Source: an uncultured Shimia sp. (GTDB lineage Bacteria; Pseudomonadota; Alphaproteobacteria; Rhodobacterales; Rhodobacteraceae). From it: DNA of 64,000 nucleotides. The translations under genes were made by a program, and so were the position numbers. The notes beneath the pieces were generated by a model. It was given only the letters and a program-made list of their open reading frames with translations. It was not told where the DNA came from and made no database searches. The stretch spans positions 1 through 64,000 of the forward strand of contig NZ_CANMJE010000013.1 of assembly GCF_947498095.1 (NCBI RefSeq), read 5' to 3'. How positions within the stretch are numbered: the first letter of the stretch is position 1; each line of letters starts with the position of its first letter. Shown here piece after piece: positions 1 to 64,000 of this stretch.

Positions 1-18
1 ACCAAGCAGATCAAGTGA
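1..18 (+). CDS. 3' end of recombinase-element accessory ORF (partial)
   Basis: The first bases read T-K-Q-I-K-stop. This is identical to the last five residues of the 57-aa ORF that follows the tyrosine recombinase in the complete copy at 8667-8840. The rest of this gene, and presumably the recombinase, lies upstream of the window. Confidence 0.7.
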   Translation, partial: TKQIK

Positions 19-114
19 TCTTTCCCTCGGCTGGCATTGCGCTGGCCGGGGGAGCCACTTTGCTTTTTTCTTCTGGGCGGAAGAGGAGCAGAACTGCAGA
101 ACAAAGCAGACCTT
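1..114 (+). mobile_element. right end of tyrosine-recombinase element, copy 1
   Basis: Bases 1-114 match the right end of the complete element at 6899-8935: end of the 57-aa ORF, a GC-rich hairpin, a T-run, then the terminal inverted repeat at 81-114. Beyond it (115-160) the flank matches the outer flank of copy 3 (23016-23060), so the inverted repeat may extend to about 65 bp. The element begins outside the window. Confidence 0.8.
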
Positions 115-134
115 CGTTGGAGTAGCGTCAACTG

Positions 135-458
135 GTGCTTTCGGCCCAGAGCCGACCTTGGTGCCAGATGCAGCTAACGGCAGTTTTGAGCCCAAGGCAG
201 CCGTGGTTAGAAACAGCGATTTGTGATAGACATGGGGAAATTTTTAATGCTGAGGGCAAAATGGTTTGCAATCCCGTCCCAAAGAAAATCACCCATATTC
301 CGGATTTCCATGCTCTGGCTACCTGTCCATTTTGTCGAGATCAGCAGGTTGTTTCCCACCGAGATTTGGAGAGAAAGGGCAGGCCCATTGATGGAACGGC
401 GGAGTGGGTGTGTGCACTATGCAAGGGCATTCCGAGAAAAGAACAACTTGATGAATAA
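135..458 (+). CDS. small zinc-ribbon-like protein, 5' end replaced by repeat DNA
   Basis: The reading frame encodes up to 107 aa. The C-terminal half has two CxxC pairs (CPFC and CALC, about 30 residues apart), which suggests a zinc ribbon or rubredoxin-like knuckle. The first 30 or so codons lie in intergenic repeat DNA that also occurs at about 23036-23100, so they are probably not original coding sequence. No good ribosome-binding site is visible; an internal ATG at 261 would give a 65-aa protein. I do not recognise the family. It may be the surviving 3' part of a gene truncated when the neighbouring element or repeat arrived. Confidence 0.4.
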   Translation: MLSAQSRPWCQMQLTAVLSPRQPWLETAICDRHGEIFNAEGKMVCNPVPKKITHIPDFHALATCPFCRDQQVVSHRDLERKGRPIDGTAEWVCALCKGIPRKEQLDE

Positions 459-505
459 GCATTCCGGGGACAGAGCGGATATTCGAGGTCACGGCCAGTG
501 AGCAG

Positions 506-1492
506 CTATCGCCTCCACCGCAAAAGGTAGACCGTGTGATCTTCTGACAGTCCTTTGAGGGTCACAGTTTGCGCGTCCGCAAATTCGAACTCGTGATTTC
601 CACCGACGATGGCTCTCGTCACATCCGACACAAGAATTTCACCCGCATTGGCAGAGGACGTTATGCGAGCCGCTTTGTTGACCACGGTTCCGAAAAAGTC
701 ACCGCGTGCCAAAACCACGTCGCCAGTATGAACGCCAACCCTCAGACCCAAACGGGGTTCCACGCTATCCAAAGCCACGGCTTCCTGAATTTTGATCGCC
801 GCGAGAAGAGCTTCATTGGCTGATTGGAAACTGGACAATGTTCCATCTCCCAGCGACTTTACGAATTGCCCCCGATGTGCTGTGACAATACCCTCAACAG
901 TCTGAAAGTGTTGATCTATCAACGCGGACCAATCCTGATCGCCCATAGCCTCGGCGAGCATTGTACTGCCTTCGACATCCGTAAACAAAACCGAGGCCAA
1001 GCCCTCTGTTTGAAGCCATTCCGGGCCTTCTTCGAGCACGGCATTCACAAGGGTCTGAATGGCCAGTTGTTCGCTGCCTACAAAATCCACATTTGGAAAG
1101 GGAAGCGACGCGTGCCGATTAATGATCTTCCAGGATGCACCCTCTAAAACGAAAACAAGCACTGTCCGGACGATGTAATCATCACTAAGACCCGGAAACC
1201 CAACTAGGTGGAGAAAGGCAGACCAGCCTGTCTCCCCATTCTCGAAGGCTTCGGCTTCAAGAACTTCCCACACATCCGGTTCGGGCATTTCGCCAATGAA
1301 TTCGCCGACTCCGTCGCGAACAACCTGGCCTTTCCAAAACTCATTCTCGCCAGTTCCAATGAAGCGTAGGTCTACCGAGTCGGAAAGGTAGTCCTTCAAA
1401 ACGTGCGTATTGAGGGTCCTGATCGCCTCAAACCAGCGTTCTGTAACAGCAAGTATCTCCGGAGAAGCCTTGACCACAAATGGTACTCCCAA
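506..1492 (-). CDS. class III adenylate/guanylate cyclase with N-terminal SnoaL-like domain
   Basis: A 328-aa protein. Residues about 8-130 resemble a SnoaL/NTF2-like fold (WFEAIRTLN, then a beta-rich stretch ending in WKIINRHASL). Residues about 165-325 are a class III nucleotide cyclase catalytic domain: FTDVEGST holds the first metal Asp (D172), LGDGTL the second (D216), and the VNKAAR segment (N272, R276) fits the transition-state Asn/Arg pair. It should make cAMP or cGMP in the cytoplasm; substrate choice cannot be read safely. No membrane segment is visible. SnoaL-like domains are known sensory partners of such cyclases. It stands alone; the nearest gene is the zinc-ribbon ORF, which converges on it. 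Confidence 0.8.
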   Translation of the reverse strand: MGVPFVVKASPEILAVTERWFEAIRTLNTHVLKDYLSDSVDLRFIGTGENEFWKGQVVRDGVGEFIGEMPEPDVWEVLEAEAFENGETGWSAFLHLVGFPGLSDDYIVRTVLVFVLEGASWKIINRHASLPFPNVDFVGSEQLAIQTLVNAVLEEGPEWLQTEGLASVLFTDVEGSTMLAEAMGDQDWSALIDQHFQTVEGIVTAHRGQFVKSLGDGTLSSFQSANEALLAAIKIQEAVALDSVEPRLGLRVGVHTGDVVLARGDFFGTVVNKAARITSSANAGEILVSDVTRAIVGGNHEFEFADAQTVTLKGLSEDHTVYLLRWRR

Positions 1493-1787
1493 CGCAGGCG
1501 AAACGAGCGCAAAATGTATACTCTGATTTGGATGTCACCCAACTGAACTCATGTTCGATAATGCTGCCCCTGCGCTCGCATTTAATCAAGGAAGAAAATA
1601 GAAGAGGCGCTAGGCTCGCCTTGGATCATGCAAACTGATCCAGAGGTGTTGAAGCTTCGTCCTATTCGCGCCTGGAAGGCATTTCTCCAATGTCCGCTTC
1701 GTCCGCATTGCAGACCTTGAAACCAAACGCGGCGAATGGCGGCTATGAGCCCAACCTCTATTATTCTACAGCGCGGCTAATGTCGGC
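1493..1787. repeat. gap with intergenic repeat
   Basis: No gene seen. Positions about 1686-1760 carry a member of the interspersed repeat family (AATGTCCGCTTCGTCCGC, then a second GGCGAATGGCGGCTATGAGC block) found in most gaps of the first 31 kb. Confidence 0.45.
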
Positions 1788-2723
1788 TTACGGTGTGCGG
1801 GAAGCAGTCACGATCTGCTTCATGTGGCGCATGTCGGTGCCACAACATCCCCCCAAAACCTGAATATGAGGGAACCTTCGTCTGATATCTGACAACTGCA
1901 CACCCAACTCGGTTGGATTGCCGTCGTCCAATTCTTCGGCTTCGTCAAGTTCAGCATGGCTACAGCGTGAGGCATTGGCAATGATACCTCTTACGCGCTG
2001 CATCCACGGTGCGTCTTCGAGGACTCCGGAGAAATGCTCAGGATGCGCGCAGTTGATCATGAAGTAGGCTGCATAGTTGTCAGTCGCAGCATCGACCTCC
2101 GATATTGCTTCCTCTAGTGACTTTCCGGTTGGCAACCGCCCGTCGGTTTCCACTGTGAAAGAGATGACCACCGGAAGCCCAAACCGGCGGACCGCCCTAA
2201 CCATTCCAATCGCTTCGGATGGATACGCCAAAGTGTATCCGCTGATCACATCCACATCTGTCTCTGCCAATGCAGATATTTGCTCCGAGTGATAGCGTTC
2301 TGCCTCATCCGAGTGCATTTGCGCTTCCGGGGCGTAAGCATCTTCGCGCGGTCCAATATTTGCACTGATGACCGTCGGAGCGTGATCGCTTTCCGACCGT
2401 ACGGCTGCCATCATGGCGATAGCATCTTGATTAAGCTTCCTGAGTTCGCTGGAAGCGTACCCAAGCGCAGCCCCGCGATCTCGGTTTGCAACCCATGTTG
2501 GGCTTTCTAGTATGACACCAGCACCCGTTTCTTTGCCTAGAGCGATCAGGTCTTTCAAATATCCTTTGAGGAGCTCTCGACCCTCTGTGGTCTTTAAAAG
2601 CGGGTATGAGGCAAAGCCCGGCAGATCTACTCCTTGATTGAATATCAAGTCGGTTTCCATCCCGACATATGCCAAGAACATGTCGGCATTGCTGAGAGGA
2701 AAGGAGTCTCGATAAATTGACAT
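1788..2723 (-). CDS. homocysteine S-methyltransferase family protein
   Basis: A 311-aa protein from the chosen ATG at 2723; an upstream in-frame start at 2765 would add 14 residues that do not look conserved. Near the C-terminus is GGCCGT, the double-cysteine part of the zinc site of the Pfam S-methyl_trans (MmuM/BHMT) family. The third ligand is likely the Cys in the INCAHPEHF segment about 60-70 residues earlier. The family transfers methyl groups from betaine, S-methylmethionine or similar donors to homocysteine in the cytoplasm. The donor is not evident. There is no operon partner; the next gene on this strand is beyond the att-like module. Length is normal for the family. Confidence 0.75.
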   Translation of the reverse strand: MSIYRDSFPLSNADMFLAYVGMETDLIFNQGVDLPGFASYPLLKTTEGRELLKGYLKDLIALGKETGAGVILESPTWVANRDRGAALGYASSELRKLNQDAIAMMAAVRSESDHAPTVISANIGPREDAYAPEAQMHSDEAERYHSEQISALAETDVDVISGYTLAYPSEAIGMVRAVRRFGLPVVISFTVETDGRLPTGKSLEEAISEVDAATDNYAAYFMINCAHPEHFSGVLEDAPWMQRVRGIIANASRCSHAELDEAEELDDGNPTELGVQLSDIRRRFPHIQVLGGCCGTDMRHMKQIVTASRTP

Positions 2724-2802
2724 CGTCGTGGACCAATCACTTGAATTGCCCTCTGACCATAACAACCGGTGAATAGTGTGTCACTGATGCACTTTGAACG
2801 AA

Positions 2803-2847
2803 GCGGTCATTGGCGCAGCCGCAGCGAAGGTCCGCTTTCCGCCCCTA
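2803..2847. repeat. intergenic repeat at left edge of solo module
   Basis: The sequence GCAGCGAAGGTCCGCTTT followed by CCGCCCCTAGTACC is a member of the interspersed family. The same CCTAGTACC/CTTAGTACC boundary precedes the outer ends of the polymerase element at 11662-16980, so the module seems to sit inside such a repeat. Confidence 0.5.
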
Positions 2848-3414
2848 GTACCTAATGCTGCGGGTAAACTGGACGGTTGCTTTGCACACAACTTTCCTTT
2901 CTTGGGTCCTTCTAGTCTGGGAGGACGGGGTGGATTGGCGGCTACTCCTGCTCCTTCATTACTTATCCCTATGCCCAAGATCGGCTTACTATACTCAGAC
3001 CTAACGCCAACGACCTCTCCCGCTCATCTGGGGGAGGTCAGGTCAGCACCAACAAGTACAGTTCGTATCCAAACCCATGGTCAGAGCCCACGCCAGCAGT
3101 GTGTCAGCGACCCCGCCAACACCTAGATCTCGTGAAAACCAACTGGGGCACAAACGGGGGCATTTCCTAGGACTACGGGCGTCCCGGGTGCTTAGTTTAC
3201 TGAACTAAGGAGAGGTGGCTGGGATGGTAGGAATCCTTGCCGACCCTTAGGTAACATCGACTTACGGCAACCTCTGACCAAACTGGGGCGGTTACTGGGG
3301 CATCACAGAGCGCTAGCGGAGTGAGGATGGGAACACGGCTAGCCACTGGGAGCCCCGCTGAAGGCAGGACTGAGACCCGATGGCCGGGGCTGTCGGAGTG
3401 TTGGGTGGGAACCA
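2844..3414 (-). mobile_element. solo att-like module (element end remnant)
   Basis: There is no gene here, only the terminal module of the polymerase elements. Positions 2945-3232 match 30418-30705 (right inverted repeat of the second polymerase element) over 288 bp with one difference seen. Positions 3233-3400 match the DNA left of 28158 in inverted orientation at about 97%. The outer end 2844-2944 matches the outer end of the first polymerase element (CTGCGGGTAAACTGGACGG). Left by excision, internal deletion or independent insertion of the end sequence; which of these is not decidable here. Confidence 0.75.
3141..3303. other. attP-like site: tRNA-Gln 3'-end core with flanking arm repeats
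   Basis: The core TGGCTGGGATGGTAGGA (3216-3232) equals the last 17 nt of the tRNA-Gln gene at 30689-30705, CCA included. On each side lies a 23-bp direct repeat (3141-3163 and 3281-3303, 18 of 23 identical), each holding two GGGGC blocks. Between the left arm and core is a hairpin CTTAGTTTACTGAACTAAG; right of the core TTGCCG (3237-3242) pairs with CGGCAA (3265-3270). The layout resembles core plus arm sites of tRNA-targeting tyrosine recombinases. Function is inferred. Confidence 0.55.
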
Positions 3415-3503
3415 GACATTCGCTGCGGGCCGTGCCAAGGTCTCCTAAGCGGACTTAGCGGACCTTTGCGCCAAACTCAGCAATGTCCGCTTTGCCCTTG
3501 CCG
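3415..3503. repeat. interspersed intergenic repeat
   Basis: Contains ATTCGCTGCGGGCC, GCGGACTTAGCGGACCTTTG and AATGTCCGCTTTGCCC, members of the same repeat family seen across 1-31 kb. It abuts the right edge of the solo module. Confidence 0.5.
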
Positions 3504-3893
3504 CTATCCGTTCCCTGCTTGATGAGCATACGCTTCGGCATCAAACCACCCGCGTGAAGACTGAACCTCCAAGTCGCGATTCAAATCCCATTCTTCCCAA
3601 CCATGGATTTTGAGGGGGTTACCTGTGGCTGCATCATGCCCGGTGAAGGTCCACGAAAAGAGAGCGTGTTTTCCAGAAACGCGCACGTCATCGCATGTGA
3701 GCGTCAAGTCCGGCACATCCGTGAAAAAACCATCGGCCATTTCTTGCACTCGATTTCGACCAGACCACGGCTCTCCACAGTTGATCACGATGTCGCCATC
3801 CCGCGCGTAAAATGAGGCAACAGCCTCAGCAGATTTCGAGTTCCACGCATTTGTATAACTTTGCGCTAATTGCGCTATTTTTGTGCTGTCCAT
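3504..3893 (-). CDS. SnoaL-like / NTF2-fold protein
   Basis: A 129-aa protein from ATG 3893, which has AGAGG about 8 nt upstream; a GTG at 3914 would add seven residues. The sequence runs SYTNAWNSKSAEAVASFYA, then GEPWSGRNRVQEMADGFF, and ends in a beta-rich stretch with SWTFTGHDAATGNPL, as in the SnoaL-like polyketide-cyclase superfamily (about 120-140 aa). Members are small cytoplasmic alpha+beta barrels with varied or unknown activity. It is divergent from the wHTH-hydrolase gene at 3990, with only about 95 bp between the two starts, so the two may be co-regulated. No substrate can be named. Confidence 0.65.
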   Translation of the reverse strand: MDSTKIAQLAQSYTNAWNSKSAEAVASFYARDGDIVINCGEPWSGRNRVQEMADGFFTDVPDLTLTCDDVRVSGKHALFSWTFTGHDAATGNPLKIHGWEEWDLNRDLEVQSSRGWFDAEAYAHQAGNG

Positions 3894-3989
3894 CTTTGCA
3901 ACCTCTATATTCACTGTTGTCTCAGGAATGTTGCAAGCCCAGTAGGTTTTTGCTTGAGGAACACATGAAGAAACTCATAGGATTTTCCT

Positions 3990-5219
3990 GTGATTGATCC
4001 ATCGGAAAAAAAAGACAGGGTGCGCATTGCGCGAAAGTACAAGTTTGACGACTATGTCCTTGACCCCGACCAGCATAGCCTGATGCGTTCGGGGACCCTG
4101 GTTTCGATTGAGCCAAAGGTGTTCGATCTCTTGCTGATTTTGGTGAAGAACGCAGGCGAGTTGATCAGCCGTGACACATTGATCGACCTCGTTTGGCAAG
4201 GGCGCATAGTCTCAGATTCTGCTATCAGCGCCTGCGTTGCAGCGGTCCGACGCGCGGTAGGAGACAACGGTGAGTCTCAATCGATAATCCGAACGGTTGC
4301 GCGGCGTGGCTTCTTGTGTTGTGCCGACGTGGAGATTGTTGAAGCCGCAAGTCCCGCGTCACCAAGAGCGCTTTCGCCAAGGCTTCAATTCACAAAAAAC
4401 CGCGAAGGTAAGTCGCTTGCCTATACCGTGGCGGGCGATGGACCACCGATTATATACACAACATTTGGCGGGACCAGCATTGAGGCTGACTGGAGTTCCC
4501 CATTTTTCCGCCCGTTGTTTGACGCAATATGTGCAAAGAACACGCTGGTGCGCTTCGACGAAATTGGCAGTGGTCATTCTGATCTAGATATGAATTCCGC
4601 TGGAGTCGAGGCCATCGCACTTGACCTGCTTTGTGTTGCAGATGCCTTGGGGATCGACCAGTTCGGCTTGTTTTGCCAGTCGGGATCAGCGCTATCAGCC
4701 GCATATCTGGCCGCACACTATCCAGACCGAGTTGTGTCCATGGTCTTGAATGGTGGCTATGCTGAGGGGCGGAATGTGCGGAAGGATACCACGGGCACCC
4801 AAGAAATGTTCGGTATGATTTCCGAAGCTTGGGACAAACCTGAAAGCAGCTTTTTGCTGGCATATTCGTTGCTCTATTTCCCGGAGGGCCCGTTGGATCT
4901 GGCCAAGGACATTGTCGAGATAATGCACAAGTCATGCCCGGCGGAAAATATACTCCGTATGCGCGAGTCTCATAACGACGCATCAGTTGTCGAGCTGTTA
5001 CCAAAGGTACAATGCCCCACGCTGATCGTGCATGCACGTGACGACTCGATCCACCCGCTTTCCCAAGCACGCAAATTGGCGGCGGGCATAGTCGACTCTG
5101 AATTGCTTGTTTTGGACTCCGCAAATCACGTTCCTATGCCCAACAGCCTAGATTGGGACGCGTTTTTGGACGCCACGCTCAGTTTTTTGAATGCGAGCAC
5201 GGATCATTTTGAAAGCTAA
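3990..5219 (+). CDS. winged-helix DNA-binding domain fused to alpha/beta hydrolase
   Basis: A 409-aa protein with a GTG start and AGGA upstream. Residues about 15-110 form an OmpR/CadC-type winged helix (KYKFDDYVLDPDQHSLMRSG, FDLLLILVKNAGELISRDTL, then IRTVARRGFLC). Residues about 130-400 look like an alpha/beta hydrolase: a GTSIEADW oxyanion region, FDEIGSGHSD, the nucleophile region FCQSGSALSAAY (Q-S-G in place of G-x-S-x-G), and a C-terminal CPTLIVHARDDSIHP followed by SANHVPMP, which supply Asp and His. No membrane segment separates the halves, unlike CadC. It probably senses a small ligand through the hydrolase fold and controls neighbours such as the divergent SnoaL-like gene; the target is inference. 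Confidence 0.75.
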   Translation: MIDPSEKKDRVRIARKYKFDDYVLDPDQHSLMRSGTLVSIEPKVFDLLLILVKNAGELISRDTLIDLVWQGRIVSDSAISACVAAVRRAVGDNGESQSIIRTVARRGFLCCADVEIVEAASPASPRALSPRLQFTKNREGKSLAYTVAGDGPPIIYTTFGGTSIEADWSSPFFRPLFDAICAKNTLVRFDEIGSGHSDLDMNSAGVEAIALDLLCVADALGIDQFGLFCQSGSALSAAYLAAHYPDRVVSMVLNGGYAEGRNVRKDTTGTQEMFGMISEAWDKPESSFLLAYSLLYFPEGPLDLAKDIVEIMHKSCPAENILRMRESHNDASVVELLPKVQCPTLIVHARDDSIHPLSQARKLAAGIVDSELLVLDSANHVPMPNSLDWDAFLDATLSFLNASTDHFES

Positions 5220-5386
5220 ATACTGGCTGGGATTCAGGGCCACATCTATCGGTTAGCGCATCGCCACCTCACAAACCCAGGCATTCATCGATACTGCAGC
5301 ATTAGTAGCTTTGGGCTCGTTGCGGACATTTGCTGCACTCAGCATGAACGACCACTATGCGGGACGAAGCTGCCGTTCGACCTATG
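5220..5386. repeat. gap with intergenic repeat
   Basis: Convergent gap between the hydrolase-regulator and the transporter. TTGCGGACATTTGCTGCACTCAGCATGAACGACC (5321-5353 region) belongs to the interspersed repeat family. No gene or clear terminator was found. Confidence 0.4.
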
Positions 5387-6274
5387 TCAACTTTGCGACT
5401 TTGGACGTTTGTTGACCAGTATGACACCCACAAAGATAAGTGCCGTAGCGAGGTAATCAAAAGCAACAATAGCCTCACCAAGAAACAGAGCGCCAAGAAA
5501 GAGCGCGACGACTGGCGGGACATAGGTCAATGCCGATGCACGCACCGCACCTAGCTGGCCAATTACATAATAGTACAACACATAGGCTAGTCCTGTTCCC
5601 AAGAAGCCCAGGCCAATGACCAGAACCGCAAATGAGGTTTGATCATCGTATAGTGTACCAAGCCCGGCTTTGTCCGTGATGACCAACAAGATCAGCGCTG
5701 CAAAGCCAAGCTGATAGGTTGTGAGTGCGGCAGGCGGTAGTTCGAGCGGTGTTACAAACTTGCGGGCATAAACAAAGGACACGCCTAGGCTGAACGACCC
5801 AAGTATCATCCATGCCACGCCTAACACGTAGCTGTCGCCGAGGCCGCCCGAAAACGGTTTCGCAATCAGAGTCACACCAATCAACCCAACGAGCAAGCCC
5901 AAAACTCGATTGGTGGTTAGCTTCTCTTCAGGAAGGAACAGAACAGCCGCAAGAAGTGAGAAGAGTGGAATTGATGCACTGACCGCGCCTGCTAAACCAG
6001 ATTCCAAAAGAGCAGTCCCTTCAGCGAAGCCGTAGAAATAGAGCGCGGCTGCAAGACAGGCCATCACGACGAAATGGACGCTATGCCTCAAATGCGAAAG
6101 CTCTAGCTGTCTCGTGATCAATGCGTATGTCGCAACTGTCAGGAACCCGGCAATAACCCGCACCAGTGCAACCTGCATTGGGGTGACCGTCTCGGTCGAC
6201 CACTTGATGAACACAAAATTGGTGCCCCAAATCAGCCCAAGCAACAGCCAAGCCAAACCTGCACGATTGATCAT
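5387..6274 (-). CDS. EamA/DMT-family transporter
   Basis: A 295-aa protein from the chosen start MINRAGLAWLLLGLIWG; a start at 6313 would overlap the upstream MarR gene by 26 bp and add 13 polar residues. About ten hydrophobic helices in two EamA repeats are visible, including LLGLIWGTNFVFIKW and later GLGFLGTGLAYVLYYYVIG. The drug/metabolite transporter superfamily exports amino acids, nucleosides or drugs across the inner membrane; the substrate is unknown. It lies 13 bp after the MarR gene and is almost certainly co-transcribed with it and controlled by it. Confidence 0.85.
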   Translation of the reverse strand: MINRAGLAWLLLGLIWGTNFVFIKWSTETVTPMQVALVRVIAGFLTVATYALITRQLELSHLRHSVHFVVMACLAAALYFYGFAEGTALLESGLAGAVSASIPLFSLLAAVLFLPEEKLTTNRVLGLLVGLIGVTLIAKPFSGGLGDSYVLGVAWMILGSFSLGVSFVYARKFVTPLELPPAALTTYQLGFAALILLVITDKAGLGTLYDDQTSFAVLVIGLGFLGTGLAYVLYYYVIGQLGAVRASALTYVPPVVALFLGALFLGEAIVAFDYLATALIFVGVILVNKRPKSQS

Positions 6275-6287
6275 GGAAGGTCCCACT

Positions 6288-6704
6288 TCAGGCTGACATT
6301 TTTGCGATTGCATTCAACGCGCGTTGAAAATCGGGAAGTTTGGCTAACGCGACTTCGTTCAGAAGCTGCTCTTGAGCCTTTGCCCAAAACGGCATGACAC
6401 GCTCAATTGTGCCTAGTCCCTCTGGGGTGAGTCTTGCGACTTTTGATTTCCCCGTCGAGGCGTTTTCCACCTGTACAGCACCGCTTTCAATCAGCGGCTC
6501 GATAGTACGGTAGAGCGACGTGCGTTCCATCGCGAGGTCATCGGCCAGCCGCGACAGAGCTAGTGGACCATGCCGTTCAAGTGCCCGTAGAATAGAGAGT
6601 TGCACGATACTGATGCCTGTTTCGGACAGAGCGTCTTGGTAGTGCCGAAACAGGACACGATTTGCCTTTCTCACGGCGGTGAATATGCACTGATCCACGG
6701 TCAA
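6288..6704 (-). CDS. MarR-family transcriptional regulator
   Basis: A 138-aa protein of typical MarR length. The winged-helix core is clear: SIVQLSILRALERHGPLALS, LADDLAMERTSLYRTIEPLI as the recognition region, then a wing with KVARLTPEGL. These proteins act as dimers and usually repress themselves and an adjacent transporter, with relief by a phenolic or other small ligand. The EamA transporter directly downstream is the likely target. Start ATG 6704 overlaps AT-rich promoter DNA; TACATCATGTATCTACATC (6721 on) holds a near-palindromic ACATCATGTA-like block that could be the operator. Confidence 0.85.
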   Translation of the reverse strand: MTVDQCIFTAVRKANRVLFRHYQDALSETGISIVQLSILRALERHGPLALSRLADDLAMERTSLYRTIEPLIESGAVQVENASTGKSKVARLTPEGLGTIERVMPFWAKAQEQLLNEVALAKLPDFQRALNAIAKMSA

Positions 6705-6898
6705 TCCAGTATGATGTTGCTACATCATGTATCTACATCTTAATTAATGAGCTTTGCAACCATTCTTACTCCTAGCTGAAAAAGGCAGACATTGGGGAAT
6801 GTGCAGCATCAGTCAATATGGGCTCAATGCTGCCATTCGCTGCTCAGACTATTAATGACCGCTAAGGGCCGTAAGCACCAGTTGGTGCTACTCCAATG
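6705..6898. repeat. promoter gap and intergenic repeat left of recombinase element
   Basis: Upstream of the MarR gene. After an AT-rich promoter-like part, 6785-6898 holds the interspersed repeat (AGGCAGACATTGGGG, CATTCGCTGCTCAGA, then AGCACCAGTTGGTGCT at 6874-6889, a 7-bp stem hairpin). The last part is shared with the flanks of copies 1 and 3 of the recombinase element. Confidence 0.5.
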
Positions 6899-6996
6899 AA
6901 GGTCTGCTTTGTTCTGCATTTCCGCTCCTCTCACCCCCCCCCAAATCCGAGCCACCCTTCGTATCTATATCGATAGAAATCGAAGGAGCTTACCCC

Positions 6997-7164
6997 ATGA
7001 AAACCTTATCAGCCCTCGGCGTTCTCGCCGGGGGTTTTCTTTTGACCCCACCCCCAAGAGCCGTGCTGACGACGATGCTCTGGGTTGTTGGTCGTTCCCA
7101 CCCCGCCGTCTCAGCGCTGGTTCTGCTGGCCTTGGTCTCCGCTTGGAGGTCCGATGATGATTGA
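6997..7164 (+). CDS. 55-aa hydrophobic ORF of recombinase element
   Basis: Starts MKTLSALGVLAGGFLLTPPP after the ribosome-binding site AAGGAG, and ends WRSDDD. Two hydrophobic stretches (residues about 3-16 and 38-49) make a small membrane or secreted protein possible. It overlaps the start of the 64-aa ORF and is conserved with one change seen (L/P at residue 44) in copy 3 (22753-22920). Alternatively, its start region may mainly act as a leader for the operon. Function unknown. Confidence 0.5.
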   Translation: MKTLSALGVLAGGFLLTPPPRAVLTTMLWVVGRSHPAVSALVLLALVSAWRSDDD

Positions 7165-7348
7165 ATTGACCCCTGGCGACACGGTCGTCATCCGCGCTGG
7201 CGCTGACTGGCCTGAGCATCTGTTCCGGGTCGACTATGTGTTTGATGACTGCCTAGGCGGCTACTCTCTCACAGGACCACTGGCTGGCGAGTACGGCGAG
7301 CCCGACTTCGACTTAGTCCTACGGGTCCATTGCAGCGCGGTTGACTGA
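7154..7348 (+). CDS. 64-aa ORF of recombinase element
   Basis: Starts MMIELTPGDTVVIRAG with GGAGGT just upstream and ends LVLRVHCSAVD. The composition (short beta-prone stretches, GDTVVI, LFRVDYVFDDC, GGYSLTGPL) suggests a small beta-barrel or SH3-like protein, perhaps a DNA-binding accessory such as an excisionase, but no family is recognised. It overlaps the previous ORF by 11 bp and precedes the recombinase by 38 bp. It is conserved in copy 3 (22569-22763) with two substitutions seen. Confidence 0.55.
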   Translation: MMIELTPGDTVVIRAGADWPEHLFRVDYVFDDCLGGYSLTGPLAGEYGEPDFDLVLRVHCSAVD

Positions 7349-7386
7349 GCCGCCCTTTCCCAAAACCAATTAGAAGGAGGAGACCT

Positions 7387-8670
7387 ATGTCTGCTCAAAT
7401 TCGATATGCGTATCGGAAGGGTCACACGTGGCTGTTCCGACGCAACTACCCAAGTGACGTGGCGCTTGTGCTTGGATCTGCTGCTATGAAGCAAAGCCTG
7501 AAGACCGGGTCAGCTTCCACCGCCAAACAACGGGCTGCTGAGGTGAACGCCAGATTTGAAGTTCTGGTGGCTCAAGTGCGCGAGGGTGCCGAAGTGGTGC
7601 TCTCTGATGTTTCCGCATGGGTCGATACACCGGAGACCGCCCTTGATCACCTGCGGGCCACTCTGGAGCCCTCTGAGGTGGTTCCGTACCAACGCCCCGT
7701 GACGCCTAAGAAAACGCTGATTGGAGACCTTGGCCGAGACTACCTATGCCGCAGGGCCCGTGAGCTACGACCCGGTGGGTTCAAATCAGTGCGCTATTCG
7801 GTGGGGCTGTTTCTCTCGAAGTACGAGGAACAATCGGCGTGCAGTCTGAGCCGGGTTGAGGGGCGAGAGTTCCTTGGTCTTATAGCCCAGCTTTCTCCGG
7901 TTCTTGGGCGGTCCAGAGCCACGCAAGGCTTAACGCTGGAGCAGTCGGTGCGGGTCTCTTCCTACGGGGCACCCCGGATCACGGCGAGGACCCAGAAACG
8001 CATCTGGTCTCAGGTCAATCACTTCCTCGATTGGGCGGTCTACGAGGGGCATCTGGAAGCCAATCCCTTCAGGACGGTTCCTTTCGAGCAGAAGGTGCGC
8101 CCTAAGCCCTATGCGGTGCCCTCGGATGATGAGGTGGTGCGGATGCTGGCGACTAGAGATGACGTGCTGCGACCCGTGTTGCTGACCTGCCTGTTATCAG
8201 GGATGCGAGCTGGAGAGGCCGCAGGACTGCTTCGAGAAGATCTGGTGACCAAGGGCAATCTAGGGACTTTCGTTCATGTGCGCCCCAATGACCTGAGGTT
8301 GCTGAAGACTGATGCAGCTGAACGGCTGGTTCCTGTGCACGCTGTGCTAGAGGAGCTGTTCCAAGGTCTGCCTTCTGAGGGGCCACTGTTCCCTGACCTG
8401 AGCGTCAACCAGATCACCAAGGGCTTTGCGGCTCTGCGGGCGTCTCTGGGGCTGGAACGTCCCGGTCTGGTGTTCCACTCAACAAGGAAGTGGTTTGTGA
8501 CCCAGTGCGAGCGAACAGGTGTGCCTGAGCATTGGACGGCGTCTCTGGTGGGTCATAAATCGGCCCGGTCAGAGAATGGGCTGACCTATGGTATCTACTC
8601 CGCAGGTATCTCGGACGAGCAGAAGCGCTCAATCGTCGATCAGATCCGCTTGCCGGTGGCCGTGTCATGA
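7387..8670 (+). CDS. tyrosine recombinase / integrase
   Basis: A 427-aa protein with ribosome-binding site GGAGGAG. The N-terminus (RYAYRKGHTWLFRRNYPSDV) is the DUF6538-type start common in proteobacterial integrases; residues about 110-235 are the core-binding domain. The catalytic domain shows R274 (SGMRAGEAAGL), K307 in LLKTDAAERLVPVH, H364-x-x-R367 (HSTRK), H390 (LVGHKS) and the Tyr nucleophile in LTYGIYSAG (Y401 or Y404). All residues needed for strand exchange are present, so it is probably active. Copy 3 (21247-22530) differs at about half a dozen positions. It may move its own element and could act on the att-like modules in trans; the latter is inference. Confidence 0.92.
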   Translation: MSAQIRYAYRKGHTWLFRRNYPSDVALVLGSAAMKQSLKTGSASTAKQRAAEVNARFEVLVAQVREGAEVVLSDVSAWVDTPETALDHLRATLEPSEVVPYQRPVTPKKTLIGDLGRDYLCRRARELRPGGFKSVRYSVGLFLSKYEEQSACSLSRVEGREFLGLIAQLSPVLGRSRATQGLTLEQSVRVSSYGAPRITARTQKRIWSQVNHFLDWAVYEGHLEANPFRTVPFEQKVRPKPYAVPSDDEVVRMLATRDDVLRPVLLTCLLSGMRAGEAAGLLREDLVTKGNLGTFVHVRPNDLRLLKTDAAERLVPVHAVLEELFQGLPSEGPLFPDLSVNQITKGFAALRASLGLERPGLVFHSTRKWFVTQCERTGVPEHWTASLVGHKSARSENGLTYGIYSAGISDEQKRSIVDQIRLPVAVS

Positions 8671-8840
8671 CCGTGCCTGACATTGACGCGTTCGAAGAGA
8701 GGGCCGCTATCGCAGAGTACGATGGCGGTCTTTCTCGTTCAGAGGCCGAGACCCTTGCTGCGAGAGCTCAGGGGTTCAAGAATGCTGATGCCTACTGGCA
8801 ATGGCTGGCTGACTACGTGACGACCAAGCAGATCAAGTGA
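8667..8840 (+). CDS. 57-aa ORF overlapping recombinase stop
   Basis: Starts with the ATGA overlap at the recombinase stop codon, so it is translationally coupled. The sequence runs MTVPDIDAFEERAAIAEYDG, then a helix-rich part, ending in YVTTKQIK. It is acidic and helical, and could bind the recombinase or DNA. The same ORF follows copy 3 (21077-21250), and its last codons open this window. Family not recognised. Confidence 0.6.
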   Translation: MTVPDIDAFEERAAIAEYDGGLSRSEAETLAARAQGFKNADAYWQWLADYVTTKQIK

Positions 8841-8845
8841 TCTTT

Positions 8846-8891
8846 CCCTCGGCTGGCATTGCGCTGGCCGGGGGAGCCACCTTGCTTTTTT
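8846..8891 (+). terminator. hairpin after recombinase operon
   Basis: CCCTCGGC (8846-8853) pairs with GCCGGGGG (8867-8874) with one G-T pair, followed ten bases later by a T-run (8885-8891). It is present in all three copies of the element. The gap before the T-run makes this a weaker intrinsic terminator candidate. Confidence 0.45.
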
Positions 8892-8935
8892 CTTCTGGGC
8901 GGAAGAGGAGCAGAACTGCAGAACAAAGCAGACCT

Positions 8936-9160
8936 TGGCGGTTGTTGCGGCGAACGGCAGCAATGAGCCCATTTTAACAAATGCTGCAAGCTGCGCAGAC
9001 GGCTAAAAGGGCGGAGAGCGGGCTTCAGGGTCTATTCGAGAGGGCCAATCCTGAATGGCTCAACAACTGAGCGAATAGGACTTCAAGTCAATTTCATCGG
9101 ATTAGTTATTATGGTTACAAGGGTTATGCGATAGACAGTGCGCTGATTGCGGCAGCAAAA
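8936..9160. repeat. gap with intergenic repeat remnants
   Basis: GGCGGTTGTTGCGGCGAACGG and AAAAGGGCGGAGAGCGGG are pieces of the interspersed family. The right flank of this element copy lacks the CATTGGAGTAGCG block that flanks copies 1 and 3. No gene found. Confidence 0.4.
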
Positions 9161-9562
9161 GTGAAAAAAGCGGTCATGACTTCCATTCAAAAAACTCTTC
9201 TACATCGTTCTGGACGACCAGCTCGCCATAAGATCGCATTAGTTGTAACTACGCTTCTGACGGTTTTCATTACCTATGCAACGCTAACACCAATGGCGAC
9301 GCCGCAAGGGCTGCCGGGATCGGATAAGACGTACCACGTTTTGGCCTTTGTTGCGCTCACTTTCCCTTGTGCAGTCCTATACCCAAGAACGCTCATACTG
9401 GTTTTTCCCGGAGCAATAGCGTTTGGCGGGCTGATTGAGATTATACAGCCGTACTTTGGTCGTGAACGGGAAATGGCAGACCTCTATGCCGATGCGGTTG
9501 GGGCAAGCATCGGAGTTGGCGCTGGCCTATGTCTTCGTTCTATTCTGAAAAAGCTGATGTAG
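9161..9562 (+). CDS. VanZ-like membrane protein
   Basis: A 133-aa protein from a GTG start; an ATG at 9176 gives 128 aa and may be the real start. Four hydrophobic helices are visible (LVVTTLLTVFITYATL, YHVLAFVALTFPCAVLY, LVFPGAIAFGGLIEIIQ, VGASIGVGAGLCL). The motif GSDKTYHVLAF, followed by GGLIEIIQPYFGREREMADLYAD, matches the VanZ-like family, in which short motifs around D-K-x-x-H and E-x-x-Q are typical. These are small inner-membrane proteins; VanZ itself gives low-level teicoplanin resistance, but most members have no known role. It converges on the gene at 9591 and shows no operon partner. Confidence 0.7.
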   Translation: MKKAVMTSIQKTLLHRSGRPARHKIALVVTTLLTVFITYATLTPMATPQGLPGSDKTYHVLAFVALTFPCAVLYPRTLILVFPGAIAFGGLIEIIQPYFGREREMADLYADAVGASIGVGAGLCLRSILKKLM

Positions 9563-9590
9563 GGTGATGGCAACAGAACCCATGGGCTGG

Positions 9591-9812
9591 CTATGATAGC
9601 CCCTCGCCGCCGCAAGCGGAGCATCGGGCAGTTCTTGTGCCGAAACAGCCTGAGCAGCGGTTAAATTGTCGGTTGCCGTGGATGTCGCTACCCTGAGCGA
9701 TTTGCCCCGCACCACCACAGACTTGGCACGGTGCCCGTCCAGAACCGCGACACCGGGTGCATTGTCGTTTGACATGTTCCATCTGTTTGTTACGAGTTGA
9801 TGGTCTCTTCAT
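9591..9812 (-). CDS. small DnaJ-zinc-finger-like protein (four CxxC knuckles)
   Basis: A 73-aa protein with GGGGA upstream of ATG 9812; M11 (9782) is an alternative start. It contains four cysteine knuckles: CTRCRGSG, CQVCGGAG, CSGCFGTR and CSACGGEG. This is the pattern of the DnaJ central cysteine-rich domain (two Zn ions, four CxxCxGxG motifs), but without J domain or C-terminal chaperone domains. The spacing is compact, about 11-25 residues between motifs. It could be a stand-alone zinc chaperone or disulfide-active protein; function is unknown. It is the first gene left of a periplasmic SH3/DsbA-type pair, but on the opposite strand. Confidence 0.6.
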   Translation of the reverse strand: MKRPSTRNKQMEHVKRQCTRCRGSGRAPCQVCGGAGQIAQGSDIHGNRQFNRCSGCFGTRTARCSACGGEGLS

Positions 9813-10023
9813 GCGACGTCCCCTAGCTGGTATTGGTTTTGGCAGTGGGCCTTAACGTTCATCTCAACACGGATGGTCAACTCTGTCATTCTACTTTTCT
9901 GCTCATAGCAAGTGATCGCGTTCGAACACTGTTCTGTAGTCAGGCAGTATTTTAGTTGTTATCCGTTGCCATCGCCGTGCAAAGTCCGATACGCCTTAAT
10001 GAGGCAAAAAGCAGGAGAGAACG

Positions 10024-10326
10024 ATGCAAGGACCCATCTTTACTACCTTTGCCGTTGTCGCGCTGGGAGCTGTTGTCGGCGCTCAACCTGCCAACTCCAA
10101 CCCAGCTGGGTATTATGAGGTCGTCGGAGTTGAAGAAGGTGATATGTTGAAAATGCGCGAAGGCCCCGGAACTGGATACAAGGTCATCGTAGGCCTTCCG
10201 AATGGCACTGCCTTGCGAATACACGATTGCGACCAGATTGGTAGCACGGCGTGGTGCAAAGGTTCTTTGAAACGGGCGCGTGGGCTCAAGGGGTATGTTT
10301 CTTGGAACTACCTTCAAGAAATCTGA
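10024..10326 (+). CDS. secreted SH3b-domain protein
   Basis: A 100-aa protein with ribosome-binding site AGGAGAG. Residues 1-25 are a signal peptide (LGAVVGAQPANSNPA). The rest is one bacterial SH3 domain: LKMREGPGTGYKVIVGLPNGT, a Cys pair (HDCDQ and WCKG), then GLKGYVSWNYLQE. Such domains act in the periplasm, often binding peptidoglycan or acting as scaffolds. The two Cys could form a disulfide, which fits with the DsbA-type oxidoreductase gene that follows 158 bp downstream. No catalytic domain is attached. Confidence 0.8.
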   Translation: MQGPIFTTFAVVALGAVVGAQPANSNPAGYYEVVGVEEGDMLKMREGPGTGYKVIVGLPNGTALRIHDCDQIGSTAWCKGSLKRARGLKGYVSWNYLQEI

Positions 10327-10484
10327 AGTAGCTGTGATCAGCTTCGCTGGTCGACCTATGCTCGATAAGAATCGGTGTGATTAGGTCTTTGCTCACGACC
10401 AATGAAATCCCACACAAGTTGGTCTACTTGTCATGTCGACTTAGTATGCAGTGACCCTGCTACTCGTTTTCTAAGGTGGAACAA

Positions 10485-11297
10485 ATGAAAATAGACAGGA
10501 GGATGTTGATCGGTGGTGGAGCATTAGCTGTTCTGGGCGCTTTTTCATTTCGCCGGACGTTGAGCGTATTCTCCAACCCTCTAGAATTTGAGGCTCTTGA
10601 AGTTCCAGTGGGCTTCCGGCGGATGGCTGGGGGAATGAGTTCATCGGGTTTCGATCCGTTTTTCGGTCTGAACACGATAGCAGAGCCCACGATGGAACGC
10701 GCTCTGGCCTATGTAAAAAAGGACCTCAGTAAATCTTTGTTTGGTTCGCGGCTTGCAAGTGACGGCCTAGTTCAGATTGCATCATTTTCAGACTTCTATT
10801 GCCCTTATTGCAGAATACTTACGGAGCGGCTCGCGCGTCTTGCCGCCAAATCAAATGGAGCCGTCCAGATTACTTGGCATGAACTCCCAATACTGGGCGA
10901 GGCTTCTGTATTGGCAGCAAAGGCAGCAATTGCGGCAGATATGCAGGGGGCATATCTTGAGTTTCACCATCGCCTCATGAAAACACCCTTTCGGATAAAC
11001 GCCGCGTATCTGGAAGCAGTTTCCGACAGTATTGGTCTGGATCATCAGCAGTTGCTGAGGGATATCAACAGTGTGGAAGTCAGACAACAGCTTGACATCA
11101 GCGCGGCATTGGCGCGGCTTTTTTCCTTTGCCGGAACACCTGCAATCGTAGTCGGTCGTACGGTTGTCCAAGGGGAAATTAGTGAAGGATTACTCGATCA
11201 GTTGATTGAGCGCGAGCGCGATGACGGGCCAATTGGCTCGCTTCTACAATCGAGGGTTCCTGAAGGAGCAGCGACTCCGGGGGCGATGCCAAGTTAA
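10485..11297 (+). CDS. DsbA/thioredoxin-fold thiol oxidoreductase, Tat-type leader
   Basis: A 270-aa protein; ATG 10485 has AAGGTGG at good spacing and is preferred over the GTG at 10476. The N-terminus KIDRRMLIGGGALAVLGAF has a twin-arginine signal character. The active site is FSDFYCPYC (C106-P-Y-C109), followed by a helical insertion and the cis-proline loop AGTPAIVV, as in the DsbA/DSBA-like thioredoxin family. It probably catalyses disulfide formation or thiol-linked chemistry in the periplasm or at the membrane. The closest described type is the Thioredoxin_4/DsbA group found in alphaproteobacteria. No partner DsbB is present in the window. Confidence 0.82.
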   Translation: MKIDRRMLIGGGALAVLGAFSFRRTLSVFSNPLEFEALEVPVGFRRMAGGMSSSGFDPFFGLNTIAEPTMERALAYVKKDLSKSLFGSRLASDGLVQIASFSDFYCPYCRILTERLARLAAKSNGAVQITWHELPILGEASVLAAKAAIAADMQGAYLEFHHRLMKTPFRINAAYLEAVSDSIGLDHQQLLRDINSVEVRQQLDISAALARLFSFAGTPAIVVGRTVVQGEISEGLLDQLIERERDDGPIGSLLQSRVPEGAATPGAMPS

Positions 11298-11661
11298 TGG
11301 GCATTAACGCACGTTAGGACGCCGTGTCATCGAACTTGGCACGATCTTCTACACAATGGTCGCCTAGGTCGGAATTGAGCCGCAACAGAGGGCAGCAAAG
11401 CGACAAACACAACGCGTTCTCTAGGGGCACAAAATATTTGGCGCTTTCTAGCTAACATTTTACCGCGCCGCCACTTCCATCCCTTCCACCACATTCATCA
11501 TCTGACTTGCGCACCTGAATTCGGACGAAACTCATACGGTCTTGCGACAGGCAAAAAAGACTGCTTCTGCTTCCCCGTCAGTTCCTAAAGCAGCCTTTGG
11601 AGCAGCCGTAGCGAAATGGCGCTTTGTCCCGCTCGGCAGACCTTAGCTCATTTCGCAGCGA
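11298..11661. other. gap without gene
   Basis: No coding sequence or RNA recognised. Positions about 11590-11661 (AGCAGCCGTAGCGAAATGGC, CATTTCGCAGCGAACGACCG) belong to the interspersed repeats and lead into the outer end of the first polymerase element. Confidence 0.4.
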
Positions 11662-12493
11662 ACGACCGTTCCCCGCCCCTAGTACCGAATGTTGTGGGAA
11701 AACTGGACGGCTGCATTGCACACAAGCTTTCTTTTTTTTCTTGGGGCCTTCTAGTCCGGGAGGATGGGGTGGATTGGCGGCTACTCCGCTCCTTCATTAC
11801 TTATCCCTATGACCAAGCCCTGTTGACTATACTCAGCCCCAACGCTGCTTCCCAAGTACAGTTGGTTCTCCACCCAACACGCCAGCCGCCCCCCGGCCAC
11901 CAGTAGTCACCAGGTCTCAGACGATCGTCAGAGCGGCTCACTGTGGTGGCGGTCGTCAGAGGGGATCTCAGTGGTCCCGGAGTTGCCCCATGCTCACTCC
12001 GCTAGCGCTCCGTTCCAACTCGTCCTTCGTCCTCGTTCCGCCCCAGTAACCGCCCCAGTTTGGTCAGAGACTGCCGTAAGCCGATGTTACCTATGGGTCG
12101 GCAAGGATTCCTACCATCCCAGCCACCTCTCCTTAGTTCAGTAAACTAAGCACCCGGGACGCCCGTAGTCCTAGGAAATGCCCCCGTTTATGCCCCAGTA
12201 GTTGGTGCACAAGTTGCGGGTGCTGGCAGCTTCGCTTTCCCATAGTCTGAGCAGGCTCGTGTCCTCAACTGTACTTGTTGGTGTGGTCGTCTCTACCGGG
12301 GTTCTATGGCTAGCGGGAATAGGTATAAGTAATGAATAGAGGGCGGTGGGAAGAGACCCAGATGTTACCTCCCTTCCTACCCCCCTATCCTAGAAGGAAG
12401 GCAAGCTATGGCTGACATCGAGAACCCTTGGCACTCCCGCTCAATAGACGTCCATCGCTGGTCAGATCATCCTGAGGTGGCGGCGCTCTGTGA
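11662..12493 (+). repeat. left long inverted repeat of polymerase element 1
   Basis: Outer part (from GAACGACCGTTCCCCGCC through CTTATCCCTATG and CAAGTACAGTTGG), arm DNA with repeated GCCCCAGT, core 12109-12125, hairpin CTTAGTTCAGTAAACTAAG, and inner part through AACTGTACTTGTTGG and ATAAGTAATGAATAG into the first 28 codons of the polymerase gene. Compared with the right repeat it is about 55 bp longer, mainly from differences in the outer half (about 11880-12050). The core to arm section is almost unchanged. Confidence 0.7.
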
Positions 12494-13835
12494 TCGAGTG
12501 TGGGATGGGTATCTGTCTGAGTTGACTGGCAGATCAGGGCCTAAGCCCAAGACTGCATTCCGCCACCAACTGCGTGTCCTGATCCTAGATCTCTATGTGG
12601 CTTGGTTGGCAGATCCAGAACTAAGTATTGGAGTCTCCATGTCATCGAACTACTGGGACACCTCCTCACGCTATAACGCCATTCATATCTCGAAGAAGAT
12701 CATCCCGATAATTCGGGTTCTGACCAAGGCTGGGTTGCTTGATATGGCCAAAGGAAGTTTCAGCGGACCTAACTCGCGAGGAAACAGAACCACGAGAATT
12801 CGGGCCTCTGAAGAGCTTCAGGGGTGGTTTGCTGAGGCACAATTTCAGCGGGACGACGTTGGGCGAGTCGAAGGGGAGGAGATCATCATTCTTCGCAGTG
12901 AAGAAGATGGGCCCTTGGTCGAGTACGAAGAAACGGACGACACCATCAGGATGCGCGCAGAATTGGATCGCTATAACGAAGTCATCGCATCAGCCTTCAT
13001 TGATATCCCGATACTTGAAGACCCAACCCTTGATGGCATACCGACAGACCATCATCAAAAGCTGACCAGACGTATCTTCAGCCGCGCTGACTGGACCTGC
13101 AATGGCCGCTTTCATGGTGGTTGGTGGCAGCGAATAAACAGCGACCGGCGATCCAGGATATTCATCAACGATACGCCAGCAGTGGAGGTGGACTTCCGGA
13201 GCCTGCATATCTCGTTACTGAGCCTGCAATCTGGGGTCGAACTCACGGGTGATCCCTATGAGCTCAGGCAAGGGTTGATCGGGGGAGCACCTGAACGGCT
13301 TCAGAGGAATCTGGTCAAGCGCCTGTTGCTCACCGCCATCAATGCCAGGAAGAAAGATGCAGCTTTTCGAGCCTTTCGGGACGGTTTTCCAACAGGTCAT
13401 ATGGGCAAGACCCTGACGAACGAACAACTAGAGACTCTGCTTCTCGCTTTTCTGGAGAAGACACCACATATTGAAGGCCTGCTGTTCAACGACCAGGGCA
13501 TTCGGCTTATGAACCTAGATAGCCAACTCACCGAGAGAGTGCATCGTCACTTCTCTGAACAAGGCATTCCGGTTTTATCTGTGCATGATAGCTACGTTAT
13601 CGACTACACACGGGTGGCTGAACTCAAGGACATCATGGCAGAGGCGTCAGAAGCTGTGGCTGGGGTTGCTCTACCGACATCAAATCAGTTCTTTGGTTTG
13701 GATGAGCAGGATGACCCCTCAGCGGACTACGTTCGGGATTATGTGATCTGGAGGCAAACGGCTCGGTCAGAAGGTTATCTGGCGCGGCTAGCTGAACATG
13801 AGCGTCGGACTGGAACTGAGGTGGTTCCGTACTGA
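12408..13835 (+). CDS. superfamily-A polymerase of mobile element (TV-Pol-like)
   Basis: A 475-aa protein with GGAAGG upstream. All three palm motifs of superfamily-A polymerases are visible: motif A VEVDFRSLHISLL (D262, H267), motif B RNLVKRLLLTAINA (R300, K304, N312), motif C LSVHDSYVID (H393, D394). A GRFHGGWWQ block precedes motif A. The N-terminal 140 residues contain a helix-rich, probably winged-helix region (RYNAIHISKKIIPIIRVLTKAG, then a GN-x-TR-x-R wing). This matches what is known of TV-Pol proteins of bacterial mobile elements and some DNA viruses, proposed to combine primase and DNA polymerase activity. There is no 3'-5' exonuclease domain. It is clearly homologous to the protein at 28487-30040. 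Its first codons lie inside the left inverted repeat. Confidence 0.8.
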   Translation: MADIENPWHSRSIDVHRWSDHPEVAALCDRVWDGYLSELTGRSGPKPKTAFRHQLRVLILDLYVAWLADPELSIGVSMSSNYWDTSSRYNAIHISKKIIPIIRVLTKAGLLDMAKGSFSGPNSRGNRTTRIRASEELQGWFAEAQFQRDDVGRVEGEEIIILRSEEDGPLVEYEETDDTIRMRAELDRYNEVIASAFIDIPILEDPTLDGIPTDHHQKLTRRIFSRADWTCNGRFHGGWWQRINSDRRSRIFINDTPAVEVDFRSLHISLLSLQSGVELTGDPYELRQGLIGGAPERLQRNLVKRLLLTAINARKKDAAFRAFRDGFPTGHMGKTLTNEQLETLLLAFLEKTPHIEGLLFNDQGIRLMNLDSQLTERVHRHFSEQGIPVLSVHDSYVIDYTRVAELKDIMAEASEAVAGVALPTSNQFFGLDEQDDPSADYVRDYVIWRQTARSEGYLARLAEHERRTGTEVVPY

Positions 13836-14009
13836 GAACTCAATCTCTCTTGGAATCGTAAAAGGCCTGCAGGCTTGCCAACTGAGCTTCATCCATGGCT
13901 CCTAGCGGACCTTGGCGATCATTGCGGCGAAGGTCTGATTCCAGATCAAAGAAGCTTTCGAAGCAAACCAGATCCTAGGCTGATATCATGCGATCTGCGG
14001 CCTGACCTT
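13836..14009. repeat. convergent gap with intergenic repeat
   Basis: Between polymerase and cyclase genes. TAGCGGACCTTGGCGATC and TTGCGGCGAAGGTCTGATTCC (about 13909-13946) belong to the interspersed family, here inside the element. No terminator recognised. Confidence 0.4.
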
Positions 14010-15902
14010 TCAGTCGCTTGAACTTGGCATTCCGGCTGCCACGTATGCGTCGAACATGGTTTGGTGAAAAGCGCGCGGTGCCGCACGTTGTTGCTGTAAA
14101 GTCCGCCCAGTTACATACTCGACAGTCAAATCCGGTCTTTGGTCCAACATCTGACGAACAACTTTCTGCGCGCTCGACATGTCACCTTTCAAGGCAAATG
14201 CTGCGGCAAGTCCCGCTCTGGCTTGATGATGTGCGCGGGCGTCTCGCATATCTCTGCCAAGAACGGATTGCGCCAAAGAGATTGTTTCCTCATATCGGCC
14301 ATCTTCCAACAATGCCGGGTAGAGTGCGCCGGGTAACCATTCGGGATAGTCGGGCTCGAGTCGCATACCGTTGAGCATGTATTTCATACCGCGTTTGGCC
14401 TCGCCACTGTTGTAAAGCGCAAGTCCGCCAAGCGCATTGACGTCTGCACCACCGGGCGACAGGTCAATGGCACGATTGGCAGCGGTAATGGCGTCGCTGT
14501 ACTTGCCGCTGCTTGAATCCAATATGGCGATCAGGCTGTAGGGGTCGCCCCATTCTTCCATCGCTAGCGCCTGTTTGACCAGTTTGTAGGACGCCGCAAA
14601 ATCGCTGGCAGGGTCCTTGGAGATGCCTAGAATGACACGTTGCCATGGAATCCAAGCAAGCAGATAAGGCCCCATCGGGCTTTGTGGGTTTTCTTCTTGA
14701 AGCTCGGTCCATATCCGTATCGCTTCACGATGGCCTTCAAGATCAAACCGCTGAAAAGCGTCGCGCCCTTGAATCACACGGAGGCTGGTTTGGAAATCAC
14801 CGGAAAGCGCGGCGATGGTTCGGCTTGCTTCTCCGACCGTAAGGGACACCTGCATTTCTAGGAAAAGTTTCTCGGCAATTTGATCCTGCACGTCAAAGAT
14901 GTCGTCGATTTCGCTGTCCTCGCGCAGCGACCATAGTTGTTTGCCCTCAACCGCGTCCGACAGTTCCGCTGTAATCCGGGCTTTATCGCCAGACTTCAGA
15001 ACGCTGCCGCTCAGGACATAGCGAACGCCAAGTTCTTTGGCGACCTCGCTGGGCGCGACTTGCTGCCCTTTGTAGGAAAAGGTTGTCGCGCGCCCCATCA
15101 CCACCATGTCAGGCGACAGGGAAAGTGTGGAAATGATATTCTCTGTTATCCCATCACTGATCCACTCGGCGGAGGCTTCACCCCCGAGATTGGTGAAGGG
15201 CAAGACCGCAATTGAAGGTCGCTCGGGCAATGCAAGGGTCATTTCCGCTGGATCAACGGGGGTAAAGTCAGGGCGCTGGCTCCACCAGAATGCACCGGCG
15301 ATAAAAGCGACCGCGAGGGTCACTGCAACCAAAGCAGGCGTCCTTGAACGCGCCTTGGAGGTGGGCAGTTTCATTTTGGATTCGCCAGAACGAACGACTT
15401 GAAAGGCCCGGACAGGACGCTCGATGTTCTTCACCGGCACATTGCCAAGATCGTGGAGGTCCAAATCTAACCGATCGCGTACTTGGTCACGCGCTGACCG
15501 GCTGATCACGATGCCCCCCGCAGGTGCCAGCGCCTCAAGCCGCGCCGCGATATTCACACCGTCCCCTAGCAGATCGTCACCTTCAGCCACGACATCGCCG
15601 AGATTGATACCAATACGATAGTGCATCTTGGCGCCCTCGGGAGCGTCCGCGTTCATCGCTTCGATAAGATTCTGGCCTTCTATTGCAAAGCGAAGCGCCT
15701 CAACCGTGCTAGGAAATTCGACAAGCCAGCTATCGCCTGCGGTGTTCGCGACTCTGCCATGGTGCTTTTCGAGAAGCGGATTGATTACTTCATTCTGGTG
15801 CCGCCGCCTTAGCGCAAGAATACCTTCTTCATCGGAACCAATAAGACTTGAAAAGCCAACGATGTCGGCCGCTAGGATCGTGGTCAACCGACGTTCCATC
15901 AA
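14010..15902 (-). CDS. adenylate cyclase with TolB-like and TPR region
   Basis: A 630-aa protein. Residues 6-170 are a class III cyclase catalytic domain (LAADIVGFSSL with D13; NTAGDSWLVEF with D57; GDGVNIAARLEALA with the Asn/Arg pair). One membrane helix follows (about 189-207, LVAVTLAVAFIAGAFWW). Next is a TolB-amino-terminal-like domain (about 228-345, IAVLPFTNLGG then YVLSGSVLKSGDKARITAEL). The C-terminal half is tetratricopeptide-like. This architecture, cytoplasmic cyclase plus periplasmic TolB/TPR sensor, is common in rhizobia and roseobacters. It lies between the polymerase and the right inverted repeat, so it is either cargo of element 1 or older DNA enclosed by two insertions. Confidence 0.88.
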   Translation of the reverse strand: MMERRLTTILAADIVGFSSLIGSDEEGILALRRRHQNEVINPLLEKHHGRVANTAGDSWLVEFPSTVEALRFAIEGQNLIEAMNADAPEGAKMHYRIGINLGDVVAEGDDLLGDGVNIAARLEALAPAGGIVISRSARDQVRDRLDLDLHDLGNVPVKNIERPVRAFQVVRSGESKMKLPTSKARSRTPALVAVTLAVAFIAGAFWWSQRPDFTPVDPAEMTLALPERPSIAVLPFTNLGGEASAEWISDGITENIISTLSLSPDMVVMGRATTFSYKGQQVAPSEVAKELGVRYVLSGSVLKSGDKARITAELSDAVEGKQLWSLREDSEIDDIFDVQDQIAEKLFLEMQVSLTVGEASRTIAALSGDFQTSLRVIQGRDAFQRFDLEGHREAIRIWTELQEENPQSPMGPYLLAWIPWQRVILGISKDPASDFAASYKLVKQALAMEEWGDPYSLIAILDSSSGKYSDAITAANRAIDLSPGGADVNALGGLALYNSGEAKRGMKYMLNGMRLEPDYPEWLPGALYPALLEDGRYEETISLAQSVLGRDMRDARAHHQARAGLAAAFALKGDMSSAQKVVRQMLDQRPDLTVEYVTGRTLQQQRAAPRAFHQTMFDAYVAAGMPSSSD

Positions 15903-16139
15903 AATCCTTTCGCTCTATGAACGACGTAAGTAGACTGCATATTTATAACAAAGGGAAAGGATAAGTTGTCAAACTACAGATTTGGTCACCGAAGCGGGAC
16001 CAAAAAATAATTTCCAAAAGGTCTTCAACACCTAAAGTGAAACTGCAACTTCATCCGTAACTGAGACCTTGGCGCAAACCACAGCGAGCGAGCGCATTCC
16101 GCCCTTAGTTTGGATACGATCGCGCCGCAGCATAAGTTT
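15903..16139. repeat. gap upstream of cyclase, with intergenic repeat
   Basis: AT-rich DNA upstream of the cyclase start, followed at about 16064-16115 by ACCTTGGCGCAAACCACAGC and GAGCGCATTCCGCCCTTAG of the interspersed family. No gene seen. Confidence 0.4.
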
Positions 16140-16289
16140 CTAGACTTTACTCACAGACGCATAATTCCAGCTCTCATTGTCGCCCGTTATGTCCCAGATC
16201 CCTTCACAGAGCGCCGCCACCTCTGGATGGTCTGACCAGCGATGGACGTCGATGGGGCGGGAGTGCCAAGGGTTCTTGATGTCAGCCAT
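16140..16289 (-). pseudogene. truncated 5' end of TV-Pol-like polymerase gene
   Basis: From ATG 16289 the frame reads MADIKNPWHSRPIDVHRW and stays similar to the protein at 12408 through WSDHPEVAALC (residue 28). It then runs into unrelated codons and stops at 16140 (49 codons). It is therefore a start fragment of a second polymerase gene, not a functional protein, and lies in inverted orientation to the intact one. Confidence 0.85.
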
Positions 16290-16980
16290 AGCTTACCTTC
16301 CTGCTGGGATAGGGGATAGGGGGTAGGAAGGGAGGTAACATCTGGGTCTCTTCCCTCCGCCCTCTATTCATTACTTATACCTATTCCCCCTAGCCATAGA
16401 ACCCCGGTAGAGACGACCACACCAACAAGTACAGTTGAGGACACGAGCCTGCTCAGACTATGGGAAAGCGAAGCTGCCAGCACCCGCAACTTGTGCACCA
16501 ACTACTGGGGCATAAACGGGGGCATTTCCTAGGACTACGGGCGTCCCGGGTGCTTAGTTTACTGAACTAAGGAGAGGTGGCTGGGATGGTAGGAATCCTT
16601 GCCGACCCATAGGTAACATCGACTTACGGCAACCTCTGACCAAACTGGGGCGGTTACTGGGGCATCACAGAGCGCTAGCGGAGTGAGGATGGGACCACGG
16701 CTAGCCACTGGGAGCCCCGCTGAAGGCAGGACTGAGACCCGATGGCCGGGGCTGTCGGGGGTGTGGGGTTGGGGAACCAACTGTACTTGGGAGGTTAGCG
16801 TTGGGGCTGAGTATAGTAAGCCGATCTTGGGCATAGGGATAAGTAATGAAAGTGCAGGTAGAAGGAGCGGAGTAGCCGCCAATCCACCCTGTCCTCCCAG
16901 ACTAGAGGGGCCCAAGAAAAAGAAAGGCAGCCGTCCAGTTTACCCGCAGCATTAGGTACTAAGGGCGGATAGCGGTCATT
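16204..16980 (-). repeat. right long inverted repeat of polymerase element 1
   Basis: Inverted counterpart of 11662-12493: polymerase start codons, ATAAGTAATGAATAGAGG block, GCATAAACGGGGGCAT arm, hairpin, core 16578-16594, AACTGGGGCGG arm, then the outer part ending CGCAGCATTAGGTACTAAGG. The outer half closely matches the solo module and the DNA left of 28158, while the inner half matches only the left repeat of element 1. Confidence 0.7.
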
Positions 16981-17169
16981 CGCTGCAGTTAGTCCCGAAG
17001 TCTGCTATGCGGAACAAACAAAATTTTGGAAGTTGCCGCATCAAATGGAGGGTGTGGAAACCCAATTCCCTTCCTAACCGGTATTGCTCAATAACCAACG
17101 TATAGAATATGTGGTTATGCGAGGCACAGAGCGGCCTTCGATACCATCACTGACTAAGGATTGCGCCAC

Positions 17170-18411
17170 ATGCTTGCTGAACTGCTTTTTTATTTGGGTA
17201 CAACCGTTTCGCTTGCAATAGCTCTTTTGTACTTCCGCGATCTTGGCGACATTCCTCAATTGTTCATAACGACCAAGCGAAGAAATGTGGATAGGTTCAT
17301 TCGCAATGAGTACAGGTTTTTCGCGGTAGGGTGCGGTGCGTGGCTTGTATCCGCTATCGCCTATTTTGGATTAAGTGCTGGGATCGGTTGGGTCTTCTGG
17401 ATTGCCACATTGATATCGTTCGTACTGATGGCGTTTACTTGGATCTATGTGCATCTGGGCCTGCGCAATCAAAAAGACAAGGCGCAGTATTTCAGTATCA
17501 AGGAAGCGAAGGAGTTCGTAAGCCCTACGACACAAGTGATTGTGCTTGAAAATAACGGTCTTGCGCGGGCACATCCCCAGCCTCAAATGATGCGACCGCA
17601 TCTTGCTGGGTCGAAGGACGGGCTGAACGGTGAAGATGTTGTTATGACGTTTTGCGCGATTGCAAACCTTGGTCTCGGGTACACGCCAGAAATTGAGGGC
17701 CAAAAGTTGGAACTTGAAGTGCTTGCTCAGCACGGCAACAACCTTGTCTTGCGTGACAATGAAACCGGCGAACCTTTGCAGCAGATATACGGTTTTCGTG
17801 CCAAAGATCAGGACACATCAACTAACGGTCCCGCCTGTCCTTTGCGCCCGACACTTTCAATGCGGCCATGGCCGACGTTTCGCATGACTTTCCGCGGGTT
17901 TGAGAAAGCTTTTCCAAACGGTGAAGTCTTTTTAAACAAACCTCCGTCGAACCCTCTCCTCTTTCTGCTCGATTTTGCTATGGAACTCGCATTCACCGCC
18001 ACGATCCAGAAACACCACACCGAGGCACGCCCCATCATGCAGAACCTTGAGCGCCCCATTGATCCCAGACTGCCAACCAAGTCCTACGTTTGGGGTGTGA
18101 GTATAGGCGGCGATGCGACGTGTTGGACAGACGATTTCGTGGTGGCCAACGGCAATATTGTGAACGCGGTTGTCGGAGGCCAAGCGCTGGTTGTTGCATG
18201 GGATCCACTTTTCGAAAGCCTTAATGTATGGATCAATGAGACCGGAGAGATAGTGACTGAAGTCGACTTCTTCGGCAACTCCTCAGATGGTCAACTCGCG
18301 CGTTCGCCCGATGTTAAACCGGGCTTGTTCTGGCATGTTTGGGCCGAGTTTTTCCCCCATACCGATGTCAACCGGGTGGGCGCGCAGGAAGAAACGCCGA
18401 AACTAGCGTGA
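17170..18411 (+). CDS. membrane protein with DUF3179-like region
   Basis: A 413-aa protein; ATG 17170 has TAAGGA upstream (a TTG at 17161 is the alternative). Three N-terminal hydrophobic helices (about 1-20, 50-70, 75-98) anchor it in the inner membrane. The rest contains two stretches resembling DUF3179: VVMTFCAIANLGLGYTPEIE and KSYVWGVSIGGDATCW followed by NAVVGGQALVVAWDPLFESL. DUF3179 proteins (about 300-400 aa) are uncharacterised. No operon partner is seen; an intergenic repeat follows the stop. Calling it DUF3179 is from memory of the family pattern and is moderately sure. Confidence 0.6.
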   Translation: MLAELLFYLGTTVSLAIALLYFRDLGDIPQLFITTKRRNVDRFIRNEYRFFAVGCGAWLVSAIAYFGLSAGIGWVFWIATLISFVLMAFTWIYVHLGLRNQKDKAQYFSIKEAKEFVSPTTQVIVLENNGLARAHPQPQMMRPHLAGSKDGLNGEDVVMTFCAIANLGLGYTPEIEGQKLELEVLAQHGNNLVLRDNETGEPLQQIYGFRAKDQDTSTNGPACPLRPTLSMRPWPTFRMTFRGFEKAFPNGEVFLNKPPSNPLLFLLDFAMELAFTATIQKHHTEARPIMQNLERPIDPRLPTKSYVWGVSIGGDATCWTDDFVVANGNIVNAVVGGQALVVAWDPLFESLNVWINETGEIVTEVDFFGNSSDGQLARSPDVKPGLFWHVWAEFFPHTDVNRVGAQEETPKLA

Positions 18412-18884
18412 ATGCGGACACAGCAGGCGTTCGCTGCGGCTTGTACGAAGGTAGGCCGTAAGTTGCCATGACATGTATTGGGCAGGGCCCGATTGCTGCA
18501 CCCCACGCATTTCATCACTATGGGCGGTAACCGGAACTTCGCTGCGAAATTCTCCAAGGTCTGGTTGGTGTGGCAAGCCAGACTTTGTGAACCGCCGCGT
18601 CTAGGGTTCTCTTTGACGGATCAAGGTTTCCTCTATTTCTGGATGGGTGCCGTCTTTTTTTCTTTCCTTTTATTAGCATCTTCTCTGGGATGTCCTATGC
18701 ACTGCAAGATCGCAGCCATTGTTGACGTATGTGGGTGTAATAGATCTCACCTGTCGCAAGTAGTGAGGCAATCAAAACACAAGTACTCACTCTTAGGCTC
18801 TAGCCTCTAGCGCAAGACATCCCTCGCGCGCTAGGAATGGCGCCGTGAGAATTTGAGTAAACTAAGAGGCGGGGTCGGAAGGCG
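18412..18884. other. gap with two intergenic repeats, no supported gene
   Basis: 18414-18460 (GCGGACACAGCAGGCGTTCG) and 18520-18575 (GGAACTTCGCTGCGAAATTC) are interspersed repeats. The remainder to 18884 has no convincing coding signal; promoter elements for the gene at 18885 probably lie in the last 150 bp. Confidence 0.45.
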
Positions 18885-19955
18885 TTGACAGGCATTTGGA
18901 AGCTCAAGTCAGCAGCCGCAATATTTTTGGTTATTAGCCAATGCAACATGGCTATAGCGGAAGAGCCGCAAGGCAACGATCCTTTTGAGGATGCGACAGA
19001 CCTACAACCTAGCTCCGCTGATATGTCTGACGGAATTCTTCCTCAATTAGGCATCCTGTTGAAATTTCCTGACAATCTTCAACTGCGAAACCCGAGAAAT
19101 ACACAAACAGCAGCAGAACCAGTCACATATGATCGGAAGCTACCTTTTTTTGGGCAGCAAGCCGTGGATCGCGGTTTTGCTTTGCCACTGCCTTTTGGGA
19201 TCAGTGTAATCGGAGTTAAAAACTCCCAACTGCAGGAAATTACTGATCCAGCCGTGGCGCTTGGCAAGGGTTTTGCACCGCCACCCGGTACGCCGCTGGT
19301 GCCGATCCCGTTTGTAACTCTCGAGAACGTCATTTCCCGAACCAGTAGCATGCAGGTCAAGTTGGATGCTTGGGTACTGCCCAACGTCAATGTGTTCGGC
19401 TCGGTTGGAAGAGTGAATGGCACCGCAGATCTGGATGTGGTGGTGGATTTGGATCAGATATTTCCACCGCCAGTCTGTACACCAATAAGCCCGTGCGGAA
19501 CGGCAACGGGACACTTCGTGGCTGGGATCGACGCGACAACACTAACGATTGGTGCAACCGCTGTGCATGGGTGGGACAATTTCTTTCTGACTGGCACAGG
19601 ATCATTCACCGATACGATTGGCAAAAAATCGGACACCACAGTGCGTTCAGTGTCGGCAAGTGTACGCTTTGGTCGTCAGTGGATTGTTGGCCAGAAGACA
19701 GTTTTTGCGCCCTATATTGGGATCTCTTATCTTGACTACGACGAGGAGATCGAGGGCGTGACGGGCCTGCCCAATGCCTTTCCTGATGGTGACAGCCTTG
19801 AGGTTCGGTATCGAGCACAATCCACTAATGTAGATAAGTATTCCGGCGTGATCGGATTGAATGTGGGTTTTCAAAATGGCATGGGAATTCAGGCCGAGTA
19901 CAATAAGAACCAAAGTGGTGAGCGTTTTGTCCTGTCCAGTGTCATTCGGTTCTGA
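18885..19955 (+). CDS. predicted outer-membrane beta-barrel protein
   Basis: A 356-aa protein from a TTG start with GGAAGG upstream. Residues 1-25 form a signal peptide (AAAIFLVISQCNMAIAEE). The second half alternates short amphipathic strands (VKLDAWVLPNVNVFGSVGRV, VRSVSASVRFGRQWIV, YSGVIGLNVGFQNGMGIQAEY) and ends in a terminal aromatic (SSVIRF), the usual signature of a barrel inserted by the BAM complex. A Pro-rich stretch with two Cys (PPPVCTPISPCGTATG) may form a surface loop with a disulfide. No named family is recognised; it may be an autotransporter-like or vitamin/lipid porin-like barrel. It stands alone. Confidence 0.65.
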   Translation: MTGIWKLKSAAAIFLVISQCNMAIAEEPQGNDPFEDATDLQPSSADMSDGILPQLGILLKFPDNLQLRNPRNTQTAAEPVTYDRKLPFFGQQAVDRGFALPLPFGISVIGVKNSQLQEITDPAVALGKGFAPPPGTPLVPIPFVTLENVISRTSSMQVKLDAWVLPNVNVFGSVGRVNGTADLDVVVDLDQIFPPPVCTPISPCGTATGHFVAGIDATTLTIGATAVHGWDNFFLTGTGSFTDTIGKKSDTTVRSVSASVRFGRQWIVGQKTVFAPYIGISYLDYDEEIEGVTGLPNAFPDGDSLEVRYRAQSTNVDKYSGVIGLNVGFQNGMGIQAEYNKNQSGERFVLSSVIRF

Positions 19956-20297
19956 TCCTGTCAGGGCCGAACCGCGCTCTGCCAACAATTTCAGATGGCT
20001 TCTGTTCTGCCAATCGGACCTTCGCTGCAAAGAGCGCCAAAGTCGGCTTAGGGCCGTTAGCTGTCGTGATGGGCGACAAGGGCCATCCTATTGCTGCACC
20101 ATGCATATTCCGACACTAAGGGCGGATACTGGTCCTTCGCTGCGTGATGCGCCAAGGTCTGTTATGCTGAACGAAGTCTACCTTCTAGACCCGCATGTTA
20201 ATGTCCACTTGCTGCTTCGCATGGCTCCAAGCGCCTTGACCTCACGCAACCAATAGCATTGCATGACGGGGTTAAAGAGGTGAAGGAAGCGTGCCGC
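19956..20297. repeat. gap with tandem intergenic repeats
   Basis: Holds at least three members of the interspersed family in a row (CCTTCGCTGCAAAGAGCGCC about 20020; AAGGGCGGATACTGGTCC about 20120; GCTGCGTGATGCGCCAAGG about 20140). No gene is supported. Confidence 0.45.
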
Positions 20298-20822
20298 ATG
20301 TCTGAAACAACTATCCGAATGGCCCAAAATGATCGTGATTTTGAAGTTGCGCGTGCATTGTGCCGAGAATGGCTGGAGTGGCATTGGAAGGCATTTCCTG
20401 ATGACGGTCCAAAGGAAAACAACCCATTGGACCCTGATGTATTCCAAAGCGTCATCGATGATCTTCCTCAAATCCATGCCAGACCTCGTGGGGGCATCCT
20501 CTTAGCTGATGTGAACGATCGACCTGCAGGATGTGTGATGTTTCACGAATTGGAGCCTGATGTCGCCGAGATAAAGCGCCTGTTCGTCAACGAAGCAGGT
20601 CGAGGTCATGGTCTCGGACGATTACTTCTGGAGAAAATGTTTGAACAGTTGATCGCAGACGGATACCAAACCGTCATGTTTTCTTCCGCAAAGTTCCTGA
20701 CCCATGCGAGACGCCTTTATGAAAGTGTCGGTTTTCGTGATATCCCACACCCTGAAGGTTTCCCCGAGCACTTGCACAGCTTTGTCTACTTCATGGAACG
20801 ACCGCTCTTCAAAGAAGTTTAA
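20298..20822 (+). CDS. GNAT-family N-acetyltransferase
   Basis: A 174-aa protein from ATG 20298, chosen because AAGGAAG lies nine bases upstream; the longer frame from 20259 adds 13 unlikely residues. The acetyl-CoA binding motif is clear: IKRLFVNEAGRGHGLGRLLL (R/Q-x-x-G-x-G/A pattern), preceded by PAGCVMFHEL and followed by ARRLYESVGFRDI. It transfers an acetyl group to an amine substrate that cannot be named. It belongs to the common GNAT subgroup that acetylates amino acids or small molecules. It lies between repeats and the third recombinase element with no operon partner. Confidence 0.85.
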   Translation: MSETTIRMAQNDRDFEVARALCREWLEWHWKAFPDDGPKENNPLDPDVFQSVIDDLPQIHARPRGGILLADVNDRPAGCVMFHELEPDVAEIKRLFVNEAGRGHGLGRLLLEKMFEQLIADGYQTVMFSSAKFLTHARRLYESVGFRDIPHPEGFPEHLHSFVYFMERPLFKEV

Positions 20823-20980
20823 GAAATCGGCTTGGCCTGCGTCATGTTTTCATTTTCACGTGCAGCGGGCTTTCGCTGCTTAGTAGCCATTTGGTGAGAT
20901 TGGGCTCGAACCTGCCATTCGCCGCAACCAGAACGAACGGCGGGTTTGGTCCGTAAGCACCAGTTGGCGCTACTCCAATG
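20823..20980. repeat. intergenic repeat flanking recombinase element copy 3
   Basis: CGGGCTTTCGCTGCTTAG, CTGCCATTCGCCGCAACC and CACCAGTTGGCGCTACTCC belong to the interspersed family; the last block is repeated in inverted form right of the element (23016-23045). Confidence 0.5.
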
Positions 20981-21076
20981 AAGGGCTGCTTTGTTCTGCA
21001 TTTCCGCTCCCCTTCCACCCAGAAGAAAAAAGCAAAGTGGCTCCCCCGGCCAGCGCAATGCCAGCCGAGGGAAAGA

Positions 21077-21250
21077 TCACTTGATCTGCTTGGTCACCAC
21101 GTAGTCAGCCAGCCATTGCCAGTAGGCATCAGCATTCTTGAACCCCTGAGCTCTCGCAGCAAGGGTCTCGGCCTCTGAACGAGAAAGACCGCCATCGTAC
21201 TCTGCGATAGCGGCCCTCTCTTCGAACGCGTCAATGTCAGGCACGGTCAT
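21077..21250 (-). CDS. 57-aa ORF overlapping recombinase stop (copy 3)
   Basis: Translation starts in an ATGA overlap with the recombinase stop and ends YVVTKQIK; it differs from the copy 2 ORF by one residue seen near the end (V for T). Small, acidic and helical; function unknown. Its conservation in all copies favours a real protein or a role coupled to the recombinase. Confidence 0.55.
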   Translation of the reverse strand: MTVPDIDAFEERAAIAEYDGGLSRSEAETLAARAQGFKNADAYWQWLADYVVTKQIK

Positions 21251-22530
21251 GACACGGCCACCGGCAAGCGGATCTGATCCATGATCCCGCGCTTCTGCTC
21301 GTCATTTATGCCAGCACTGTAGATACCATAGGTCAGCCCATTCTCTGACCGGGCCGACTTATGACCCACCAGAGACGCCGTCCAATGCTCAGGCACACCT
21401 GTTCGCTCGCACTGGGTCACAAACCACTTCCTTGTTGAGTGGAACACCAGACCGGGACGTTCCAGCCCCAGAGACGCCCGCAGAGCCGCAAAGCCCTTGG
21501 TGATCTGATTGACACTCAGGTCAGGGAACAGTGGCCCCTCAGATGGCAGGCCTTGGAACAGCTCCTCTAGCACAGGGTGCACAGGTACCAACCGTTCAGC
21601 CGCATCAGTCTTCAGCAACCTCAGGTCATTGGGGCGCACATGAACGAAAGTCCCTAGATTGCCCTTGGTCACCAGATCTTCCCGAAGCAGCCCTGCGGCC
21701 TCTCCAGCTCGCATCCCTGATAACAGGCAGGTCAGCAACACGGGTCGCAGCACGTCATCTCTAGTCGCCAGCATCCGCACCACCTCATCATCCGAGGGCA
21801 CCGCATAGGGCTTAGGGCGCACCTTCTGCTCGAAAGGAACCGTCCTGAAGGGATTGGCTTCCAGATGCCCCTCGTAGACTAGCCAATCGAGGAAGTGATT
21901 GACCTGAGACCAGATGCGTTTCTGGGTCCTCGCCGTGATCCGGGGTGCCCCGTAGGAAGAGACTCGCACCGACTGCTCCAGCGTTAAGCCTTGCGTGGCT
22001 CTGGACCGCCCAAGAACCGGAGAAAGCTGGGCTATAAGACCAAGGAACTCTCGCCCCTCAACCCGGCTCAGACTGCACACCGATTGTTCCTCGTACTTCG
22101 AGAGAAACAGCCCCACCGAGTAGCGCACTGATTTGAACCCACCGGGTCGTAGCTCACGGGCTCTGCGGCATAGGTAGTCTCGGCCAAGGTCTCCAATCAG
22201 CGTTTTCTTAGGCGTCACGGGACGTTGGTACGGAACCACCTCAGAGGGCTCCAGAGTGGCCCGCAGGTGATCAAGGGCGGTCTCCGGTGTATCGACCCAT
22301 GCGGAGACATCAGAGAGCACCACTTCGGCCCCCTCGCGCACTTGAGCCACCAGAACTTCAAATCTGGCGTTCACCTCAGCAGCCCGTTGTTTTGCGGTGG
22401 AAGCTGACCCGGTCTTCAGGCTTTGCTTCATGGCCGCAGATCCAAGCACGAGTGCCACGTCACTTGGGTAGTTGCGTCGGAACAGCCACGTGTGACCCTT
22501 CCGATACGCATATCGAATTTGAGCAGACAT
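21247..22530 (-). CDS. tyrosine recombinase / integrase (copy 3)
   Basis: A 427-aa protein nearly identical to the one at 7387. Substitutions seen include A151V, A217L, A319P, S409N, S416G and V418M. None affects the catalytic residues R274, K307, H364, R367, H390 or the Tyr pair 401/404, so both copies are probably active. It is preceded by the two small ORFs and GGAGGAG as in copy 2. The opposite orientation of copies 2 and 3 brackets 12 kb. Confidence 0.92.
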   Translation of the reverse strand: MSAQIRYAYRKGHTWLFRRNYPSDVALVLGSAAMKQSLKTGSASTAKQRAAEVNARFEVLVAQVREGAEVVLSDVSAWVDTPETALDHLRATLEPSEVVPYQRPVTPKKTLIGDLGRDYLCRRARELRPGGFKSVRYSVGLFLSKYEEQSVCSLSRVEGREFLGLIAQLSPVLGRSRATQGLTLEQSVRVSSYGAPRITARTQKRIWSQVNHFLDWLVYEGHLEANPFRTVPFEQKVRPKPYAVPSDDEVVRMLATRDDVLRPVLLTCLLSGMRAGEAAGLLREDLVTKGNLGTFVHVRPNDLRLLKTDAAERLVPVHPVLEELFQGLPSEGPLFPDLSVNQITKGFAALRASLGLERPGLVFHSTRKWFVTQCERTGVPEHWTASLVGHKSARSENGLTYGIYSAGINDEQKRGIMDQIRLPVAVS

Positions 22531-22568
22531 AGGTCTCCTCCTTCTAATTGGTTTTGGGAAAGGGCGGC

Positions 22569-22763
22569 TCAGTCAACCGCGCTGCAATGGACCCGTAGGA
22601 CTAAGTCGAAGTCGGGCTCGCCGTACTCGCCAGCCAGTGGTCCTGTGAGAGAGTAACCGCCTAGGCAGTCATCAAACACATAATCGACCCGGAACAGATG
22701 CTCAGGCCAGTCCTCTCCAGCGCGGATGACGACCGTGTCGCCGGGGTTCAATTCAATCATCAT
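22569..22763 (-). CDS. 64-aa ORF of recombinase element (copy 3)
   Basis: MMIELNPGDTVVIRAGEDW and the remainder equal the copy 2 protein apart from two substitutions (T6N, A17E). Short beta-prone protein of unknown family located between the 55-aa ORF and the recombinase. Confidence 0.5.
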   Translation of the reverse strand: MMIELNPGDTVVIRAGEDWPEHLFRVDYVFDDCLGGYSLTGPLAGEYGEPDFDLVLRVHCSAVD

Positions 22764-22920
22764 CGGACCTCCAAGCGGAGACCAAGGCCGGCAGAACCAG
22801 CGCTGAGACGGCGGGGTGGGAACGACCAACAACCCAGAGCATCGTCGTCAGCACGGCTCTTGGTGGTGGGGTCAAAAGAAAACCCCCGGCGAGAACGCCG
22901 AGGGCTGATAAGGTTTTCAT
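22753..22920 (-). CDS. 55-aa hydrophobic ORF of recombinase element (copy 3)
   Basis: MKTLSALGVLAGGFLLTPPP onward, identical to copy 2 apart from P for L at residue 44. The upstream site is AAGGAG. Overlaps the 64-aa ORF by 11 bp. Function unknown; possibly only a leader peptide. Confidence 0.45.
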   Translation of the reverse strand: MKTLSALGVLAGGFLLTPPPRAVLTTMLWVVGRSHPAVSALVLPALVSAWRSDDD

Positions 22921-23015
22921 CGGTAAACTCCTTCGATTTCTATCGATATAGATACGAAGGGTGGCTCGGATTTGGGGGGGCGAGAGGAGCGGAACTGCAG
23001 AACAAAGCAGACCTT

Positions 23016-23282
23016 CATTGGAGTAGCGCCAACTGGTGCTTTCGGCCCAAAGCCGACCTTGATGCCAATTGCAGTAAACGGCAGGTTTGAGCCCAAAGCT
23101 GACAAATGCTGCAAACAGCACGAATTGGCGGTAAGGGCGGAAAGCAGCCATTTGTTCCGATAGCGAAGGTCAAATCACAAATGTACAGAGCCGCCAATAG
23201 CTGCAACTGCGCCAAGCTTATAGAACCGGAAACTCAAAGTACCGGCAACGCCTGGCTTCGACAAGGATCAATAGGTTATCCG
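23016..23282. repeat. gap with intergenic repeats
   Basis: Right flank of recombinase copy 3: CATTGGAGTAGCGCCAACTG, CTGGTGCTTTCGGCCCAAAG, AAACGGCAGGTTTGAGCCC and AAGGGCGGAAAGCAGCC, all members of the interspersed family and shared with window positions 115-190. No gene. Confidence 0.5.
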
Positions 23283-24332
23283 TTACTTGGAAGGCCTATC
23301 CAAATTTAAAATACTATGAGGCGAAGCTGCACTGGCGAACTTTGTGGGAGACACTCCAAAATATCGTGCAAATGCTCTGGAGAAATTTCCCGGTTCTTCA
23401 TACCCCAAAGCCTCGGAAACACTGGCCACAGTGCTCCCTTTCATCCCTAGCAAATCCTGAGCGCGTTTCATGCGGGATTCGTTCAGGATTTGGCGAAATC
23501 CTGTGCCGTGCCTGGACAACTGCCTTTGCACACCTCTGGGGCCGATCCCCATTGATAGCGCAAGCCGCTCAAGAGAAACATCTTGCGCGGCCAGGTGCAA
23601 TTCAACGACTGAACGGGCGGAGTTGGGGAAGTTGGTCGGTGGGGCCGACCGTTCCCTTAGAATGTCATTGCGTGTGGTCTTTTGGATAACATTCGGGTCT
23701 GGGTTTGGTGCATGCAGTACGGTCTTGTCGAACAACAGCCTTAATTTCGAGCCACCAAACAAAACCGGGCAGCCAAATGTGTCTTCCGCCGCTGTTTCGC
23801 GGTTCCCTGCTGGAAAATCGAATTCGATTTTCAGCGGCGCCCAATCCTTTCCCAAAAAGTGTTTAGGAATGCTCAGCATTGCGGCAACAGCGCTGAAAGC
23901 CATATTTGGATATGTTGGATGGGCTTTCAGACCAAATGCATAGGAATAGGACACCAGATTGTTAAAGGTGACAAATTGTACCCGATCCGTGCACGAGTGC
24001 AGGCGCATCTCTTGCTGAGCGCGCTTCAGGGCCGTGCCCAAGTCCGGTGCTGACAGCACATAGTCCCCCCATGCACCATAGTCCGCGACCGTCAAAAAGG
24101 GCGAAAACAGTAGACCAAGATTATCTTCGCCCAGTTCCCGGCTGACCCCTGCGACGAATTCACATAACGCAAATTCAGGGATGAAACCCTCTCGTTCGCT
24201 GACAAACTTTTCGACCAAGCCAGCACCTGACATTATCCGGAGCGTTTTGCGATGACCAAGTTCGCTTAATGCAAACGCGGGCATGGCCCCGAGAGCTTTG
24301 GCGGTTATCATCGCTGGTGAAAAAGCTGACAT
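23283..24332 (-). CDS. AraC-family regulator, Arabinose_bd type (DUF1254 cluster 1)
   Basis: A 349-aa protein from ATG 24332 (CGGAGA upstream); the longer frame to 24425 would run through the probable operator and is rejected. The N-terminal ~200 residues match the Arabinose_bd-type ligand domain (ADYGAWGDYVLSAPDLGTAL). The C-terminus is a double helix-turn-helix (LERLALSMGIGPRGVQRQLS and VASVSEALGYEEPGNFSRAF). It is a clear paralogue of the regulator at 47432. It is divergent from the DUF1254/DUF1214 gene at 24518, which it likely controls together with itself. Confidence 0.88.
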   Translation of the reverse strand: MSAFSPAMITAKALGAMPAFALSELGHRKTLRIMSGAGLVEKFVSEREGFIPEFALCEFVAGVSRELGEDNLGLLFSPFLTVADYGAWGDYVLSAPDLGTALKRAQQEMRLHSCTDRVQFVTFNNLVSYSYAFGLKAHPTYPNMAFSAVAAMLSIPKHFLGKDWAPLKIEFDFPAGNRETAAEDTFGCPVLFGGSKLRLLFDKTVLHAPNPDPNVIQKTTRNDILRERSAPPTNFPNSARSVVELHLAAQDVSLERLALSMGIGPRGVQRQLSRHGTGFRQILNESRMKRAQDLLGMKGSTVASVSEALGYEEPGNFSRAFARYFGVSPTKFASAASPHSILNLDRPSK

Positions 24333-24359
24333 TATGTCTCCGACTAAATACAGGCAGTG

Positions 24360-24394
24360 TGTCGTGAAATGATATTTCTGACAATGATCTTTGT
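24360..24394. promoter_or_regulatory. shared operator candidate in DUF1254 cluster 1
   Basis: TGTCGTGAAATGATA (24360-24374) followed by ATCTTT 13-15 bp later. The same 15 bases and a similar ATCTTT lie at the same place upstream of the paralogous AraC/DUF1254 pair (48460-48494), while surrounding bases differ. Likely binding site of the AraC-type regulators. Confidence 0.55.
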
Positions 24395-24517
24395 GCGATA
24401 GTCGGGTTCGCCGTTTGGACGACATGTTCGTTCAACAGCGCGTTTAGGCATCAAGCACAGGACCTTAACCGGTTTCTTGAAAGGCCTTCCAGCACCTGAT
24501 CAAATAAGGAGAACCAA

Positions 24518-26047
24518 GTGCCTGTTCCACAAACTCTTTTGACAAAATTGGCAACACCCTTCCAAAGCGCCTCTGCTCTGGCGCTTGTCGCGGCCGTCGC
24601 GCTTGGCGTTCCCGCTACTATGGCCCAGACCTTTAACGACACAGGCGATATTCTTGCCCGGTCTGCCGAAATCGAAGACGTCGAATATAAAATAATGGTG
24701 CAACGGGCAACGCAAACGGCGATCTGGGGAATGCCTGCTGTTGGTATGGTCGACTTCATCAAAGCGACAAAGCGCGATTTGGGCGGCGACATCAACGATG
24801 TTGTTTACTTGAAGCAACCCTTTGATTCCAAGCACGGGTTCCTGACACCAAACGATGTTACAGCCTATGCATGGGGGTCGATGACGTCTGAGCCGGGTCC
24901 GCTGATTGTCGAAGTCCCGGCAGCCACCGATAATGTCAGTTACTTTGGCACTATCGTGAACGCCTGGGATGTCCCGATCGAGGACGTCGGGCCGGCGGGG
25001 GCCGATAAGGGCGAAGGTGGAAAGTATCTGTTGTTGCCGCCGGGCTATGATGGGGACAAATCCAAGGCCGATCTCGAGGCAGAGGGATATCTTGTGTATG
25101 AAACGGACACGTATCAGTACGGGTTCTCGTTCCGACCCCGGCTGTACAATGGTGCGACGGATGCCGATGCAGCCGAGTATGCGCAGCAGATCAAGGTGTA
25201 TTACTTGTCCGAGGCGGATAACCCACCCGCGACCACGTATCACGAGGCGTCACAGCTGCCCTATGATTCACTGCCCTACTACAACCACACGTTCTTTGAA
25301 GACATGAACGACTATCTGCAGGGCAACCCGATCCGCCCGCAGGACAAGGTCATGGTGTCCATGCTCAAGAGCCTTGGCATCGAAAAAGGCGAACCATACG
25401 AGCCCACCGAACGCCAATTGGCGGCAATGAACGAAGGGTTGGTTCTGGCATATGCGGCGATGCAGGATTTCTTTGTCGCGCCGGGTAAATCAACGGTACC
25501 GCTTTGGGTTGATGACAAAGGTGAAAGAAAATCCCAATGGCTGGTCTGGGATTTTGCGCCCGGTCAGGCAGAAGCTGGCTTTCCATATGAAACCGACGAA
25601 GAAGTGTTGCTCGATGATCGGGCCGGAGGGAGCTATTTCTGGATAACATATCTGCCGAAATATCTGGGTGGCGGGACATTCTATCTGACGGGATTGAATG
25701 ACAGCGACGGTGACATTCTGGACTACACCAAAAATTACACATTGAACGTTCCCAAAGATACACCAGCAAAAGATTTCTGGTCGGTGATCGTCTATTCGAT
25801 GGAAACCAAAGGGTTCATCCGGGACGTTGTGCGTGTAGGCCTGTCCGCGCGTGATGCCGAGGAAATGCAGGTCAATGACGACGGATCTTATGACATCTAT
25901 TTCGGCCCTGAAGCTCCGGACGGCAAAGAAAGTAACTGGATCCCGACCACAGAAGAATACTTTCTCCTGTTCCGGCTTTACGGCCCGGAAGAAGGCTGGC
26001 TGCAAAGCGGTTGGGTCCTGCCAGATCTGGAAAAGGTCTCACAGTAA
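24518..26047 (+). CDS. secreted DUF1254 + DUF1214 protein (cluster 1)
   Basis: A 509-aa protein from GTG 24518 with AAGGAG upstream. The signal peptide runs to about residue 36 (LALVAAVALGVPATMAQ). DUF1254 occupies about 55-190 (AIWGMPAVGMVDFIKATKRD, AYAWGSMTSEPGPLIVEVP) and DUF1214 about 355-490 (KNYTLNVPKDTPAKDFWSVI, LSARDAEEMQVNDDGSYDIY, FLLFRLYGPEEGWLQSGW). The two domains usually occur together in periplasmic proteins of unknown function. It is about 80% identical by eye to the protein at 48541. Expressed divergently from an AraC regulator and followed by a second, broken DUF1254/1214 gene. Confidence 0.9.
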   Translation: MPVPQTLLTKLATPFQSASALALVAAVALGVPATMAQTFNDTGDILARSAEIEDVEYKIMVQRATQTAIWGMPAVGMVDFIKATKRDLGGDINDVVYLKQPFDSKHGFLTPNDVTAYAWGSMTSEPGPLIVEVPAATDNVSYFGTIVNAWDVPIEDVGPAGADKGEGGKYLLLPPGYDGDKSKADLEAEGYLVYETDTYQYGFSFRPRLYNGATDADAAEYAQQIKVYYLSEADNPPATTYHEASQLPYDSLPYYNHTFFEDMNDYLQGNPIRPQDKVMVSMLKSLGIEKGEPYEPTERQLAAMNEGLVLAYAAMQDFFVAPGKSTVPLWVDDKGERKSQWLVWDFAPGQAEAGFPYETDEEVLLDDRAGGSYFWITYLPKYLGGGTFYLTGLNDSDGDILDYTKNYTLNVPKDTPAKDFWSVIVYSMETKGFIRDVVRVGLSARDAEEMQVNDDGSYDIYFGPEAPDGKESNWIPTTEEYFLLFRLYGPEEGWLQSGWVLPDLEKVSQ

Positions 26048-26142
26048 ATCTGTCTCCAAGAAAAAAGTCGCGTTGCCCGCAAAGTGGGCAGCGCCGGATT
26101 GACTTCCCCTCTCAGGAGACAAGAAACAGGGAATCACGCTTT

Positions 26143-27690
26143 ATGCTAAAAACTTGCACAGCTGTATTGGCCTTGAGTTTCGGTATCGTGGCCAGTGCCG
26201 GGTATGCGCAAACGGTACGCAAGCCCGGCACAGATATCCGGGCACAAGCAATCGGAGAACTGACAGACGCACGCGTTCGGGAAGTTCTGGTCGAAGACGG
26301 GCGTGTTTCCATGAGTGGAGGCTTTTTCGAAAATGACAGTGCCGAGTTGAGTGGCACTTCCGATCAGGTGCTTTTCAAACTTGCCAGCTCTATGGGTTTG
26401 CACCCCAATATGCGTCTGGCGATCGTTGGCCACACCGACAGCACTGGTGACTTTGACTATAACATCGGCCTTTCACAGCGTCGCGCCGAAGCGGTGAGAG
26501 CTGCACTATTGGATGCACCTTTCAATGTTGCGCCCTAACGCCTTGTTGCCATGGGTGCCGGATCAATCAGCCCGGTGGCATCCAACGCAAGCGATGAAGG
26601 CCGTGCTCTGAACCGCAGGGTTGAATTCGTGCTTTTGGACGAAACAGTAGAGGCTTTGCCAGCGGAAGAAATTGTTGTCCCCGCACAATCTACAGCGGAA
26701 TATGCGGCGATGGTTCCAGAGAATGTCCTGACCCCGGACCTTGTGCGTACAAAGACCTTGGGCGATCTGCGTTTCTTCGACGGGATGCCGTCGCCTGAAA
26801 CTGTCCAAAAGACCTTTGATAATCTTGATCTGATGCGCGCGACATCTGCGTTTTTGGATGGAATGAAGATCGCTTCGCTCAACCCACCGGCCGAGAAATT
26901 CATCAACGTGTCGGATGTCCAGTACAAAACGGTTCACGCCAACAACGAGGACTTCTTTCATGAGATTGACGTTGCGCTGAACAACAACCCGATCGGTGCC
27001 TTTGATCCGGAGATTGTAGGCACGTTTGCCTCTATCGGATTGAAAAAAGGCGAGCCATTTGAACCCGATGCACGGATGCGGGAAATCATGGTCGAAGCCG
27101 CAGCAATCGCCAATGCCACAGCGCGTTCGATCACCTATGCCGCGCGTGACCCCGGCGTTTACTTCTATGAAGATCGCCAGTGGAATTCGCCGTTCCAGCG
27201 CCAAAGCTATCTTTTCTTGGAAGACGGTGCACGTATCTTGGATGACCGGAGTTATTTCTTCTATATGGCGACTGGTATCACACCAGCCATGACATCGCCG
27301 CCCGTAGGATCGGGGTCAGTTTACGCGATGACCGCGCGGGATGTGAACGGGGAGTATCTGGATGGATCCAATACCTACAAAGTCACACTTCCCGGTCCGG
27401 TTCTTGCCAATAACTTCTGGTCGTTCATGCTGTATAGCGGTCAAACACGGTCGATCCTTGAAACCGATCAGAAATCCGGTGGAATAGACTCTAACGGCGA
27501 AGGGATCAAAGCCAATGAGGACGGCAGTTACACCGTCTATTTCGGCCCCGAAGCGCCGGAGGGTTGGGAAAACAACTGGGCGCAAACAGCTCCGGGCCGA
27601 AGCTTTAACGCAATGATGCGCCTTTACGGTCCATTGGAGCCTTGGTTCGACAAGAGCTGGAAACCTGGAGACTTCGAACCTGTAGAGTAA
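26143..27690 (+). pseudogene. broken OmpA-DUF1254-DUF1214 fusion gene
   Basis: From ATG 26143 the frame encodes a signal peptide (KTCTAVLALSFGIVASAGYA) and an OmpA-type domain (FENDSAELS, LAIVGHTDSTGDFDYNIGLS, QRRAEAVRAAL). A TAA at 26536-26538 cuts it; in the same frame RLVAMGAGSISPVASNASDE then GRALNRRVEF completes the OmpA domain. The DUF1254 part then jumps from IASL straight to NPPAEKF. Relative to the intact paralogue at 50049 about 146 residues (the DUF1254 core) are missing, in frame. DUF1214 remains complete. Two independent lesions make loss of function likely, although an ATG at 26551 could still express the 379-aa remainder, without signal peptide. Confidence 0.85.
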
Positions 27691-27949
27691 AGTCGCAAAA
27701 GAGATCTTTCGCTATCCCGCCTTCCAAGTGGGATAGTAATCCGCAAAACATATCCGTCAGTGCGTCGACTAGCGGCCAGCCTTTCGTTGCAGCTTTAAAC
27801 GCCCGTTTCGCATTTGCTTGTCATAGTAAGCCTGTGTGCAACGAAAGTCCGCAGGTGGCCGAAGCGGTCGTAAACTTGAACCAGTTGAAGGTCTGGAAAG
27901 TCCGCACATCCGACCTTGGCGCGACCCTCATCGAAAGACCGCTCCCCAA
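27691..27949. repeat. gap with intergenic repeats, left of polymerase element 2
   Basis: AACGAAAGTCCGCAGGTGGC, AAAGTCCGCACATCCGACC and GAAAGACCGCTCCCC belong to the interspersed family, leading directly into the outer module end. No gene is supported. Confidence 0.45.
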
Positions 27950-28157
27950 CCAACGCTGCGGGTAAACTGGACGGCTGCTGTGCTCCCAACACACCGACAG
28001 CCCCGGCCATCGGGTCTCAGTCCTGCCTTCAGCGGGGCTCCCAGTGGCTAGCCGTGGTCCCATCCTCACTCCGCTAGCGCTCTGTGATGCCCCAGTAACC
28101 GCCCCAGTTTGTTCAGAGGCTGCCGTAAGTCGATGTTACCAAAGGGTCGGCAAGGAT

Positions 28158-28534
28158 TCCTACCATCCCAGCCACCTCTCCTTAGTTCAGTAAACTAAGC
28201 ACCCGGGACGCCCGTAGTCCTAGGAAATGCCCCCGTTTATGCCCCAGTTGGTTTTCACGAGATCTAGGTGTTGGCGGGGTCGCTGACACACTGCTGGCGT
28301 GGGCTCTGACCATGGGTTTGGATACGAACTGTACTTGTTGGTGCTGACCTGACCTCCCCCAGATGAGCGGGAGAGGTCGTTGGCGTTAGGTCTGAGTATA
28401 GTAAGCCGATCTTGGGCATAGGGATAAGTAATGAAGGAGCAGGAGGACGGGGCGTAGCAGTTACCCAGCCCCCCAGTACTACCCGATCATCCTCCCAGAT
28501 CAGAAGAACCAAGATAGGAAACTCTCTCGTTGAA
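28158..28534 (+). repeat. left 377-bp inverted repeat of polymerase element 2
   Basis: Exact inverted copy of 30329-30705 as far as I could compare base by base. It includes the 17-bp tRNA-Gln core, the CTTAGTTCAGTAAACTAAG hairpin, the GGGGC arm, a TGGGGGAGG / CCTCCCCCA-type repeat and the last 15 codons of the polymerase gene. Confidence 0.9.
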
Positions 28535-30040
28535 GAGCCGTTGACGCACTAGATACTCGGGGCAGCGTTCCCGTTGCCGCATTTGAACATAGTCCTCAAC
28601 GAGATCAGGGGACTGTCTCTCCACCTCATCCAGCCCCAGATAGTTGTTCGATAAGACAATGGAACGGCCAACGGAGTGCCGAGCTGTCGCAGTCATAGCG
28701 ACCTTGAGCCTCTGGGCCATCTTGTAGTTGATCAGGAAGCTGTCATGCACACCCAGCACCGGGATTCCCCTCCGAGTGAAGAAGTTGATGATCCGGGATG
28801 CTATTTGACTGTCAGTGTTCATCAGGCGAACCCCTTGGTCTGAGCAAAGATCCTTAACCAAATTCGGGTGCTTCTCGGTGAACGCATCCAGTAACCCCAA
28901 CAACTCCTTATTGGTCATTGATTTTCCACGAGAACCTGTAGAACAATCCTGCCGAAAAGCCTTGCAAGCAGTGCTCCTGTCTTTGGCATTCAGTGCCATC
29001 AACACGAGCGCCTTAACGAGCTTGCGTTGCTCCGCCGGAGTACAACCATCCACAAGGCCTTCCTCCAACTCATAAGGATCTCCGGTCACGTCAACCCCAT
29101 GCCGCGCAGATAGAATGGCGACATGAAGCGCCTGATAGTCGACCTCCACTGTTGGCTCATCGTTGATATGGATACGTTTGCGGAACTCGGACCCAACGCT
29201 TTGCCACCACCCCCCAAAGAAACGCCCACCACAGCTCCAATCGTTGCGATTAAAGATACGGCGAACGGGATTATCCATGGTGCAAATCGGAACCCGAGCA
29301 ATCTCTCCCTGACGAGGCCCTGACTTAATTGGGCGTTCGATAACCGGGACTATTTGATCCGGAACATCAATGAAGGTTCGGGCCAGAAGTTGGTTATAAG
29401 CGTTCAGGTCAGCCCGCATCTGATGCGTTTCTTCGGTGTCTTCGTATTCGACCTCCTTTTTCTTTAGATCGTGCATGATGATACATTCTTTGACGGGATA
29501 CACCGAGATGTGCTCCCGACCGAACTTCGCCTCCCGAAACAGTTTCTTGAGAGGTTCAGCGGCGATGATACGGGCCGTTCTGTTGGTCTTGGCCCCGGGA
29601 CCCGCATAGCTGCCCTTCGACAAGTGGATAAAGCCTTGATCCGCAAGCCGATGTACCAGCCCCGGCATTATCCGGGACAGGTGAAGTGCGTTATATCTGG
29701 AGCTCGTATTCCAAGCCGTATTGGACAGGTGGACCCCGATACTGAGATCGGGATCCGTTTTCCAAGCGACGTAGAGATCAAGGATCAGAACGCGAAGCTG
29801 GCTGCGATAGTTAGCCTTTGGTTTGGCCCCTCCACGTTTTGGGTTGGCGCAGGCGAGATCCTGACAGCTTAGCTGCCAGATATGCCGGACTATGTTCCCA
29901 ACTTCTGAATGCTCCGAGTACACGTGAACGTCGAGTGGACGGGCGTAAGCTGGATTTATCGAACATTCCCCAAACTTCGGCGTTGATTTTGTTGATTGCG
30001 CCTTCTTGGTGGACTTTGAGTTTTCTAAGTTTGTGTGCAA
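28487..30040 (-). CDS. superfamily-A polymerase of mobile element (TV-Pol-like)
   Basis: A 517-aa protein; the start is uncertain (TTG at 30040; no strong ribosome site). Superfamily-A motifs are intact: motif A VEVDYQALHVAIL (D301, H306), motif B RKLVKALVLMALNA (R339, K343, N351), motif C LGVHDSFLI (H432, D433). A GRFFGGWWQ block precedes motif A. HDSF is also the motif C form of T7-type RNA polymerases, to which TV-Pols are related. The N-terminal part shares PLDVHVYSEHSEV and the SRYNALHLS helix region with the protein at 12408. The last 15 residues are encoded inside the left inverted repeat. Proposed role: copying the element's own DNA. Confidence 0.8.
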   Translation of the reverse strand: MHTNLENSKSTKKAQSTKSTPKFGECSINPAYARPLDVHVYSEHSEVGNIVRHIWQLSCQDLACANPKRGGAKPKANYRSQLRVLILDLYVAWKTDPDLSIGVHLSNTAWNTSSRYNALHLSRIMPGLVHRLADQGFIHLSKGSYAGPGAKTNRTARIIAAEPLKKLFREAKFGREHISVYPVKECIIMHDLKKKEVEYEDTEETHQMRADLNAYNQLLARTFIDVPDQIVPVIERPIKSGPRQGEIARVPICTMDNPVRRIFNRNDWSCGGRFFGGWWQSVGSEFRKRIHINDEPTVEVDYQALHVAILSARHGVDVTGDPYELEEGLVDGCTPAEQRKLVKALVLMALNAKDRSTACKAFRQDCSTGSRGKSMTNKELLGLLDAFTEKHPNLVKDLCSDQGVRLMNTDSQIASRIINFFTRRGIPVLGVHDSFLINYKMAQRLKVAMTATARHSVGRSIVLSNNYLGLDEVERQSPDLVEDYVQMRQRERCPEYLVRQRLFNERVSYLGSSDLGG

Positions 30041-30328
30041 AAGCCATGATACCTTCTTCGTCTAAAATAAAATGAGACCTCAAAGGCAAAACACCCTTGA
30101 GGAAATTTCAAAGCCAGACGCGAAGAGGTTGCAAACGTGATAAATCACGGTGCACTCCACGAGCCGACTTTCTAGATGTTTTTGAAAAATGAGGACCTTT
30201 GCGAGGTCCAATAGCGAAGGTATCGCTATAGCGTCACTAGACGCTGATTGTTTGCCCACGGGATGCGGGCGGCTGAACGTTGTATATAGGGCATGTTCCT
30301 GTTATGTTCAACCCTGCTTCGAAACAAT
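30041..30328. other. upstream region of polymerase 2
   Basis: About 290 bp between polymerase start and right inverted repeat. No gene is supported. TTTTAGACGAAGAAGGTATCATGG lies in a different frame from the polymerase. Promoter elements are expected here; none was convincing. Confidence 0.35.
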
Positions 30329-30705
30329 TTCAACGAGAGAGTTTCCTATCTTGGTTCTTCTGATCTGGGAGGATGATCGGGTAGTACTGGGGGGCTGGGT
30401 AACTGCTACGCCCCGTCCTCCTGCTCCTTCATTACTTATCCCTATGCCCAAGATCGGCTTACTATACTCAGACCTAACGCCAACGACCTCTCCCGCTCAT
30501 CTGGGGGAGGTCAGGTCAGCACCAACAAGTACAGTTCGTATCCAAACCCATGGTCAGAGCCCACGCCAGCAGTGTGTCAGCGACCCCGCCAACACCTAGA
30601 TCTCGTGAAAACCAACTGGGGCATAAACGGGGGCATTTCCTAGGACTACGGGCGTCCCGGGTGCTTAGTTTACTGAACTAAGGAGAGGTGGCTGGGATGG
30701 TAGGA
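30329..30705 (-). repeat. right 377-bp inverted repeat of polymerase element 2
   Basis: Exact inverted copy of 28158-28534. Its outermost 17 bp (30689-30705) are at the same time the last 17 nt of the tRNA-Gln gene. The next outer base differs from the left copy, where the sequence continues into the module's outer half instead of tRNA. Confidence 0.9.
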
Positions 30706-30763
30706 TTCGAACCTACGGTACACTGTACCAAAAACAGTTGCCTTACCACTTGGCTACATCCCA
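30689..30763 (-). tRNA. tRNA-Gln (anticodon TTG)
   Basis: 75 nt with CCA encoded. Acceptor stem TGGGATG pairs with CATCCCA, discriminator G; anticodon stem ACTGT/ACAGT encloses loop TTTTGGT, anticodon TTG; T arm GTAGG-TTCGAAT-CCTAC. It reads glutamine CAA codons. All parts are intact, so the adjoining element did not destroy the gene. Its 3' end (17 nt) recurs as the core of four att-like modules in the window. Confidence 0.95.
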
Positions 30764-30987
30764 ACAGTGAAGCGCTAATTAATGCGGGAATGAATGAGGC
30801 GCAAGACCCCAAACACACTTTTTCCAGCCTTTTTCGACTTCGTCCTTGAAAGCCGTTGATGCGCGCGGTCCAGGCAGAGAACGTGGCGTCGGGCAATTGC
30901 TACCTCGCGTCACTTGTGTTTGCAGCGATGGACAACATACCGAGTAGTAGGTCATGCTGATACGCAGAAAAACTTGGGAGAAAACCG

Positions 30988-32217
30988 ATGGAATTGGGAT
31001 TGCGACCGGAAATCGAAGAGCTGTTGGATCGCGTCCGCGAGATGATCCGGGACGAGATCATGCCGCTGGAGGATGCCTATCACACCGAGATCGGAACAGG
31101 CGACCGCTGGACTTATACCGCACGGCAAACAGAGATTCTGGAAGGCCTTAAGGCCAAGGCCAAAGAACGTGGCTTGTGGAACTTCTGGCTTACCGACAGC
31201 GACAAGGGATTTGGTCTGACCACGGTCGAGTACGCCTATTTCGCAGAGGAAATGGGCAAGACCCCTTTGGGTGCTGAAGTGTTCAACTGTTCTGCGCCAG
31301 ACACCGGCAACATGGAAGTGTTCGAGCGTTACGGCAACGACAACATGAAGGAACGCTGGCTGAAACCATTGCTCGAAGGTGATATCCGCTCGGCCTATCT
31401 GATGACTGAACCCGACGTCGCCAGTTCTGACGCGACCAACGTGTCGATGCCCTGTGTTCGCGATGGCGATGACTATGTGATGAATGGTGAGAAATATTGG
31501 GCTTCGGGTGCCGGCGATCCGCGCTGCAAAGTCTATATTGTGATGGTGAAAACTGGCGGCGAAGACCTCCCCATCCATAATCGTCAATCCATGATCGTGG
31601 TCCCTGCTGAAACCCCCGGTATCGAAGTGCTGCGGCCCATGCAGGTTTATGGCCATGATGACGCGCCCCACGGACATATGCACATCCGGTTTACCAATGT
31701 ACGCGTCCCTGCGGAGAACATCCTCTTGGGTGAAGGACGCGGATTTGAGATTGCCCAAGGTCGCCTTGGGCCTGGACGTATTCACCACTGTATGCGCGCC
31801 ATTGGTCAGGCCGAGTCTGCGCTGGAACAAATGTGCAAACGCGCGCTGAACCGTGAAGCCTTTGGCAAACCCATCGCGCATCTGGGCGCGAACTATGACA
31901 TCATCTCGAACTGCCGGATGGAGATCGAGATGGCTCGATTGCTGTGTCTCAAGACCGCTTGGTTCATGGATCAGGGCGATGCCCGTGCCGCGGCCCCTTG
32001 GATTAGCAAGATCAAGGTTGTGGCCCCTAACACGGCGCTCAAGGTGATTGATGAGGCAGTACAGATGTTCGGTGGCACAGGCGTGTCTCAGGATACACCG
32101 CTGGCGATCGCATGGACCCAGGTGCGCACCTTGCGGCTGGCAGATGGCCCGGACGCGGTTCACCGCCGTCAGGTCGCCCGCAAAGAGCTGAAGAAGTACA
32201 CCCAGCAAAAGGTCTGA
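30988..32217 (+). CDS. acyl-CoA dehydrogenase family protein
   Basis: A 409-aa protein with GGGAG upstream. The FAD-linked acyl-CoA dehydrogenase fold is visible throughout: MTEPDVASSDATNVSM (flavin loop), NGEKYWASGAGD, GPGRIHHCMRAIGQAE, and the C-terminal MFGGTGVSQDTPLAIAWTQV with RTLRLADGPDAVHRRQVAR. The catalytic Glu of classical short-chain enzymes is not evident where expected and the sequence is closer to the ACAD10/11-type (long, 400+ aa, R-x-x-R-x-x-D-G-P-D/E ending). It oxidises an acyl-CoA, passing electrons to ETF. It is monocistronic with its own terminator and lies just right of the tRNA, at the start of the conserved half. Confidence 0.88.
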   Translation: MELGLRPEIEELLDRVREMIRDEIMPLEDAYHTEIGTGDRWTYTARQTEILEGLKAKAKERGLWNFWLTDSDKGFGLTTVEYAYFAEEMGKTPLGAEVFNCSAPDTGNMEVFERYGNDNMKERWLKPLLEGDIRSAYLMTEPDVASSDATNVSMPCVRDGDDYVMNGEKYWASGAGDPRCKVYIVMVKTGGEDLPIHNRQSMIVVPAETPGIEVLRPMQVYGHDDAPHGHMHIRFTNVRVPAENILLGEGRGFEIAQGRLGPGRIHHCMRAIGQAESALEQMCKRALNREAFGKPIAHLGANYDIISNCRMEIEMARLLCLKTAWFMDQGDARAAAPWISKIKVVAPNTALKVIDEAVQMFGGTGVSQDTPLAIAWTQVRTLRLADGPDAVHRRQVARKELKKYTQQKV

Positions 32218-32239
32218 GACCACCAATCAGGATGCAAGA

Positions 32240-32270
32240 AAGGGGCGCCTTGGGTGCCCCTTTTGTCTTT
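32240..32270 (+). terminator. intrinsic terminator of acyl-CoA dehydrogenase gene
   Basis: AAGGGGCGCC (32240-32249) pairs with GGGTGCCCCTT region over 10 bp with loop TTG, followed by TTGTCTTT. Serves the gene ending at 32217 and faces the end of the LysR gene. Confidence 0.8.
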
Positions 32271-32291
32271 CCCCACGCTCCATCGAGCGAT

Positions 32292-33164
32292 CTATCCAAA
32301 GTGTTGCCCTTGAATAAAGTCCGTACAGGCCTTTGTAATCTCTGGAAACCGCGGCTGTTCACGCTGGTAAATAAATACCTGCCGGTGGTCTTTCAGGTCC
32401 CGGATCGGGCGAAACCGTGTGGCGTCTGGCATATAGGACGCCACAGTTCTCGGCAAAACAGTCACCCAATTCCCCGAACGCACCATTGCAAGCAACGAAT
32501 GTGTGTTGTGGATGGTGATATCGGTTTGCCTGAGGGTTGAAGCAAAGTCCTTGGTTTCGATCAGGTCGCACAGGGTGTTGCGTAAGAAGTCATGCGCAAA
32601 AACATCTTCAAGACTGGGGTTCTCTTTCTGGCGCCACAAAGGATGGTCTGCCGAACAGACAAGGCCAAATCTGTCTTCGAACAGCAAACTTGCGCGGGTT
32701 TCCTTTAACGCGTGATGGCCCGAAGCGACGCCGATATCCGCTTTGCCCTCAGCGAGGCTATCCAACACTTGCTCGGTGTCGGTATCGCGCAAATCCAGTT
32801 TGAGACCGGGAAATTGCTCTGTCATATGCGCCAAGATCGAAGGAAAAAGCATGGCCGCCACGGACGGCACCGACACAATCCGCAACAACCCCTGCCCCGC
32901 GCGCGCCAGCGTTTCCATGCTTTGAACGGCCTCATCAAACTGGCGAACCTGCTTGAGTGCCAGATCAAACACTTGAGTGCCGAGAGGTGTCAGCCGGTTC
33001 TTACGTTCCCCAAGAAACAGCCTTTTGCCCAAATGCTCTTCGAATTGCTTCAAGGTCATGGATAAGGCCGATGGTGTCCGCCCCAATCGGTCCGCGGCCT
33101 CAATCAGGTTCCCAGTTTGCGCCACCGTAACAAAGCTTCGCATCATTTCTATCTTCAGTGTCAA
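32292..33164 (-). CDS. LysR-family transcriptional regulator
   Basis: A 290-aa protein of normal LysR length, start TTG 33164 (ATG at 33146 possible). The N-terminal helix-turn-helix is standard (FVTVAQTGNLIEAADRLGRT, then SALSMTLKQFEEHLG). The effector domain begins with LLRIVSVPSVAAMLFPSILA. It is divergent from the aldehyde dehydrogenase operon with 104 bp between starts, and a TTTCA-N7-TGAAA site lies in that gap, so it most likely activates the operon and represses itself. The inducer is unknown. Confidence 0.9.
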   Translation of the reverse strand: MTLKIEMMRSFVTVAQTGNLIEAADRLGRTPSALSMTLKQFEEHLGKRLFLGERKNRLTPLGTQVFDLALKQVRQFDEAVQSMETLARAGQGLLRIVSVPSVAAMLFPSILAHMTEQFPGLKLDLRDTDTEQVLDSLAEGKADIGVASGHHALKETRASLLFEDRFGLVCSADHPLWRQKENPSLEDVFAHDFLRNTLCDLIETKDFASTLRQTDITIHNTHSLLAMVRSGNWVTVLPRTVASYMPDATRFRPIRDLKDHRQVFIYQREQPRFPEITKACTDFIQGQHFG

Positions 33165-33165
33165 A

Positions 33166-33182
33166 TTTCAATTTTCCTGAAA
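33166..33182. promoter_or_regulatory. LysR-type binding site candidate
   Basis: TTTCAATTTTCCTGAAA: a five-base inverted repeat with seven-base spacer, containing the T-N11-A core typical of LysR regulators. It lies two bases from the LysR start and about 87 bp before the aldehyde dehydrogenase gene. Confidence 0.5.
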
Positions 33183-33268
33183 TAAACTTAAGTTGTTTGA
33201 GTTTGACTGACATCTAGCCGCGAGTCCATGGTGCACCCAACCCTTTCTTAAATGATCCGAGGCCCGAC

Positions 33269-34714
33269 GTGACCCAACTGAACCTGATTTCCGGCGATTG
33301 GCTGGCTGGCGAGAGCGAGATCGAGAACCGCAACCCGTCTGATCTGAGTGATTTGATAGGTCACTTTGCACAGGCCAGTTCCGAGCAGCTAGAGGCGACG
33401 CTAGTACAGGCACGTGTGGCGCAAGCCGAATGGGCCACCTATGGGCTGGAACGCAAACAGGCGGTGCTGAACGCGATTGGCAACGAACTGATGGCGCGCT
33501 CCGAAGAGCTGGGCACATTGTTGGCCCGGGAGGAAGGTAAACCCCTGGCCGAGGGCAAAGGTGAGGTTTTCCGTGCCGGACAGTTCTTCACCTATTACGC
33601 GGCAGAATGCCTGCGCCAGATCGGCGAGAATTCCGATAGTGTGCGGGCCGGCATCGAGGTCGATGTGCGTCGAGAACCCATTGGCACGGTCGCGATCATC
33701 AGCCCCTGGAATTTCCCCACGGCCACTGCATCATGGAAGATTGCCCCGGCGCTTTGCTATGGCAACGCCGTGGTCTGGAAACCCGCCAATATCACCCCGG
33801 CCTCGGCCGTGGCGCTAACCGAGATCATCGCCAAGCAGGACATCCCCAAGGGTCTTTTCAGCCTTGTGATGGGGTCTGGACGTGCAATTGGCCAACAGCT
33901 GGTCGAAAGCCCGATGATCGATGCGATTTCCTTCACCGGCTCAGTTCCAGTCGGAAAAGGCATCGCCACCGCCGCGATCCAGAACCTGACCAAGGTCCAG
34001 ATGGAAATGGGCTCAAAAAACGCCTTGGCCGTGATGGACGACGCGGATCTGGATCTGGCTGTTTCGCTGGCACTGGGGGGCGCCTTTGGCAGCACCGGTC
34101 AAAAATGCACCGCGTCGTCGCGCCTCGTGGTGCACGCCGGCATCCATGATGCCTTTGTCGATAAGCTGGTTGCCGGCGCACAGGCTATGAAAGTCGGGCA
34201 CGCGCTTGAGGATGGCACCCAGATGGGGCCTGTTGTGAGCCAGCAGCAGCTTACCGAGAACCTCGCCTATGTTGACTTAGGCAAATCCGAAGGGGCCGAG
34301 CTGGCCTGTGGCGGCGCGCGTCTCGACATGCCACATGACGGGTTTTACATGTCACCGGGCGTGTTCCTGAATACCCGCAACGACATGCGTATCAACCGCG
34401 AAGAAATGTTCGCGCCGCTGACCAGTGTAATTAAGGTGGGCAGCTATGATGAGGCGCTGAGCGTCGTCAATGACACCAATTTCGGGCTGACCTCAGGCAT
34501 CGTCACTCAGAGCCTCGCTCGGGCCACCCACTTCCGGCGCAATGCGCGCACCGGAGTTGTGACCGTCAACCTGCCGACCGCAGGCACGGATTATCACGTG
34601 CCCTTTGGGGGACGCGGTGACAGTTCGTATGGCCCACGTGAACAGGGCAAGGCAGCCGCTGAGTTCTACACCACGGTCAAGACCGCTTATATCAGCGCCG
34701 GAGACCCGGTCTGA
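33269..34714 (+). CDS. NAD(P)-dependent aldehyde dehydrogenase
   Basis: A 481-aa protein of the ALDH superfamily. ISPWNFPTA and AVVWKPANITP line the cofactor pocket; FTGSVPVGKGI is the Rossmann turn; the general base Glu lies in VQMEMGSKNA; the catalytic Cys is in FGSTGQKCTASSR; REEMFAPLTSV is the conserved C-terminal block. It is closest in type to alpha-ketoglutaric-semialdehyde or succinic-semialdehyde dehydrogenases, but the exact aldehyde is not readable. First gene of a four-gene operon: its stop overlaps the start of the next gene (TGATG). Likely regulated by the divergent LysR. Confidence 0.9.
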   Translation: MTQLNLISGDWLAGESEIENRNPSDLSDLIGHFAQASSEQLEATLVQARVAQAEWATYGLERKQAVLNAIGNELMARSEELGTLLAREEGKPLAEGKGEVFRAGQFFTYYAAECLRQIGENSDSVRAGIEVDVRREPIGTVAIISPWNFPTATASWKIAPALCYGNAVVWKPANITPASAVALTEIIAKQDIPKGLFSLVMGSGRAIGQQLVESPMIDAISFTGSVPVGKGIATAAIQNLTKVQMEMGSKNALAVMDDADLDLAVSLALGGAFGSTGQKCTASSRLVVHAGIHDAFVDKLVAGAQAMKVGHALEDGTQMGPVVSQQQLTENLAYVDLGKSEGAELACGGARLDMPHDGFYMSPGVFLNTRNDMRINREEMFAPLTSVIKVGSYDEALSVVNDTNFGLTSGIVTQSLARATHFRRNARTGVVTVNLPTAGTDYHVPFGGRGDSSYGPREQGKAAAEFYTTVKTAYISAGDPV

Positions 34715-35688
34715 TGCGCATCGACGGACTGCAATACGCCAATTGGTCGGAAAAAATCTTTCGCCAGATGCGCCAAGGTGGCGTGGATGCAGTGCACGTG
34801 ACGATCGCCTATCACGAGACGTTTCGTGAGACGGTTTTGAACTTTGAAAAATGGAACCGCTGGTTCGAGCAATATCCTGATCTGATCATGAAAGGGCTCA
34901 GCGCCAGGGACATTGACACCGCACGGGACACCGGGCGCACGGCGGTGTTTTTTGGCTTCCAGAACCCTTCGCCCATCGAAGATGACATCGGGTTGGTGGA
35001 AATCCTGCACACGCTGGGCGCGCGCTTCATGCAGCTGACCTATAACAACCAGTCGCTGCTCGCTACGGGGTGTTACGAAGCCGAAGACACCGGCATCACG
35101 CGCATGGGGCGACAAGTCATCAAAGAGATGAATCGCGTTGGCCTCGTGGTCGATATGAGCCATTCCGCAGATCGTTCGACCATTGAAGCGGCCGAGATCT
35201 CGGAGCGCCCCATCGCGATTACCCACGCAAACCCCTATGAGTGGTCCCCTGCCCTGCGCAACAAAAAGCCAGAGGTGATCCGCGCGGTGACAGAAAACGG
35301 TGGCATGCTTGGGTTTTCGGTCTACCCTCATCACCTGAAAGACAAATCCGACTGCACCTTGGAGAGCTTTTGCGAGATGATCGCCCGCACCGCTGACACT
35401 TATGGCGCAGAGCATCTGGGCATCGGCACAGACCTCTGCCAGGACCAGCCAGACAGCATCGTCGAATGGATGCGGGTCGGGCGCTGGAGCAAAGAGATCG
35501 ACTATGGCGAAGGGTCGGCCAGCGCGCCGGGCTTTCCTTCGATGCCAACATGGTTTGAAGACAACCGCCACTTTGGCAACATCGAAAACGGCCTGCGCGC
35601 GACCGGGCTGAGTGACGATGACGTGGCGGGTATCATGGGCGGTAACTGGTACCGCTTCTTTAAGGACAACTTTAGCTCGATGGGATAA
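34714..35688 (+). CDS. M19 (renal dipeptidase-like) protein with altered metal site
   Basis: A 324-aa cytoplasmic protein without signal peptide. The C-terminal metal ligands of peptidase M19 are present: VVDMSHSADRST and IAITHANPY (two His) and LGIGTDLCQD (Asp). However, the N-terminal H-x-D ligand pair (usually D-G-H-N-D) is replaced by IDGLQYANW, and the bridging Glu seems replaced in FFGFQNPSPIEDD. The enzyme may bind one zinc, or act on a substrate other than dipeptides. Roseobacter genomes carry such proteins beside aldehyde dehydrogenases. Translationally coupled to the gene before it. Confidence 0.75.
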   Translation: MRIDGLQYANWSEKIFRQMRQGGVDAVHVTIAYHETFRETVLNFEKWNRWFEQYPDLIMKGLSARDIDTARDTGRTAVFFGFQNPSPIEDDIGLVEILHTLGARFMQLTYNNQSLLATGCYEAEDTGITRMGRQVIKEMNRVGLVVDMSHSADRSTIEAAEISERPIAITHANPYEWSPALRNKKPEVIRAVTENGGMLGFSVYPHHLKDKSDCTLESFCEMIARTADTYGAEHLGIGTDLCQDQPDSIVEWMRVGRWSKEIDYGEGSASAPGFPSMPTWFEDNRHFGNIENGLRATGLSDDDVAGIMGGNWYRFFKDNFSSMG

Positions 35689-35693
35689 CGCCT

Positions 35694-37382
35694 ATGCAAC
35701 ACGTCGCGCAGACAGAAATACCCAGACGCTCACCAGAAACGGTCATGCGCCTTTCACGATTGGGGTCGTTGCACCAATGCCGGCTTAGCTTCATGCGTAT
35801 TTTGACGCGACGCATGGCGCGTGAAGACTGGCAATTTTCAAGGCCGGTTTTTGACATCGACGCGCGGGGCGTTGGACATGCGGTCTATTGTGCCAAAGGA
35901 CCCGAACACACTTATTCCCTGGTTGCCTTTGCCCATGACTTGCCGCCGGAAATGCGGTCCGACCGCGTGATTGCCACAGCATGGGACGCGACCTTTACCC
36001 TCTTCGACGGCACCCCCACCAAAGCCGACATCGAGCGGCTGTCGCAAAACGTTCCTCTGCAAGAAGCAGGCCGTGTCGACGAACAAAGCCTGTCTGTCAG
36101 CCGCGCCAACAGGTCCGTTCGACTGTGGGAGCATTTTGTCGACAGGCTTTCACGTGGTGAACAACCTGACATCTCCAAAGTTGATGCCGTCGGCTATCTG
36201 ATGCGCACCACCGCCGTGTACGGATCAGGCAAGCTGGGGTCGGCCGATTTTGAAAAAATCGCCCAGCGCCCGGAAATGTCCGCGCCGTTTCAGGCTGAAA
36301 TGCTGTCCGTCTACCTGACACGTACCTTTGTGCGGGACTTGGTCAACCACATGGCGCGTTTGCGCGGCGGTGAGTCCGCGGTCCAGATGTCGTCTGAAAT
36401 TGCCGAAAGTCTTGGAATTGGCAATTCCACCGGCCTTGGCATGGCACCCTACATCATCAACCACCCGGTCCTGTTCAACAACTGGATCATGGTGCGGGAA
36501 GAAGCCATCGCACGTGTACGCAGTGTGGAACACGCGTCGCAGGACGCAATTGAGCGGTTCCACCACCTGTTGGCGCGCAGCTCAACATCTGTTGACCAGT
36601 GGGCATCCGAGCATCCCATTCAGCAAGCCAAATGCGCCGATCTGAAACAGGACCTGGCGGCGTTGCAGACCCGTCTAACTGAAACCCCGCGTGGCGGTGA
36701 CTACCCGTGGGACCAACTTGTCCGTTGGGGCGAAAACACCCTGAGTTTGGAGGGTCAAGAGTTGATCGCCTCGTTGATCCTTGAGCCCTACCCAGATCTT
36801 GTTGATGGCCTGTCCAGTTGCCTTGCGGACACCAATTCATCAGCCTTTTTGATCGATGGCTCGATGCCGATAGCGGCCGTCAAATCATTGATCGACAGCT
36901 CCTTTGGCTGGGCGTTGAAGACCGATTGGACCGATCAGGCCAACTGCGCCCGCGCCTGGTACGTGTCGGAAGAAAAACTCGAGCCACGTTTGGGCGAGCG
37001 TTTTGACGAGCCAATTGAAGCCTATGAGCAGCCTTTGGCCCCTGCCCGTGACGCAGCCCTTGCCTATAAGGCCCTAAAAATCTGGGACGAAGCTCAGCCG
37101 GTGCGAGATTTCCTCGATGCCCACCCCGAGCATCGCCACACGGTCCGACGCGCTCAAATCAGCCGTATCGCGCCCTACGGTGAAATTCGCGACAACACGA
37201 TCTCTGACTCGGTGCTGCCGATCGATATGTTGAGGGCCAAATTGTCATTTTTTGGCGCGACGCAGTTTGATCCGCGATCCGACCGCTGGGTCCGCATCAA
37301 GATGTATGCGGGCGCCCCCTATCCCGAAGACCTGTCCACCAAAACTGCTGATTTTTGGGTCTATCCGGAGGAAACCGCATGA
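35694..37382 (+). CDS. hypothetical 562-aa protein of ALDH/M19/DUF3726 operon
   Basis: No family recognised. The protein is soluble (no signal peptide or membrane helix), rich in Ser/Ala/Leu helices, and contains features such as RLGSLHQCRLSFMRILTRRM near the start, TSLVDAVGYLMRTTAVYGSG-like and GNSTGLGMAPYIINHPVLFN segments in the middle, and ends in FWVYPEETA. The near-invariant-looking G-N-S-T-G-L-G-M block and adjacent H-P suggest a cofactor or substrate loop, but this is a guess. It starts 5 bp after the dipeptidase-like gene and overlaps DUF3726 by ATGA, so it is a firm operon member, likely an enzyme subunit of the same pathway. Confidence 0.7.
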   Translation: MQHVAQTEIPRRSPETVMRLSRLGSLHQCRLSFMRILTRRMAREDWQFSRPVFDIDARGVGHAVYCAKGPEHTYSLVAFAHDLPPEMRSDRVIATAWDATFTLFDGTPTKADIERLSQNVPLQEAGRVDEQSLSVSRANRSVRLWEHFVDRLSRGEQPDISKVDAVGYLMRTTAVYGSGKLGSADFEKIAQRPEMSAPFQAEMLSVYLTRTFVRDLVNHMARLRGGESAVQMSSEIAESLGIGNSTGLGMAPYIINHPVLFNNWIMVREEAIARVRSVEHASQDAIERFHHLLARSSTSVDQWASEHPIQQAKCADLKQDLAALQTRLTETPRGGDYPWDQLVRWGENTLSLEGQELIASLILEPYPDLVDGLSSCLADTNSSAFLIDGSMPIAAVKSLIDSSFGWALKTDWTDQANCARAWYVSEEKLEPRLGERFDEPIEAYEQPLAPARDAALAYKALKIWDEAQPVRDFLDAHPEHRHTVRRAQISRIAPYGEIRDNTISDSVLPIDMLRAKLSFFGATQFDPRSDRWVRIKMYAGAPYPEDLSTKTADFWVYPEETA

Positions 37383-37957
37383 GCTTTTCCCTGAACGAAG
37401 TCGAGGCAACAGCCAAACGCGCAGCACGCGGCGCAGAATATAGTTGGGGCATGGCCGAGGAAGCAGCCAAGGCCGTCCGCTGGCTCTGCGCCAACGACAT
37501 GGATGGTGTACATGAACTGGCCAAACTGTTGGAACGAGACGCAGAAGATCAGGCGGCATGTCCGTTGCGCATTGGCACGCAGATCACCGACAATGCGGCC
37601 AACCTGACGCAAGGGTCCATGGATTTTCCAGAGGTCGCACGGCCCGCGTTAGTCTTACCATTTCTGGCTTTTGCGGCCCGGCAAGTTGACCTGTGCCTGA
37701 GCCTGACCTCAAACGGGCAGACCGCAAAAACCGACGGGCACGCTCTAAGCAGCCCCAATGAGATGACCAGCCCCGGTCAGAGCCTCGTGATTGGAGTTTG
37801 CGACACAGTGGATAGCCCACGGGAAGTGGCTTCACGAGCGACCCCAATCCCAGAAGACTGGGCAACGCTCAACCGCTGGGCCCACCTGACATATGCCCCG
37901 GCGACAGAAGAATCGAGACTATTGGGGGCTGGAGCTGGGCTTTCTGACAACGATTGA
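37379..37957 (+). CDS. DUF3726 domain protein
   Basis: A 192-aa protein starting MSFSLNEVEATAKRAARGAE in an ATGA overlap with the previous gene. The start matches DUF3726 (S-x-N-E-v-e-x-x-x-x-k-A-x-r-G-a-G), a family of unknown function of about 200 aa found mainly in Rhodobacterales. The residues GMAEEAAKAVRWL follow as usual. Last gene of the LysR-linked operon; it probably works with the 562-aa protein, since both overlap and occur together. No terminator recognised after it. Confidence 0.75.
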   Translation: MSFSLNEVEATAKRAARGAEYSWGMAEEAAKAVRWLCANDMDGVHELAKLLERDAEDQAACPLRIGTQITDNAANLTQGSMDFPEVARPALVLPFLAFAARQVDLCLSLTSNGQTAKTDGHALSSPNEMTSPGQSLVIGVCDTVDSPREVASRATPIPEDWATLNRWAHLTYAPATEESRLLGAGAGLSDND

Positions 37958-38470
37958 AGGGAGGGAACCATCGAGACTGCGACAGGCCTTGAGCCGTCTA
38001 TAGCATCCAGAGATTCTGTTGTTGTTTACCGCAATCGGACAACTCAGTTTTGGCAACAGCAGAACGGGCCGCCTGACATGGCCTAATTCATGAGTGTGCA
38101 ACCCAGACAGAACCGCACGACGCGACGACAAAGGCGCCGGTCGATGACATCCTGTCCAACCCGGAATTCTTGCTGCGTCACAGATTTGCCTTGCCTAAAA
38201 GCGCATTCTTGAGACCGGCCTGCGCAGGTCTAAAGAATTACTGTGCCACGGCCAGATGACATTCAGGCGATCAGAAAGATGAACGTGAGATGAACAAATG
38301 CGCTTTCACCGCGTTGGTCCCGTAGGGTTACGTTTGAACAAAGGGCACGCGCCTATGGCACTACGCGGGACAAGGTAAATTTTACGCGCGAAAAATTAAA
38401 TCTTTACAGACATCTTTTCTCTGAGCATTCTTCGAGGGCAATTGACGCGGCACAGCAAAGGGTCTCATCC
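37958..38470. other. gap of 513 bp without gene
   Basis: No coding region or RNA recognised. AGACC-N10-GGTCT near 38213-38233 is a weak hairpin. The last 100 bp hold the putative LacI-type operator and promoter for the regulator at 38471. Confidence 0.4.
38379..38398. promoter_or_regulatory. operator upstream of the LacI-type gene
   Basis: AATTTTACGCGCGAAAAATT: near-palindromic, sharing TTTACGCGCG with the perfect 18-bp palindrome in front of the polyol operon (39536-39553). Suggests autoregulation by the LacI-type protein. Confidence 0.6.
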
Positions 38471-39505
38471 ATGAGCGGTACGAAAATCAAGAACATGGAG
38501 GACTTTGCAGCCGTAAGCGGTATTTCCCGTCCGACGGTCTCGAAATATTTCAATGATCCTGAAAGCGTTCGCAAATCGACACGGCAAAAGATCGAGGCCG
38601 CACTGAAAAAGCACAACTATCGGCCAAACATTTATGCGGTCAATCAGAACCGCCGCATGACCAAAAACATCGGCTTGGTGGTTCCAAACTTAGCCGACCC
38701 GTTTTTTGCAGGGATCGCACGCACCATAGAAGGGCTCATCGTCAAAGCAGGCTACAATCCCTTGTTGTTCAGTTCTCATGGCGGACCCGAACAAGAGATT
38801 TCCAATCTCGACAGCCTCAGATCCATCAAGCCCGCGGCTGTTCTGATAGCGCCAATTGGACGGATGTCGCAGGATGACAAGGTTGCGCAATTTGCCAGCG
38901 AGGTTCCAACTGTGCTTTTTGATGCCAATCTCGAAGATGTTGGCATCGCATTTTTCGGTTCGGACAATGACCAGAGCATCGGCTTAATCGTTGACTATTT
39001 GTGCCGGTCAGGAGAACCGCCAGCTTTCTTTGAAATGAAAACGCCAATCAACCCAAACGCCTTTAAGCGACGCAATGCGTACATCACGGCGATGGAAAGG
39101 CTGGGGCATCAACCTCACCTGATCCAGATTTCTGGGCAGGGTTGGAACTTTGAAGAAATCGGCTTTCGTGAGGGCGGTCGAATTCTGACGGAACAGCGCT
39201 TACCATCAAACACCATTCTGTGCTCAAACGACAGGCTGGCCATCGGATTGCTCTCGGCGGCGTTTGAAAACGGTATCAAGGTTGGGCGGGATGCGAACGC
39301 AACGCTTAGGATTGCGGGACACGATGATCATCCCTTCTCGCAGTTCACATGCCCAAGTTTGACCACGGTCTCACAGGACTATGACGCCATTGCCACTCGG
39401 AGCGTTGAGACCGTTCTGTCGCTCATTGATTCTGGGGAAAAACAACCAAAGCAACGCGAAGAGACACTGTTCGAGGGCAAGTTAGTAATGCGTGGAAGCG
39501 CTTAA
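38471..39505 (+). CDS. LacI-family transcriptional regulator of polyol operon
   Basis: A 344-aa protein. The N-terminal LacI helix-turn-helix is clear (MEDFAAVSGISRPTVSKYFN, hinge KHNYRPNIYA). The periplasmic-binding-like effector domain follows (IGLVVPNLADPFFAGIARTI, then ILCSNDRLAIGLLSAAFENG and AGHDDHPFSQFTCPSLTTV). It lies directly before the sorbitol/mannitol operon on the same strand, and both share a CGCG-centred operator, so it probably represses the operon until sorbitol, mannitol or a related polyol binds. Confidence 0.9.
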   Translation: MSGTKIKNMEDFAAVSGISRPTVSKYFNDPESVRKSTRQKIEAALKKHNYRPNIYAVNQNRRMTKNIGLVVPNLADPFFAGIARTIEGLIVKAGYNPLLFSSHGGPEQEISNLDSLRSIKPAAVLIAPIGRMSQDDKVAQFASEVPTVLFDANLEDVGIAFFGSDNDQSIGLIVDYLCRSGEPPAFFEMKTPINPNAFKRRNAYITAMERLGHQPHLIQISGQGWNFEEIGFREGGRILTEQRLPSNTILCSNDRLAIGLLSAAFENGIKVGRDANATLRIAGHDDHPFSQFTCPSLTTVSQDYDAIATRSVETVLSLIDSGEKQPKQREETLFEGKLVMRGSA

Positions 39506-39535
39506 GGTATTGAAATCAATTAGCATCACCCCAAT

Positions 39536-39588
39536 AATTTACGCGCGTAAATTTTTTGATTGACGCGAAACAATAAGTACTGCTAGCT
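39536..39588 (+). promoter_or_regulatory. LacI-type operator and promoter of polyol operon
   Basis: AATTTACGCGCGTAAATT (39536-39553) is a perfect 18-bp palindrome of the CGCG-centred LacI-family type. It is followed by a -35-like TTGACG (39560-39565), a 17-bp spacer and a weak -10 CTAGCT (39583-39588). The ribosome-binding site GGGAGGA precedes the first gene. Confidence 0.7.
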
Positions 39589-39622
39589 TTCACTACCACA
39601 TCCAACCTAGGGAGGACTCCGG

Positions 39623-40906
39623 ATGTCTCTTAGAAATGCATTTTGTGCGGCAAGCGCAATTGCGCTGTTGGCGGGCTCCGCTGCGACCGCCGAAAGCCTA
39701 ACAATCGCGATTGTGAACAACGGCCACATGATCAACATGCAAACTGTTGCAGAGGCCTACACCGCCGAAACCGGCATCGAACTCAATTGGGTTTCACTGG
39801 AAGAAGGCGTTCTGCGCGAGCAGGTGACCTCTGACACCGCAACCGGCGGCGGTCAGTATGACATCATCAATATTGGTATGCAGGAAGCGCCAATCTGGGG
39901 AGCGGCGGGCTGGATCGAGCCGCTGAACTTCTCAGCCGACTACGACGTCGACGACATTCTGCCTGCCATGCGCAACGGCCTGTCGCACGAAGGTCAACTC
40001 TACGCCGCACCATTCTATGGTGAGTCGTCGATGGTCATGTACCGCAAGGATCTGACCGACGCAGCTGGTGTCACCATCGCAGACAACGACAGCTGGGATA
40101 ACGTCAAAGCCGCTGCGGCTGCAATCCACGATCCGGACAACGGCGTTTACGGCGCCTGCCTACGCGGCAAGCCGGGCTGGGGCGACAACATGGCGTTCAT
40201 CACGACAGTTGTGAACTCGTTTGGCGGCGCCTGGTTCGACAAGGACATGAAGCCGGCACTGGACAGCGCTGAATGGAACGCTGCTATCAACTTTTATGTT
40301 GATCTGCTCGGCAACTATGGCCCCCCCGGTTCGGAAGGGAACTCTTTCAACGAGATCCTAGCTTTGTACAACGAAGGCAAATGCGGCATGTGGATTGACG
40401 CCACTATCGCAGCATCGTTCCTAGAAGTTGACGGCGTTGCTTATGCACAGTCGCCAAACTCAGGTAACCCCGTTGGCGCAAATTGGTTGTGGGCATGGGC
40501 AATGGCCATTCCAGCAGGGTCACCCAATGCCGAGGCTGCGGCTGACTTTATCGCTTGGGCAACTTCGAAAGACTATGTTCAGGCCGTTGGCAACCATCCT
40601 AAATTCGGCTGGGGTTCAGTCCCAACCGGTCAGCGTGCATCGACCTATGCGATCCCTGAGTTCCAAGCCGCTGCTGGCTTTGCTGCCGCAGAATTGGCTG
40701 CAATCGAAAGCGCCGCACCCGAAGCGACTGACATCAAGCCTTACGTAGGCGTCCAGTTCGCCGCGATCCCGGAATTCCCGGAAGTCGGCTCAGCTGTTGC
40801 ACAGGAGATGGCTGCGGCTCTATCCGGTGCTAAGTCGGTTGAAGACGCTCTGGCGGCTTCGCAGAAAGCGGCAGACGCGATCATGAAAGAAGCCGGGTAC
40901 TACTAA
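39623..40906 (+). CDS. smoE: sorbitol/mannitol ABC transporter substrate-binding protein
   Basis: A 427-aa periplasmic binding protein of family 1 (MalE-like). Signal peptide residues 1-23 (AFCAASAIALLAGSAATAES). The mature part starts LTIAIVNNGHMINMQTVAEA and has the cluster 1 features YDIINIGMQEAPIWGAAGWI, LYAAPFYGESSMVMYRKDL and FNEILALYNEGKCGMWIDAT. Order and sequence fit SmoE of the Rhodobacter-type sorbitol/mannitol system. It captures the polyol in the periplasm for the permease pair encoded next. A hairpin follows the gene, probably keeping its mRNA more abundant than that of the permeases. Confidence 0.85.
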   Translation: MSLRNAFCAASAIALLAGSAATAESLTIAIVNNGHMINMQTVAEAYTAETGIELNWVSLEEGVLREQVTSDTATGGGQYDIINIGMQEAPIWGAAGWIEPLNFSADYDVDDILPAMRNGLSHEGQLYAAPFYGESSMVMYRKDLTDAAGVTIADNDSWDNVKAAAAAIHDPDNGVYGACLRGKPGWGDNMAFITTVVNSFGGAWFDKDMKPALDSAEWNAAINFYVDLLGNYGPPGSEGNSFNEILALYNEGKCGMWIDATIAASFLEVDGVAYAQSPNSGNPVGANWLWAWAMAIPAGSPNAEAAADFIAWATSKDYVQAVGNHPKFGWGSVPTGQRASTYAIPEFQAAAGFAAAELAAIESAAPEATDIKPYVGVQFAAIPEFPEVGSAVAQEMAAALSGAKSVEDALAASQKAADAIMKEAGYY

Positions 40907-40919
40907 CCCTGCGAAATGG

Positions 40920-40944
40920 CAGGGTCCGACCTGATCGGGCCCTG
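40920..40944 (+). promoter_or_regulatory. intra-operon hairpin after smoE
   Basis: CAGGGTCCGA pairs with TCGGGCCCTG (10 bp, one G-T) around loop CCTGA; no T-run follows. Typical of hairpins that stabilise the binding-protein message or partly stop transcription in ABC operons. Confidence 0.6.
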
Positions 40945-41066
40945 ACCACCTCAAGTTCCTGCCGGTTGTTTTAAAAAAACAAACCAGCGACAAATAAAGT
41001 CCAAACAATCTCAACCCAAACATCACGGGCAGAACGGCAATGTCGTTTTGTCGGGAGGATAGGATC

Positions 41067-42005
41067 ATGTCTGACAGAAAGCTTCCCCGCCTTCTTCAAG
41101 CGCCCGCGGTTCTGATGCTTTTGGTATGGATGCTAATCCCTCTAGGGATGACACTGTACTTCTCGTTCATCCGCTATGTGCTGAACAGCCTGCGTCGCCC
41201 CGAGTGGACAACGCCAAGCCTCAGCAACTGGCGCGGCCTGGGCAACTATGAATTTGTTCTGAAAAACAAGGACTTCCTACTTGCCATTCAAAACAGCCTG
41301 CTCATCGTCTGCAGCATTCTGTTTCTGACCGTTATCCTTGGCGTTCTGATCGCTGTGCTGATCAACAAGACCTTTCCGGGTCAGGGTATCGTCCGCGTTC
41401 TTTTGATCTCGCCCTTTTTCGTGATGCCAGCCGTGAACGCTGTTCTTTGGATCAACATGATCCTCGACCCCGTTCTGGGTCTTCAGGGTATCGCTGTCGG
41501 CAATATCAACGACCTCCTCGACTCACTGCGGAGTGCGCCCATCATTGGGTCGTTCTTCTCACTCTGGCCAGAACTGAACCCTATCTCTTTCAGGGCCACG
41601 CAAACCTCTGCATATGCGGTCATCATCATGGTGACCTGGCAATGGACACCGTTTGCGGTTCTGATCTTCATGACCTCGCTTCAATCCGAGGATCAGCAGC
41701 AGAAAGAAGCTGCGGTTCTGGATGGTGCCAGCACTTGGTCACAATTCCGGTTCCTGACACTTCCACACTTGGGGCGCCCAATTGCGATTGTGGTCATGAT
41801 CCAAGCAATTTTTCACCTGTCGCTCTATGCGGAAATCGAAATCGTCAGCCGGGGCAACGGGAACAAAAACCTGCCTTACCTGATCGGTGAATTCGCCAAC
41901 AACAACATCGGCGCAGCCAGTGCCACCGGTGTTTTCGCAGTCATCCTTGCCAACATTGTCGCCATCTTCTTGCTGCGCATGGTTGGCAAGACATTGATGG
42001 AATAG
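41067..42005 (+). CDS. smoF: sorbitol/mannitol ABC transporter permease 1
   Basis: A 312-aa inner-membrane protein from ATG 41067 (GGGAGGAT upstream; an upstream frame start at 41040 is less likely). Six helices are predicted, starting VLMLLVWMLIPLGMTLYFSF. The EAA loop for contact with the ATPase is QQQKEAAVLDGASTWSQFRF. MalF-type permease forming a heterodimer with the next gene product. Spacing to the next gene is 12 bp. Confidence 0.88.
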   Translation: MSDRKLPRLLQAPAVLMLLVWMLIPLGMTLYFSFIRYVLNSLRRPEWTTPSLSNWRGLGNYEFVLKNKDFLLAIQNSLLIVCSILFLTVILGVLIAVLINKTFPGQGIVRVLLISPFFVMPAVNAVLWINMILDPVLGLQGIAVGNINDLLDSLRSAPIIGSFFSLWPELNPISFRATQTSAYAVIIMVTWQWTPFAVLIFMTSLQSEDQQQKEAAVLDGASTWSQFRFLTLPHLGRPIAIVVMIQAIFHLSLYAEIEIVSRGNGNKNLPYLIGEFANNNIGAASATGVFAVILANIVAIFLLRMVGKTLME

Positions 42006-42017
42006 GAGGACCAGATC

Positions 42018-42851
42018 ATGGCAATTGTTGCACAATCCTCGAAGTTCAGCACCTATGGGCGGCCTGTTTTGGCCTGGGCTGTCGGCCTGCTCTTCTTCTT
42101 CCCAATCTTCTGGATGGTTCTAACAAGTTTCAAGACAGACGCGGACGCGGTGAAGCCAGAGCACCTGATCTTCTTCACTCCGACGCTCGAAAACTACCTG
42201 AACATGACAGAAAACTACGACTACTGGCGCTTTGCCCGGAACTCGGTCATCTCAGCCGTCTTCGCGACAGTGTTTACACTTGTTGTCAGTGTTCCGGCGG
42301 CCTACGCCATGGCTTTCAACCCAAGTCGCGCGACCAAAGACGTTCTGATGTGGATGTTGTCGACAAAAATGCTGCCCGCCGCGGCAGTGCTCTATCCGAT
42401 GATCTTTTTGGCTAAGGGCATCGGGCTCTATGACACGCACATTCTCATCATCACGGTTTTGAGCCTAATCAATCTGCCAATCGCAATCTGGATGCTCTTC
42501 ACATACTTCAAAGAGATCCCGAAAGACATCATCGAAGCCGGCAAGATGGATGGCGTCAACACCTGGGGCGAGATCAAAGAGATCCTTGTTCCGCTAGCCT
42601 GGGGTGGCATTGCCTCTACTGCGCTTCTGGTTTTCATCTTTTGCTGGAACGAAGCGTACTGGACTGTCCGTCTCACAACCATCGACGCGGCCACACTCTC
42701 AAAACTTATCGAAGGCAACCGTGCCCCCGAGGGCCTGTTCTTTGGGCGCCTCTCGGCAGTGTCTACCGCCGCTGTCGGCCCGATCGTTGTGTTGGGATGG
42801 TTCTGTCAGAAACAACTGGTCCAAGGCTTGACCTTCGGCGCTGTGAAATAA
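42018..42851 (+). CDS. smoG: sorbitol/mannitol ABC transporter permease 2
   Basis: A 277-aa MalG-type permease, ribosome site AGGAGG. Six hydrophobic helices are visible ([20 protein letters not shown] onward), with a clear EAA loop [18 protein letters not shown]. Pairs with the permease encoded just upstream; together they form the translocation pore for hexitols. Ten bases separate it from the ATPase gene. Confidence 0.88.
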
Positions 42852-42861
42852 GGAAAAGATC

Positions 42862-43866
42862 ATGGGACGTATTGTACTGGATCAAGTATCAAAAACCTTT
42901 GGTGAGGTGGAAGTCATCCCACCGCTGGACCTGACAATTGAAGACGGCGAGTTCGCTGTATTCGTCGGCCCGTCGGGCTGTGGTAAATCCACGCTTTTGC
43001 GTATGATTGCCGGTCTTGAGGATCTGACATCGGGAAACATCGCCATTGATGGGGCCGACGTGACCGAGGTTCCACCCTCGAAACGCGGCTTGGCGATGGT
43101 GTTTCAATCGTATGCTCTCTATCCGCATATGACGGTGCGCAAGAACATCGGTTTCCCTCTCCGGATGGAAAAAATGGATCAAGCCGAGATCGACAAGCGC
43201 GTTGAGGCTGCAGCTCAGTCGCTGAACCTGAATGACTATCTGGACCGCAAGCCAGGGCAACTGTCAGGAGGTCAGCGTCAGCGGGTCGCAATTGGTCGCG
43301 CCATTGTTCGGGACCCGTCGGCCTTCTTGTTTGATGAACCATTGTCCAACCTCGATGCAGCCTTGCGCGTAGGCATGCGGCTTGAGATCAGCGAAATGCA
43401 TGAGCGTATGCAGACGACCATGATCTACGTAACGCACGATCAGGTCGAAGCCATGACCATGGCCGACAAGATCGTTGTGCTTCAGGCCGGCGTCATCGAA
43501 CAAGTCGGCTCACCGCTGGATTTGTATCACGCGCCCAAAAACGTGTTTGTGGCTGGCTTCATCGGATCCCCGAAAATGAACATCTTTTCGGGGCCAGAGG
43601 CCGAAAAGTTCGGCGCACACACTGTCGGAATTCGACCAGAACATACCGATGTCAGCATGACAGAAGGTACCTGGAAAGGCACCGTGGGCGTGGCGGAGCA
43701 TCTTGGCTCAGACACGTTCGTCCACGTCCATGACACCGGCCTTGCAGATATGGTTACGATCCGGATCACCGGGGATATCGCCGTGAAACATGGCGACACA
43801 ATCTATCTGACGCCACAAGTCGATCGAATTCACAAATTCGACGCGCAAGGACTGCGCATCGAATGA
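42862..43866 (+). CDS. smoK: sorbitol/mannitol ABC transporter ATP-binding protein
   Basis: A 334-aa MalK/UgpC-type ATPase. Walker [10 protein letters not shown] (about 38-46), signature [15 protein letters not shown], Walker [12 protein letters not shown], switch His in [11 protein letters not shown], and a C-terminal TOBE region ([10 protein letters not shown]). It powers uptake by binding the two permeases on the cytoplasmic side. The stop overlaps the sorbitol dehydrogenase start (ATGA). Confidence 0.92.
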
Positions 43867-44636
43867 AGCGTCTGGACGGCAAAACGGCGCTCATAACCGG
43901 GGCCGGTCGGGGCATTGGGCGCGCCTTCGCCAAGGCCTATGTGGCCGAAGGCGCGCGCGTTGCCATTGCAGACATTGACCTTGACCGAGCGCATGACGCC
44001 GCGCGCGAGATCGGTGTCGATGCTGTTGCCGTTGAAATGGACGTGACTGATCGGAACAGCATTGACGCCGCTGTCACCAAAACAGCGTCCGTCTTTGGTC
44101 AGGTTGATGTCTTGATCAACAATGCTGCCCAATTCACGGCCGCCCCGATTGTTGAGATCACCCATGAAGACTATGCGCGCGCCTTTGACATCAATGTCGG
44201 CGGAACCCTGTTCACAATGCAGTCGGTTGCGCGCCACATGATCGATCGAGGCATAAAGGGCAAGATCATCAACATGGCCAGTCAGGCAGGACGACGGGGC
44301 GAAGCCTTGGTCGCGGTTTACTGCGCGACCAAAGCGGCTGTGATCAGCTTGACGCAATCGGCCGGGCTGAACCTCGTCTCGCATGGGATCAATGTGAACG
44401 CCATCGCGCCCGGAGTGGTTGATGGGGAACATTGGGACGGCGTCGATGCCTTATTCGCCAAGTACGAGGGCAAGGCGCTTGGCCAAAAGAAACGCGAAGT
44501 CGGCAGAGCAGTCCCAATTGGACGCATGGCCCAGGCCGAAGATTTAACGGGCATGGCAGTTTTCCTTGCCTCTAAAGACGCCGATTACATTGTGGCACAG
44601 ACTTACAATGTCGACGGTGGAAATTGGATGAGCTGA
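43863..44636 (+). CDS. smoS: sorbitol dehydrogenase (SDR type)
   Basis: A 257-aa short-chain dehydrogenase. The NAD site is [11 protein letters not shown]; an Asp after the second strand (IADIDLDRA) favours NAD over NADP; catalytic Ser in MASQAGRRG, Tyr and Lys in VYCATKAA. It matches the Rhodobacter SmoS type, which oxidises D-sorbitol to D-fructose (and galactitol to tagatose). The start overlaps the ATPase stop; its own stop overlaps the mannitol dehydrogenase start. Confidence 0.88.
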
Positions 44637-46102
44637 TGAAGTTGAACAATGCAACTTTGAACGAGCTTCCCAAGGCTGTCTTGCGCCCGCATTACGATCG
44701 CGCACAGCTCAAGCCGGGGATTGTACACATTGGCCTGGGTAACTTTCATCGCGCCCATCAGGCATGGTACCTTCATCGATTGATGCAGCAGGGTGATGCG
44801 CTTGACTGGGCCATAGTCGGCGCAGGTGTTCGCAGCTACGACGCCAACATGCGGGAAAAGCTGTTGGCACAGGACTGCCTGACCACATTGATAGAACTGG
44901 GTCCGACGTCTTCTTCTGCAGAAGTGATCGGGTCGATGATTGATTACTTACCTATCGAAGAAGGCAATCAATCCTTGGTCGCCCGGATGGCCCTGCCGGA
45001 CATTCGCATTGTCGCCATGACCGTGACCGAAGGAGGGTATTTCATTGACCCGGCCACCAAAGGGTTTGATGAAACACATCCGGAGATCGTTCATGACAGT
45101 CAAAATCCGGAGCGCCCAAAAACGGCTTTTGGAGCGATAGTCGCCGCGCTTCGAGTGCGTCGTGATCAGGGCATAGGACCCTTTACCTGCCTGTGCTGTG
45201 ACAACTTGCTTGGCAACGGAGATGTTCTGCGCCAGACCGTTGTGTCTTTAGCACGATTGTCCGACCCCGAGCTTGCGGATTGGATTGAGGCCAGCTGCAC
45301 CTTTCCAAATTCAATGGTCGATAGCATCGTGCCCGCGACAGGCCAGAACGAGCTGGCTCTGGCGCGTGAGTTGGGTATTGACGATCAGGCGCCAGTGACC
45401 CATGAAAAATTCCGCCAGTGGGTCATTGAAGATAACTTCTGCGCCGGACGGCCCGACTGGGACAAGGTTGGCGCGACCTTCTCAGACAATGTTCACGGCT
45501 ATGAGGCGATGAAGATCCGAATTCTGAATGGTGGGCATCAGGTGATCTCGGTGCCTGGTGAGATTCTTTCGGTTCAGACGATCGCAGATTGTATGGCGCA
45601 CGATCTTATCGGCCAACTCTTTACCAAAGTGGCAACAGAAGAAATCGCGCCTCTTATCCAGCCTGTCTCAGATATGACGCCGCAGGACTATGTCGGGCTC
45701 ATCCACAGCCGGTTCTCAAATCCAAAGATCGTCGACACGACCCGTCGCGTGGCGTTTGACGGATCGTCTCGGCATCCGGGATTTGTCATACCCTCCATCC
45801 GTGAAGGGCTGGCCAAAGGCAGCCCGATTGAAGGGCTGGCCCTGGTCGAAGCGATGTGGGCCCGGATGTGTGAAGGGTCGCGTGAGGATGGCAGCAAGAT
45901 TGAGCCCAATGACCCTTACTGGGATGAATTGAGTGCGAAGGCCAAGGACGCAAGAAAGAGTCCCGCCGCTTGGCTTAAAATGCGCCAAATCTACGGAGAC
46001 TTGGCAGACAACTCGCAATTCTCTGAAACCTTTGCTCGGTGGCTTGGCTTGATTTGGAAAGATGGTTTGGAAAAAACGTTAGCTACCTACCTCAAGTCTT
46101 AA
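44636..46102 (+). CDS. mtlK: mannitol 2-dehydrogenase
   Basis: A 488-aa long-chain polyol dehydrogenase. ATG 44636 (TGATG overlap with the previous stop) is chosen over ATG 44624. The N-terminal NAD-binding part has IVHIGLGNFHRAHQAWYLHR. The family signature K-x-R-x-L-N-x-x-H is present as MKIRILNGGHQ, placing the catalytic Lys, Asn and His. It oxidises D-mannitol (also D-arabitol) to fructose in the cytoplasm. With the sorbitol dehydrogenase and fructokinase it funnels hexitols into fructose 6-phosphate. Confidence 0.9.
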   Translation: MKLNNATLNELPKAVLRPHYDRAQLKPGIVHIGLGNFHRAHQAWYLHRLMQQGDALDWAIVGAGVRSYDANMREKLLAQDCLTTLIELGPTSSSAEVIGSMIDYLPIEEGNQSLVARMALPDIRIVAMTVTEGGYFIDPATKGFDETHPEIVHDSQNPERPKTAFGAIVAALRVRRDQGIGPFTCLCCDNLLGNGDVLRQTVVSLARLSDPELADWIEASCTFPNSMVDSIVPATGQNELALARELGIDDQAPVTHEKFRQWVIEDNFCAGRPDWDKVGATFSDNVHGYEAMKIRILNGGHQVISVPGEILSVQTIADCMAHDLIGQLFTKVATEEIAPLIQPVSDMTPQDYVGLIHSRFSNPKIVDTTRRVAFDGSSRHPGFVIPSIREGLAKGSPIEGLALVEAMWARMCEGSREDGSKIEPNDPYWDELSAKAKDARKSPAAWLKMRQIYGDLADNSQFSETFARWLGLIWKDGLEKTLATYLKS

Positions 46103-46170
46103 GCTTCGCAACGCTTTCGAAATCCATGCGTGCGAAACCTTCGCACCAAACTCTATTGTGAGGAAAACCC

Positions 46171-47097
46171 ATGATCCTGTGCTGCGGTGAAGCACTTATC
46201 GATATGATCCCTGAGCCCACACTTAGTGGAACAGAGGGTTACGTGCCTCGGACGGGTGGTGCCATATTCAATACCGCAATTGGCCTGGGACGGTTGGGAT
46301 GTCGAACAGGGCTGCTGAGCGGCATTTCGACAGATATGTTTGGACATCAACTTATGGCCGATTTGCGGGCCAGCAACGTTGACACCACCAATGTCATTCG
46401 ATCGAACCGCCCAACCACATTGGCTTTTGTCAAATTGTCAGATGGCCACGCGTCCTATTCGTTCTTTGACGAAAACTCGGCTGGACGGATGATCGCACCC
46501 AGCGAGTTGCCCACAGACATCGGGGAGACTACTGCCCTTTACTTTGGCGGTATCAGTCTGGCATGCGAACCCGGTGCGGAAACATACAGGCAGTTTGCCG
46601 AGGCGCATGCGCGCGATTGTGTCGTGGTATTGGATCCCAATATCCGCCCCAGCTTTATCGAAGACGAAGTAAGGTTCCGCGATAGTATGCAGAGGATGCT
46701 CAGTCTGGCCGACATTGTAAAAGTATCCGACGAAGACCTGAACTGGATTATCCAAACAGCAGACTCTCTGGAAGAAAAAGTCGCTCATTTACAGAGGCTT
46801 GGACCATCAATTGTCATCCTGACACGCGGCAGCGCAGGAGCGCGGGCCTGGTTGCCGAGTGGTCAATCCGTATCTGTTGCCAGTCAGAAAGTTGATGTTG
46901 TTGACACCGTCGCCGCCGGAGACACTTTCAATGCAGGTGTGCTGGCAGGGTTGTCTGAGGCAGGCCTACTCAACAAGGCCGTGCTTTCTTCTGTGTCGGA
47001 AGATGCTCTTACAAAGGCGATCGGTTTCGGAACACGAGTCGCAGCAATCAATGTCAGTCGGGCCGGCGCCAATCCGCCTTGGCGCGACGAGCTTTGA
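46171..47097 (+). CDS. fructokinase (PfkB family)
   Basis: A 308-aa PfkB-family carbohydrate kinase. N-terminal MILCCGEALIDMIP with the substrate-binding GGAIFNTAIGLGRLG; C-terminal signature with the catalytic base is DVVDTVAAGDTFNAGVLAGL. It most likely phosphorylates the fructose made by the two dehydrogenases. It begins 68 bp after the mannitol dehydrogenase gene with GAGGA upstream and is the last gene of the polyol operon. Confidence 0.88.
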   Translation: MILCCGEALIDMIPEPTLSGTEGYVPRTGGAIFNTAIGLGRLGCRTGLLSGISTDMFGHQLMADLRASNVDTTNVIRSNRPTTLAFVKLSDGHASYSFFDENSAGRMIAPSELPTDIGETTALYFGGISLACEPGAETYRQFAEAHARDCVVVLDPNIRPSFIEDEVRFRDSMQRMLSLADIVKVSDEDLNWIIQTADSLEEKVAHLQRLGPSIVILTRGSAGARAWLPSGQSVSVASQKVDVVDTVAAGDTFNAGVLAGLSEAGLLNKAVLSSVSEDALTKAIGFGTRVAAINVSRAGANPPWRDEL

Positions 47098-47431
47098 GAC
47101 ATCCCAAAAGACCAAGCTTGCCCCGAAAGAGAGAGGATGTTGTCCGGGTTCTGAGATTGAATCAAGTGTCTTGGAACAAATAATCTGGTGCAATCACGCA
47201 CCCGACCTCTGGTGTCCTGCGACGATGGCATAGAGCCGCTGTGGAAATACGCAACGCCAATCCAAAACAGAACATCCAACTCGAGTTCCACAGTCTTTTG
47301 CTGCATTCACGGCTATCGAACTCATGACCGCCGTTGATTGTGTCAGCATGACCCAAGCTGGCTCTGAAGTGCCACAATGGATTTGCGCTCAACCCTAAAT
47401 GAAGCCCCAACACTTTCACAATTCTCAACCG
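47098..47431. other. convergent gap without gene
   Basis: 334 bp between fructokinase and AraC genes. No gene, RNA, repeat or convincing terminator found. Confidence 0.4.
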
Positions 47432-48433
47432 CTAAAGAGCCGCAAATTGAGTGGGCGACATTCCCGTTCCTTTGCGAAAGGCTCGGCTGAAATTTTGAGC
47501 GTTTTCATATCCGAGATCGATTGCAATATCTTGAACTGACAGAGATCCTTCACGAAGCATCTCTATTGCCCTTTTGGTTTTGACTTGATTGGCCAGCGAC
47601 CGGAAATTCGTACCGTCTGATTGGAGTCGCCTTTGCAAGGCACGAGGACCCAGGTCGAGACGTTGAGCCGCCGTTTCAAGGGCGATCCCGTTTGTTGCGA
47701 TTTGAAGTTCTAAAACCTGGGATACAACTTCGACAAAACTGGATGGAGCACCATGACAACGTTCTCGCTTGATGTCTTCCAGTACTACGGGTGAGGTGTT
47801 GCGATTACGAACAGCGGTAGCCAGGATGGGTCGCTCGAACATGATTTCAAGCCTGTCGCTTTCCCATAACACCGGACATCCAAACATAGTTTCAACATGT
47901 TCGTGCGCCTTGGTGCGCGGCAGGTCTATGCGAATTTGGCTAGGCCGCCACGTAGGTCCTAAATAGTGAGAAAAAATACTTAGAACCGCTCCGAGTGCGG
48001 AAAAGGCAATACTTGGATAGGCCGAGTGGTTCTTTAGGGAAAAACGGTATTCATAACCCAAGAGGTTTCCGTCAGCTCTGAAGAATGTCCTGTCATGAGA
48101 TGAGTGATAAGGCATCACTTCCTGAGCCCGTTCCAATGCAGCTTGAAGCGTTACAGCACCCAAAACATACCCGCCCCAAGCACCATAGTCCGCAATGGTC
48201 AAATGGGGTGCCCAAAGTAAACCAATACTCTCATCTCCAAATGCGCGCCCCACTTCACCAATGAATGTCGCTAGCGCGAGTTTTGGAATGTAACCCTCTT
48301 GGACTTCGACAAACTCATAGGGCAAACCAGCTTCACGAAGAGCACGGTCCAACGCTTTGTCTCCAACGGCTTCGCGCGTGAACTGGGGCATGGCTCCAAG
48401 TGCTTTGGCTGAGATCATTGGAGGTAGCGACAT
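47432..48433 (-). CDS. AraC-family regulator, Arabinose_bd type (DUF1254 cluster 2)
   Basis: A 333-aa paralogue of the regulator at 23283 (shared MISAKALGAMP, IADYGAWGGYVLGA, the FGCPVLW block). N-terminal Arabinose_bd-type domain and C-terminal double helix-turn-helix (LETAAQRLDLGPRALQRRLQ, then VQDIAIDLGYENAQNFSRAF). It is divergent from the DUF1254/DUF1214 gene at 48541 with a shared operator candidate between. Ligand unknown. Confidence 0.9.
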   Translation of the reverse strand: MSLPPMISAKALGAMPQFTREAVGDKALDRALREAGLPYEFVEVQEGYIPKLALATFIGEVGRAFGDESIGLLWAPHLTIADYGAWGGYVLGAVTLQAALERAQEVMPYHSSHDRTFFRADGNLLGYEYRFSLKNHSAYPSIAFSALGAVLSIFSHYLGPTWRPSQIRIDLPRTKAHEHVETMFGCPVLWESDRLEIMFERPILATAVRNRNTSPVVLEDIKRERCHGAPSSFVEVVSQVLELQIATNGIALETAAQRLDLGPRALQRRLQSDGTNFRSLANQVKTKRAIEMLREGSLSVQDIAIDLGYENAQNFSRAFRKGTGMSPTQFAAL

Positions 48434-48459
48434 TAAAATTCTGCATCCCAGACGTCATC

Positions 48460-48494
48460 TGTCGTGAAATGATACGCCTTAGAGTTATCTTTTG
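48460..48494. promoter_or_regulatory. shared operator candidate in DUF1254 cluster 2
   Basis: TGTCGTGAAATGATA (48460-48474) and a downstream ATCTTTT, matching 24360-24394. It lies 27 bp from the AraC start and about 45 bp from the DUF1254 start. Confidence 0.55.
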
Positions 48495-48540
48495 GCTAGA
48501 GTTTAACTTTCCTTTCACGAATTGGCCAAGGGAACTGACT

Positions 48541-50028
48541 ATGAGATTTGGACTTTCGCACATCACTTTGACACTTGCTTTGTCGCTGCCGGCGTACTCA
48601 ATACAAGCGCAAACCTTCAATGACACCGGAGATATTCTGGCGCGCGCCGCGCAGGTCGAAGACATCGAATATCAGATTATGGTTCAACGTGCGACGCAGG
48701 CTGCCATCTGGGCGATGCCGGCGACTGGCATGATTGACTTCCTGAAAGGGATCCGGCGGGATTTGGGAGGCGACATCAATGATGTGGTGTATCTTAACAA
48801 GCCCTTTGACTCCAAACACGGGTTTCTGACGGCAAATGACGTGACGGCCTATGCCTGGAGTTCGATGACCTCAGAGCCAGGTCCACTGGTCGTCGAAGTT
48901 CCGGCTGCAACGGACAAGGTAAGCTATTTCGGAACAATCGTGAACGCATGGGACACTCCGATTGAAGACGTCGGCCCGTCTGGAGCCGACAAAGGTGAAG
49001 GCGGGAAGTACCTGCTGTTACCGCCCGGATATGAGGGTGCAAAATCCAAGGCAGACCTCGAGGCCGATGGGTATCTCGTCTACGAAACCGATACATATCA
49101 GTACGGCTTTGCGTTCCGGCCGCGGCTTTATAATGGCGCGACTGACGCAGATGCAGCTGACTATGCTCAACAACTAAAAGTCTATTACCTTTCCGAGGCC
49201 GACAATCCGCCACCAACGACCTATCTCGAAGCATCGGAGGAGCCGTACGACTCCTTGCCGTATTACAACCACACGTTTTTTGAAGACGTGAATGATTGGC
49301 TGCAGGGCAACCCGGTACGGCCTCAGGACAAAGTTATGGTGTCGTTCCTGAAGGACTTGGGGATCGAGAAGGGAAAGCCCTTTGAGCCAACCGAACAGCA
49401 ACTGGCCGCGATGGATGAAGGGCTGGTTCTGGCATATGCCCAGATGCAGAGATACTTCGTGGAACCAGGTAAAGCGACGGTTCCACTTTGGGTAGATGCC
49501 AATGGTGACATGAAAACCCAGTGGCTTGTCTGGGATTTCGCGGAAGGACAGGCCGAGGCTGGTTTCCCTTATGAAACCGAGACAGAAGTTCTTGTCGATG
49601 ACCGTGCGGGCGGCAGCTATTTCTGGATAACTTACCTGCCGAAGTACCTTGGCGGCGGCACGTTCTACCTCACGGGCCTGAACGACAGTGACGGCGAGAT
49701 GTATGACAACACCAAGACCTACAAACTGAATGTGCCTGCCGATACGCCAGCCAAGGATTTTTGGTCTGTCATCGTCTACTCAATGGAGACCAAGAGCTTC
49801 ATTCGAAATGTCGACAGGGTGGGCCTGTCATCACGCGATGCAGCTGACATGCAGGTGAACGAGGACGGATCATACGACATCTATTTTGGCCCTAAAGCCC
49901 CGGCTGGGATGGAAAGCAACTGGATTCCCACCCCCGAAAGCTACTTCCTTCTATTCCGGCTCTATGGCCCTGAAGAGGGCTGGCTGCAAAGCGGCTGGAT
50001 CCTGCCTGACATGGAAAAAGTGAAATGA
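48541..50028 (+). CDS. secreted DUF1254 + DUF1214 protein (cluster 2, first)
   Basis: A 495-aa protein from ATG 48541 (AAGGGA upstream), chosen since a clean signal peptide follows (LSHITLTLALSLPAYSIQAQ); a longer frame overlaps the operator. Domains as in the 24518 protein: DUF1254 first (AIWAMPATGMIDFLKGIRRD), DUF1214 last (FLLFRLYGPEEGWLQSGWIL). Mature parts are nearly the same from TFNDTGDILARAAQVEDIEY on. Function unknown; probably periplasmic. Followed closely by a second DUF1254/1214 gene of the same operon. Confidence 0.9.
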   Translation: MRFGLSHITLTLALSLPAYSIQAQTFNDTGDILARAAQVEDIEYQIMVQRATQAAIWAMPATGMIDFLKGIRRDLGGDINDVVYLNKPFDSKHGFLTANDVTAYAWSSMTSEPGPLVVEVPAATDKVSYFGTIVNAWDTPIEDVGPSGADKGEGGKYLLLPPGYEGAKSKADLEADGYLVYETDTYQYGFAFRPRLYNGATDADAADYAQQLKVYYLSEADNPPPTTYLEASEEPYDSLPYYNHTFFEDVNDWLQGNPVRPQDKVMVSFLKDLGIEKGKPFEPTEQQLAAMDEGLVLAYAQMQRYFVEPGKATVPLWVDANGDMKTQWLVWDFAEGQAEAGFPYETETEVLVDDRAGGSYFWITYLPKYLGGGTFYLTGLNDSDGEMYDNTKTYKLNVPADTPAKDFWSVIVYSMETKSFIRNVDRVGLSSRDAADMQVNEDGSYDIYFGPKAPAGMESNWIPTPESYFLLFRLYGPEEGWLQSGWILPDMEKVK

Positions 50029-50048
50029 GCGGCACAAGGAAAACCCCG

Positions 50049-51551
50049 ATGAAACTATCAAACTTGCTGACTGGGACAGTTTTGGCGGCGGGCGTTTTCG
50101 TGAGTGGTGCCACTGCTCAGGAATTTGCAGCGGACGTTCCCGATAATGTTCTGACACCGGATGTGGTCGAGACCGAAACCCTCGGGAAACTAGAGTTTTT
50201 CGATGGGATGCCCTCGGCCGAGACCACCCAAAAGGCCTTCGACAACCTCGATCTGATGCGGGCGACAAGTGCCTTTCTGGATGGCATGAACATCGCCTCG
50301 CTACGCGGGATGTTTCAGGGCTATGAAGAGATTGGCGCCAAACCGAATGAAATCGTGATTACCGAGACCTTGATGGATGCGCGCTCGATCTGGCTGACCC
50401 CCAATACGACGACCATCTATATCGGGGCCAACGTTGATATCTCCGAAGGGCCGATGGTCATTCAGGTTCCCCCCGGCCTTTTGGGTCTCTTGGACGATGC
50501 CGCATTTGACTATGTCGCGGATATCGGAGCTTTGGGGGCGGACAAGGGCAAGGGCGGCAAATTCCTGTTGTTGCACAATGATGACGAAACGCCTGTGCCA
50601 GAGGGATACTTCGAGCTGCGCACCAAAACCTATGAACACTGGTTGTTGTTGCGCCGCTCACCCGGCGAAGGTGGAGATACACAAGGTCCGGTGGCCGAGA
50701 TCAAAGCCGGGTTAAACGTCTATTCCCTGAGCGAGTCAGAAAATCCGCCCGAGGAAACCTTCCTCGACGTGTCGGGTGCAAAGTACAACACCGTGCATGC
50801 CAACAATGAAGACTTCTACGAGGAAATCCACGTTGCCCTGAACAACAATCCTGTAGGGGCCTTTGCGCCCGAGATCGTGGGTACTTTCGCGTCGCTTGGC
50901 ATTCACAAAGGAGAGCCTTTTGAACCCGATGCCCGTATGAAAGGCATCTTAAAAGAGGCTGCGGCCATTGCAAACGCCACGGCCCGTTCGATCACCTATG
51001 CATCCCGTGATCCCGGTGTCTTCTTTTACGAAGATCGCCAGTGGAATTCGCCTTTTCAAAGGCAGAGCTACCAGTTCTTGCAAGATGGTGCCCGCATTCT
51101 GGACGACCGCACCTACTTCTTTTACATGGCAACGGGGATCACACCAGCTATGACGGCCCCACCTGTTGGGTCGGGCTCGGTCTATGCCATGACCGCTCGG
51201 GATAAGGATGGTGCGTACCTGGATGGATCCAAGACCTATAAAGTCACTCTTCCGGCTCCAGTTCCGGCGAAAAATTTCTGGTCCTTCATGCTTTACAGCG
51301 GCCAAACTCGCTCGATCCTTGAAACCGATCAAAGGTCTGGAGGCATCGATTCAAATCGTCCTGGGATCAAATCCAATGATGATGGCAGCTACACAATCTA
51401 TCTTGGTCCGCAAGCTCCTGAGGGTCAGGAGAGCAACTGGGCACAAACCATGCCTGGAAAGAGTTTCAACGTGATGATGCGCCTCTATGGTCCTTTGGAG
51501 CCTTGGTTCGACAAGAGCTGGAAACCTGGAGATTTCGAACTGGTTGAGTAG
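50049..51551 (+). CDS. secreted DUF1254 + DUF1214 protein (cluster 2, second)
   Basis: A 500-aa protein from ATG 50049 (AAGGA nine bases upstream, followed by signal peptide LLTGTVLAAGVFVSGATAQE); an ATG at 50025 in ATGA overlap with the previous stop would add eight residues before the signal. DUF1254 spans about 80-230 (NTTTIYIGANVDISEGPMVI); DUF1214 about 380-490 (LPAPVPAKNFWSFMLYSGQT). Intact counterpart of the pseudogene at 26143, but without an OmpA domain at the front. It is more distant from the first gene product than the cluster 1/cluster 2 pairs are from each other, so the gene pair is older than the cluster duplication. Confidence 0.9.
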   Translation: MKLSNLLTGTVLAAGVFVSGATAQEFAADVPDNVLTPDVVETETLGKLEFFDGMPSAETTQKAFDNLDLMRATSAFLDGMNIASLRGMFQGYEEIGAKPNEIVITETLMDARSIWLTPNTTTIYIGANVDISEGPMVIQVPPGLLGLLDDAAFDYVADIGALGADKGKGGKFLLLHNDDETPVPEGYFELRTKTYEHWLLLRRSPGEGGDTQGPVAEIKAGLNVYSLSESENPPEETFLDVSGAKYNTVHANNEDFYEEIHVALNNNPVGAFAPEIVGTFASLGIHKGEPFEPDARMKGILKEAAAIANATARSITYASRDPGVFFYEDRQWNSPFQRQSYQFLQDGARILDDRTYFFYMATGITPAMTAPPVGSGSVYAMTARDKDGAYLDGSKTYKVTLPAPVPAKNFWSFMLYSGQTRSILETDQRSGGIDSNRPGIKSNDDGSYTIYLGPQAPEGQESNWAQTMPGKSFNVMMRLYGPLEPWFDKSWKPGDFELVE

Positions 51552-51783
51552 GGATTTGGAGAACGCAATGTGTGCCTTGAGCTTGTGCCACTAAGTACAG
51601 GTTTCATCATGGCAGCGATTGAAACTTGGTGATTGTTTGATCCTTCTTTTGCGAAACTTTTCGCGCCGAACAGCGAGGTCCTATCTCTGAAGCGAACTGC
51701 CTCATCAATCGCCCGAAACGCATGACGCCGAATGAACTGTGTTCATCCGGCGTTGGAAATGAGGGCGGGGTTTTGAGGACGCG
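51552..51783. other. gap with conserved hairpin of small-protein gene
   Basis: Convergent gap. 51725-51753 holds the 12-bp stem hairpin ACGCCGAATGAA / TTCATCCGGCGT that also follows two other copies of the small secreted protein. No T-run follows it. Confidence 0.5.
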
Positions 51784-52135
51784 TTATCCGTTGCGGCTGT
51801 TCTGTTTGCAGTCGCGCTTGTCTTTGCCGACCAAGCCGTTCGCACCGCGGCAATCCTGGCGATCATCACGCCGATCCTGGCGGCGGTCCATGCCGCGCGT
51901 ATCGGCAACATCGTAGCTTGTGCTGGCGCTCGCAACTGGTGCGTCCATGGTTGAGAATGTTGCGGTTGAGGCAGTGGCCATCGAGGCGGTCAGGGCTACG
52001 GCGAGGGCGGCGAATGTGGTTTTGGTGAACATGGTGTTTTTCCTTTGGTGTGTGTTTGTGTGTGTTTCTGATGACACCAATATGCAGGCTGACCGGCGAT
52101 AAAACTCGTCAGGTCGAGACGAGGATGTGTGAGTT
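51709..52135 (-). repeat. ~430-bp inverted duplicate of 57902-58335
   Basis: This block, with leader, small gene and hairpin, matches 57902-58335 in inverted orientation with only a few differences seen. The encoded proteins are identical. The pair brackets the RND pump, one small-protein copy and the DUF502 gene. Confidence 0.8.
51784..52032 (-). CDS. small secreted Asp/Arg-rich two-Cys protein, copy 1
   Basis: An 82-aa protein starting MFTKTTFAALAVALTASMAT (signal peptide to about residue 24). The mature ~58 aa run through ASTSYDVADTRGMD, then the charged DRRQDRRDDRQDCR block and DKRDCKQ. The two Cys could form one disulfide or bind metal. Identical in sequence to the protein at 58012. No known family recognised. 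The leader (52033-52140) contains the CATATTGGTGTCATCAGAAAC block and a CTCGTC/GACGAG palindrome shared with its paralogues, so the set is probably co-regulated. Divergent from the RND operon. Confidence 0.7.
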   Translation of the reverse strand: MFTKTTFAALAVALTASMATASTATFSTMDAPVASASTSYDVADTRGMDRRQDRRDDRQDCRGANGLVGKDKRDCKQNSRNG

Positions 52136-52229
52136 TGGGACAAGGCAAGAGTTTTCGTTACCAAGTTAAATGAGACAATTCAAAAAAATGCGTTATCCTT
52201 TGGTAAAGTCAAAAAGACAGGGGTGGGAC

Positions 52230-53360
52230 ATGAAGCCAGTAACCATTTTGCGTGTTGCAAAACCAATTCAACGGGCGCTGCAAATTACTTGCTTCATCGC
52301 GTGCGCCGGAGCGTTTGGACCTGCTCTTGCTCAAGAAGCCGCTCCACCAGGTGTTTTGGTTGAGACACTGAAACCCAGAGCCCAGACCGGGAGCAACACC
52401 TTTCCCGGCCGCGTGGTGGCCTCATCCAAGGTCGACATCGTCGCCCAAGTAAGCGGGATCGTGACGGGCATTCACTTTGACGAAGGCTGGCCCGTATCCG
52501 AAGGTGATTTGCTTTATACAATTGACCCGGCCGAATATGAGGCAGCAGTAGCCGCCGCTAAAGCAGCGCTTGAAGCCGCCAAGGCAGCCGCGGAATTGAA
52601 GCGCATAGAGTGGGATCGCAAAAAGCAGCTTTTTGACAAGGGCACTGGTACTCAGTCAGAACTGCAACTGGCCACGGCACGTTATGACCAAACCAAAGCA
52701 AATGTGACCGCGTCAGAAGTCGCACTGAAACTTGCAAAAATTCAACTGGATCGCACAACAATCAACGCGCCATTGGACGGGCGGATGAGCATTGGGCACA
52801 TCAGCGTCGGTGCATTGGTTGGCCCAAATACTGGACCTTTGGTGACCGTTGTTTCTTCCAATCCCATCAAAGTCGGCTTTTTGGTGCCACTCGGGCTTTA
52901 CACTTCGTATCTGCAAGAAGGCCGCAAGCTTGCTGATCTCAAAGTATCATTGGTCCTACCCGACAACAGCACTTTTCCCCATACGGCGGATATCGACTTT
53001 GCGGCTCCGGTCGCGGACTCGTCGACCAACAGTATTGTACTGCGAGGCGTTGTGGCAAACCCGGACTATTTGCTGATTGATCAACAGTCAGTCGAAGTGG
53101 TCGTATCCGAACGCAACGCAAGCTCCACGCTGACCGTACCCAAGACTGCCTTCTTGTTGGACCAGATTGGCACATATGTTTTGGTCGTCGACTCTGACAA
53201 TGTTGTCGAAATTGCTCGCCCGAGTCTTGGCCGTGAATTTGGTCAACGTATGGAAATTCTGGCGGGTCTAGACGAAGGCGCCCGGGTAATTGTTGCCGGG
53301 CATGCCAAGGCCCGCATTGGACAGCCCGTCACACCCGCGGAAAACGCGGAAAAAGAGTGA
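52230..53360 (+). CDS. RND efflux periplasmic adaptor (MFP) subunit
   Basis: A 376-aa AcrA/MexA-type adaptor from ATG 52230 (AGGGGTGGG upstream). Signal peptide ends near ACAGAFGPALAQEA. Lipoyl half-motifs surround an alpha-helical hairpin (AKAALEAAKAAAELKRIEWD, VTASEVALKLAKIQLDRTTI), followed by the beta-barrel and membrane-proximal domains (FGQRMEILAGLDEGARVIVA). It has no lipobox Cys at the cleavage site, unlike AcrA. It bridges the inner-membrane pump encoded next and an outer-membrane channel, which is not in this operon. Gap to the pump is 39 bp. Confidence 0.9.
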   Translation: MKPVTILRVAKPIQRALQITCFIACAGAFGPALAQEAAPPGVLVETLKPRAQTGSNTFPGRVVASSKVDIVAQVSGIVTGIHFDEGWPVSEGDLLYTIDPAEYEAAVAAAKAALEAAKAAAELKRIEWDRKKQLFDKGTGTQSELQLATARYDQTKANVTASEVALKLAKIQLDRTTINAPLDGRMSIGHISVGALVGPNTGPLVTVVSSNPIKVGFLVPLGLYTSYLQEGRKLADLKVSLVLPDNSTFPHTADIDFAAPVADSSTNSIVLRGVVANPDYLLIDQQSVEVVVSERNASSTLTVPKTAFLLDQIGTYVLVVDSDNVVEIARPSLGREFGQRMEILAGLDEGARVIVAGHAKARIGQPVTPAENAEKE

Positions 53361-53399
53361 AATCTGGCTTCGTCCAAGTTCACCTGAGGAGCCAACAAC

Positions 53400-56300
53400 A
53401 TGTTTTTTGATATTTTCATTAACCGCCCCCGACTGGCTTTTGTCATTTCTACTCTGTTTGTTCTGCTGGGCGTCATTGGATGGCAGATCATTCCGGTTTC
53501 TCAATATCCGGCCATTGCACCACCCACAGTCGTAGTGACCGTGAAGTACCCCGGCGCCTCTGCAAGGACGCTGGAACAGGTCGTTGCCCAGCCAATTGAA
53601 AATGAGGTCAACGGCACAAAGGGCATGGTTTATATGAAATCCAGCTCGAACGATGGCGGTCTTTATGCCCTGACGGTTAGCTTTGAGATCGGAACCGATG
53701 TTGATTTGGCGGCCGTTGATGTCAAAAACCGCGTACAAGCCGCAGAGCCTTTGCTACCGGCAGAAGCCCGTCAACAAGGCATTTCAGTTAGAACCAGATC
53801 TCCAGATCTAGTCCAGATCATCGCGTTTCAGTCGACAAATCCAGAAGCTGACAGCCTCTATTTGGCGAATTACCTTAACCTGAATGTCATCGACGAAATG
53901 AAGCGCATAAACGGTGTCGGTGATGCGGTGTCTTTTGGTGCGGCCCCTTATGCGATGCGCATTTGGGTCGAAAACCCGGCGCGACTTGCCAGTCTTGGCC
54001 TGACCGAAGGCGACATCGTCAATGCGGTCAAAAGCCAGAACATCATTGGTCCCGCCGGAACAATCGGGTCTGCCCCGACAAAACCTGACCAGGCCTTGCA
54101 ATTGACCGTCGTCACGCCGGGGCTTTTGCTGTCACCGGCAGAATTTGAAGACATCTACCTTACGGTTGATCCCAATGGCGGCGAAGTCAAACTTGGCGAT
54201 GTGGCGCGCGTTGAGATCGGCGGTGAATTTGATGGAGTTGCATTGCTGGATGGTGGTCCTACGGCCGCTGTCGGCATCTATCTTTCTCCCGGAGCCAATG
54301 CGGTAAACACCGCCACCGCTGTCACTTCCAAATTGGAACATCTGGCCAAGCGTTTCCCGGACGGGATGAGCTATGTGGAAGTGCAAAACAACGCCGAATT
54401 TGTAAACGTTATGATTAAGAAAGTGCTCAAGACATTTGCCGAAGCACTCGTTCTTGTCACGGTGATTGTGTACCTGTTTTTAGGTAGCGCACGCGCCACA
54501 CTGATCCCACTCTTGGCTGTTCCGGTCTCGGTGATTGGAACAATCGCAGTTTTGTACTTTATGGGCTATTCCGCTAACACGATCTCTTTGCTGGCTTTGA
54601 TACTGGCGATTGGCATCGTGGTAGATGACGCGATTATTGTTGTCGAAAATGTCGAGCGAGTGATGCACGACAAACCGAACCTGAGCATCAAACAAGCAAC
54701 GTCTGAGGCAATGGGTGATATCTTTGCACCAATATTGGGAACGACGCTGGTCCTTTTGGCAGTCTTTGTCCCTGTAGCCACTTTGCCTGGGTCATCTGGT
54801 GTCCTCTACCGAGAATTTGCGATTACGATCTCGGCAGCAATGCTCTTGTCGATGATCAACGCACTGTCGTTGTCCCCGGCGTTGTCTTCACGATTGATGA
54901 AACACGGAAAACTGCCATGGATCATGCAAAAGATTTCGCACGGAATTGACGCTGTCGCCCGTGGCTATGGAGCCATAACCAAACGATTGTTGTCGCTGTC
55001 GATCCTGTCTCTCGTCGCGGTCGTTGGATTTGGCTGGTTGGCAGCAAAAACAATCGAGACCATCCCAAGCGGCTTTGTGCCAAGTGAGGACAAAGGCTCT
55101 ATTATGGTGGCCTACCAGCTGCCCGCCGGAGCGTCGATGGCGCGCACCAAAGAGCTTAGCAACAGGGCCGAGCATATCGTACGCGACGACCCGGCGGTCA
55201 GGACGGTATTGCGTATCGACGGTTTGGATTTGATAGGCGGTGGAGCGGCCTCGAACGCAGGCGTATTGTTCACCAAAATGAAGGATTACCACGATCGCGA
55301 AGGACATCATGACTTGTCCGCCAACGCGACAGTCGCGCGGCTTAGAGGGGAACTTAACGCAATTCCAGATGCGACGTTTCTTGTTGTTACACCCCCAGCA
55401 ATATCCGGCATGGGTGCAACTGGGGGTTTTGATTATGTCCTTGAAGGTCTGACTGGCCAGGAGCCTGAAGAGATGGCGGCAGTCTCAAAAGCCCTGTCTA
55501 TCGCGGGGATGAGCGCTGACAGCATCGCGATGGTATTCAGCGGTTTCGACGCGGCTACGCCACAAGTCAAACTAGATATTGATCGCTCTGAAGCTGCTCG
55601 GTTAGGCGTGTCGCTGCCTGACATCTACGCGACCCTTCAGGCCCGCCTAGGAGGAGCCTACATAAACGACTTTAATCGTTTTGGGCGCAACTGGCAGGTC
55701 AAGATCCAAGGCGACACCGAGTACCGATCGGAAATTGAGGATCTCTTGAATGTGCGTGTGCGAAGCGCGTCAGGAGAGCTGATACCCGTTCACGCATTTG
55801 CAGACGCCGGTTTGACGGCAGGCCCAAGAACCCTGACACGCTACAACAACTATCGGGCCGTTTCGCTGAACGGCAGCCCGGCCCTTGGGTTCGGGATGGG
55901 AGAAGCCATGGACGCCATGGAGGCAATCTCGGCAGAGGCATTGCCGGACGGATTTGCCTTTGAATGGAGCGGCCTTGCTTTGCAGCAAAAAGAGGCCGCT
56001 GGTAAAACGGCTCTGGTCATTGGCCTGGCGTTTCTGTTTGCCTATCTGTTTCTCGTGGCACTTTATGAAAGCACGATGATCCCAATCGCGGTTTTGTTGA
56101 CAGTTTCTGTGGCCATTCTGGGTGCCGTGCTGAGCGTCAAATACGGCGGTCTGGCCTTTGATCTTTACACGCAAATCGGAATGGTCGTGTTGATCGCATT
56201 GGCAGCCAAAAACGCCATCATCATGTACTCTTTCTGTCTGGAAAAGCGAAACTCAGGGATGCCCTTGAAAGAAGCGACGGTCGAGGGCGCACGCATGCGG

Positions 56301-56528
56301 TTCCGCCCGATCATGATGACCAGCCTTGCGTTTATCATGGGTCTTGTTCCGCTGGTCGAAGCACACGGCCCAGGTTCAGGCGCCATGGGTGCTGTGGGCA
56401 TTCCTGTGTTGTTCGGCATGTTGGCGGCAGCGACAATCGGGTTACTGATCGCCCCGATGTTGTTCATGGTGTTCCAGGGGCTGCGTGAAAGGTTTGGCTG
56501 GAAGCCAGCCGGCGAATTGCCTGCCTGA
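53400..56528 (+). CDS. RND multidrug efflux transporter (HAE1/AcrB type)
   Basis: A 1042-aa inner-membrane antiporter with the standard twelve-helix, two-large-loop plan. The proton relay residues are present: D409-D410 in GIVVDDAIIVVEN and K937 in ALAAKNAIIMYSF. Starts MFFDIFINRPRLAFVISTLF as usual. It exports hydrophobic compounds together with the adaptor upstream and a TolC-like channel encoded elsewhere. The substrate range cannot be predicted. A strong terminator follows. Confidence 0.93.
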   Translation: MFFDIFINRPRLAFVISTLFVLLGVIGWQIIPVSQYPAIAPPTVVVTVKYPGASARTLEQVVAQPIENEVNGTKGMVYMKSSSNDGGLYALTVSFEIGTDVDLAAVDVKNRVQAAEPLLPAEARQQGISVRTRSPDLVQIIAFQSTNPEADSLYLANYLNLNVIDEMKRINGVGDAVSFGAAPYAMRIWVENPARLASLGLTEGDIVNAVKSQNIIGPAGTIGSAPTKPDQALQLTVVTPGLLLSPAEFEDIYLTVDPNGGEVKLGDVARVEIGGEFDGVALLDGGPTAAVGIYLSPGANAVNTATAVTSKLEHLAKRFPDGMSYVEVQNNAEFVNVMIKKVLKTFAEALVLVTVIVYLFLGSARATLIPLLAVPVSVIGTIAVLYFMGYSANTISLLALILAIGIVVDDAIIVVENVERVMHDKPNLSIKQATSEAMGDIFAPILGTTLVLLAVFVPVATLPGSSGVLYREFAITISAAMLLSMINALSLSPALSSRLMKHGKLPWIMQKISHGIDAVARGYGAITKRLLSLSILSLVAVVGFGWLAAKTIETIPSGFVPSEDKGSIMVAYQLPAGASMARTKELSNRAEHIVRDDPAVRTVLRIDGLDLIGGGAASNAGVLFTKMKDYHDREGHHDLSANATVARLRGELNAIPDATFLVVTPPAISGMGATGGFDYVLEGLTGQEPEEMAAVSKALSIAGMSADSIAMVFSGFDAATPQVKLDIDRSEAARLGVSLPDIYATLQARLGGAYINDFNRFGRNWQVKIQGDTEYRSEIEDLLNVRVRSASGELIPVHAFADAGLTAGPRTLTRYNNYRAVSLNGSPALGFGMGEAMDAMEAISAEALPDGFAFEWSGLALQQKEAAGKTALVIGLAFLFAYLFLVALYESTMIPIAVLLTVSVAILGAVLSVKYGGLAFDLYTQIGMVVLIALAAKNAIIMYSFCLEKRNSGMPLKEATVEGARMRFRPIMMTSLAFIMGLVPLVEAHGPGSGAMGAVGIPVLFGMLAAATIGLLIAPMLFMVFQGLRERFGWKPAGELPA

Positions 56529-56556
56529 ATTTAACGTAGGTTTAGTCTACGGCATG

Positions 56557-56592
56557 GCGGTGCGCTCAATTCAGGGCTGCACCGCCTTTTTC
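56557..56592 (+). terminator. intrinsic terminator of RND operon
   Basis: GGCGGTGC (56557-56564) pairs with GCACCGCC (56580-56587), followed by TTTTT. Confidence 0.88.
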
Positions 56593-56606
56593 GTGCGATC
56601 GCACAA

Positions 56607-56715
56607 TTGTCCCAAACTCACACATGAGCGTCCCGTCTAGACGAGTTTTGGCGATGGGCAACCCGCATATTGGTGTCATCAGAAACAGACAAACACACAC
56701 CAAAGGAAAAACACC
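56607..56715 (+). promoter_or_regulatory. conserved leader of small secreted protein, copy 2
   Basis: Starts TTGTCCCAAACTCACACAT, has palindrome CGTCTAGACG (56634-56643), GAGTTTTG, then CATATTGGTGTCATCAGAAAC and an A/C-rich 5' region with AAAGGAAAAACACC before ATG. The same blocks precede the other three family members; this fits a common promoter/operator. Confidence 0.6.
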
Positions 56716-56964
56716 ATGTTCACTAAAACCACATTCGCCGCCCTCGCCGTCGCCCTGACCGCCTCGATGGCCACCGCCTCAACCGCTCCAATGTCCGGCA
56801 TGGACGCGCCGGTCGCAAGCACGAGCACAAGCTACGACGTTGCCGACACGCGCGGCATGGACAACCGCCAAGATCGTCGTGATGATCGCCAGGATTGCCG
56901 CCAATCCGAAGGCGCCGCAGGTCACGACAAGCGCGACTGCAAACAGGACAACCGCAACGGATAA
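56716..56964 (+). CDS. small secreted Asp/Arg-rich two-Cys protein, copy 2
   Basis: An 82-aa protein with the same plan: signal peptide, then SGMDAPVASTSTSYDVADTR, the DNRQDRRDDRQDCR block and HDKRDCKQDNRNG. It differs from copies 1 and 3 mainly in the middle (PMSGMDAPVAST; QSEGAAGH). Followed by the shared hairpin 56995-57023. Role unknown; the charged tail and two Cys fit a periplasmic metal- or thiol-linked role, as a guess only. Confidence 0.7.
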   Translation: MFTKTTFAALAVALTASMATASTAPMSGMDAPVASTSTSYDVADTRGMDNRQDRRDDRQDCRQSEGAAGHDKRDCKQDNRNG

Positions 56965-56994
56965 CGCGTCCTCAAAACCCCGCCCTCATTTCCA

Positions 56995-57023
56995 ACGCCG
57001 GATGAACACAGTTCATTCGGCGT
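56995..57023 (+). terminator. conserved hairpin after copy 2
   Basis: ACGCCGGATGAA / TTCATTCGGCGT, 12-bp stem with loop CACAG. The same hairpin follows copies 1 (51725-51753) and 3 (58291-58319). No T-run follows, so it may stabilise mRNA rather than end it. Confidence 0.5.
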
Positions 57024-57180
57024 CATGCGTTTCGGGTCCTCATATTGCTGCCGTAAACCACAACCGACCACTTGTCTCAATTTCACACATCACTGACCCA
57101 GTCGCACGGGATGTTCGCGTGAACGCAACGCATGTTTACTTCACAACAGACACACGCAACTCAACCAAACGAGACACACC

Positions 57181-57807
57181 ATGAAAGCTTTCATCTCAAA
57201 AACACTTGTCACCGGCGTCTTTCTTCTCATCCCTGTCGGCGTCCTTGGATTTGCACTCAGCAAGGTCTTTGCAAAGCTTCGCAAGCTTGCAGAACCCTTG
57301 GCTGCTAAACTTGAGATCGAGAGTGCTGCGGGCATTTTAGCTCTCGACGCGATGATGGTAATGGCCTTGATCGCTGGCGTTTTTCTTGTGGGCCTCATCG
57401 CGTATCTTCCAATCGTCGCCGCCCAGGCAGACCGGATCGACCAACAGTTGGAAGGGAAAGTTCCCGGGTATTCGGTGCTGAAAGGCATCGTAGGCGGAGC
57501 CCTTAATCACGAAACATCAATGAACGGATTTAAAACTGTGTTAGCGCGGCACAACGGTATTGCTCAGATTGGCTTTGAGGTCGAACGGACCGAAACAGGC
57601 GATGTCGTCGTATTCCTGCCCAACACGCCAAGCCCTCGCACCGGCGTTACGGCAATCTTTAACCCAAGCGACGTAGAACCTTTGAACATTCGCCCGCACA
57701 AGGCTCTGGAAATGCTAACATTCTTTGGAAAGGGCACTGCTGAAACTCTTGGCAATTGCCAGAACCAAGGGGGCCTGTCACTGGCACACTCAGCGCAGGC
57801 CGCGTAA
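57181..57807 (+). CDS. DUF502 family membrane protein
   Basis: A 208-aa protein. Two membrane helices: about residues 8-30 (VTGVFLLIPVGVLGFALSKV) and 55-80 (MMVMALIAGVFLVGLIAYLP). The DUF502 pattern includes GKVPGYSVLKGIVGGALNHE and VVVFLPNTPSPRTGVTAIFN followed by the dibasic-free C-terminal part. Family members are inner-membrane proteins of about 200 aa of unknown function. It has its own terminator and stands between two small-protein genes. Confidence 0.8.
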   Translation: MKAFISKTLVTGVFLLIPVGVLGFALSKVFAKLRKLAEPLAAKLEIESAAGILALDAMMVMALIAGVFLVGLIAYLPIVAAQADRIDQQLEGKVPGYSVLKGIVGGALNHETSMNGFKTVLARHNGIAQIGFEVERTETGDVVVFLPNTPSPRTGVTAIFNPSDVEPLNIRPHKALEMLTFFGKGTAETLGNCQNQGGLSLAHSAQAA

Positions 57808-57832
57808 CCCCCAGTGAACCCAAAATGTGGAA

Positions 57833-57864
57833 AGAGCGGCCTTCATGGGCCGCTCTTGTTGTTT
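57833..57864 (+). terminator. intrinsic terminator of DUF502 gene
   Basis: AGAGCGGCC (57833-57841) pairs with GGCCGCTCT (57848-57856) around loop TTCATG, followed by TGTTGTTTG. Confidence 0.8.
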
Positions 57865-57901
57865 GAAACACCCCCGTGCCCTGGAATGGTTCTTTTTGAA
57901 T

Positions 57902-58335
57902 TGTCCCAAACTCACACATCCTCGTCTCGACTTGACGAGTTTTATCGCCGGTCAGCCTGCATATTGGTGTCATCAGAAACACACACAAACACACACCAAA
58001 GGAAAAACACCATGTTCACCAAAACCACATTCGCCGCCCTCGCCGTAGCCCTGACCGCCTCGATGGCCACTGCCTCAACCGCAACATTCTCAACCATGGA
58101 CGCACCAGTTGCGAGCGCCAGCACAAGCTACGATGTTGCCGATACGCGCGGCATGGACCGCCGCCAGGATCGGCGTGATGATCGCCAGGATTGCCGCGGT
58201 GCGAACGGCTTGGTCGGCAAAGACAAGCGCGACTGCAAACAGAACAGCCGCAACGGATAACGCGTCCTCAAAACCCCGTCCTCATTTCCAACGCCGGATG
58301 AACACAGTTCATTCGGCGTCATGCGTTTCGGGCGA
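57902..58335 (+). repeat. ~430-bp inverted duplicate of 51709-52135
   Basis: Leader with TTGTCCCAAACTCACACAT, palindrome CTCGTC (57921-57926)/GACGAG (57934-57939), the gene of copy 3 and the hairpin 58291-58319. Compared with the inverted copy, single-base differences are seen such as GACTTGACG versus GACCTGACG. Confidence 0.8.
58012..58260 (+). CDS. small secreted Asp/Arg-rich two-Cys protein, copy 3
   Basis: An 82-aa protein identical to the one encoded at 51784-52032. Signal peptide to residue 24, mature part with DRRQDRRDDRQDCR and DKRDCKQNSRNG. Identity of the protein and near-identity of the DNA point to a very recent inverted duplication or gene conversion. Confidence 0.7.
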   Translation: MFTKTTFAALAVALTASMATASTATFSTMDAPVASASTSYDVADTRGMDRRQDRRDDRQDCRGANGLVGKDKRDCKQNSRNG

Positions 58336-58451
58336 TTGATGGGGCGGAGTAAGCGCGCACTAAAACTGTTGTTTCAAACTCACAAGCCTGCCATCACTGT
58401 CGGATCTACCAAGGCCATGACTGCTTAGATCCATTCAAGAGGTGTCGCTTC

Positions 58452-59456
58452 ATGCAACAAAAGAAAAACGAGCGATTTCTTCATGTTTGTAGTGAGATTG
58501 CCGATGAATTGGGTGACGCCAAAATGGGACAGCTCCTCCGCCGCGTTGGGGTGAACCCGAAACAACGTGCGGGGGCAGACGTCACCACTCTGCAAGAGGC
58601 TCAGCTGCTGCGAGAAGCTTGCAAGGCAGCGAACGACATCAGTTTTGCGGCACGCGTCGGGTCAACGTTTCGGCAAGCCCAGACATTGACTGGCTACATT
58701 GCCAAGAGTTCAAAAACACTCGGCAACGCGATCGAAAACTCGGCACGCTTCTACGCTCTTGCTGACCCCGAAACCAATTTTCAGCTCACCCGCACATCCA
58801 ACGCAGATGTAATGAAAATAGAGAGCAACAACGGCGCACTGCTGCGCCACCATCGGTTTCAAGAGTTTCTTGTCTTTGGGCTACTTGCCCGTCTGAGGGT
58901 TCTTGCCGGCGTTGATTTCTTCCCCGAAAGGCTCTGCCTGCAACACGAAATTGGCGATCACCAGAAACCATTTGAAAAGCTGGCTGGGTGCCGGGTTGAG
59001 TTTGCCTCCGATTTCACGGGAATTGTTTTTGGTCCGTCAACGTTAGATCTTCCGATGGCGCACTATGATCCGGGCCTCGTTGACTATCTTTCTGAACTTG
59101 GTGCCAACATGATGGCGGCGCATGGTACCCATCGCGACAGCTACCGCGCCCAGGTCGAAAAGCACCTGATAAAACAACTGCCCGGGCGGATCCTTTCTGC
59201 AGACGAAGTCGCAGACAAAATGGCGATGAGCCGCCGCACCCTCACACGCCATTTGACGACCGAAGGAACCGGGTTTCGCGAAATCGTCGATGGGCTCAGG
59301 TTTGACATAGCTAAAACTTATCTAAAGGATGGTCTGAGTATCTCAGAGATCGCCTTCATGCTTGGCTATGCAGATCATGCAGCTTTCTCCACAGCGTTTA
59401 GCCGCTGGGCAGGACAGAGCCCTCGGAAGTTTCAAAAGTCTATTCAAGGTCATTGA
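58452..59456 (+). CDS. AraC-family regulator, Arabinose_bd type
   Basis: A 334-aa protein with GAGGTG upstream. N-terminal ligand domain of the Arabinose_bd type; C-terminal double helix-turn-helix: SADEVADKMAMSRRTLTRHL then ISEIAFMLGYADHAAFSTAF with the usual WAGQSPRKF. Not a close paralogue of the two DUF1254-linked regulators. It precedes a small outer-membrane-like gene by 43 bp and probably controls it, or they form one operon. Confidence 0.88.
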   Translation: MQQKKNERFLHVCSEIADELGDAKMGQLLRRVGVNPKQRAGADVTTLQEAQLLREACKAANDISFAARVGSTFRQAQTLTGYIAKSSKTLGNAIENSARFYALADPETNFQLTRTSNADVMKIESNNGALLRHHRFQEFLVFGLLARLRVLAGVDFFPERLCLQHEIGDHQKPFEKLAGCRVEFASDFTGIVFGPSTLDLPMAHYDPGLVDYLSELGANMMAAHGTHRDSYRAQVEKHLIKQLPGRILSADEVADKMAMSRRTLTRHLTTEGTGFREIVDGLRFDIAKTYLKDGLSISEIAFMLGYADHAAFSTAFSRWAGQSPRKFQKSIQGH

Positions 59457-59499
59457 AACGCATTTCAATGTACACCGCTTGCACGCACGGAGTCGCACT

Positions 59500-59979
59500 A
59501 TGAGCCGCATTACAAGAACCGCTACCATAAGCCTGTTAAGCGCTGCGACCTTTATGTGCCCAACCATCTCAACTGCAAACGAAGCGGCACACGGGCCACA
59601 TATTGTCGAGATTTTCCTTGGCGCCACTTCAGCGGATCACCACGGCTCGACCGAACAGGCTGGCTCACTAGGCGCATCTTATCGATATGCATTCAATCAC
59701 ACGGTCTCCGCGGGTGTTCTGGCAGAATACACGGGTGGCGCATTGGATCATTGGGGGCTTGGTGTTCCTTTCGTTTTCAATTTGGGTCACGGAGGTTGGC
59801 AGGGTACTTTGATGCCCGGCGTGGAAGTGACCAGCAGTCACGAAAAGGCGCTTTTTCGCGTTGGTTTGGGTTATGAATTTGAACTCGACGGATATGCGCT
59901 GAAACCAGAACTGAACGTGGACTTTGTGGATGGCGAAACGGTCTATGTGCTTGGTGTCAGCCTAGGGTTTCGTTTCTAA
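59500..59979 (+). CDS. small predicted outer-membrane beta-barrel protein
   Basis: A 159-aa protein from ATG 59500; the frame extends upstream into the AraC gene but a signal peptide starts here (ATISLLSAATFMCPTISTAN). The mature part consists of alternating short strands (SLGASYRYAFNHTVSAGVLA, ALFRVGLGYEFELDGYALKP) and ends VLGVSLGFRF with terminal Phe, as in small 8-strand barrels. It has His-rich spots near the start (HGPHIVE, SADHHGS). No family name is certain. Downstream of the AraC gene. Confidence 0.65.
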   Translation: MSRITRTATISLLSAATFMCPTISTANEAAHGPHIVEIFLGATSADHHGSTEQAGSLGASYRYAFNHTVSAGVLAEYTGGALDHWGLGVPFVFNLGHGGWQGTLMPGVEVTSSHEKALFRVGLGYEFELDGYALKPELNVDFVDGETVYVLGVSLGFRF

Positions 59980-60083
59980 CTCTATTCCCTTTGCATTTTG
60001 ATTCTTTAAGAAAAGCGGCCATCTCCAACTAGCTTTTTTGCCATTTTCAAACAGAAGCGCACTTGTTGGCATGTTCCCTTCGA

Positions 60084-60209
60084 GACGAGCAACTCGTCGT
60101 CGCCATTGTTGTCTCAAACTCACACATCCACGTCCCAACCCAACGAGTTTTGACCGTCGAAAGTCCGCATATTGGTGTCATCAGAAACACACATCTTAGG
60201 ACACACACC
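60084..60209 (+). promoter_or_regulatory. leader of small secreted protein, copy 4
   Basis: GACGAG-CAA-CTCGTC (60084-60098) is a perfect palindrome. It is followed by GTCTCAAACTCACACATCC, a CAACGAGTTTTG block and GCATATTGGTGTCATCAGAAAC, as in the other family leaders. Confidence 0.55.
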
Positions 60210-60497
60210 ATGTTCACCAACTTCACAAAAACCACTGCACTCGTCGCAACCGCCCTGACAATGGGTGCAGCCTCTTTCGCAGACGCCGGAAACGGGCCAG
60301 CAGCACCGCAGTTTGAAAGCTATGAAGTCGCACAAACCGTAGGTATGGATCGCCGTCAGGATCGTCGCGAAGACCGCCGCTATGACCGCAAGGATCGCCG
60401 GGACGATCGCCAAACCTGCCGCCAAGGTCATGGTATCGGCGCCGACAAACGCAACTGCAAACAGGCCGAACGCCAAGAGCGCAACATGAACGGCTAA
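60210..60497 (+). CDS. small secreted Asp/Arg-rich two-Cys protein, copy 4
   Basis: A 95-aa divergent paralogue: signal peptide (TTALVATALTMGAASFADAG), then ESYEVAQTVGMDRRQDRRED, an expanded DRRYDRKDRRDDRQTCR block, GADKRNCKQAERQERNMNG. It keeps both Cys and the D-K-R-x-C-K-Q end of the other three but has one more D/R repeat. The divergence shows the family is older than the copy 1/copy 3 duplication. Function unknown. Confidence 0.7.
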   Translation: MFTNFTKTTALVATALTMGAASFADAGNGPAAPQFESYEVAQTVGMDRRQDRREDRRYDRKDRRDDRQTCRQGHGIGADKRNCKQAERQERNMNG

Positions 60498-61328
60498 ATC
60501 GAATTAGTATTCGGCACCTCAGTTCTGTCTCCAAGTATCAGACAAGTCACACCGTTGGCGACAGGACGGTTCCGAACAACCATCTCAGCATACCGCTCAC
60601 GCGGGAATATGTGCTGGAGACCATGGCGACACTCGATGTGTTGTCATTAACCTGGGAAACCAGGCGCGCGGAAGCCGAACTTGGTGTGTTGTGGTCTGAA
60701 CCAGCTTCCGCGAACTTCTTGTCCCTAGAAACGCTGCCAAGCCAATTGGGGTCAATGACAAGCCTGCGAACCTCAGAAATTCATCCGAATACCTTCTTGG
60801 CAGAAATCCCTTCTTGTTGGAGTGCTCGGTCCCTTCAAAGCCACTGAATTATCTGCACGAACTTGCAGGTCGGGCAAAAACGACTCGCAATTTATCTTTC
60901 TTTTCCTACTTCGTTTTGGCAATCACATTTGCACTCCATCACTAATCCACATCACCCTAAATGTTTACAGAGATGCTGTTTTTTGGCAGTGAAATGTATG
61001 AAATTCCGAACTGTTTCCAGGAACTGCCTTTCTCGTTTGGGAAAGAGAAAGACGAATGCAGCTTTAACTGCACCTGAAATTTACACACCGATGGTTCAAG
61101 CTCGTGCCTTACGAATGGACAGTCGCCTCACCGATTTAGTGTGGTAAAGTGACTTGGGGCGTAGCCATAAAGCTTCCGACTGTGTTTATCTCAAGCTTCA
61201 CTTAATGAGACAAGTTCTCTCTGCCAAATCAGCCATACAACTCAAAAAGAAAGGAAGTGAAAATTGGCAAAATTTGACTAGATCGTAGAGGGTCTCGTGA
61301 ACCTCCCCAAACCCAAAAGCGAATTGCA
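60498..61328. other. gap of 831 bp without supported gene
   Basis: No convincing coding region, RNA or repeat. Composition shifts to lower GC after about 60880 (T-rich CTTTCTTTTCCTACTTCG), unlike the genes around. Short frames here have no ribosome sites or recognisable protein features. A decayed gene or an RNA gene cannot be excluded. Confidence 0.4.
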
Positions 61329-62570
61329 TTACGGTGGGTTTAGCGGCGAAAGGTCAGACAGCGTCGTTGCCTTCAATCGACGATCCCGGTCTTCCTGAAA
61401 AGTCGCAGAAAGCGCCGCCCAGCCATCCGACGCCTCATGCGCCTCTCGGAAAAATGAAGCGCCGACCATGGCCAAGGCCCCTTCGAGATCGCGCCCAATC
61501 TGACCGGGGCATTTAGCGGACCAAAGGGCAAGGGCGCGATACACTTTGGAAAGATCGTGGCTACCGATTGCACGCTGGACTTGTTTGGCGGCGTAAGCCT
61601 CGCTGTTCTCCCAAATCAACCGATTCTTTCTCAATCGACGCTTGATAGGTGGCACCAAGTATCGAGTGACAGCGAACAAAGCCAAAAGCACTGCCACAAC
61701 GACGCCAGTTAGACCAATCACTTGGCGGCGGCTAAAAGCAGGGTCTTGCGACGGCGGAGGCGCGTCAACGCTGAACGTATACCCCTCCAATGTCGCGACT
61801 TCGACGCTCTCGGTTTTAGTGTTGTACCACTCCAACGACACCTCTGGCAGCTCTAGGGTGCCTCCGTACTGCGCTACATATGTAACGGTTTCCTGTCGGC
61901 TACCCGAGAGAACACCCCGGTCCTCGGCTTCATTGACGACCGGATCTTTGGTGTAAGCACGTGCTGCCTCGCCAGTCATCTCTGGGGTCAGCAGCGGGAT
62001 GAAAAGGGCAGAGGTACCGCTGATTTTGGCGGATACAGTGCGCGTCACCGCATCCCCTTGTTTCAAAGGACTTTCTGCGCCTTCTAGTTCTTGGGAAAGT
62101 GAAAAACCCTCAGCCAAAATCAGCGGGTTCAATCCCTTGGCAGCATCAGGCACCTCCGCAGTAAACACGATAGGTTCCAGCGCCATCTCGACCGTTACAG
62201 GCGAAAGGCTGTCCGGAGCAGCATAGGTGATCCCGACAGGTTGAGGGGGCAAAGAGAAGGCACCGGGGATCATTGGGTAGAGGCGATAGGCTCGGCTGAC
62301 CCCGGACCAGGTTTCTCCGTTAACGCGCTCACTGACCGGAGAAGACGCGCGCGACGGCAGTCGCACAATCACATTTGGCATCTCAAGTGAGGGAAAGCGG
62401 GGCGGCTCAGGCATCCATGTCGGCACAAGTACGGTAATGCGCAAGACCAAAGGTTGTCCAACGGTGGCAGTCTCAGCCGAAAGTTCAGTCTTAACCATAA
62501 CCTCAGGGCTTTGGGCCAGTACTGGACCCGACAGAAAAAGCGTTATGAAGATCAGAACCCAGCGCATCAC
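61329..62570 (-). CDS. BatD-like protein of aerotolerance operon
   Basis: A 413-aa protein. Signal peptide (IFITLFLSGPVLAQ), beta-rich periplasmic part with SAETATVGQPLVLRITVLV and LSGSRQETVTYVAQYGGTLE-type segments, one membrane helix about 285-308 (VIGLTGVVVAVLLALFAVTR), then a basic cytoplasmic tail. This is the BatD (oxygen tolerance) plan, somewhat shorter than BatD of Bacteroidetes. Overlaps the stop of the upstream BatB/C-type gene by ATGA. Bat proteins work with MoxR ATPases in stress tolerance; the detailed role is not settled. Confidence 0.78.
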   Translation of the reverse strand: MMRWVLIFITLFLSGPVLAQSPEVMVKTELSAETATVGQPLVLRITVLVPTWMPEPPRFPSLEMPNVIVRLPSRASSPVSERVNGETWSGVSRAYRLYPMIPGAFSLPPQPVGITYAAPDSLSPVTVEMALEPIVFTAEVPDAAKGLNPLILAEGFSLSQELEGAESPLKQGDAVTRTVSAKISGTSALFIPLLTPEMTGEAARAYTKDPVVNEAEDRGVLSGSRQETVTYVAQYGGTLELPEVSLEWYNTKTESVEVATLEGYTFSVDAPPPSQDPAFSRRQVIGLTGVVVAVLLALFAVTRYLVPPIKRRLRKNRLIWENSEAYAAKQVQRAIGSHDLSKVYRALALWSAKCPGQIGRDLEGALAMVGASFFREAHEASDGWAALSATFQEDRDRRLKATTLSDLSPLNPP

Positions 62571-64000
62571 TCTTGTACCCCGGTTGCATTCTCCTGAAGG
62601 AAGCGTTGCCGTAGGAAATCACCCATGTCTGTATCCACAGAACGCATCCATTGTTCTGTGGTTTGCATGGTCGGCAAGGCGTCTTCCTGCTCTTCAAAAT
62701 CGGTATCTGTATCCGCCCCGCGCTGCGCCTCATTGTCGAACACCACGTCGTCAGCCCCAATACCTGCCTCTTCTCCGGTGTCGCTTTCTTCGCGAGCGGT
62801 TTCGACATACTCGAGGATGACGCGGGTTAAAGAAAGGTTCCATTCCGCATCTTCAAAGTTTGGGTCTAGCGCAATAGCACGTTCATAGGCTGCGATGGCC
62901 GGGCGATATTCACGGTTGCGAGTGCGTGCCAATCCCTCGGCGAAAGCCGCCTCAGCAGTATCAATGCGCGAGAAGAAGTCGGCAGCCTCGGCATATTGGC
63001 CTGACTTGAAAAGCGTGTATCCGCGCCACGTGGTGTCCTGAAACAGCAGTGCCGCCCGGGCATACTCCTTGTCCCTCACCGCAATCATGCCTTGCTGATC
63101 CGGTGTGAAAAACCAGTCGACAACGTCTGCTCGTGCACCACTTGGCAGCACCGATCCACTTACCAAAAACAGCGCAAGCGCCCAACGCATCGTCCAGCCC
63201 CTTCGGAACCACATCAATAAAAGCGGGAGTGCTAACCACGCCAACATCCAGCCTCGATCATCCCAATCCAACCGTTCGTCGCCAAGCAATGCTGCACGGT
63301 AGGCCGAGGCTGCTTCGCGGTTGATAGCCTTGAGGTCGCTATCATCGGCGCTGAGTTGAATGACAGCACTCGATGACAGCGTGTCGAGTGCCCCGCGTGG
63401 ACTGCCTTCCGGTGCGGCCAAAAGGAAGATCACAGGGAGGTCTTCGTCTGAGTCTTCTGCCGCTGCAAAGGCGACGGCATCGGCCTCACTCAAATTATCC
63501 AGAACGAACAAAATGGCACCCGGGGTCTGAGATTTCGCCAGTTCCGCGCGGGCCATTTCCAGCGCCTTTGTTGCGTCCTCGCCTTGAACTGGCATGACTG
63601 CGGGGCTTAACGCTTCAAGCATGGCGCGCAGGATATTGGGATCTTCGGTCAGTGGGGCGACCCGATGCGCAGTCCCGCCATAAGCAATCAACGCAGTCCG
63701 AGCACCAGCGCGTTTTTCCACGAGGTCGAGGATCTTGAACCGCGCCCGCTCAAGCCGACTGGGTTGCAGGTCCGGCGCTTCCATGGATCGACTGACCTCG
63801 AGCACGACGACCATTGGTGCCGTTTGGCTGAGGAGCGGGTTCGGCACACGGTTCCAGGTTGGCCCCGAAGCCGCCAGCACCATCAAACCAAGAAACAACG
63901 CGACGCCATCAATGGGACCAAAACGGCGTGTTCCGGTTTTGCCGACAGTCAGTGCTTTGGCCAGATGCGGAGCGATACTTTCGGGAAGAACTTCGGCGGT
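62567..64000 (-). CDS. BatB/BatC-type VWA + TPR protein (partial, runs off window)
   Basis: At least 478 residues; the frame stays open to the last base, so the start is outside. After a membrane helix (ALFLGLMVLAASGPTW) comes a von Willebrand A domain with a MIDAS-like VLEVSRSMEAPD (D-x-S-x-S replaced by E-x-S-x-S) and FVLDNLSEADA. A second helix (MLAWLALPLLLMWF) and a third region are followed by TPR repeats (ALLFQDTTWRGYTLFKSGQY, RPAIAAYERAIALDPNFEDA) and an acidic C-terminus. This fuses BatB-like and BatC-like parts. Coupled to the BatD-like gene. Confidence 0.82.
   Translation of the reverse strand, partial: TAEVLPESIAPHLAKALTVGKTGTRRFGPIDGVALFLGLMVLAASGPTWNRVPNPLLSQTAPMVVVLEVSRSMEAPDLQPSRLERARFKILDLVEKRAGARTALIAYGGTAHRVAPLTEDPNILRAMLEALSPAVMPVQGEDATKALEMARAELAKSQTPGAILFVLDNLSEADAVAFAAAEDSDEDLPVIFLLAAPEGSPRGALDTLSSSAVIQLSADDSDLKAINREAASAYRAALLGDERLDWDDRGWMLAWLALPLLLMWFRRGWTMRWALALFLVSGSVLPSGARADVVDWFFTPDQQGMIAVRDKEYARAALLFQDTTWRGYTLFKSGQYAEAADFFSRIDTAEAAFAEGLARTRNREYRPAIAAYERAIALDPNFEDAEWNLSLTRVILEYVETAREESDTGEEAGIGADDVVFDNEAQRGADTDTDFEEQEDALPTMQTTEQWMRSVDTDMGDFLRQRFLQENATGVQE

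What the first reader, a model, noticed from the sequence alone, without database searches (positions are those of the whole stretch)
27950..30763. One-gene polymerase element with perfect 377-bp inverted repeats growing out of tRNA-Gln
The only gene between the repeats (28158-28534 and 30329-30705) has superfamily-A polymerase motifs A (D301), B (R339/K343) and C (H432-D433) and fits TV-Pol. No integrase or transposase is present. A mobile unit of long inverted repeats plus its own polymerase recalls self-synthesising DNA transposons (Polinton/casposon logic), but with a superfamily-A enzyme and a tRNA target. Seen: motifs, repeats, tRNA junction. Known: TV-Pol occurs in bacterial mobile elements. 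Inferred: replication and mobility by this polymerase.
Basis: partly seen in the sequence, partly recalled or inferred. Interest (0 to 1): 0.88.

Follow-up and report, generated by a model that had tools for sequence, protein, structure and literature searches.

The report
Island with mirrored integration sites
The repeats are real, but they belong to a mobile island, integrated at a tRNA gene, that carries two integration sites facing each other, a layout known from the yeast 2-micron plasmid; whether it works like that plasmid is untested.

Summary
In detail: a perfect 377-bp inverted repeat flanks one intact gene, its outer end lying in the tRNA-Gln 3' end. The gene is a superfamily-A polymerase of TV-Pol kind (fold, motifs). 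The one-gene transposon reading fails. The repeats are attachment-site arms: tRNA-core-P' arm, segment 1 (polymerase), inverted intact attP, segment 2 (DUF6538 tyrosine integrase, cargo), third att site. The window has five cores in alternating orientation, two polymerases, two integrases. The tRNA/inverted/direct triple occurs in 8 of 19 genomes chosen for the polymerase, and on two long contigs where a DUF5906 gene replaces it. Of 12 unselected genomes with enough contig, 5 have an inverted core, 7 do not. Closed in silico, 12 units give 7.1-14.1 kb circles with two inverted repeats of 373-753 bp (91-100% identical) around the core, as in the yeast 2-micron plasmid (599 bp around FRT). P' arms stay 85-100% identical within elements but differ between them (median 37%). 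Homogenisation is well supported; inversion is inferred from both orientations across species (at least two forced changes among repeat-bearing loci); amplification is analogy only. No paper found describes such a bacterial element.

The parts
30689..30763 (-). tRNA-Gln(ttg), the attB; its last 16 nt (30689-30704) are the core CCTACCATCCCAGCCA of attL
   Evidence: ARAGORN, Rfam, core map
30329..30705 (-). P' arm at attL (right copy of the perfect inverted repeat), with paired TGCCCC sites and motif ATAGGGATAAGTAATG
28487..30040 (-). TV-Pol-type superfamily-A polymerase A, 517 aa, intact, under purifying selection
28158..28534 (+). P' arm of the inverted attP (left copy of the perfect inverted repeat); holds the 3' end of the polymerase gene
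28089..28233 (+). intact attP in inverted orientation (P sites, core 28159-28174, P' sites)
16594..28158 (.). segment 2a between P arms: integrase plus cargo (AraC-type regulator 23283-24425, DUF1254/DUF1214 genes 24518-26047 and 26551-27690, DUF3179 17161-18411)
21247..22530 (-). tyrosine integrase, 427 aa (DUF6538; Phage_integrase just below Pfam's cut-off)
   Evidence: Pfam; relatives in the corresponding segment of other elements
16507..16651 (-). intact attP, direct orientation (core 16578-16593)
12126..16577 (.). segment 1b between P' arms: polymerase B plus a cyclase/TPR gene (14010-15902, -)
12408..13835 (+). polymerase B, 475 aa, about 45% identical to A, intact
12040..12184 (+). intact attP, inverted orientation (core 12110-12125)
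3232..12109 (.). segment 2b between P arms: second integrase plus cargo
7387..8670 (+). second integrase copy, 98.6% identical to the first, opposite orientation
3145..3289 (-). intact attP, direct orientation (core 3216-3231)
28424..28433 (+). ATAAGTAATG motif in the left P' arm; mirrored at 30430-30439 (-)

Best explanation
The feature is the tRNA-proximal end of an integrative element inserted by a tyrosine integrase into the 3' end of tRNA-Gln. SHOWN BY SEQUENCE: when closed in silico into a circle the element has two copies of its attachment site in inverted orientation. Each copy lies inside a long, near-identical inverted repeat, and together they split the circle into a P'-bounded segment with a replication gene (TV-Pol, or a DUF5906 SF3-like helicase) and a P-bounded segment with the integrase and cargo. 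Integration through either copy gives the order tRNA-core-P'-[replication]-P'-core-P-[integrase]-P-core. STRONGLY INFERRED: recombination or conversion between the mirrored copies keeps them identical. INFERRED: the same recombination inverts the segments; the TV-Pol primes and copies the excised circle, perhaps from a conserved motif in the P' arms (ATAGRKATAAGTAATG). MOST LIKELY PURPOSE, INFERRED BY ANALOGY: inversion during replication turns the forks to chase one another, as Flp does for the yeast 2-micron plasmid, so that a circle with a minimal replication apparatus can amplify; tandem arrays as in this window could be integrated multimers or stacked elements.
For: Core map: tRNA(+)/inverted(-)/direct(+) in 8 of 19 genomes searched, reversed-pattern control 0 in all 19; those 19 were picked for the polymerase and mostly for repeats, so this is not a prevalence. 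Five alternating cores in the window. Without selection on the polymerase: 22 of 295 genomes (own genome included) have an attL-type site; of the 12 with at least 8 kb of contig beyond it, 5 carry an inverted core, two of them (G073, G339) not known to me before. In the 12 units with the tRNA-or-direct/inverted/direct order (window counted twice; irregular G062 left out), a replication gene lies in segment 1 in 12 of 12 (TV-Pol 10, DUF5906 2) and an integrase in segment 2 in 11 of 12, broken into two frames in Marivivens. In-silico circles with mirrored repeats of 373-753 bp, 91-100% identical, in these 12 of 12. P' arm identity 85-100% within 10 elements, median 37% (12.6-59.8%) in 45 between-element pairs. 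Window versus Shimia: arms 43% alike between, 100% and 97% within, while synonymous sites are near saturation (pS 0.71), so identity is renewed. Both polymerase orientations occur: with 20 tRNA-Gln loci (10/10) the tree needs 6 changes, 5 forced, unclustered (165 of 500 shuffles as low); with only the 13 that show repeats (8 away, 5 toward) 3 changes, 2 forced (82 of 500). Element edge: two Ruegeria attR sites share 302 bp beyond the core at 99% with different P arms. The motif lies in both P' arms in 11 of 12 polymerase-bearing units looked at and in neither DUF5906 unit.
Against: No excised circle, inversion isomer within one strain, or copy-number change was seen; no reads were available. 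Orientation comes from assemblies, whose quality I did not check beyond contig length. When loci without detected repeats are left out, the orientation evidence shrinks to 2 forced changes, and to 2 changes in all without window B and L124. Of the 12 unselected genomes with enough contig, 7 have no inverted core; two of these (G225, G345) have a direct second core, as has Paracoccus kondratievae (L186). G062 has an irregular third core. G073 has no detectable integrase. Repeats have diverged in Ruegeria arenilitoris (87%) and Sulfitobacter (92%; its P arms are only 38% alike). Lambda-type attP x attP recombination is usually weak (recalled), so inversion may be by homologous recombination. No empty site with a matching right flank was found. 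The motif also occurs in pieces without a polymerase (C26, C4, L185, L230). The amplification step rests on analogy.
Confidence: 0.58

Rival explanations
1. Phase-variation switch: the inverted att pair exists to flip segment 1 and change which gene is read from the tRNA-Gln side, without any role in replication.
For: Both orientations occur; other ORFs share segment 1 with the polymerase in Roseovarius, Falsiruegeria, Tropicibacter and window unit B.
Against: The arms next to the gene are the same sequence on both sides, so an inversion leaves the polymerase's own nearby upstream region largely unchanged; the P-bounded segment is mirrored too; in Shimia, Pseudohalocynthiibacter and Ruegeria arenilitoris the polymerase is the only ORF of 90 aa or more called in segment 1.
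Confidence: 0.13
2. Scar of a head-to-head dimer: a single-attP island doubled in inverted orientation and was trimmed; the repeats stay alike by ordinary gene conversion and serve nothing.
For: P. kondratievae has the single-attP form with polymerase and integrase; polymerase N-terminal pieces sit at the opposite P' arm in Falsiruegeria, G062 and G225.
Against: Both att copies keep paired arm sites and core; segment roles are kept in 12 of 12 units for replication and 11 of 12 for integrase; the layout has been kept with two unrelated replication genes.
Confidence: 0.17
3. Accretion platform: the mirrored attP sites are landing sites that let unrelated elements stack at one tRNA, as the window array suggests.
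For: The window holds two units with polymerases about 45% identical; Sedimentitalea's third site is again an attP with P' sites.
Against: Stacking through direct attP x attL gives direct, not alternating, cores; 6 of the 8 named triples end at one attR.
Confidence: 0.09
4. tRNA-primed replication: the far arm ends in the complement of the tRNA 3' end, like a retroviral primer binding site.
For: Complement of the tRNA 3' end including CCA at the far end.
Against: The far copy is followed by integrase arm sites and a further copy stands in direct orientation at attR, as an att core does; DUF5906 elements have it too.
Confidence: 0.02
5. First reader's self-synthesising transposon with terminal inverted repeats.
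For: Long inverted repeats around a polymerase gene.
Against: The outer repeat ends are the tRNA core; the homology continues beyond it as the P arm; the integrase lies in the adjoining segment.
Confidence: 0.01

Closest known systems
TV-Pol mobile elements (Iyer, Abhiman and Aravind 2008, PMC2579912; parts 1 and 2 of 3 read)
   Same: Superfamily-A polymerase, a subset with an N-terminal domain beside a resolvase, a lambda-type integrase or a transposase; Rhodobacterales among the listed carriers; D5-like helicase as linked partner; proposed replicative elements.
   Different: Nothing in the parts read about tRNA-Gln, mirrored att sites, long inverted repeats or invertible segments; the Brucella element is described with direct repeats of about 200 nt.
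Yeast 2-micron plasmid (PMC3147054 and PMC7710549, passages seen)
   Same: Circle with two inverted repeats (599 bp there) holding tyrosine-recombinase sites; two isomers.
   Different: Here bacterial, integrates at a tRNA, lambda-type att sites with arms, own polymerase or helicase; inversion and amplification not shown.
tRNA-targeted tyrosine-integrase genomic islands (recalled)
   Same: attB in a tRNA 3' end, core incl. CCA, arm sites, attL/attR.
   Different: A second, inverted attP lies inside the island.
Staphylococcal SCC PolA-SSB primases (PMC10061031, passages seen)
   Same: A-family polymerase as element-borne primase.
   Different: Serine recombinases, rlmH target, partner SSB protein.

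Membership tests
TV-Pol polymerases | template-contacting Arg, RxxxK fingers motif, two catalytic Asp on a PolA-like palm | tested here: met
   R273, R339/K343, D301, D433 invariant in 61 sequences (assignment of R273 to the hairpin Arg is mine); fold PolA family, virophage Zamilon protein also matched, E 5.6e-4
TV-Pol polymerases | direct sequence-profile link to published TV-Pols | not tested
   no matching family in Pfam or NCBIfam; the Iyer alignment was not used
TV-Pol polymerases | primase/polymerase activity | not testable with these tools
   -
tRNA-targeted tyrosine-integrase island | integrase gene, att core in tRNA 3' end, attL and attR | tested here: met
   attR seen in 6 of the 8 named triples, not in the window, whose contig starts inside the array
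2-micron-like plasmid | two inverted recombinase sites in long inverted repeats on one circle | tested here: inconclusive
   sites and repeats met in 12 of 12 in-silico circles; the circle itself was not observed
2-micron-like plasmid | inversion isomers | tested here: inconclusive
   both orientations across species, none within one strain
2-micron-like plasmid | recombinase-dependent copy-number amplification | not testable with these tools
   -
Polinton/casposon self-synthesising transposon | family-B polymerase (recalled), terminal inverted repeats bounding the whole element | tested here: not met
   superfamily-A fold; element extends beyond the repeats

The most novel reading that the evidence does not exclude
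A family of bacterial integrative elements that amplify like the yeast 2-micron plasmid: after excision from tRNA-Gln, recombination between two mirrored attachment sites during replication started by an element-encoded TV-Pol (or SF3-like helicase) gives double rolling-circle replication. The P'-arm motif ATAGRKATAAGTAATG would be the promoter or origin read by the TV-Pol; its core resembles the yeast mitochondrial promoter ATATAAGTA (recalled), which a polymerase related to this superfamily reads.
Probability: 0.33. Interest if true: 0.95.

Novelty: new variant of a known kind. Interest (0 to 1): 0.84.

Why it matters
Circles with paired inverted recombinase sites and recombination-driven amplification are the hallmark of yeast 2-micron plasmids; I know of no natural bacterial counterpart (recalled; searches showed none). 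A bacterial counterpart that also integrates would show independent invention of the layout, give TV-Pol elements a concrete replication cycle to test, and may explain why contigs often end beside tRNA-Gln in this family (10 of 22 attL-type contigs end within 5 kb).

Tried and rejected
Polinton-like transposon and tRNA-primed copying were considered and dropped once the third core and the integrase arm sites were mapped. A structured RNA in the arm: in 27800-30800 Rfam gave only the tRNA at a meaningful score, and one arm folded as single-stranded DNA is no more stable than shuffles, z +1.4. A MITE reading of the T1/T2 ends (GTAAACTGGACGGCTGC) may explain the solo attP on contig C26 (L004) but I saw no such ends in the other genomes' elements by eye and did not search for them. 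Empty-site searches with the right flanks of Shimia (25 genomes) and Ruegeria arenilitoris (54 genomes), and with the downstream flank of a related tRNA-Gln in the own genome (no match, which by the tool's note shows nothing), found no joined site. R. denitrificans does have a tRNA-Gln followed directly by a terminator-like sequence and no arm sites (L215), and three genus members (L066, L071, L079) have downstream sequences without arm sites that look alike by eye (not aligned). A structure prediction without alignment failed (pLDDT 33) and was replaced by one with 61 sequences. PADLOC found no defence family for the polymerase or integrase. Literature searches whose listings showed no such element: (open-licence papers only; titles and abstract starts seen). 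TV-Pol occurs in 5 held papers: PMC2579912 read in two of three parts, PMC10061031 by passages, the other three seen in the listing only. Tycheposon papers were seen as listings only.
Full report
OBSERVATION. The repeats are as described: 377 bp perfect (28158-28534 / 30329-30705), the right arm starting 17 nt inside the 3' end of tRNA-Gln(ttg) at 30689-30763 (-), with a 517-aa ORF between them. In the window's own genome the arm gives nine matches: the two arms, five further places in this window, and one each on contigs C26 and C4. The homology continues past the left arm to about 27985. That was the first sign that the repeat is not the boundary of a transposon.

THE PROTEIN. Pfam, NCBIfam and PDB sequence searches give nothing of note; phrog_4756 (unknown function) matches at 1.9e-47. 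178 phage records encode relatives, all under 60% identity. An alignment of 61 homologues leaves 22 invariant columns, among them R273, E299, D301, R339, K343, H432, D433 and S434. The AlphaFold2 model from that alignment is good (pLDDT 87.9, pTM 0.87). Foldseek places it with PolA-family DNA polymerases (best E 1.8e-6, probability 1.00; 38 PDB chains at E up to 0.001; TM-scores modest, about 0.3). Phage homologues fit over most of the length and the Zamilon virophage protein is also matched. With the motif set given by Iyer et al. 2008 (PMC2579912, parts 1-2 of 3 read) this is a TV-Pol-type enzyme. It is under purifying selection (window A against the Shimia copy pN 0.187, pS 0.710).

THE REPEATS ARE ATTACHMENT SITES. 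Of 147 genomes (own included) 19 have a match to the polymerase, several of them distant. In some it lies next to tRNA-Gln with its own perfect repeats: 245 bp in a genus member and 447 bp in another genus, both 100% identical. A scan of a collection of 84,980 species' genomes found 247 stretches that encode a relative and kept the best 80; repeats around the polymerase ending 17-20 nt inside tRNA-Gln recur among them. Reading the core copies in 35 of these loci gave the structure: P arm with paired GCCCC sites, core CCTACCAYCCCAGCCA equal to the tRNA 3' end with CCA, P' arm with paired TGCCCC sites. The tRNA-side copy is B-core-P' (attL). The far copy is an intact attP in inverted orientation. 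In Shimia a third copy, P-core without P' sites, is attR. Searching the core in 19 of these genomes, picked because they carry the polymerase and mostly the repeats, showed the triple tRNA/inverted/direct in 8 (18 of 19 have at least one core; reversed-pattern control 0 hits). Fetching them showed the polymerase in the P'-bounded segment and the integrase in the P-bounded segment. Third sites are attR in Shimia, Pseudohalocynthiibacter, Roseovarius, Ruegeria arenilitoris, Falsiruegeria and Sulfitobacter, and carry P' sites in Sedimentitalea and Marivivens. In two Ruegeria genomes the sequence right of the core is 99% identical over 302 bp while the P arms differ, which fixes the element's edge at the core.

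THE WINDOW is an array of two such units: cores at 30689-30704 (-, tRNA), 28159-28174 (+), 16578-16593 (-), 12110-12125 (+) and 3216-3231 (-) alternate strictly; polymerases A and B (about 45% identical) lie in the two P'-bounded segments, and two integrase copies (98.6% identical, opposite orientation) in the two P-bounded segments. The integrase has DUF6538 (1.3e-12) and a Phage_integrase match just below Pfam's cut-off (24.2 against 27.1 bits); its relative in G339 passes it (38.7 bits). Cargo examined is ordinary: AraC-type regulator, DUF1254/DUF1214 proteins, a cyclase/TPR protein, a DsbA-like protein, an EamA transporter. The contig starts inside the array, so its attR was not seen.

UNSELECTED SAMPLE. 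Among 295 genomes of the family (own included, nearly one per genus), 22 have a tRNA-Gln followed by P' sites and 12 have an attP-like pattern, of which one (G376) is only the tRNA itself. Of the 22, 10 lose the contig within 5 kb. Of the 12 with at least 8 kb, 5 (G000, G060, G062, G073, G339) carry an inverted core and 7 do not within the 8-17 kb looked at; of these 7, G225 and G345 have a direct second core only. So the mirrored form is common but not universal; single-site islands exist, as in Paracoccus kondratievae. G062's third core is again inverted, an exception to the rule, and its polymerase is in two separated pieces.

A SECOND REPLICATION GENE. G339 and G073, on contigs of 3.7 and 3.3 Mb, have the same layout (G073: P' repeat 527 bp and P repeat 245 bp, both 100%; G339: 307 bp 99.7% and 431 bp 95.4%) but no polymerase match. 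Segment 1 instead encodes a DUF5906 protein (E 9.4e-21 and 2.2e-19) with a Walker-type GTGKST stretch; I read it as an SF3/D5-like helicase (recalled). Iyer et al. describe D5-like helicases as linked partners of TV-Pols; that one stands in for the other here is my inference. G071 has another DUF5906 gene beside its attL. Segment 1 thus looks like a slot for replication genes. G339's segment 2 also carries an AbiP2-like reverse transcriptase (PADLOC 6.3e-186). G073 has no integrase match.

CIRCLES. Closing each unit at the core in a script gives circles of 7.1-14.1 kb with two inverted repeats spanning the att core, 373-753 bp long and 91-100% identical, in 12 of 12 units; 100% in Roseovarius (629 bp), Pseudohalocynthiibacter (583 bp) and G073 (753 bp); 98.7% over 551 bp for the window's first unit. 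The 12 are the 8 named triples, the window counted twice, G339 and G073; G062 (irregular) and Tropicibacter (no third core found) were left out. The yeast 2-micron plasmid has 599-bp repeats with FRT sites, two isomers, and double rolling-circle replication when Flp acts just after one site is copied (PMC3147054 passages; copy-number role also in PMC7710549 passages).

MAINTENANCE AND INVERSION. P' arms are 85-100% identical within 10 elements but 12.6-59.8% (median 37.4%) between them in 45 pairs; P arms are 38-100% within 9 elements, median 43% between. Window and Shimia arms are 43% alike while each pair is 100% and 97% alike, and synonymous sites between the two polymerases are near saturation. 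The inner repeat end lies in the last codons of the polymerase in both, so the layout was probably inherited and the identity renewed. Polymerase orientation relative to the tRNA: for 20 tRNA-Gln loci (10 away, 10 toward) the tree of 40 polymerases needs 6 changes, 5 forced, unclustered (165 of 500 shuffles as low). But 8 of those 20 showed no repeats. With only repeat-bearing loci (8 away, 5 toward, window B included) it needs 3 changes, 2 forced (82 of 500), and 2 changes without window B and L124. So inversion has happened more than once, but the rate is open. Integrase orientation also varies: in the 11 units with an integrase, 3 read with the tRNA and 8 against. No strain was seen in both states.

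MOTIF. ATAGRKATAAGTAATG occurs in both P' arms, facing inward, in 11 of 12 polymerase-bearing units looked at (Shimia, Pseudohalocynthiibacter, Roseovarius, both Ruegeria, Falsiruegeria, Sedimentitalea, Sulfitobacter, Tropicibacter, window A and B; not Marivivens) and in neither DUF5906 unit. It also occurs in pieces where no polymerase was found (C26, C4, L185, L230). A promoter or origin for the TV-Pol is a guess.

WHAT IS SHOWN AND WHAT IS NOT. Shown: att sites, their mirrored order, segment contents, repeat identity. Strongly inferred: recombination or conversion between repeats. Inferred: inversion over evolutionary time, excision as a circle, replication by TV-Pol, amplification. I found no paper on such an element in the searches listed, which cover open-licence papers only.

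Noticed in passing
L004 (contig C26) 1320-1900: Solo copy of attP and P' arm with TIR-like ends GTAAACTGGACGGCTGC, with no tRNA-Gln match beside it; similar ends lie near window 2855, 11690, 16958 and 27957, like a MITE that carries an attachment site.
   Followed up: partly
L227 8371-9918: AbiP2-like reverse transcriptase (DRT family) as cargo of a DUF5906-type element; Shimia's element carries an AIPR/AbiU-like gene (L175 2959-4203).
   Followed up: partly
phages collection: 178 phage records (Rheinheimera 114, Vibrio 43, Aeromonas 14 and others) encode relatives of the polymerase; the 20 listed are annotated hypothetical. phrog_4756 is likely a superfamily-A polymerase family.
   Followed up: partly
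window 24518-27690 and 48607-51550: DUF1254/DUF1214 gene pair in the element is about 76% identical in DNA to a second pair further right in the window; the R. arenilitoris element has ORFs that look like the same set.
   Followed up: no
window 51699-60220: Family of repeats of about 120-445 bp in both orientations (up to 99% identical).
   Followed up: no
L184 4811-7250 (Ruegeria denitrificans): Element away from tRNA-Gln whose far repeat ends in CAGCCA, as if integrated at a secondary site; the genome's tRNA-Gln itself has no arm sites (L215).
   Followed up: partly
L059 (Paracoccus versutus pBEN): Polymerase and integrase genes lie in a stretch with no listed feature; the record lists only 3 features in all, so this says little.
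   Followed up: no
L046, L054, L055: Distant polymerase relatives lie within a few kb of tRNA-Cys; in L046 an integrase-like ORF lies between the polymerase and the tRNA.
   Followed up: no
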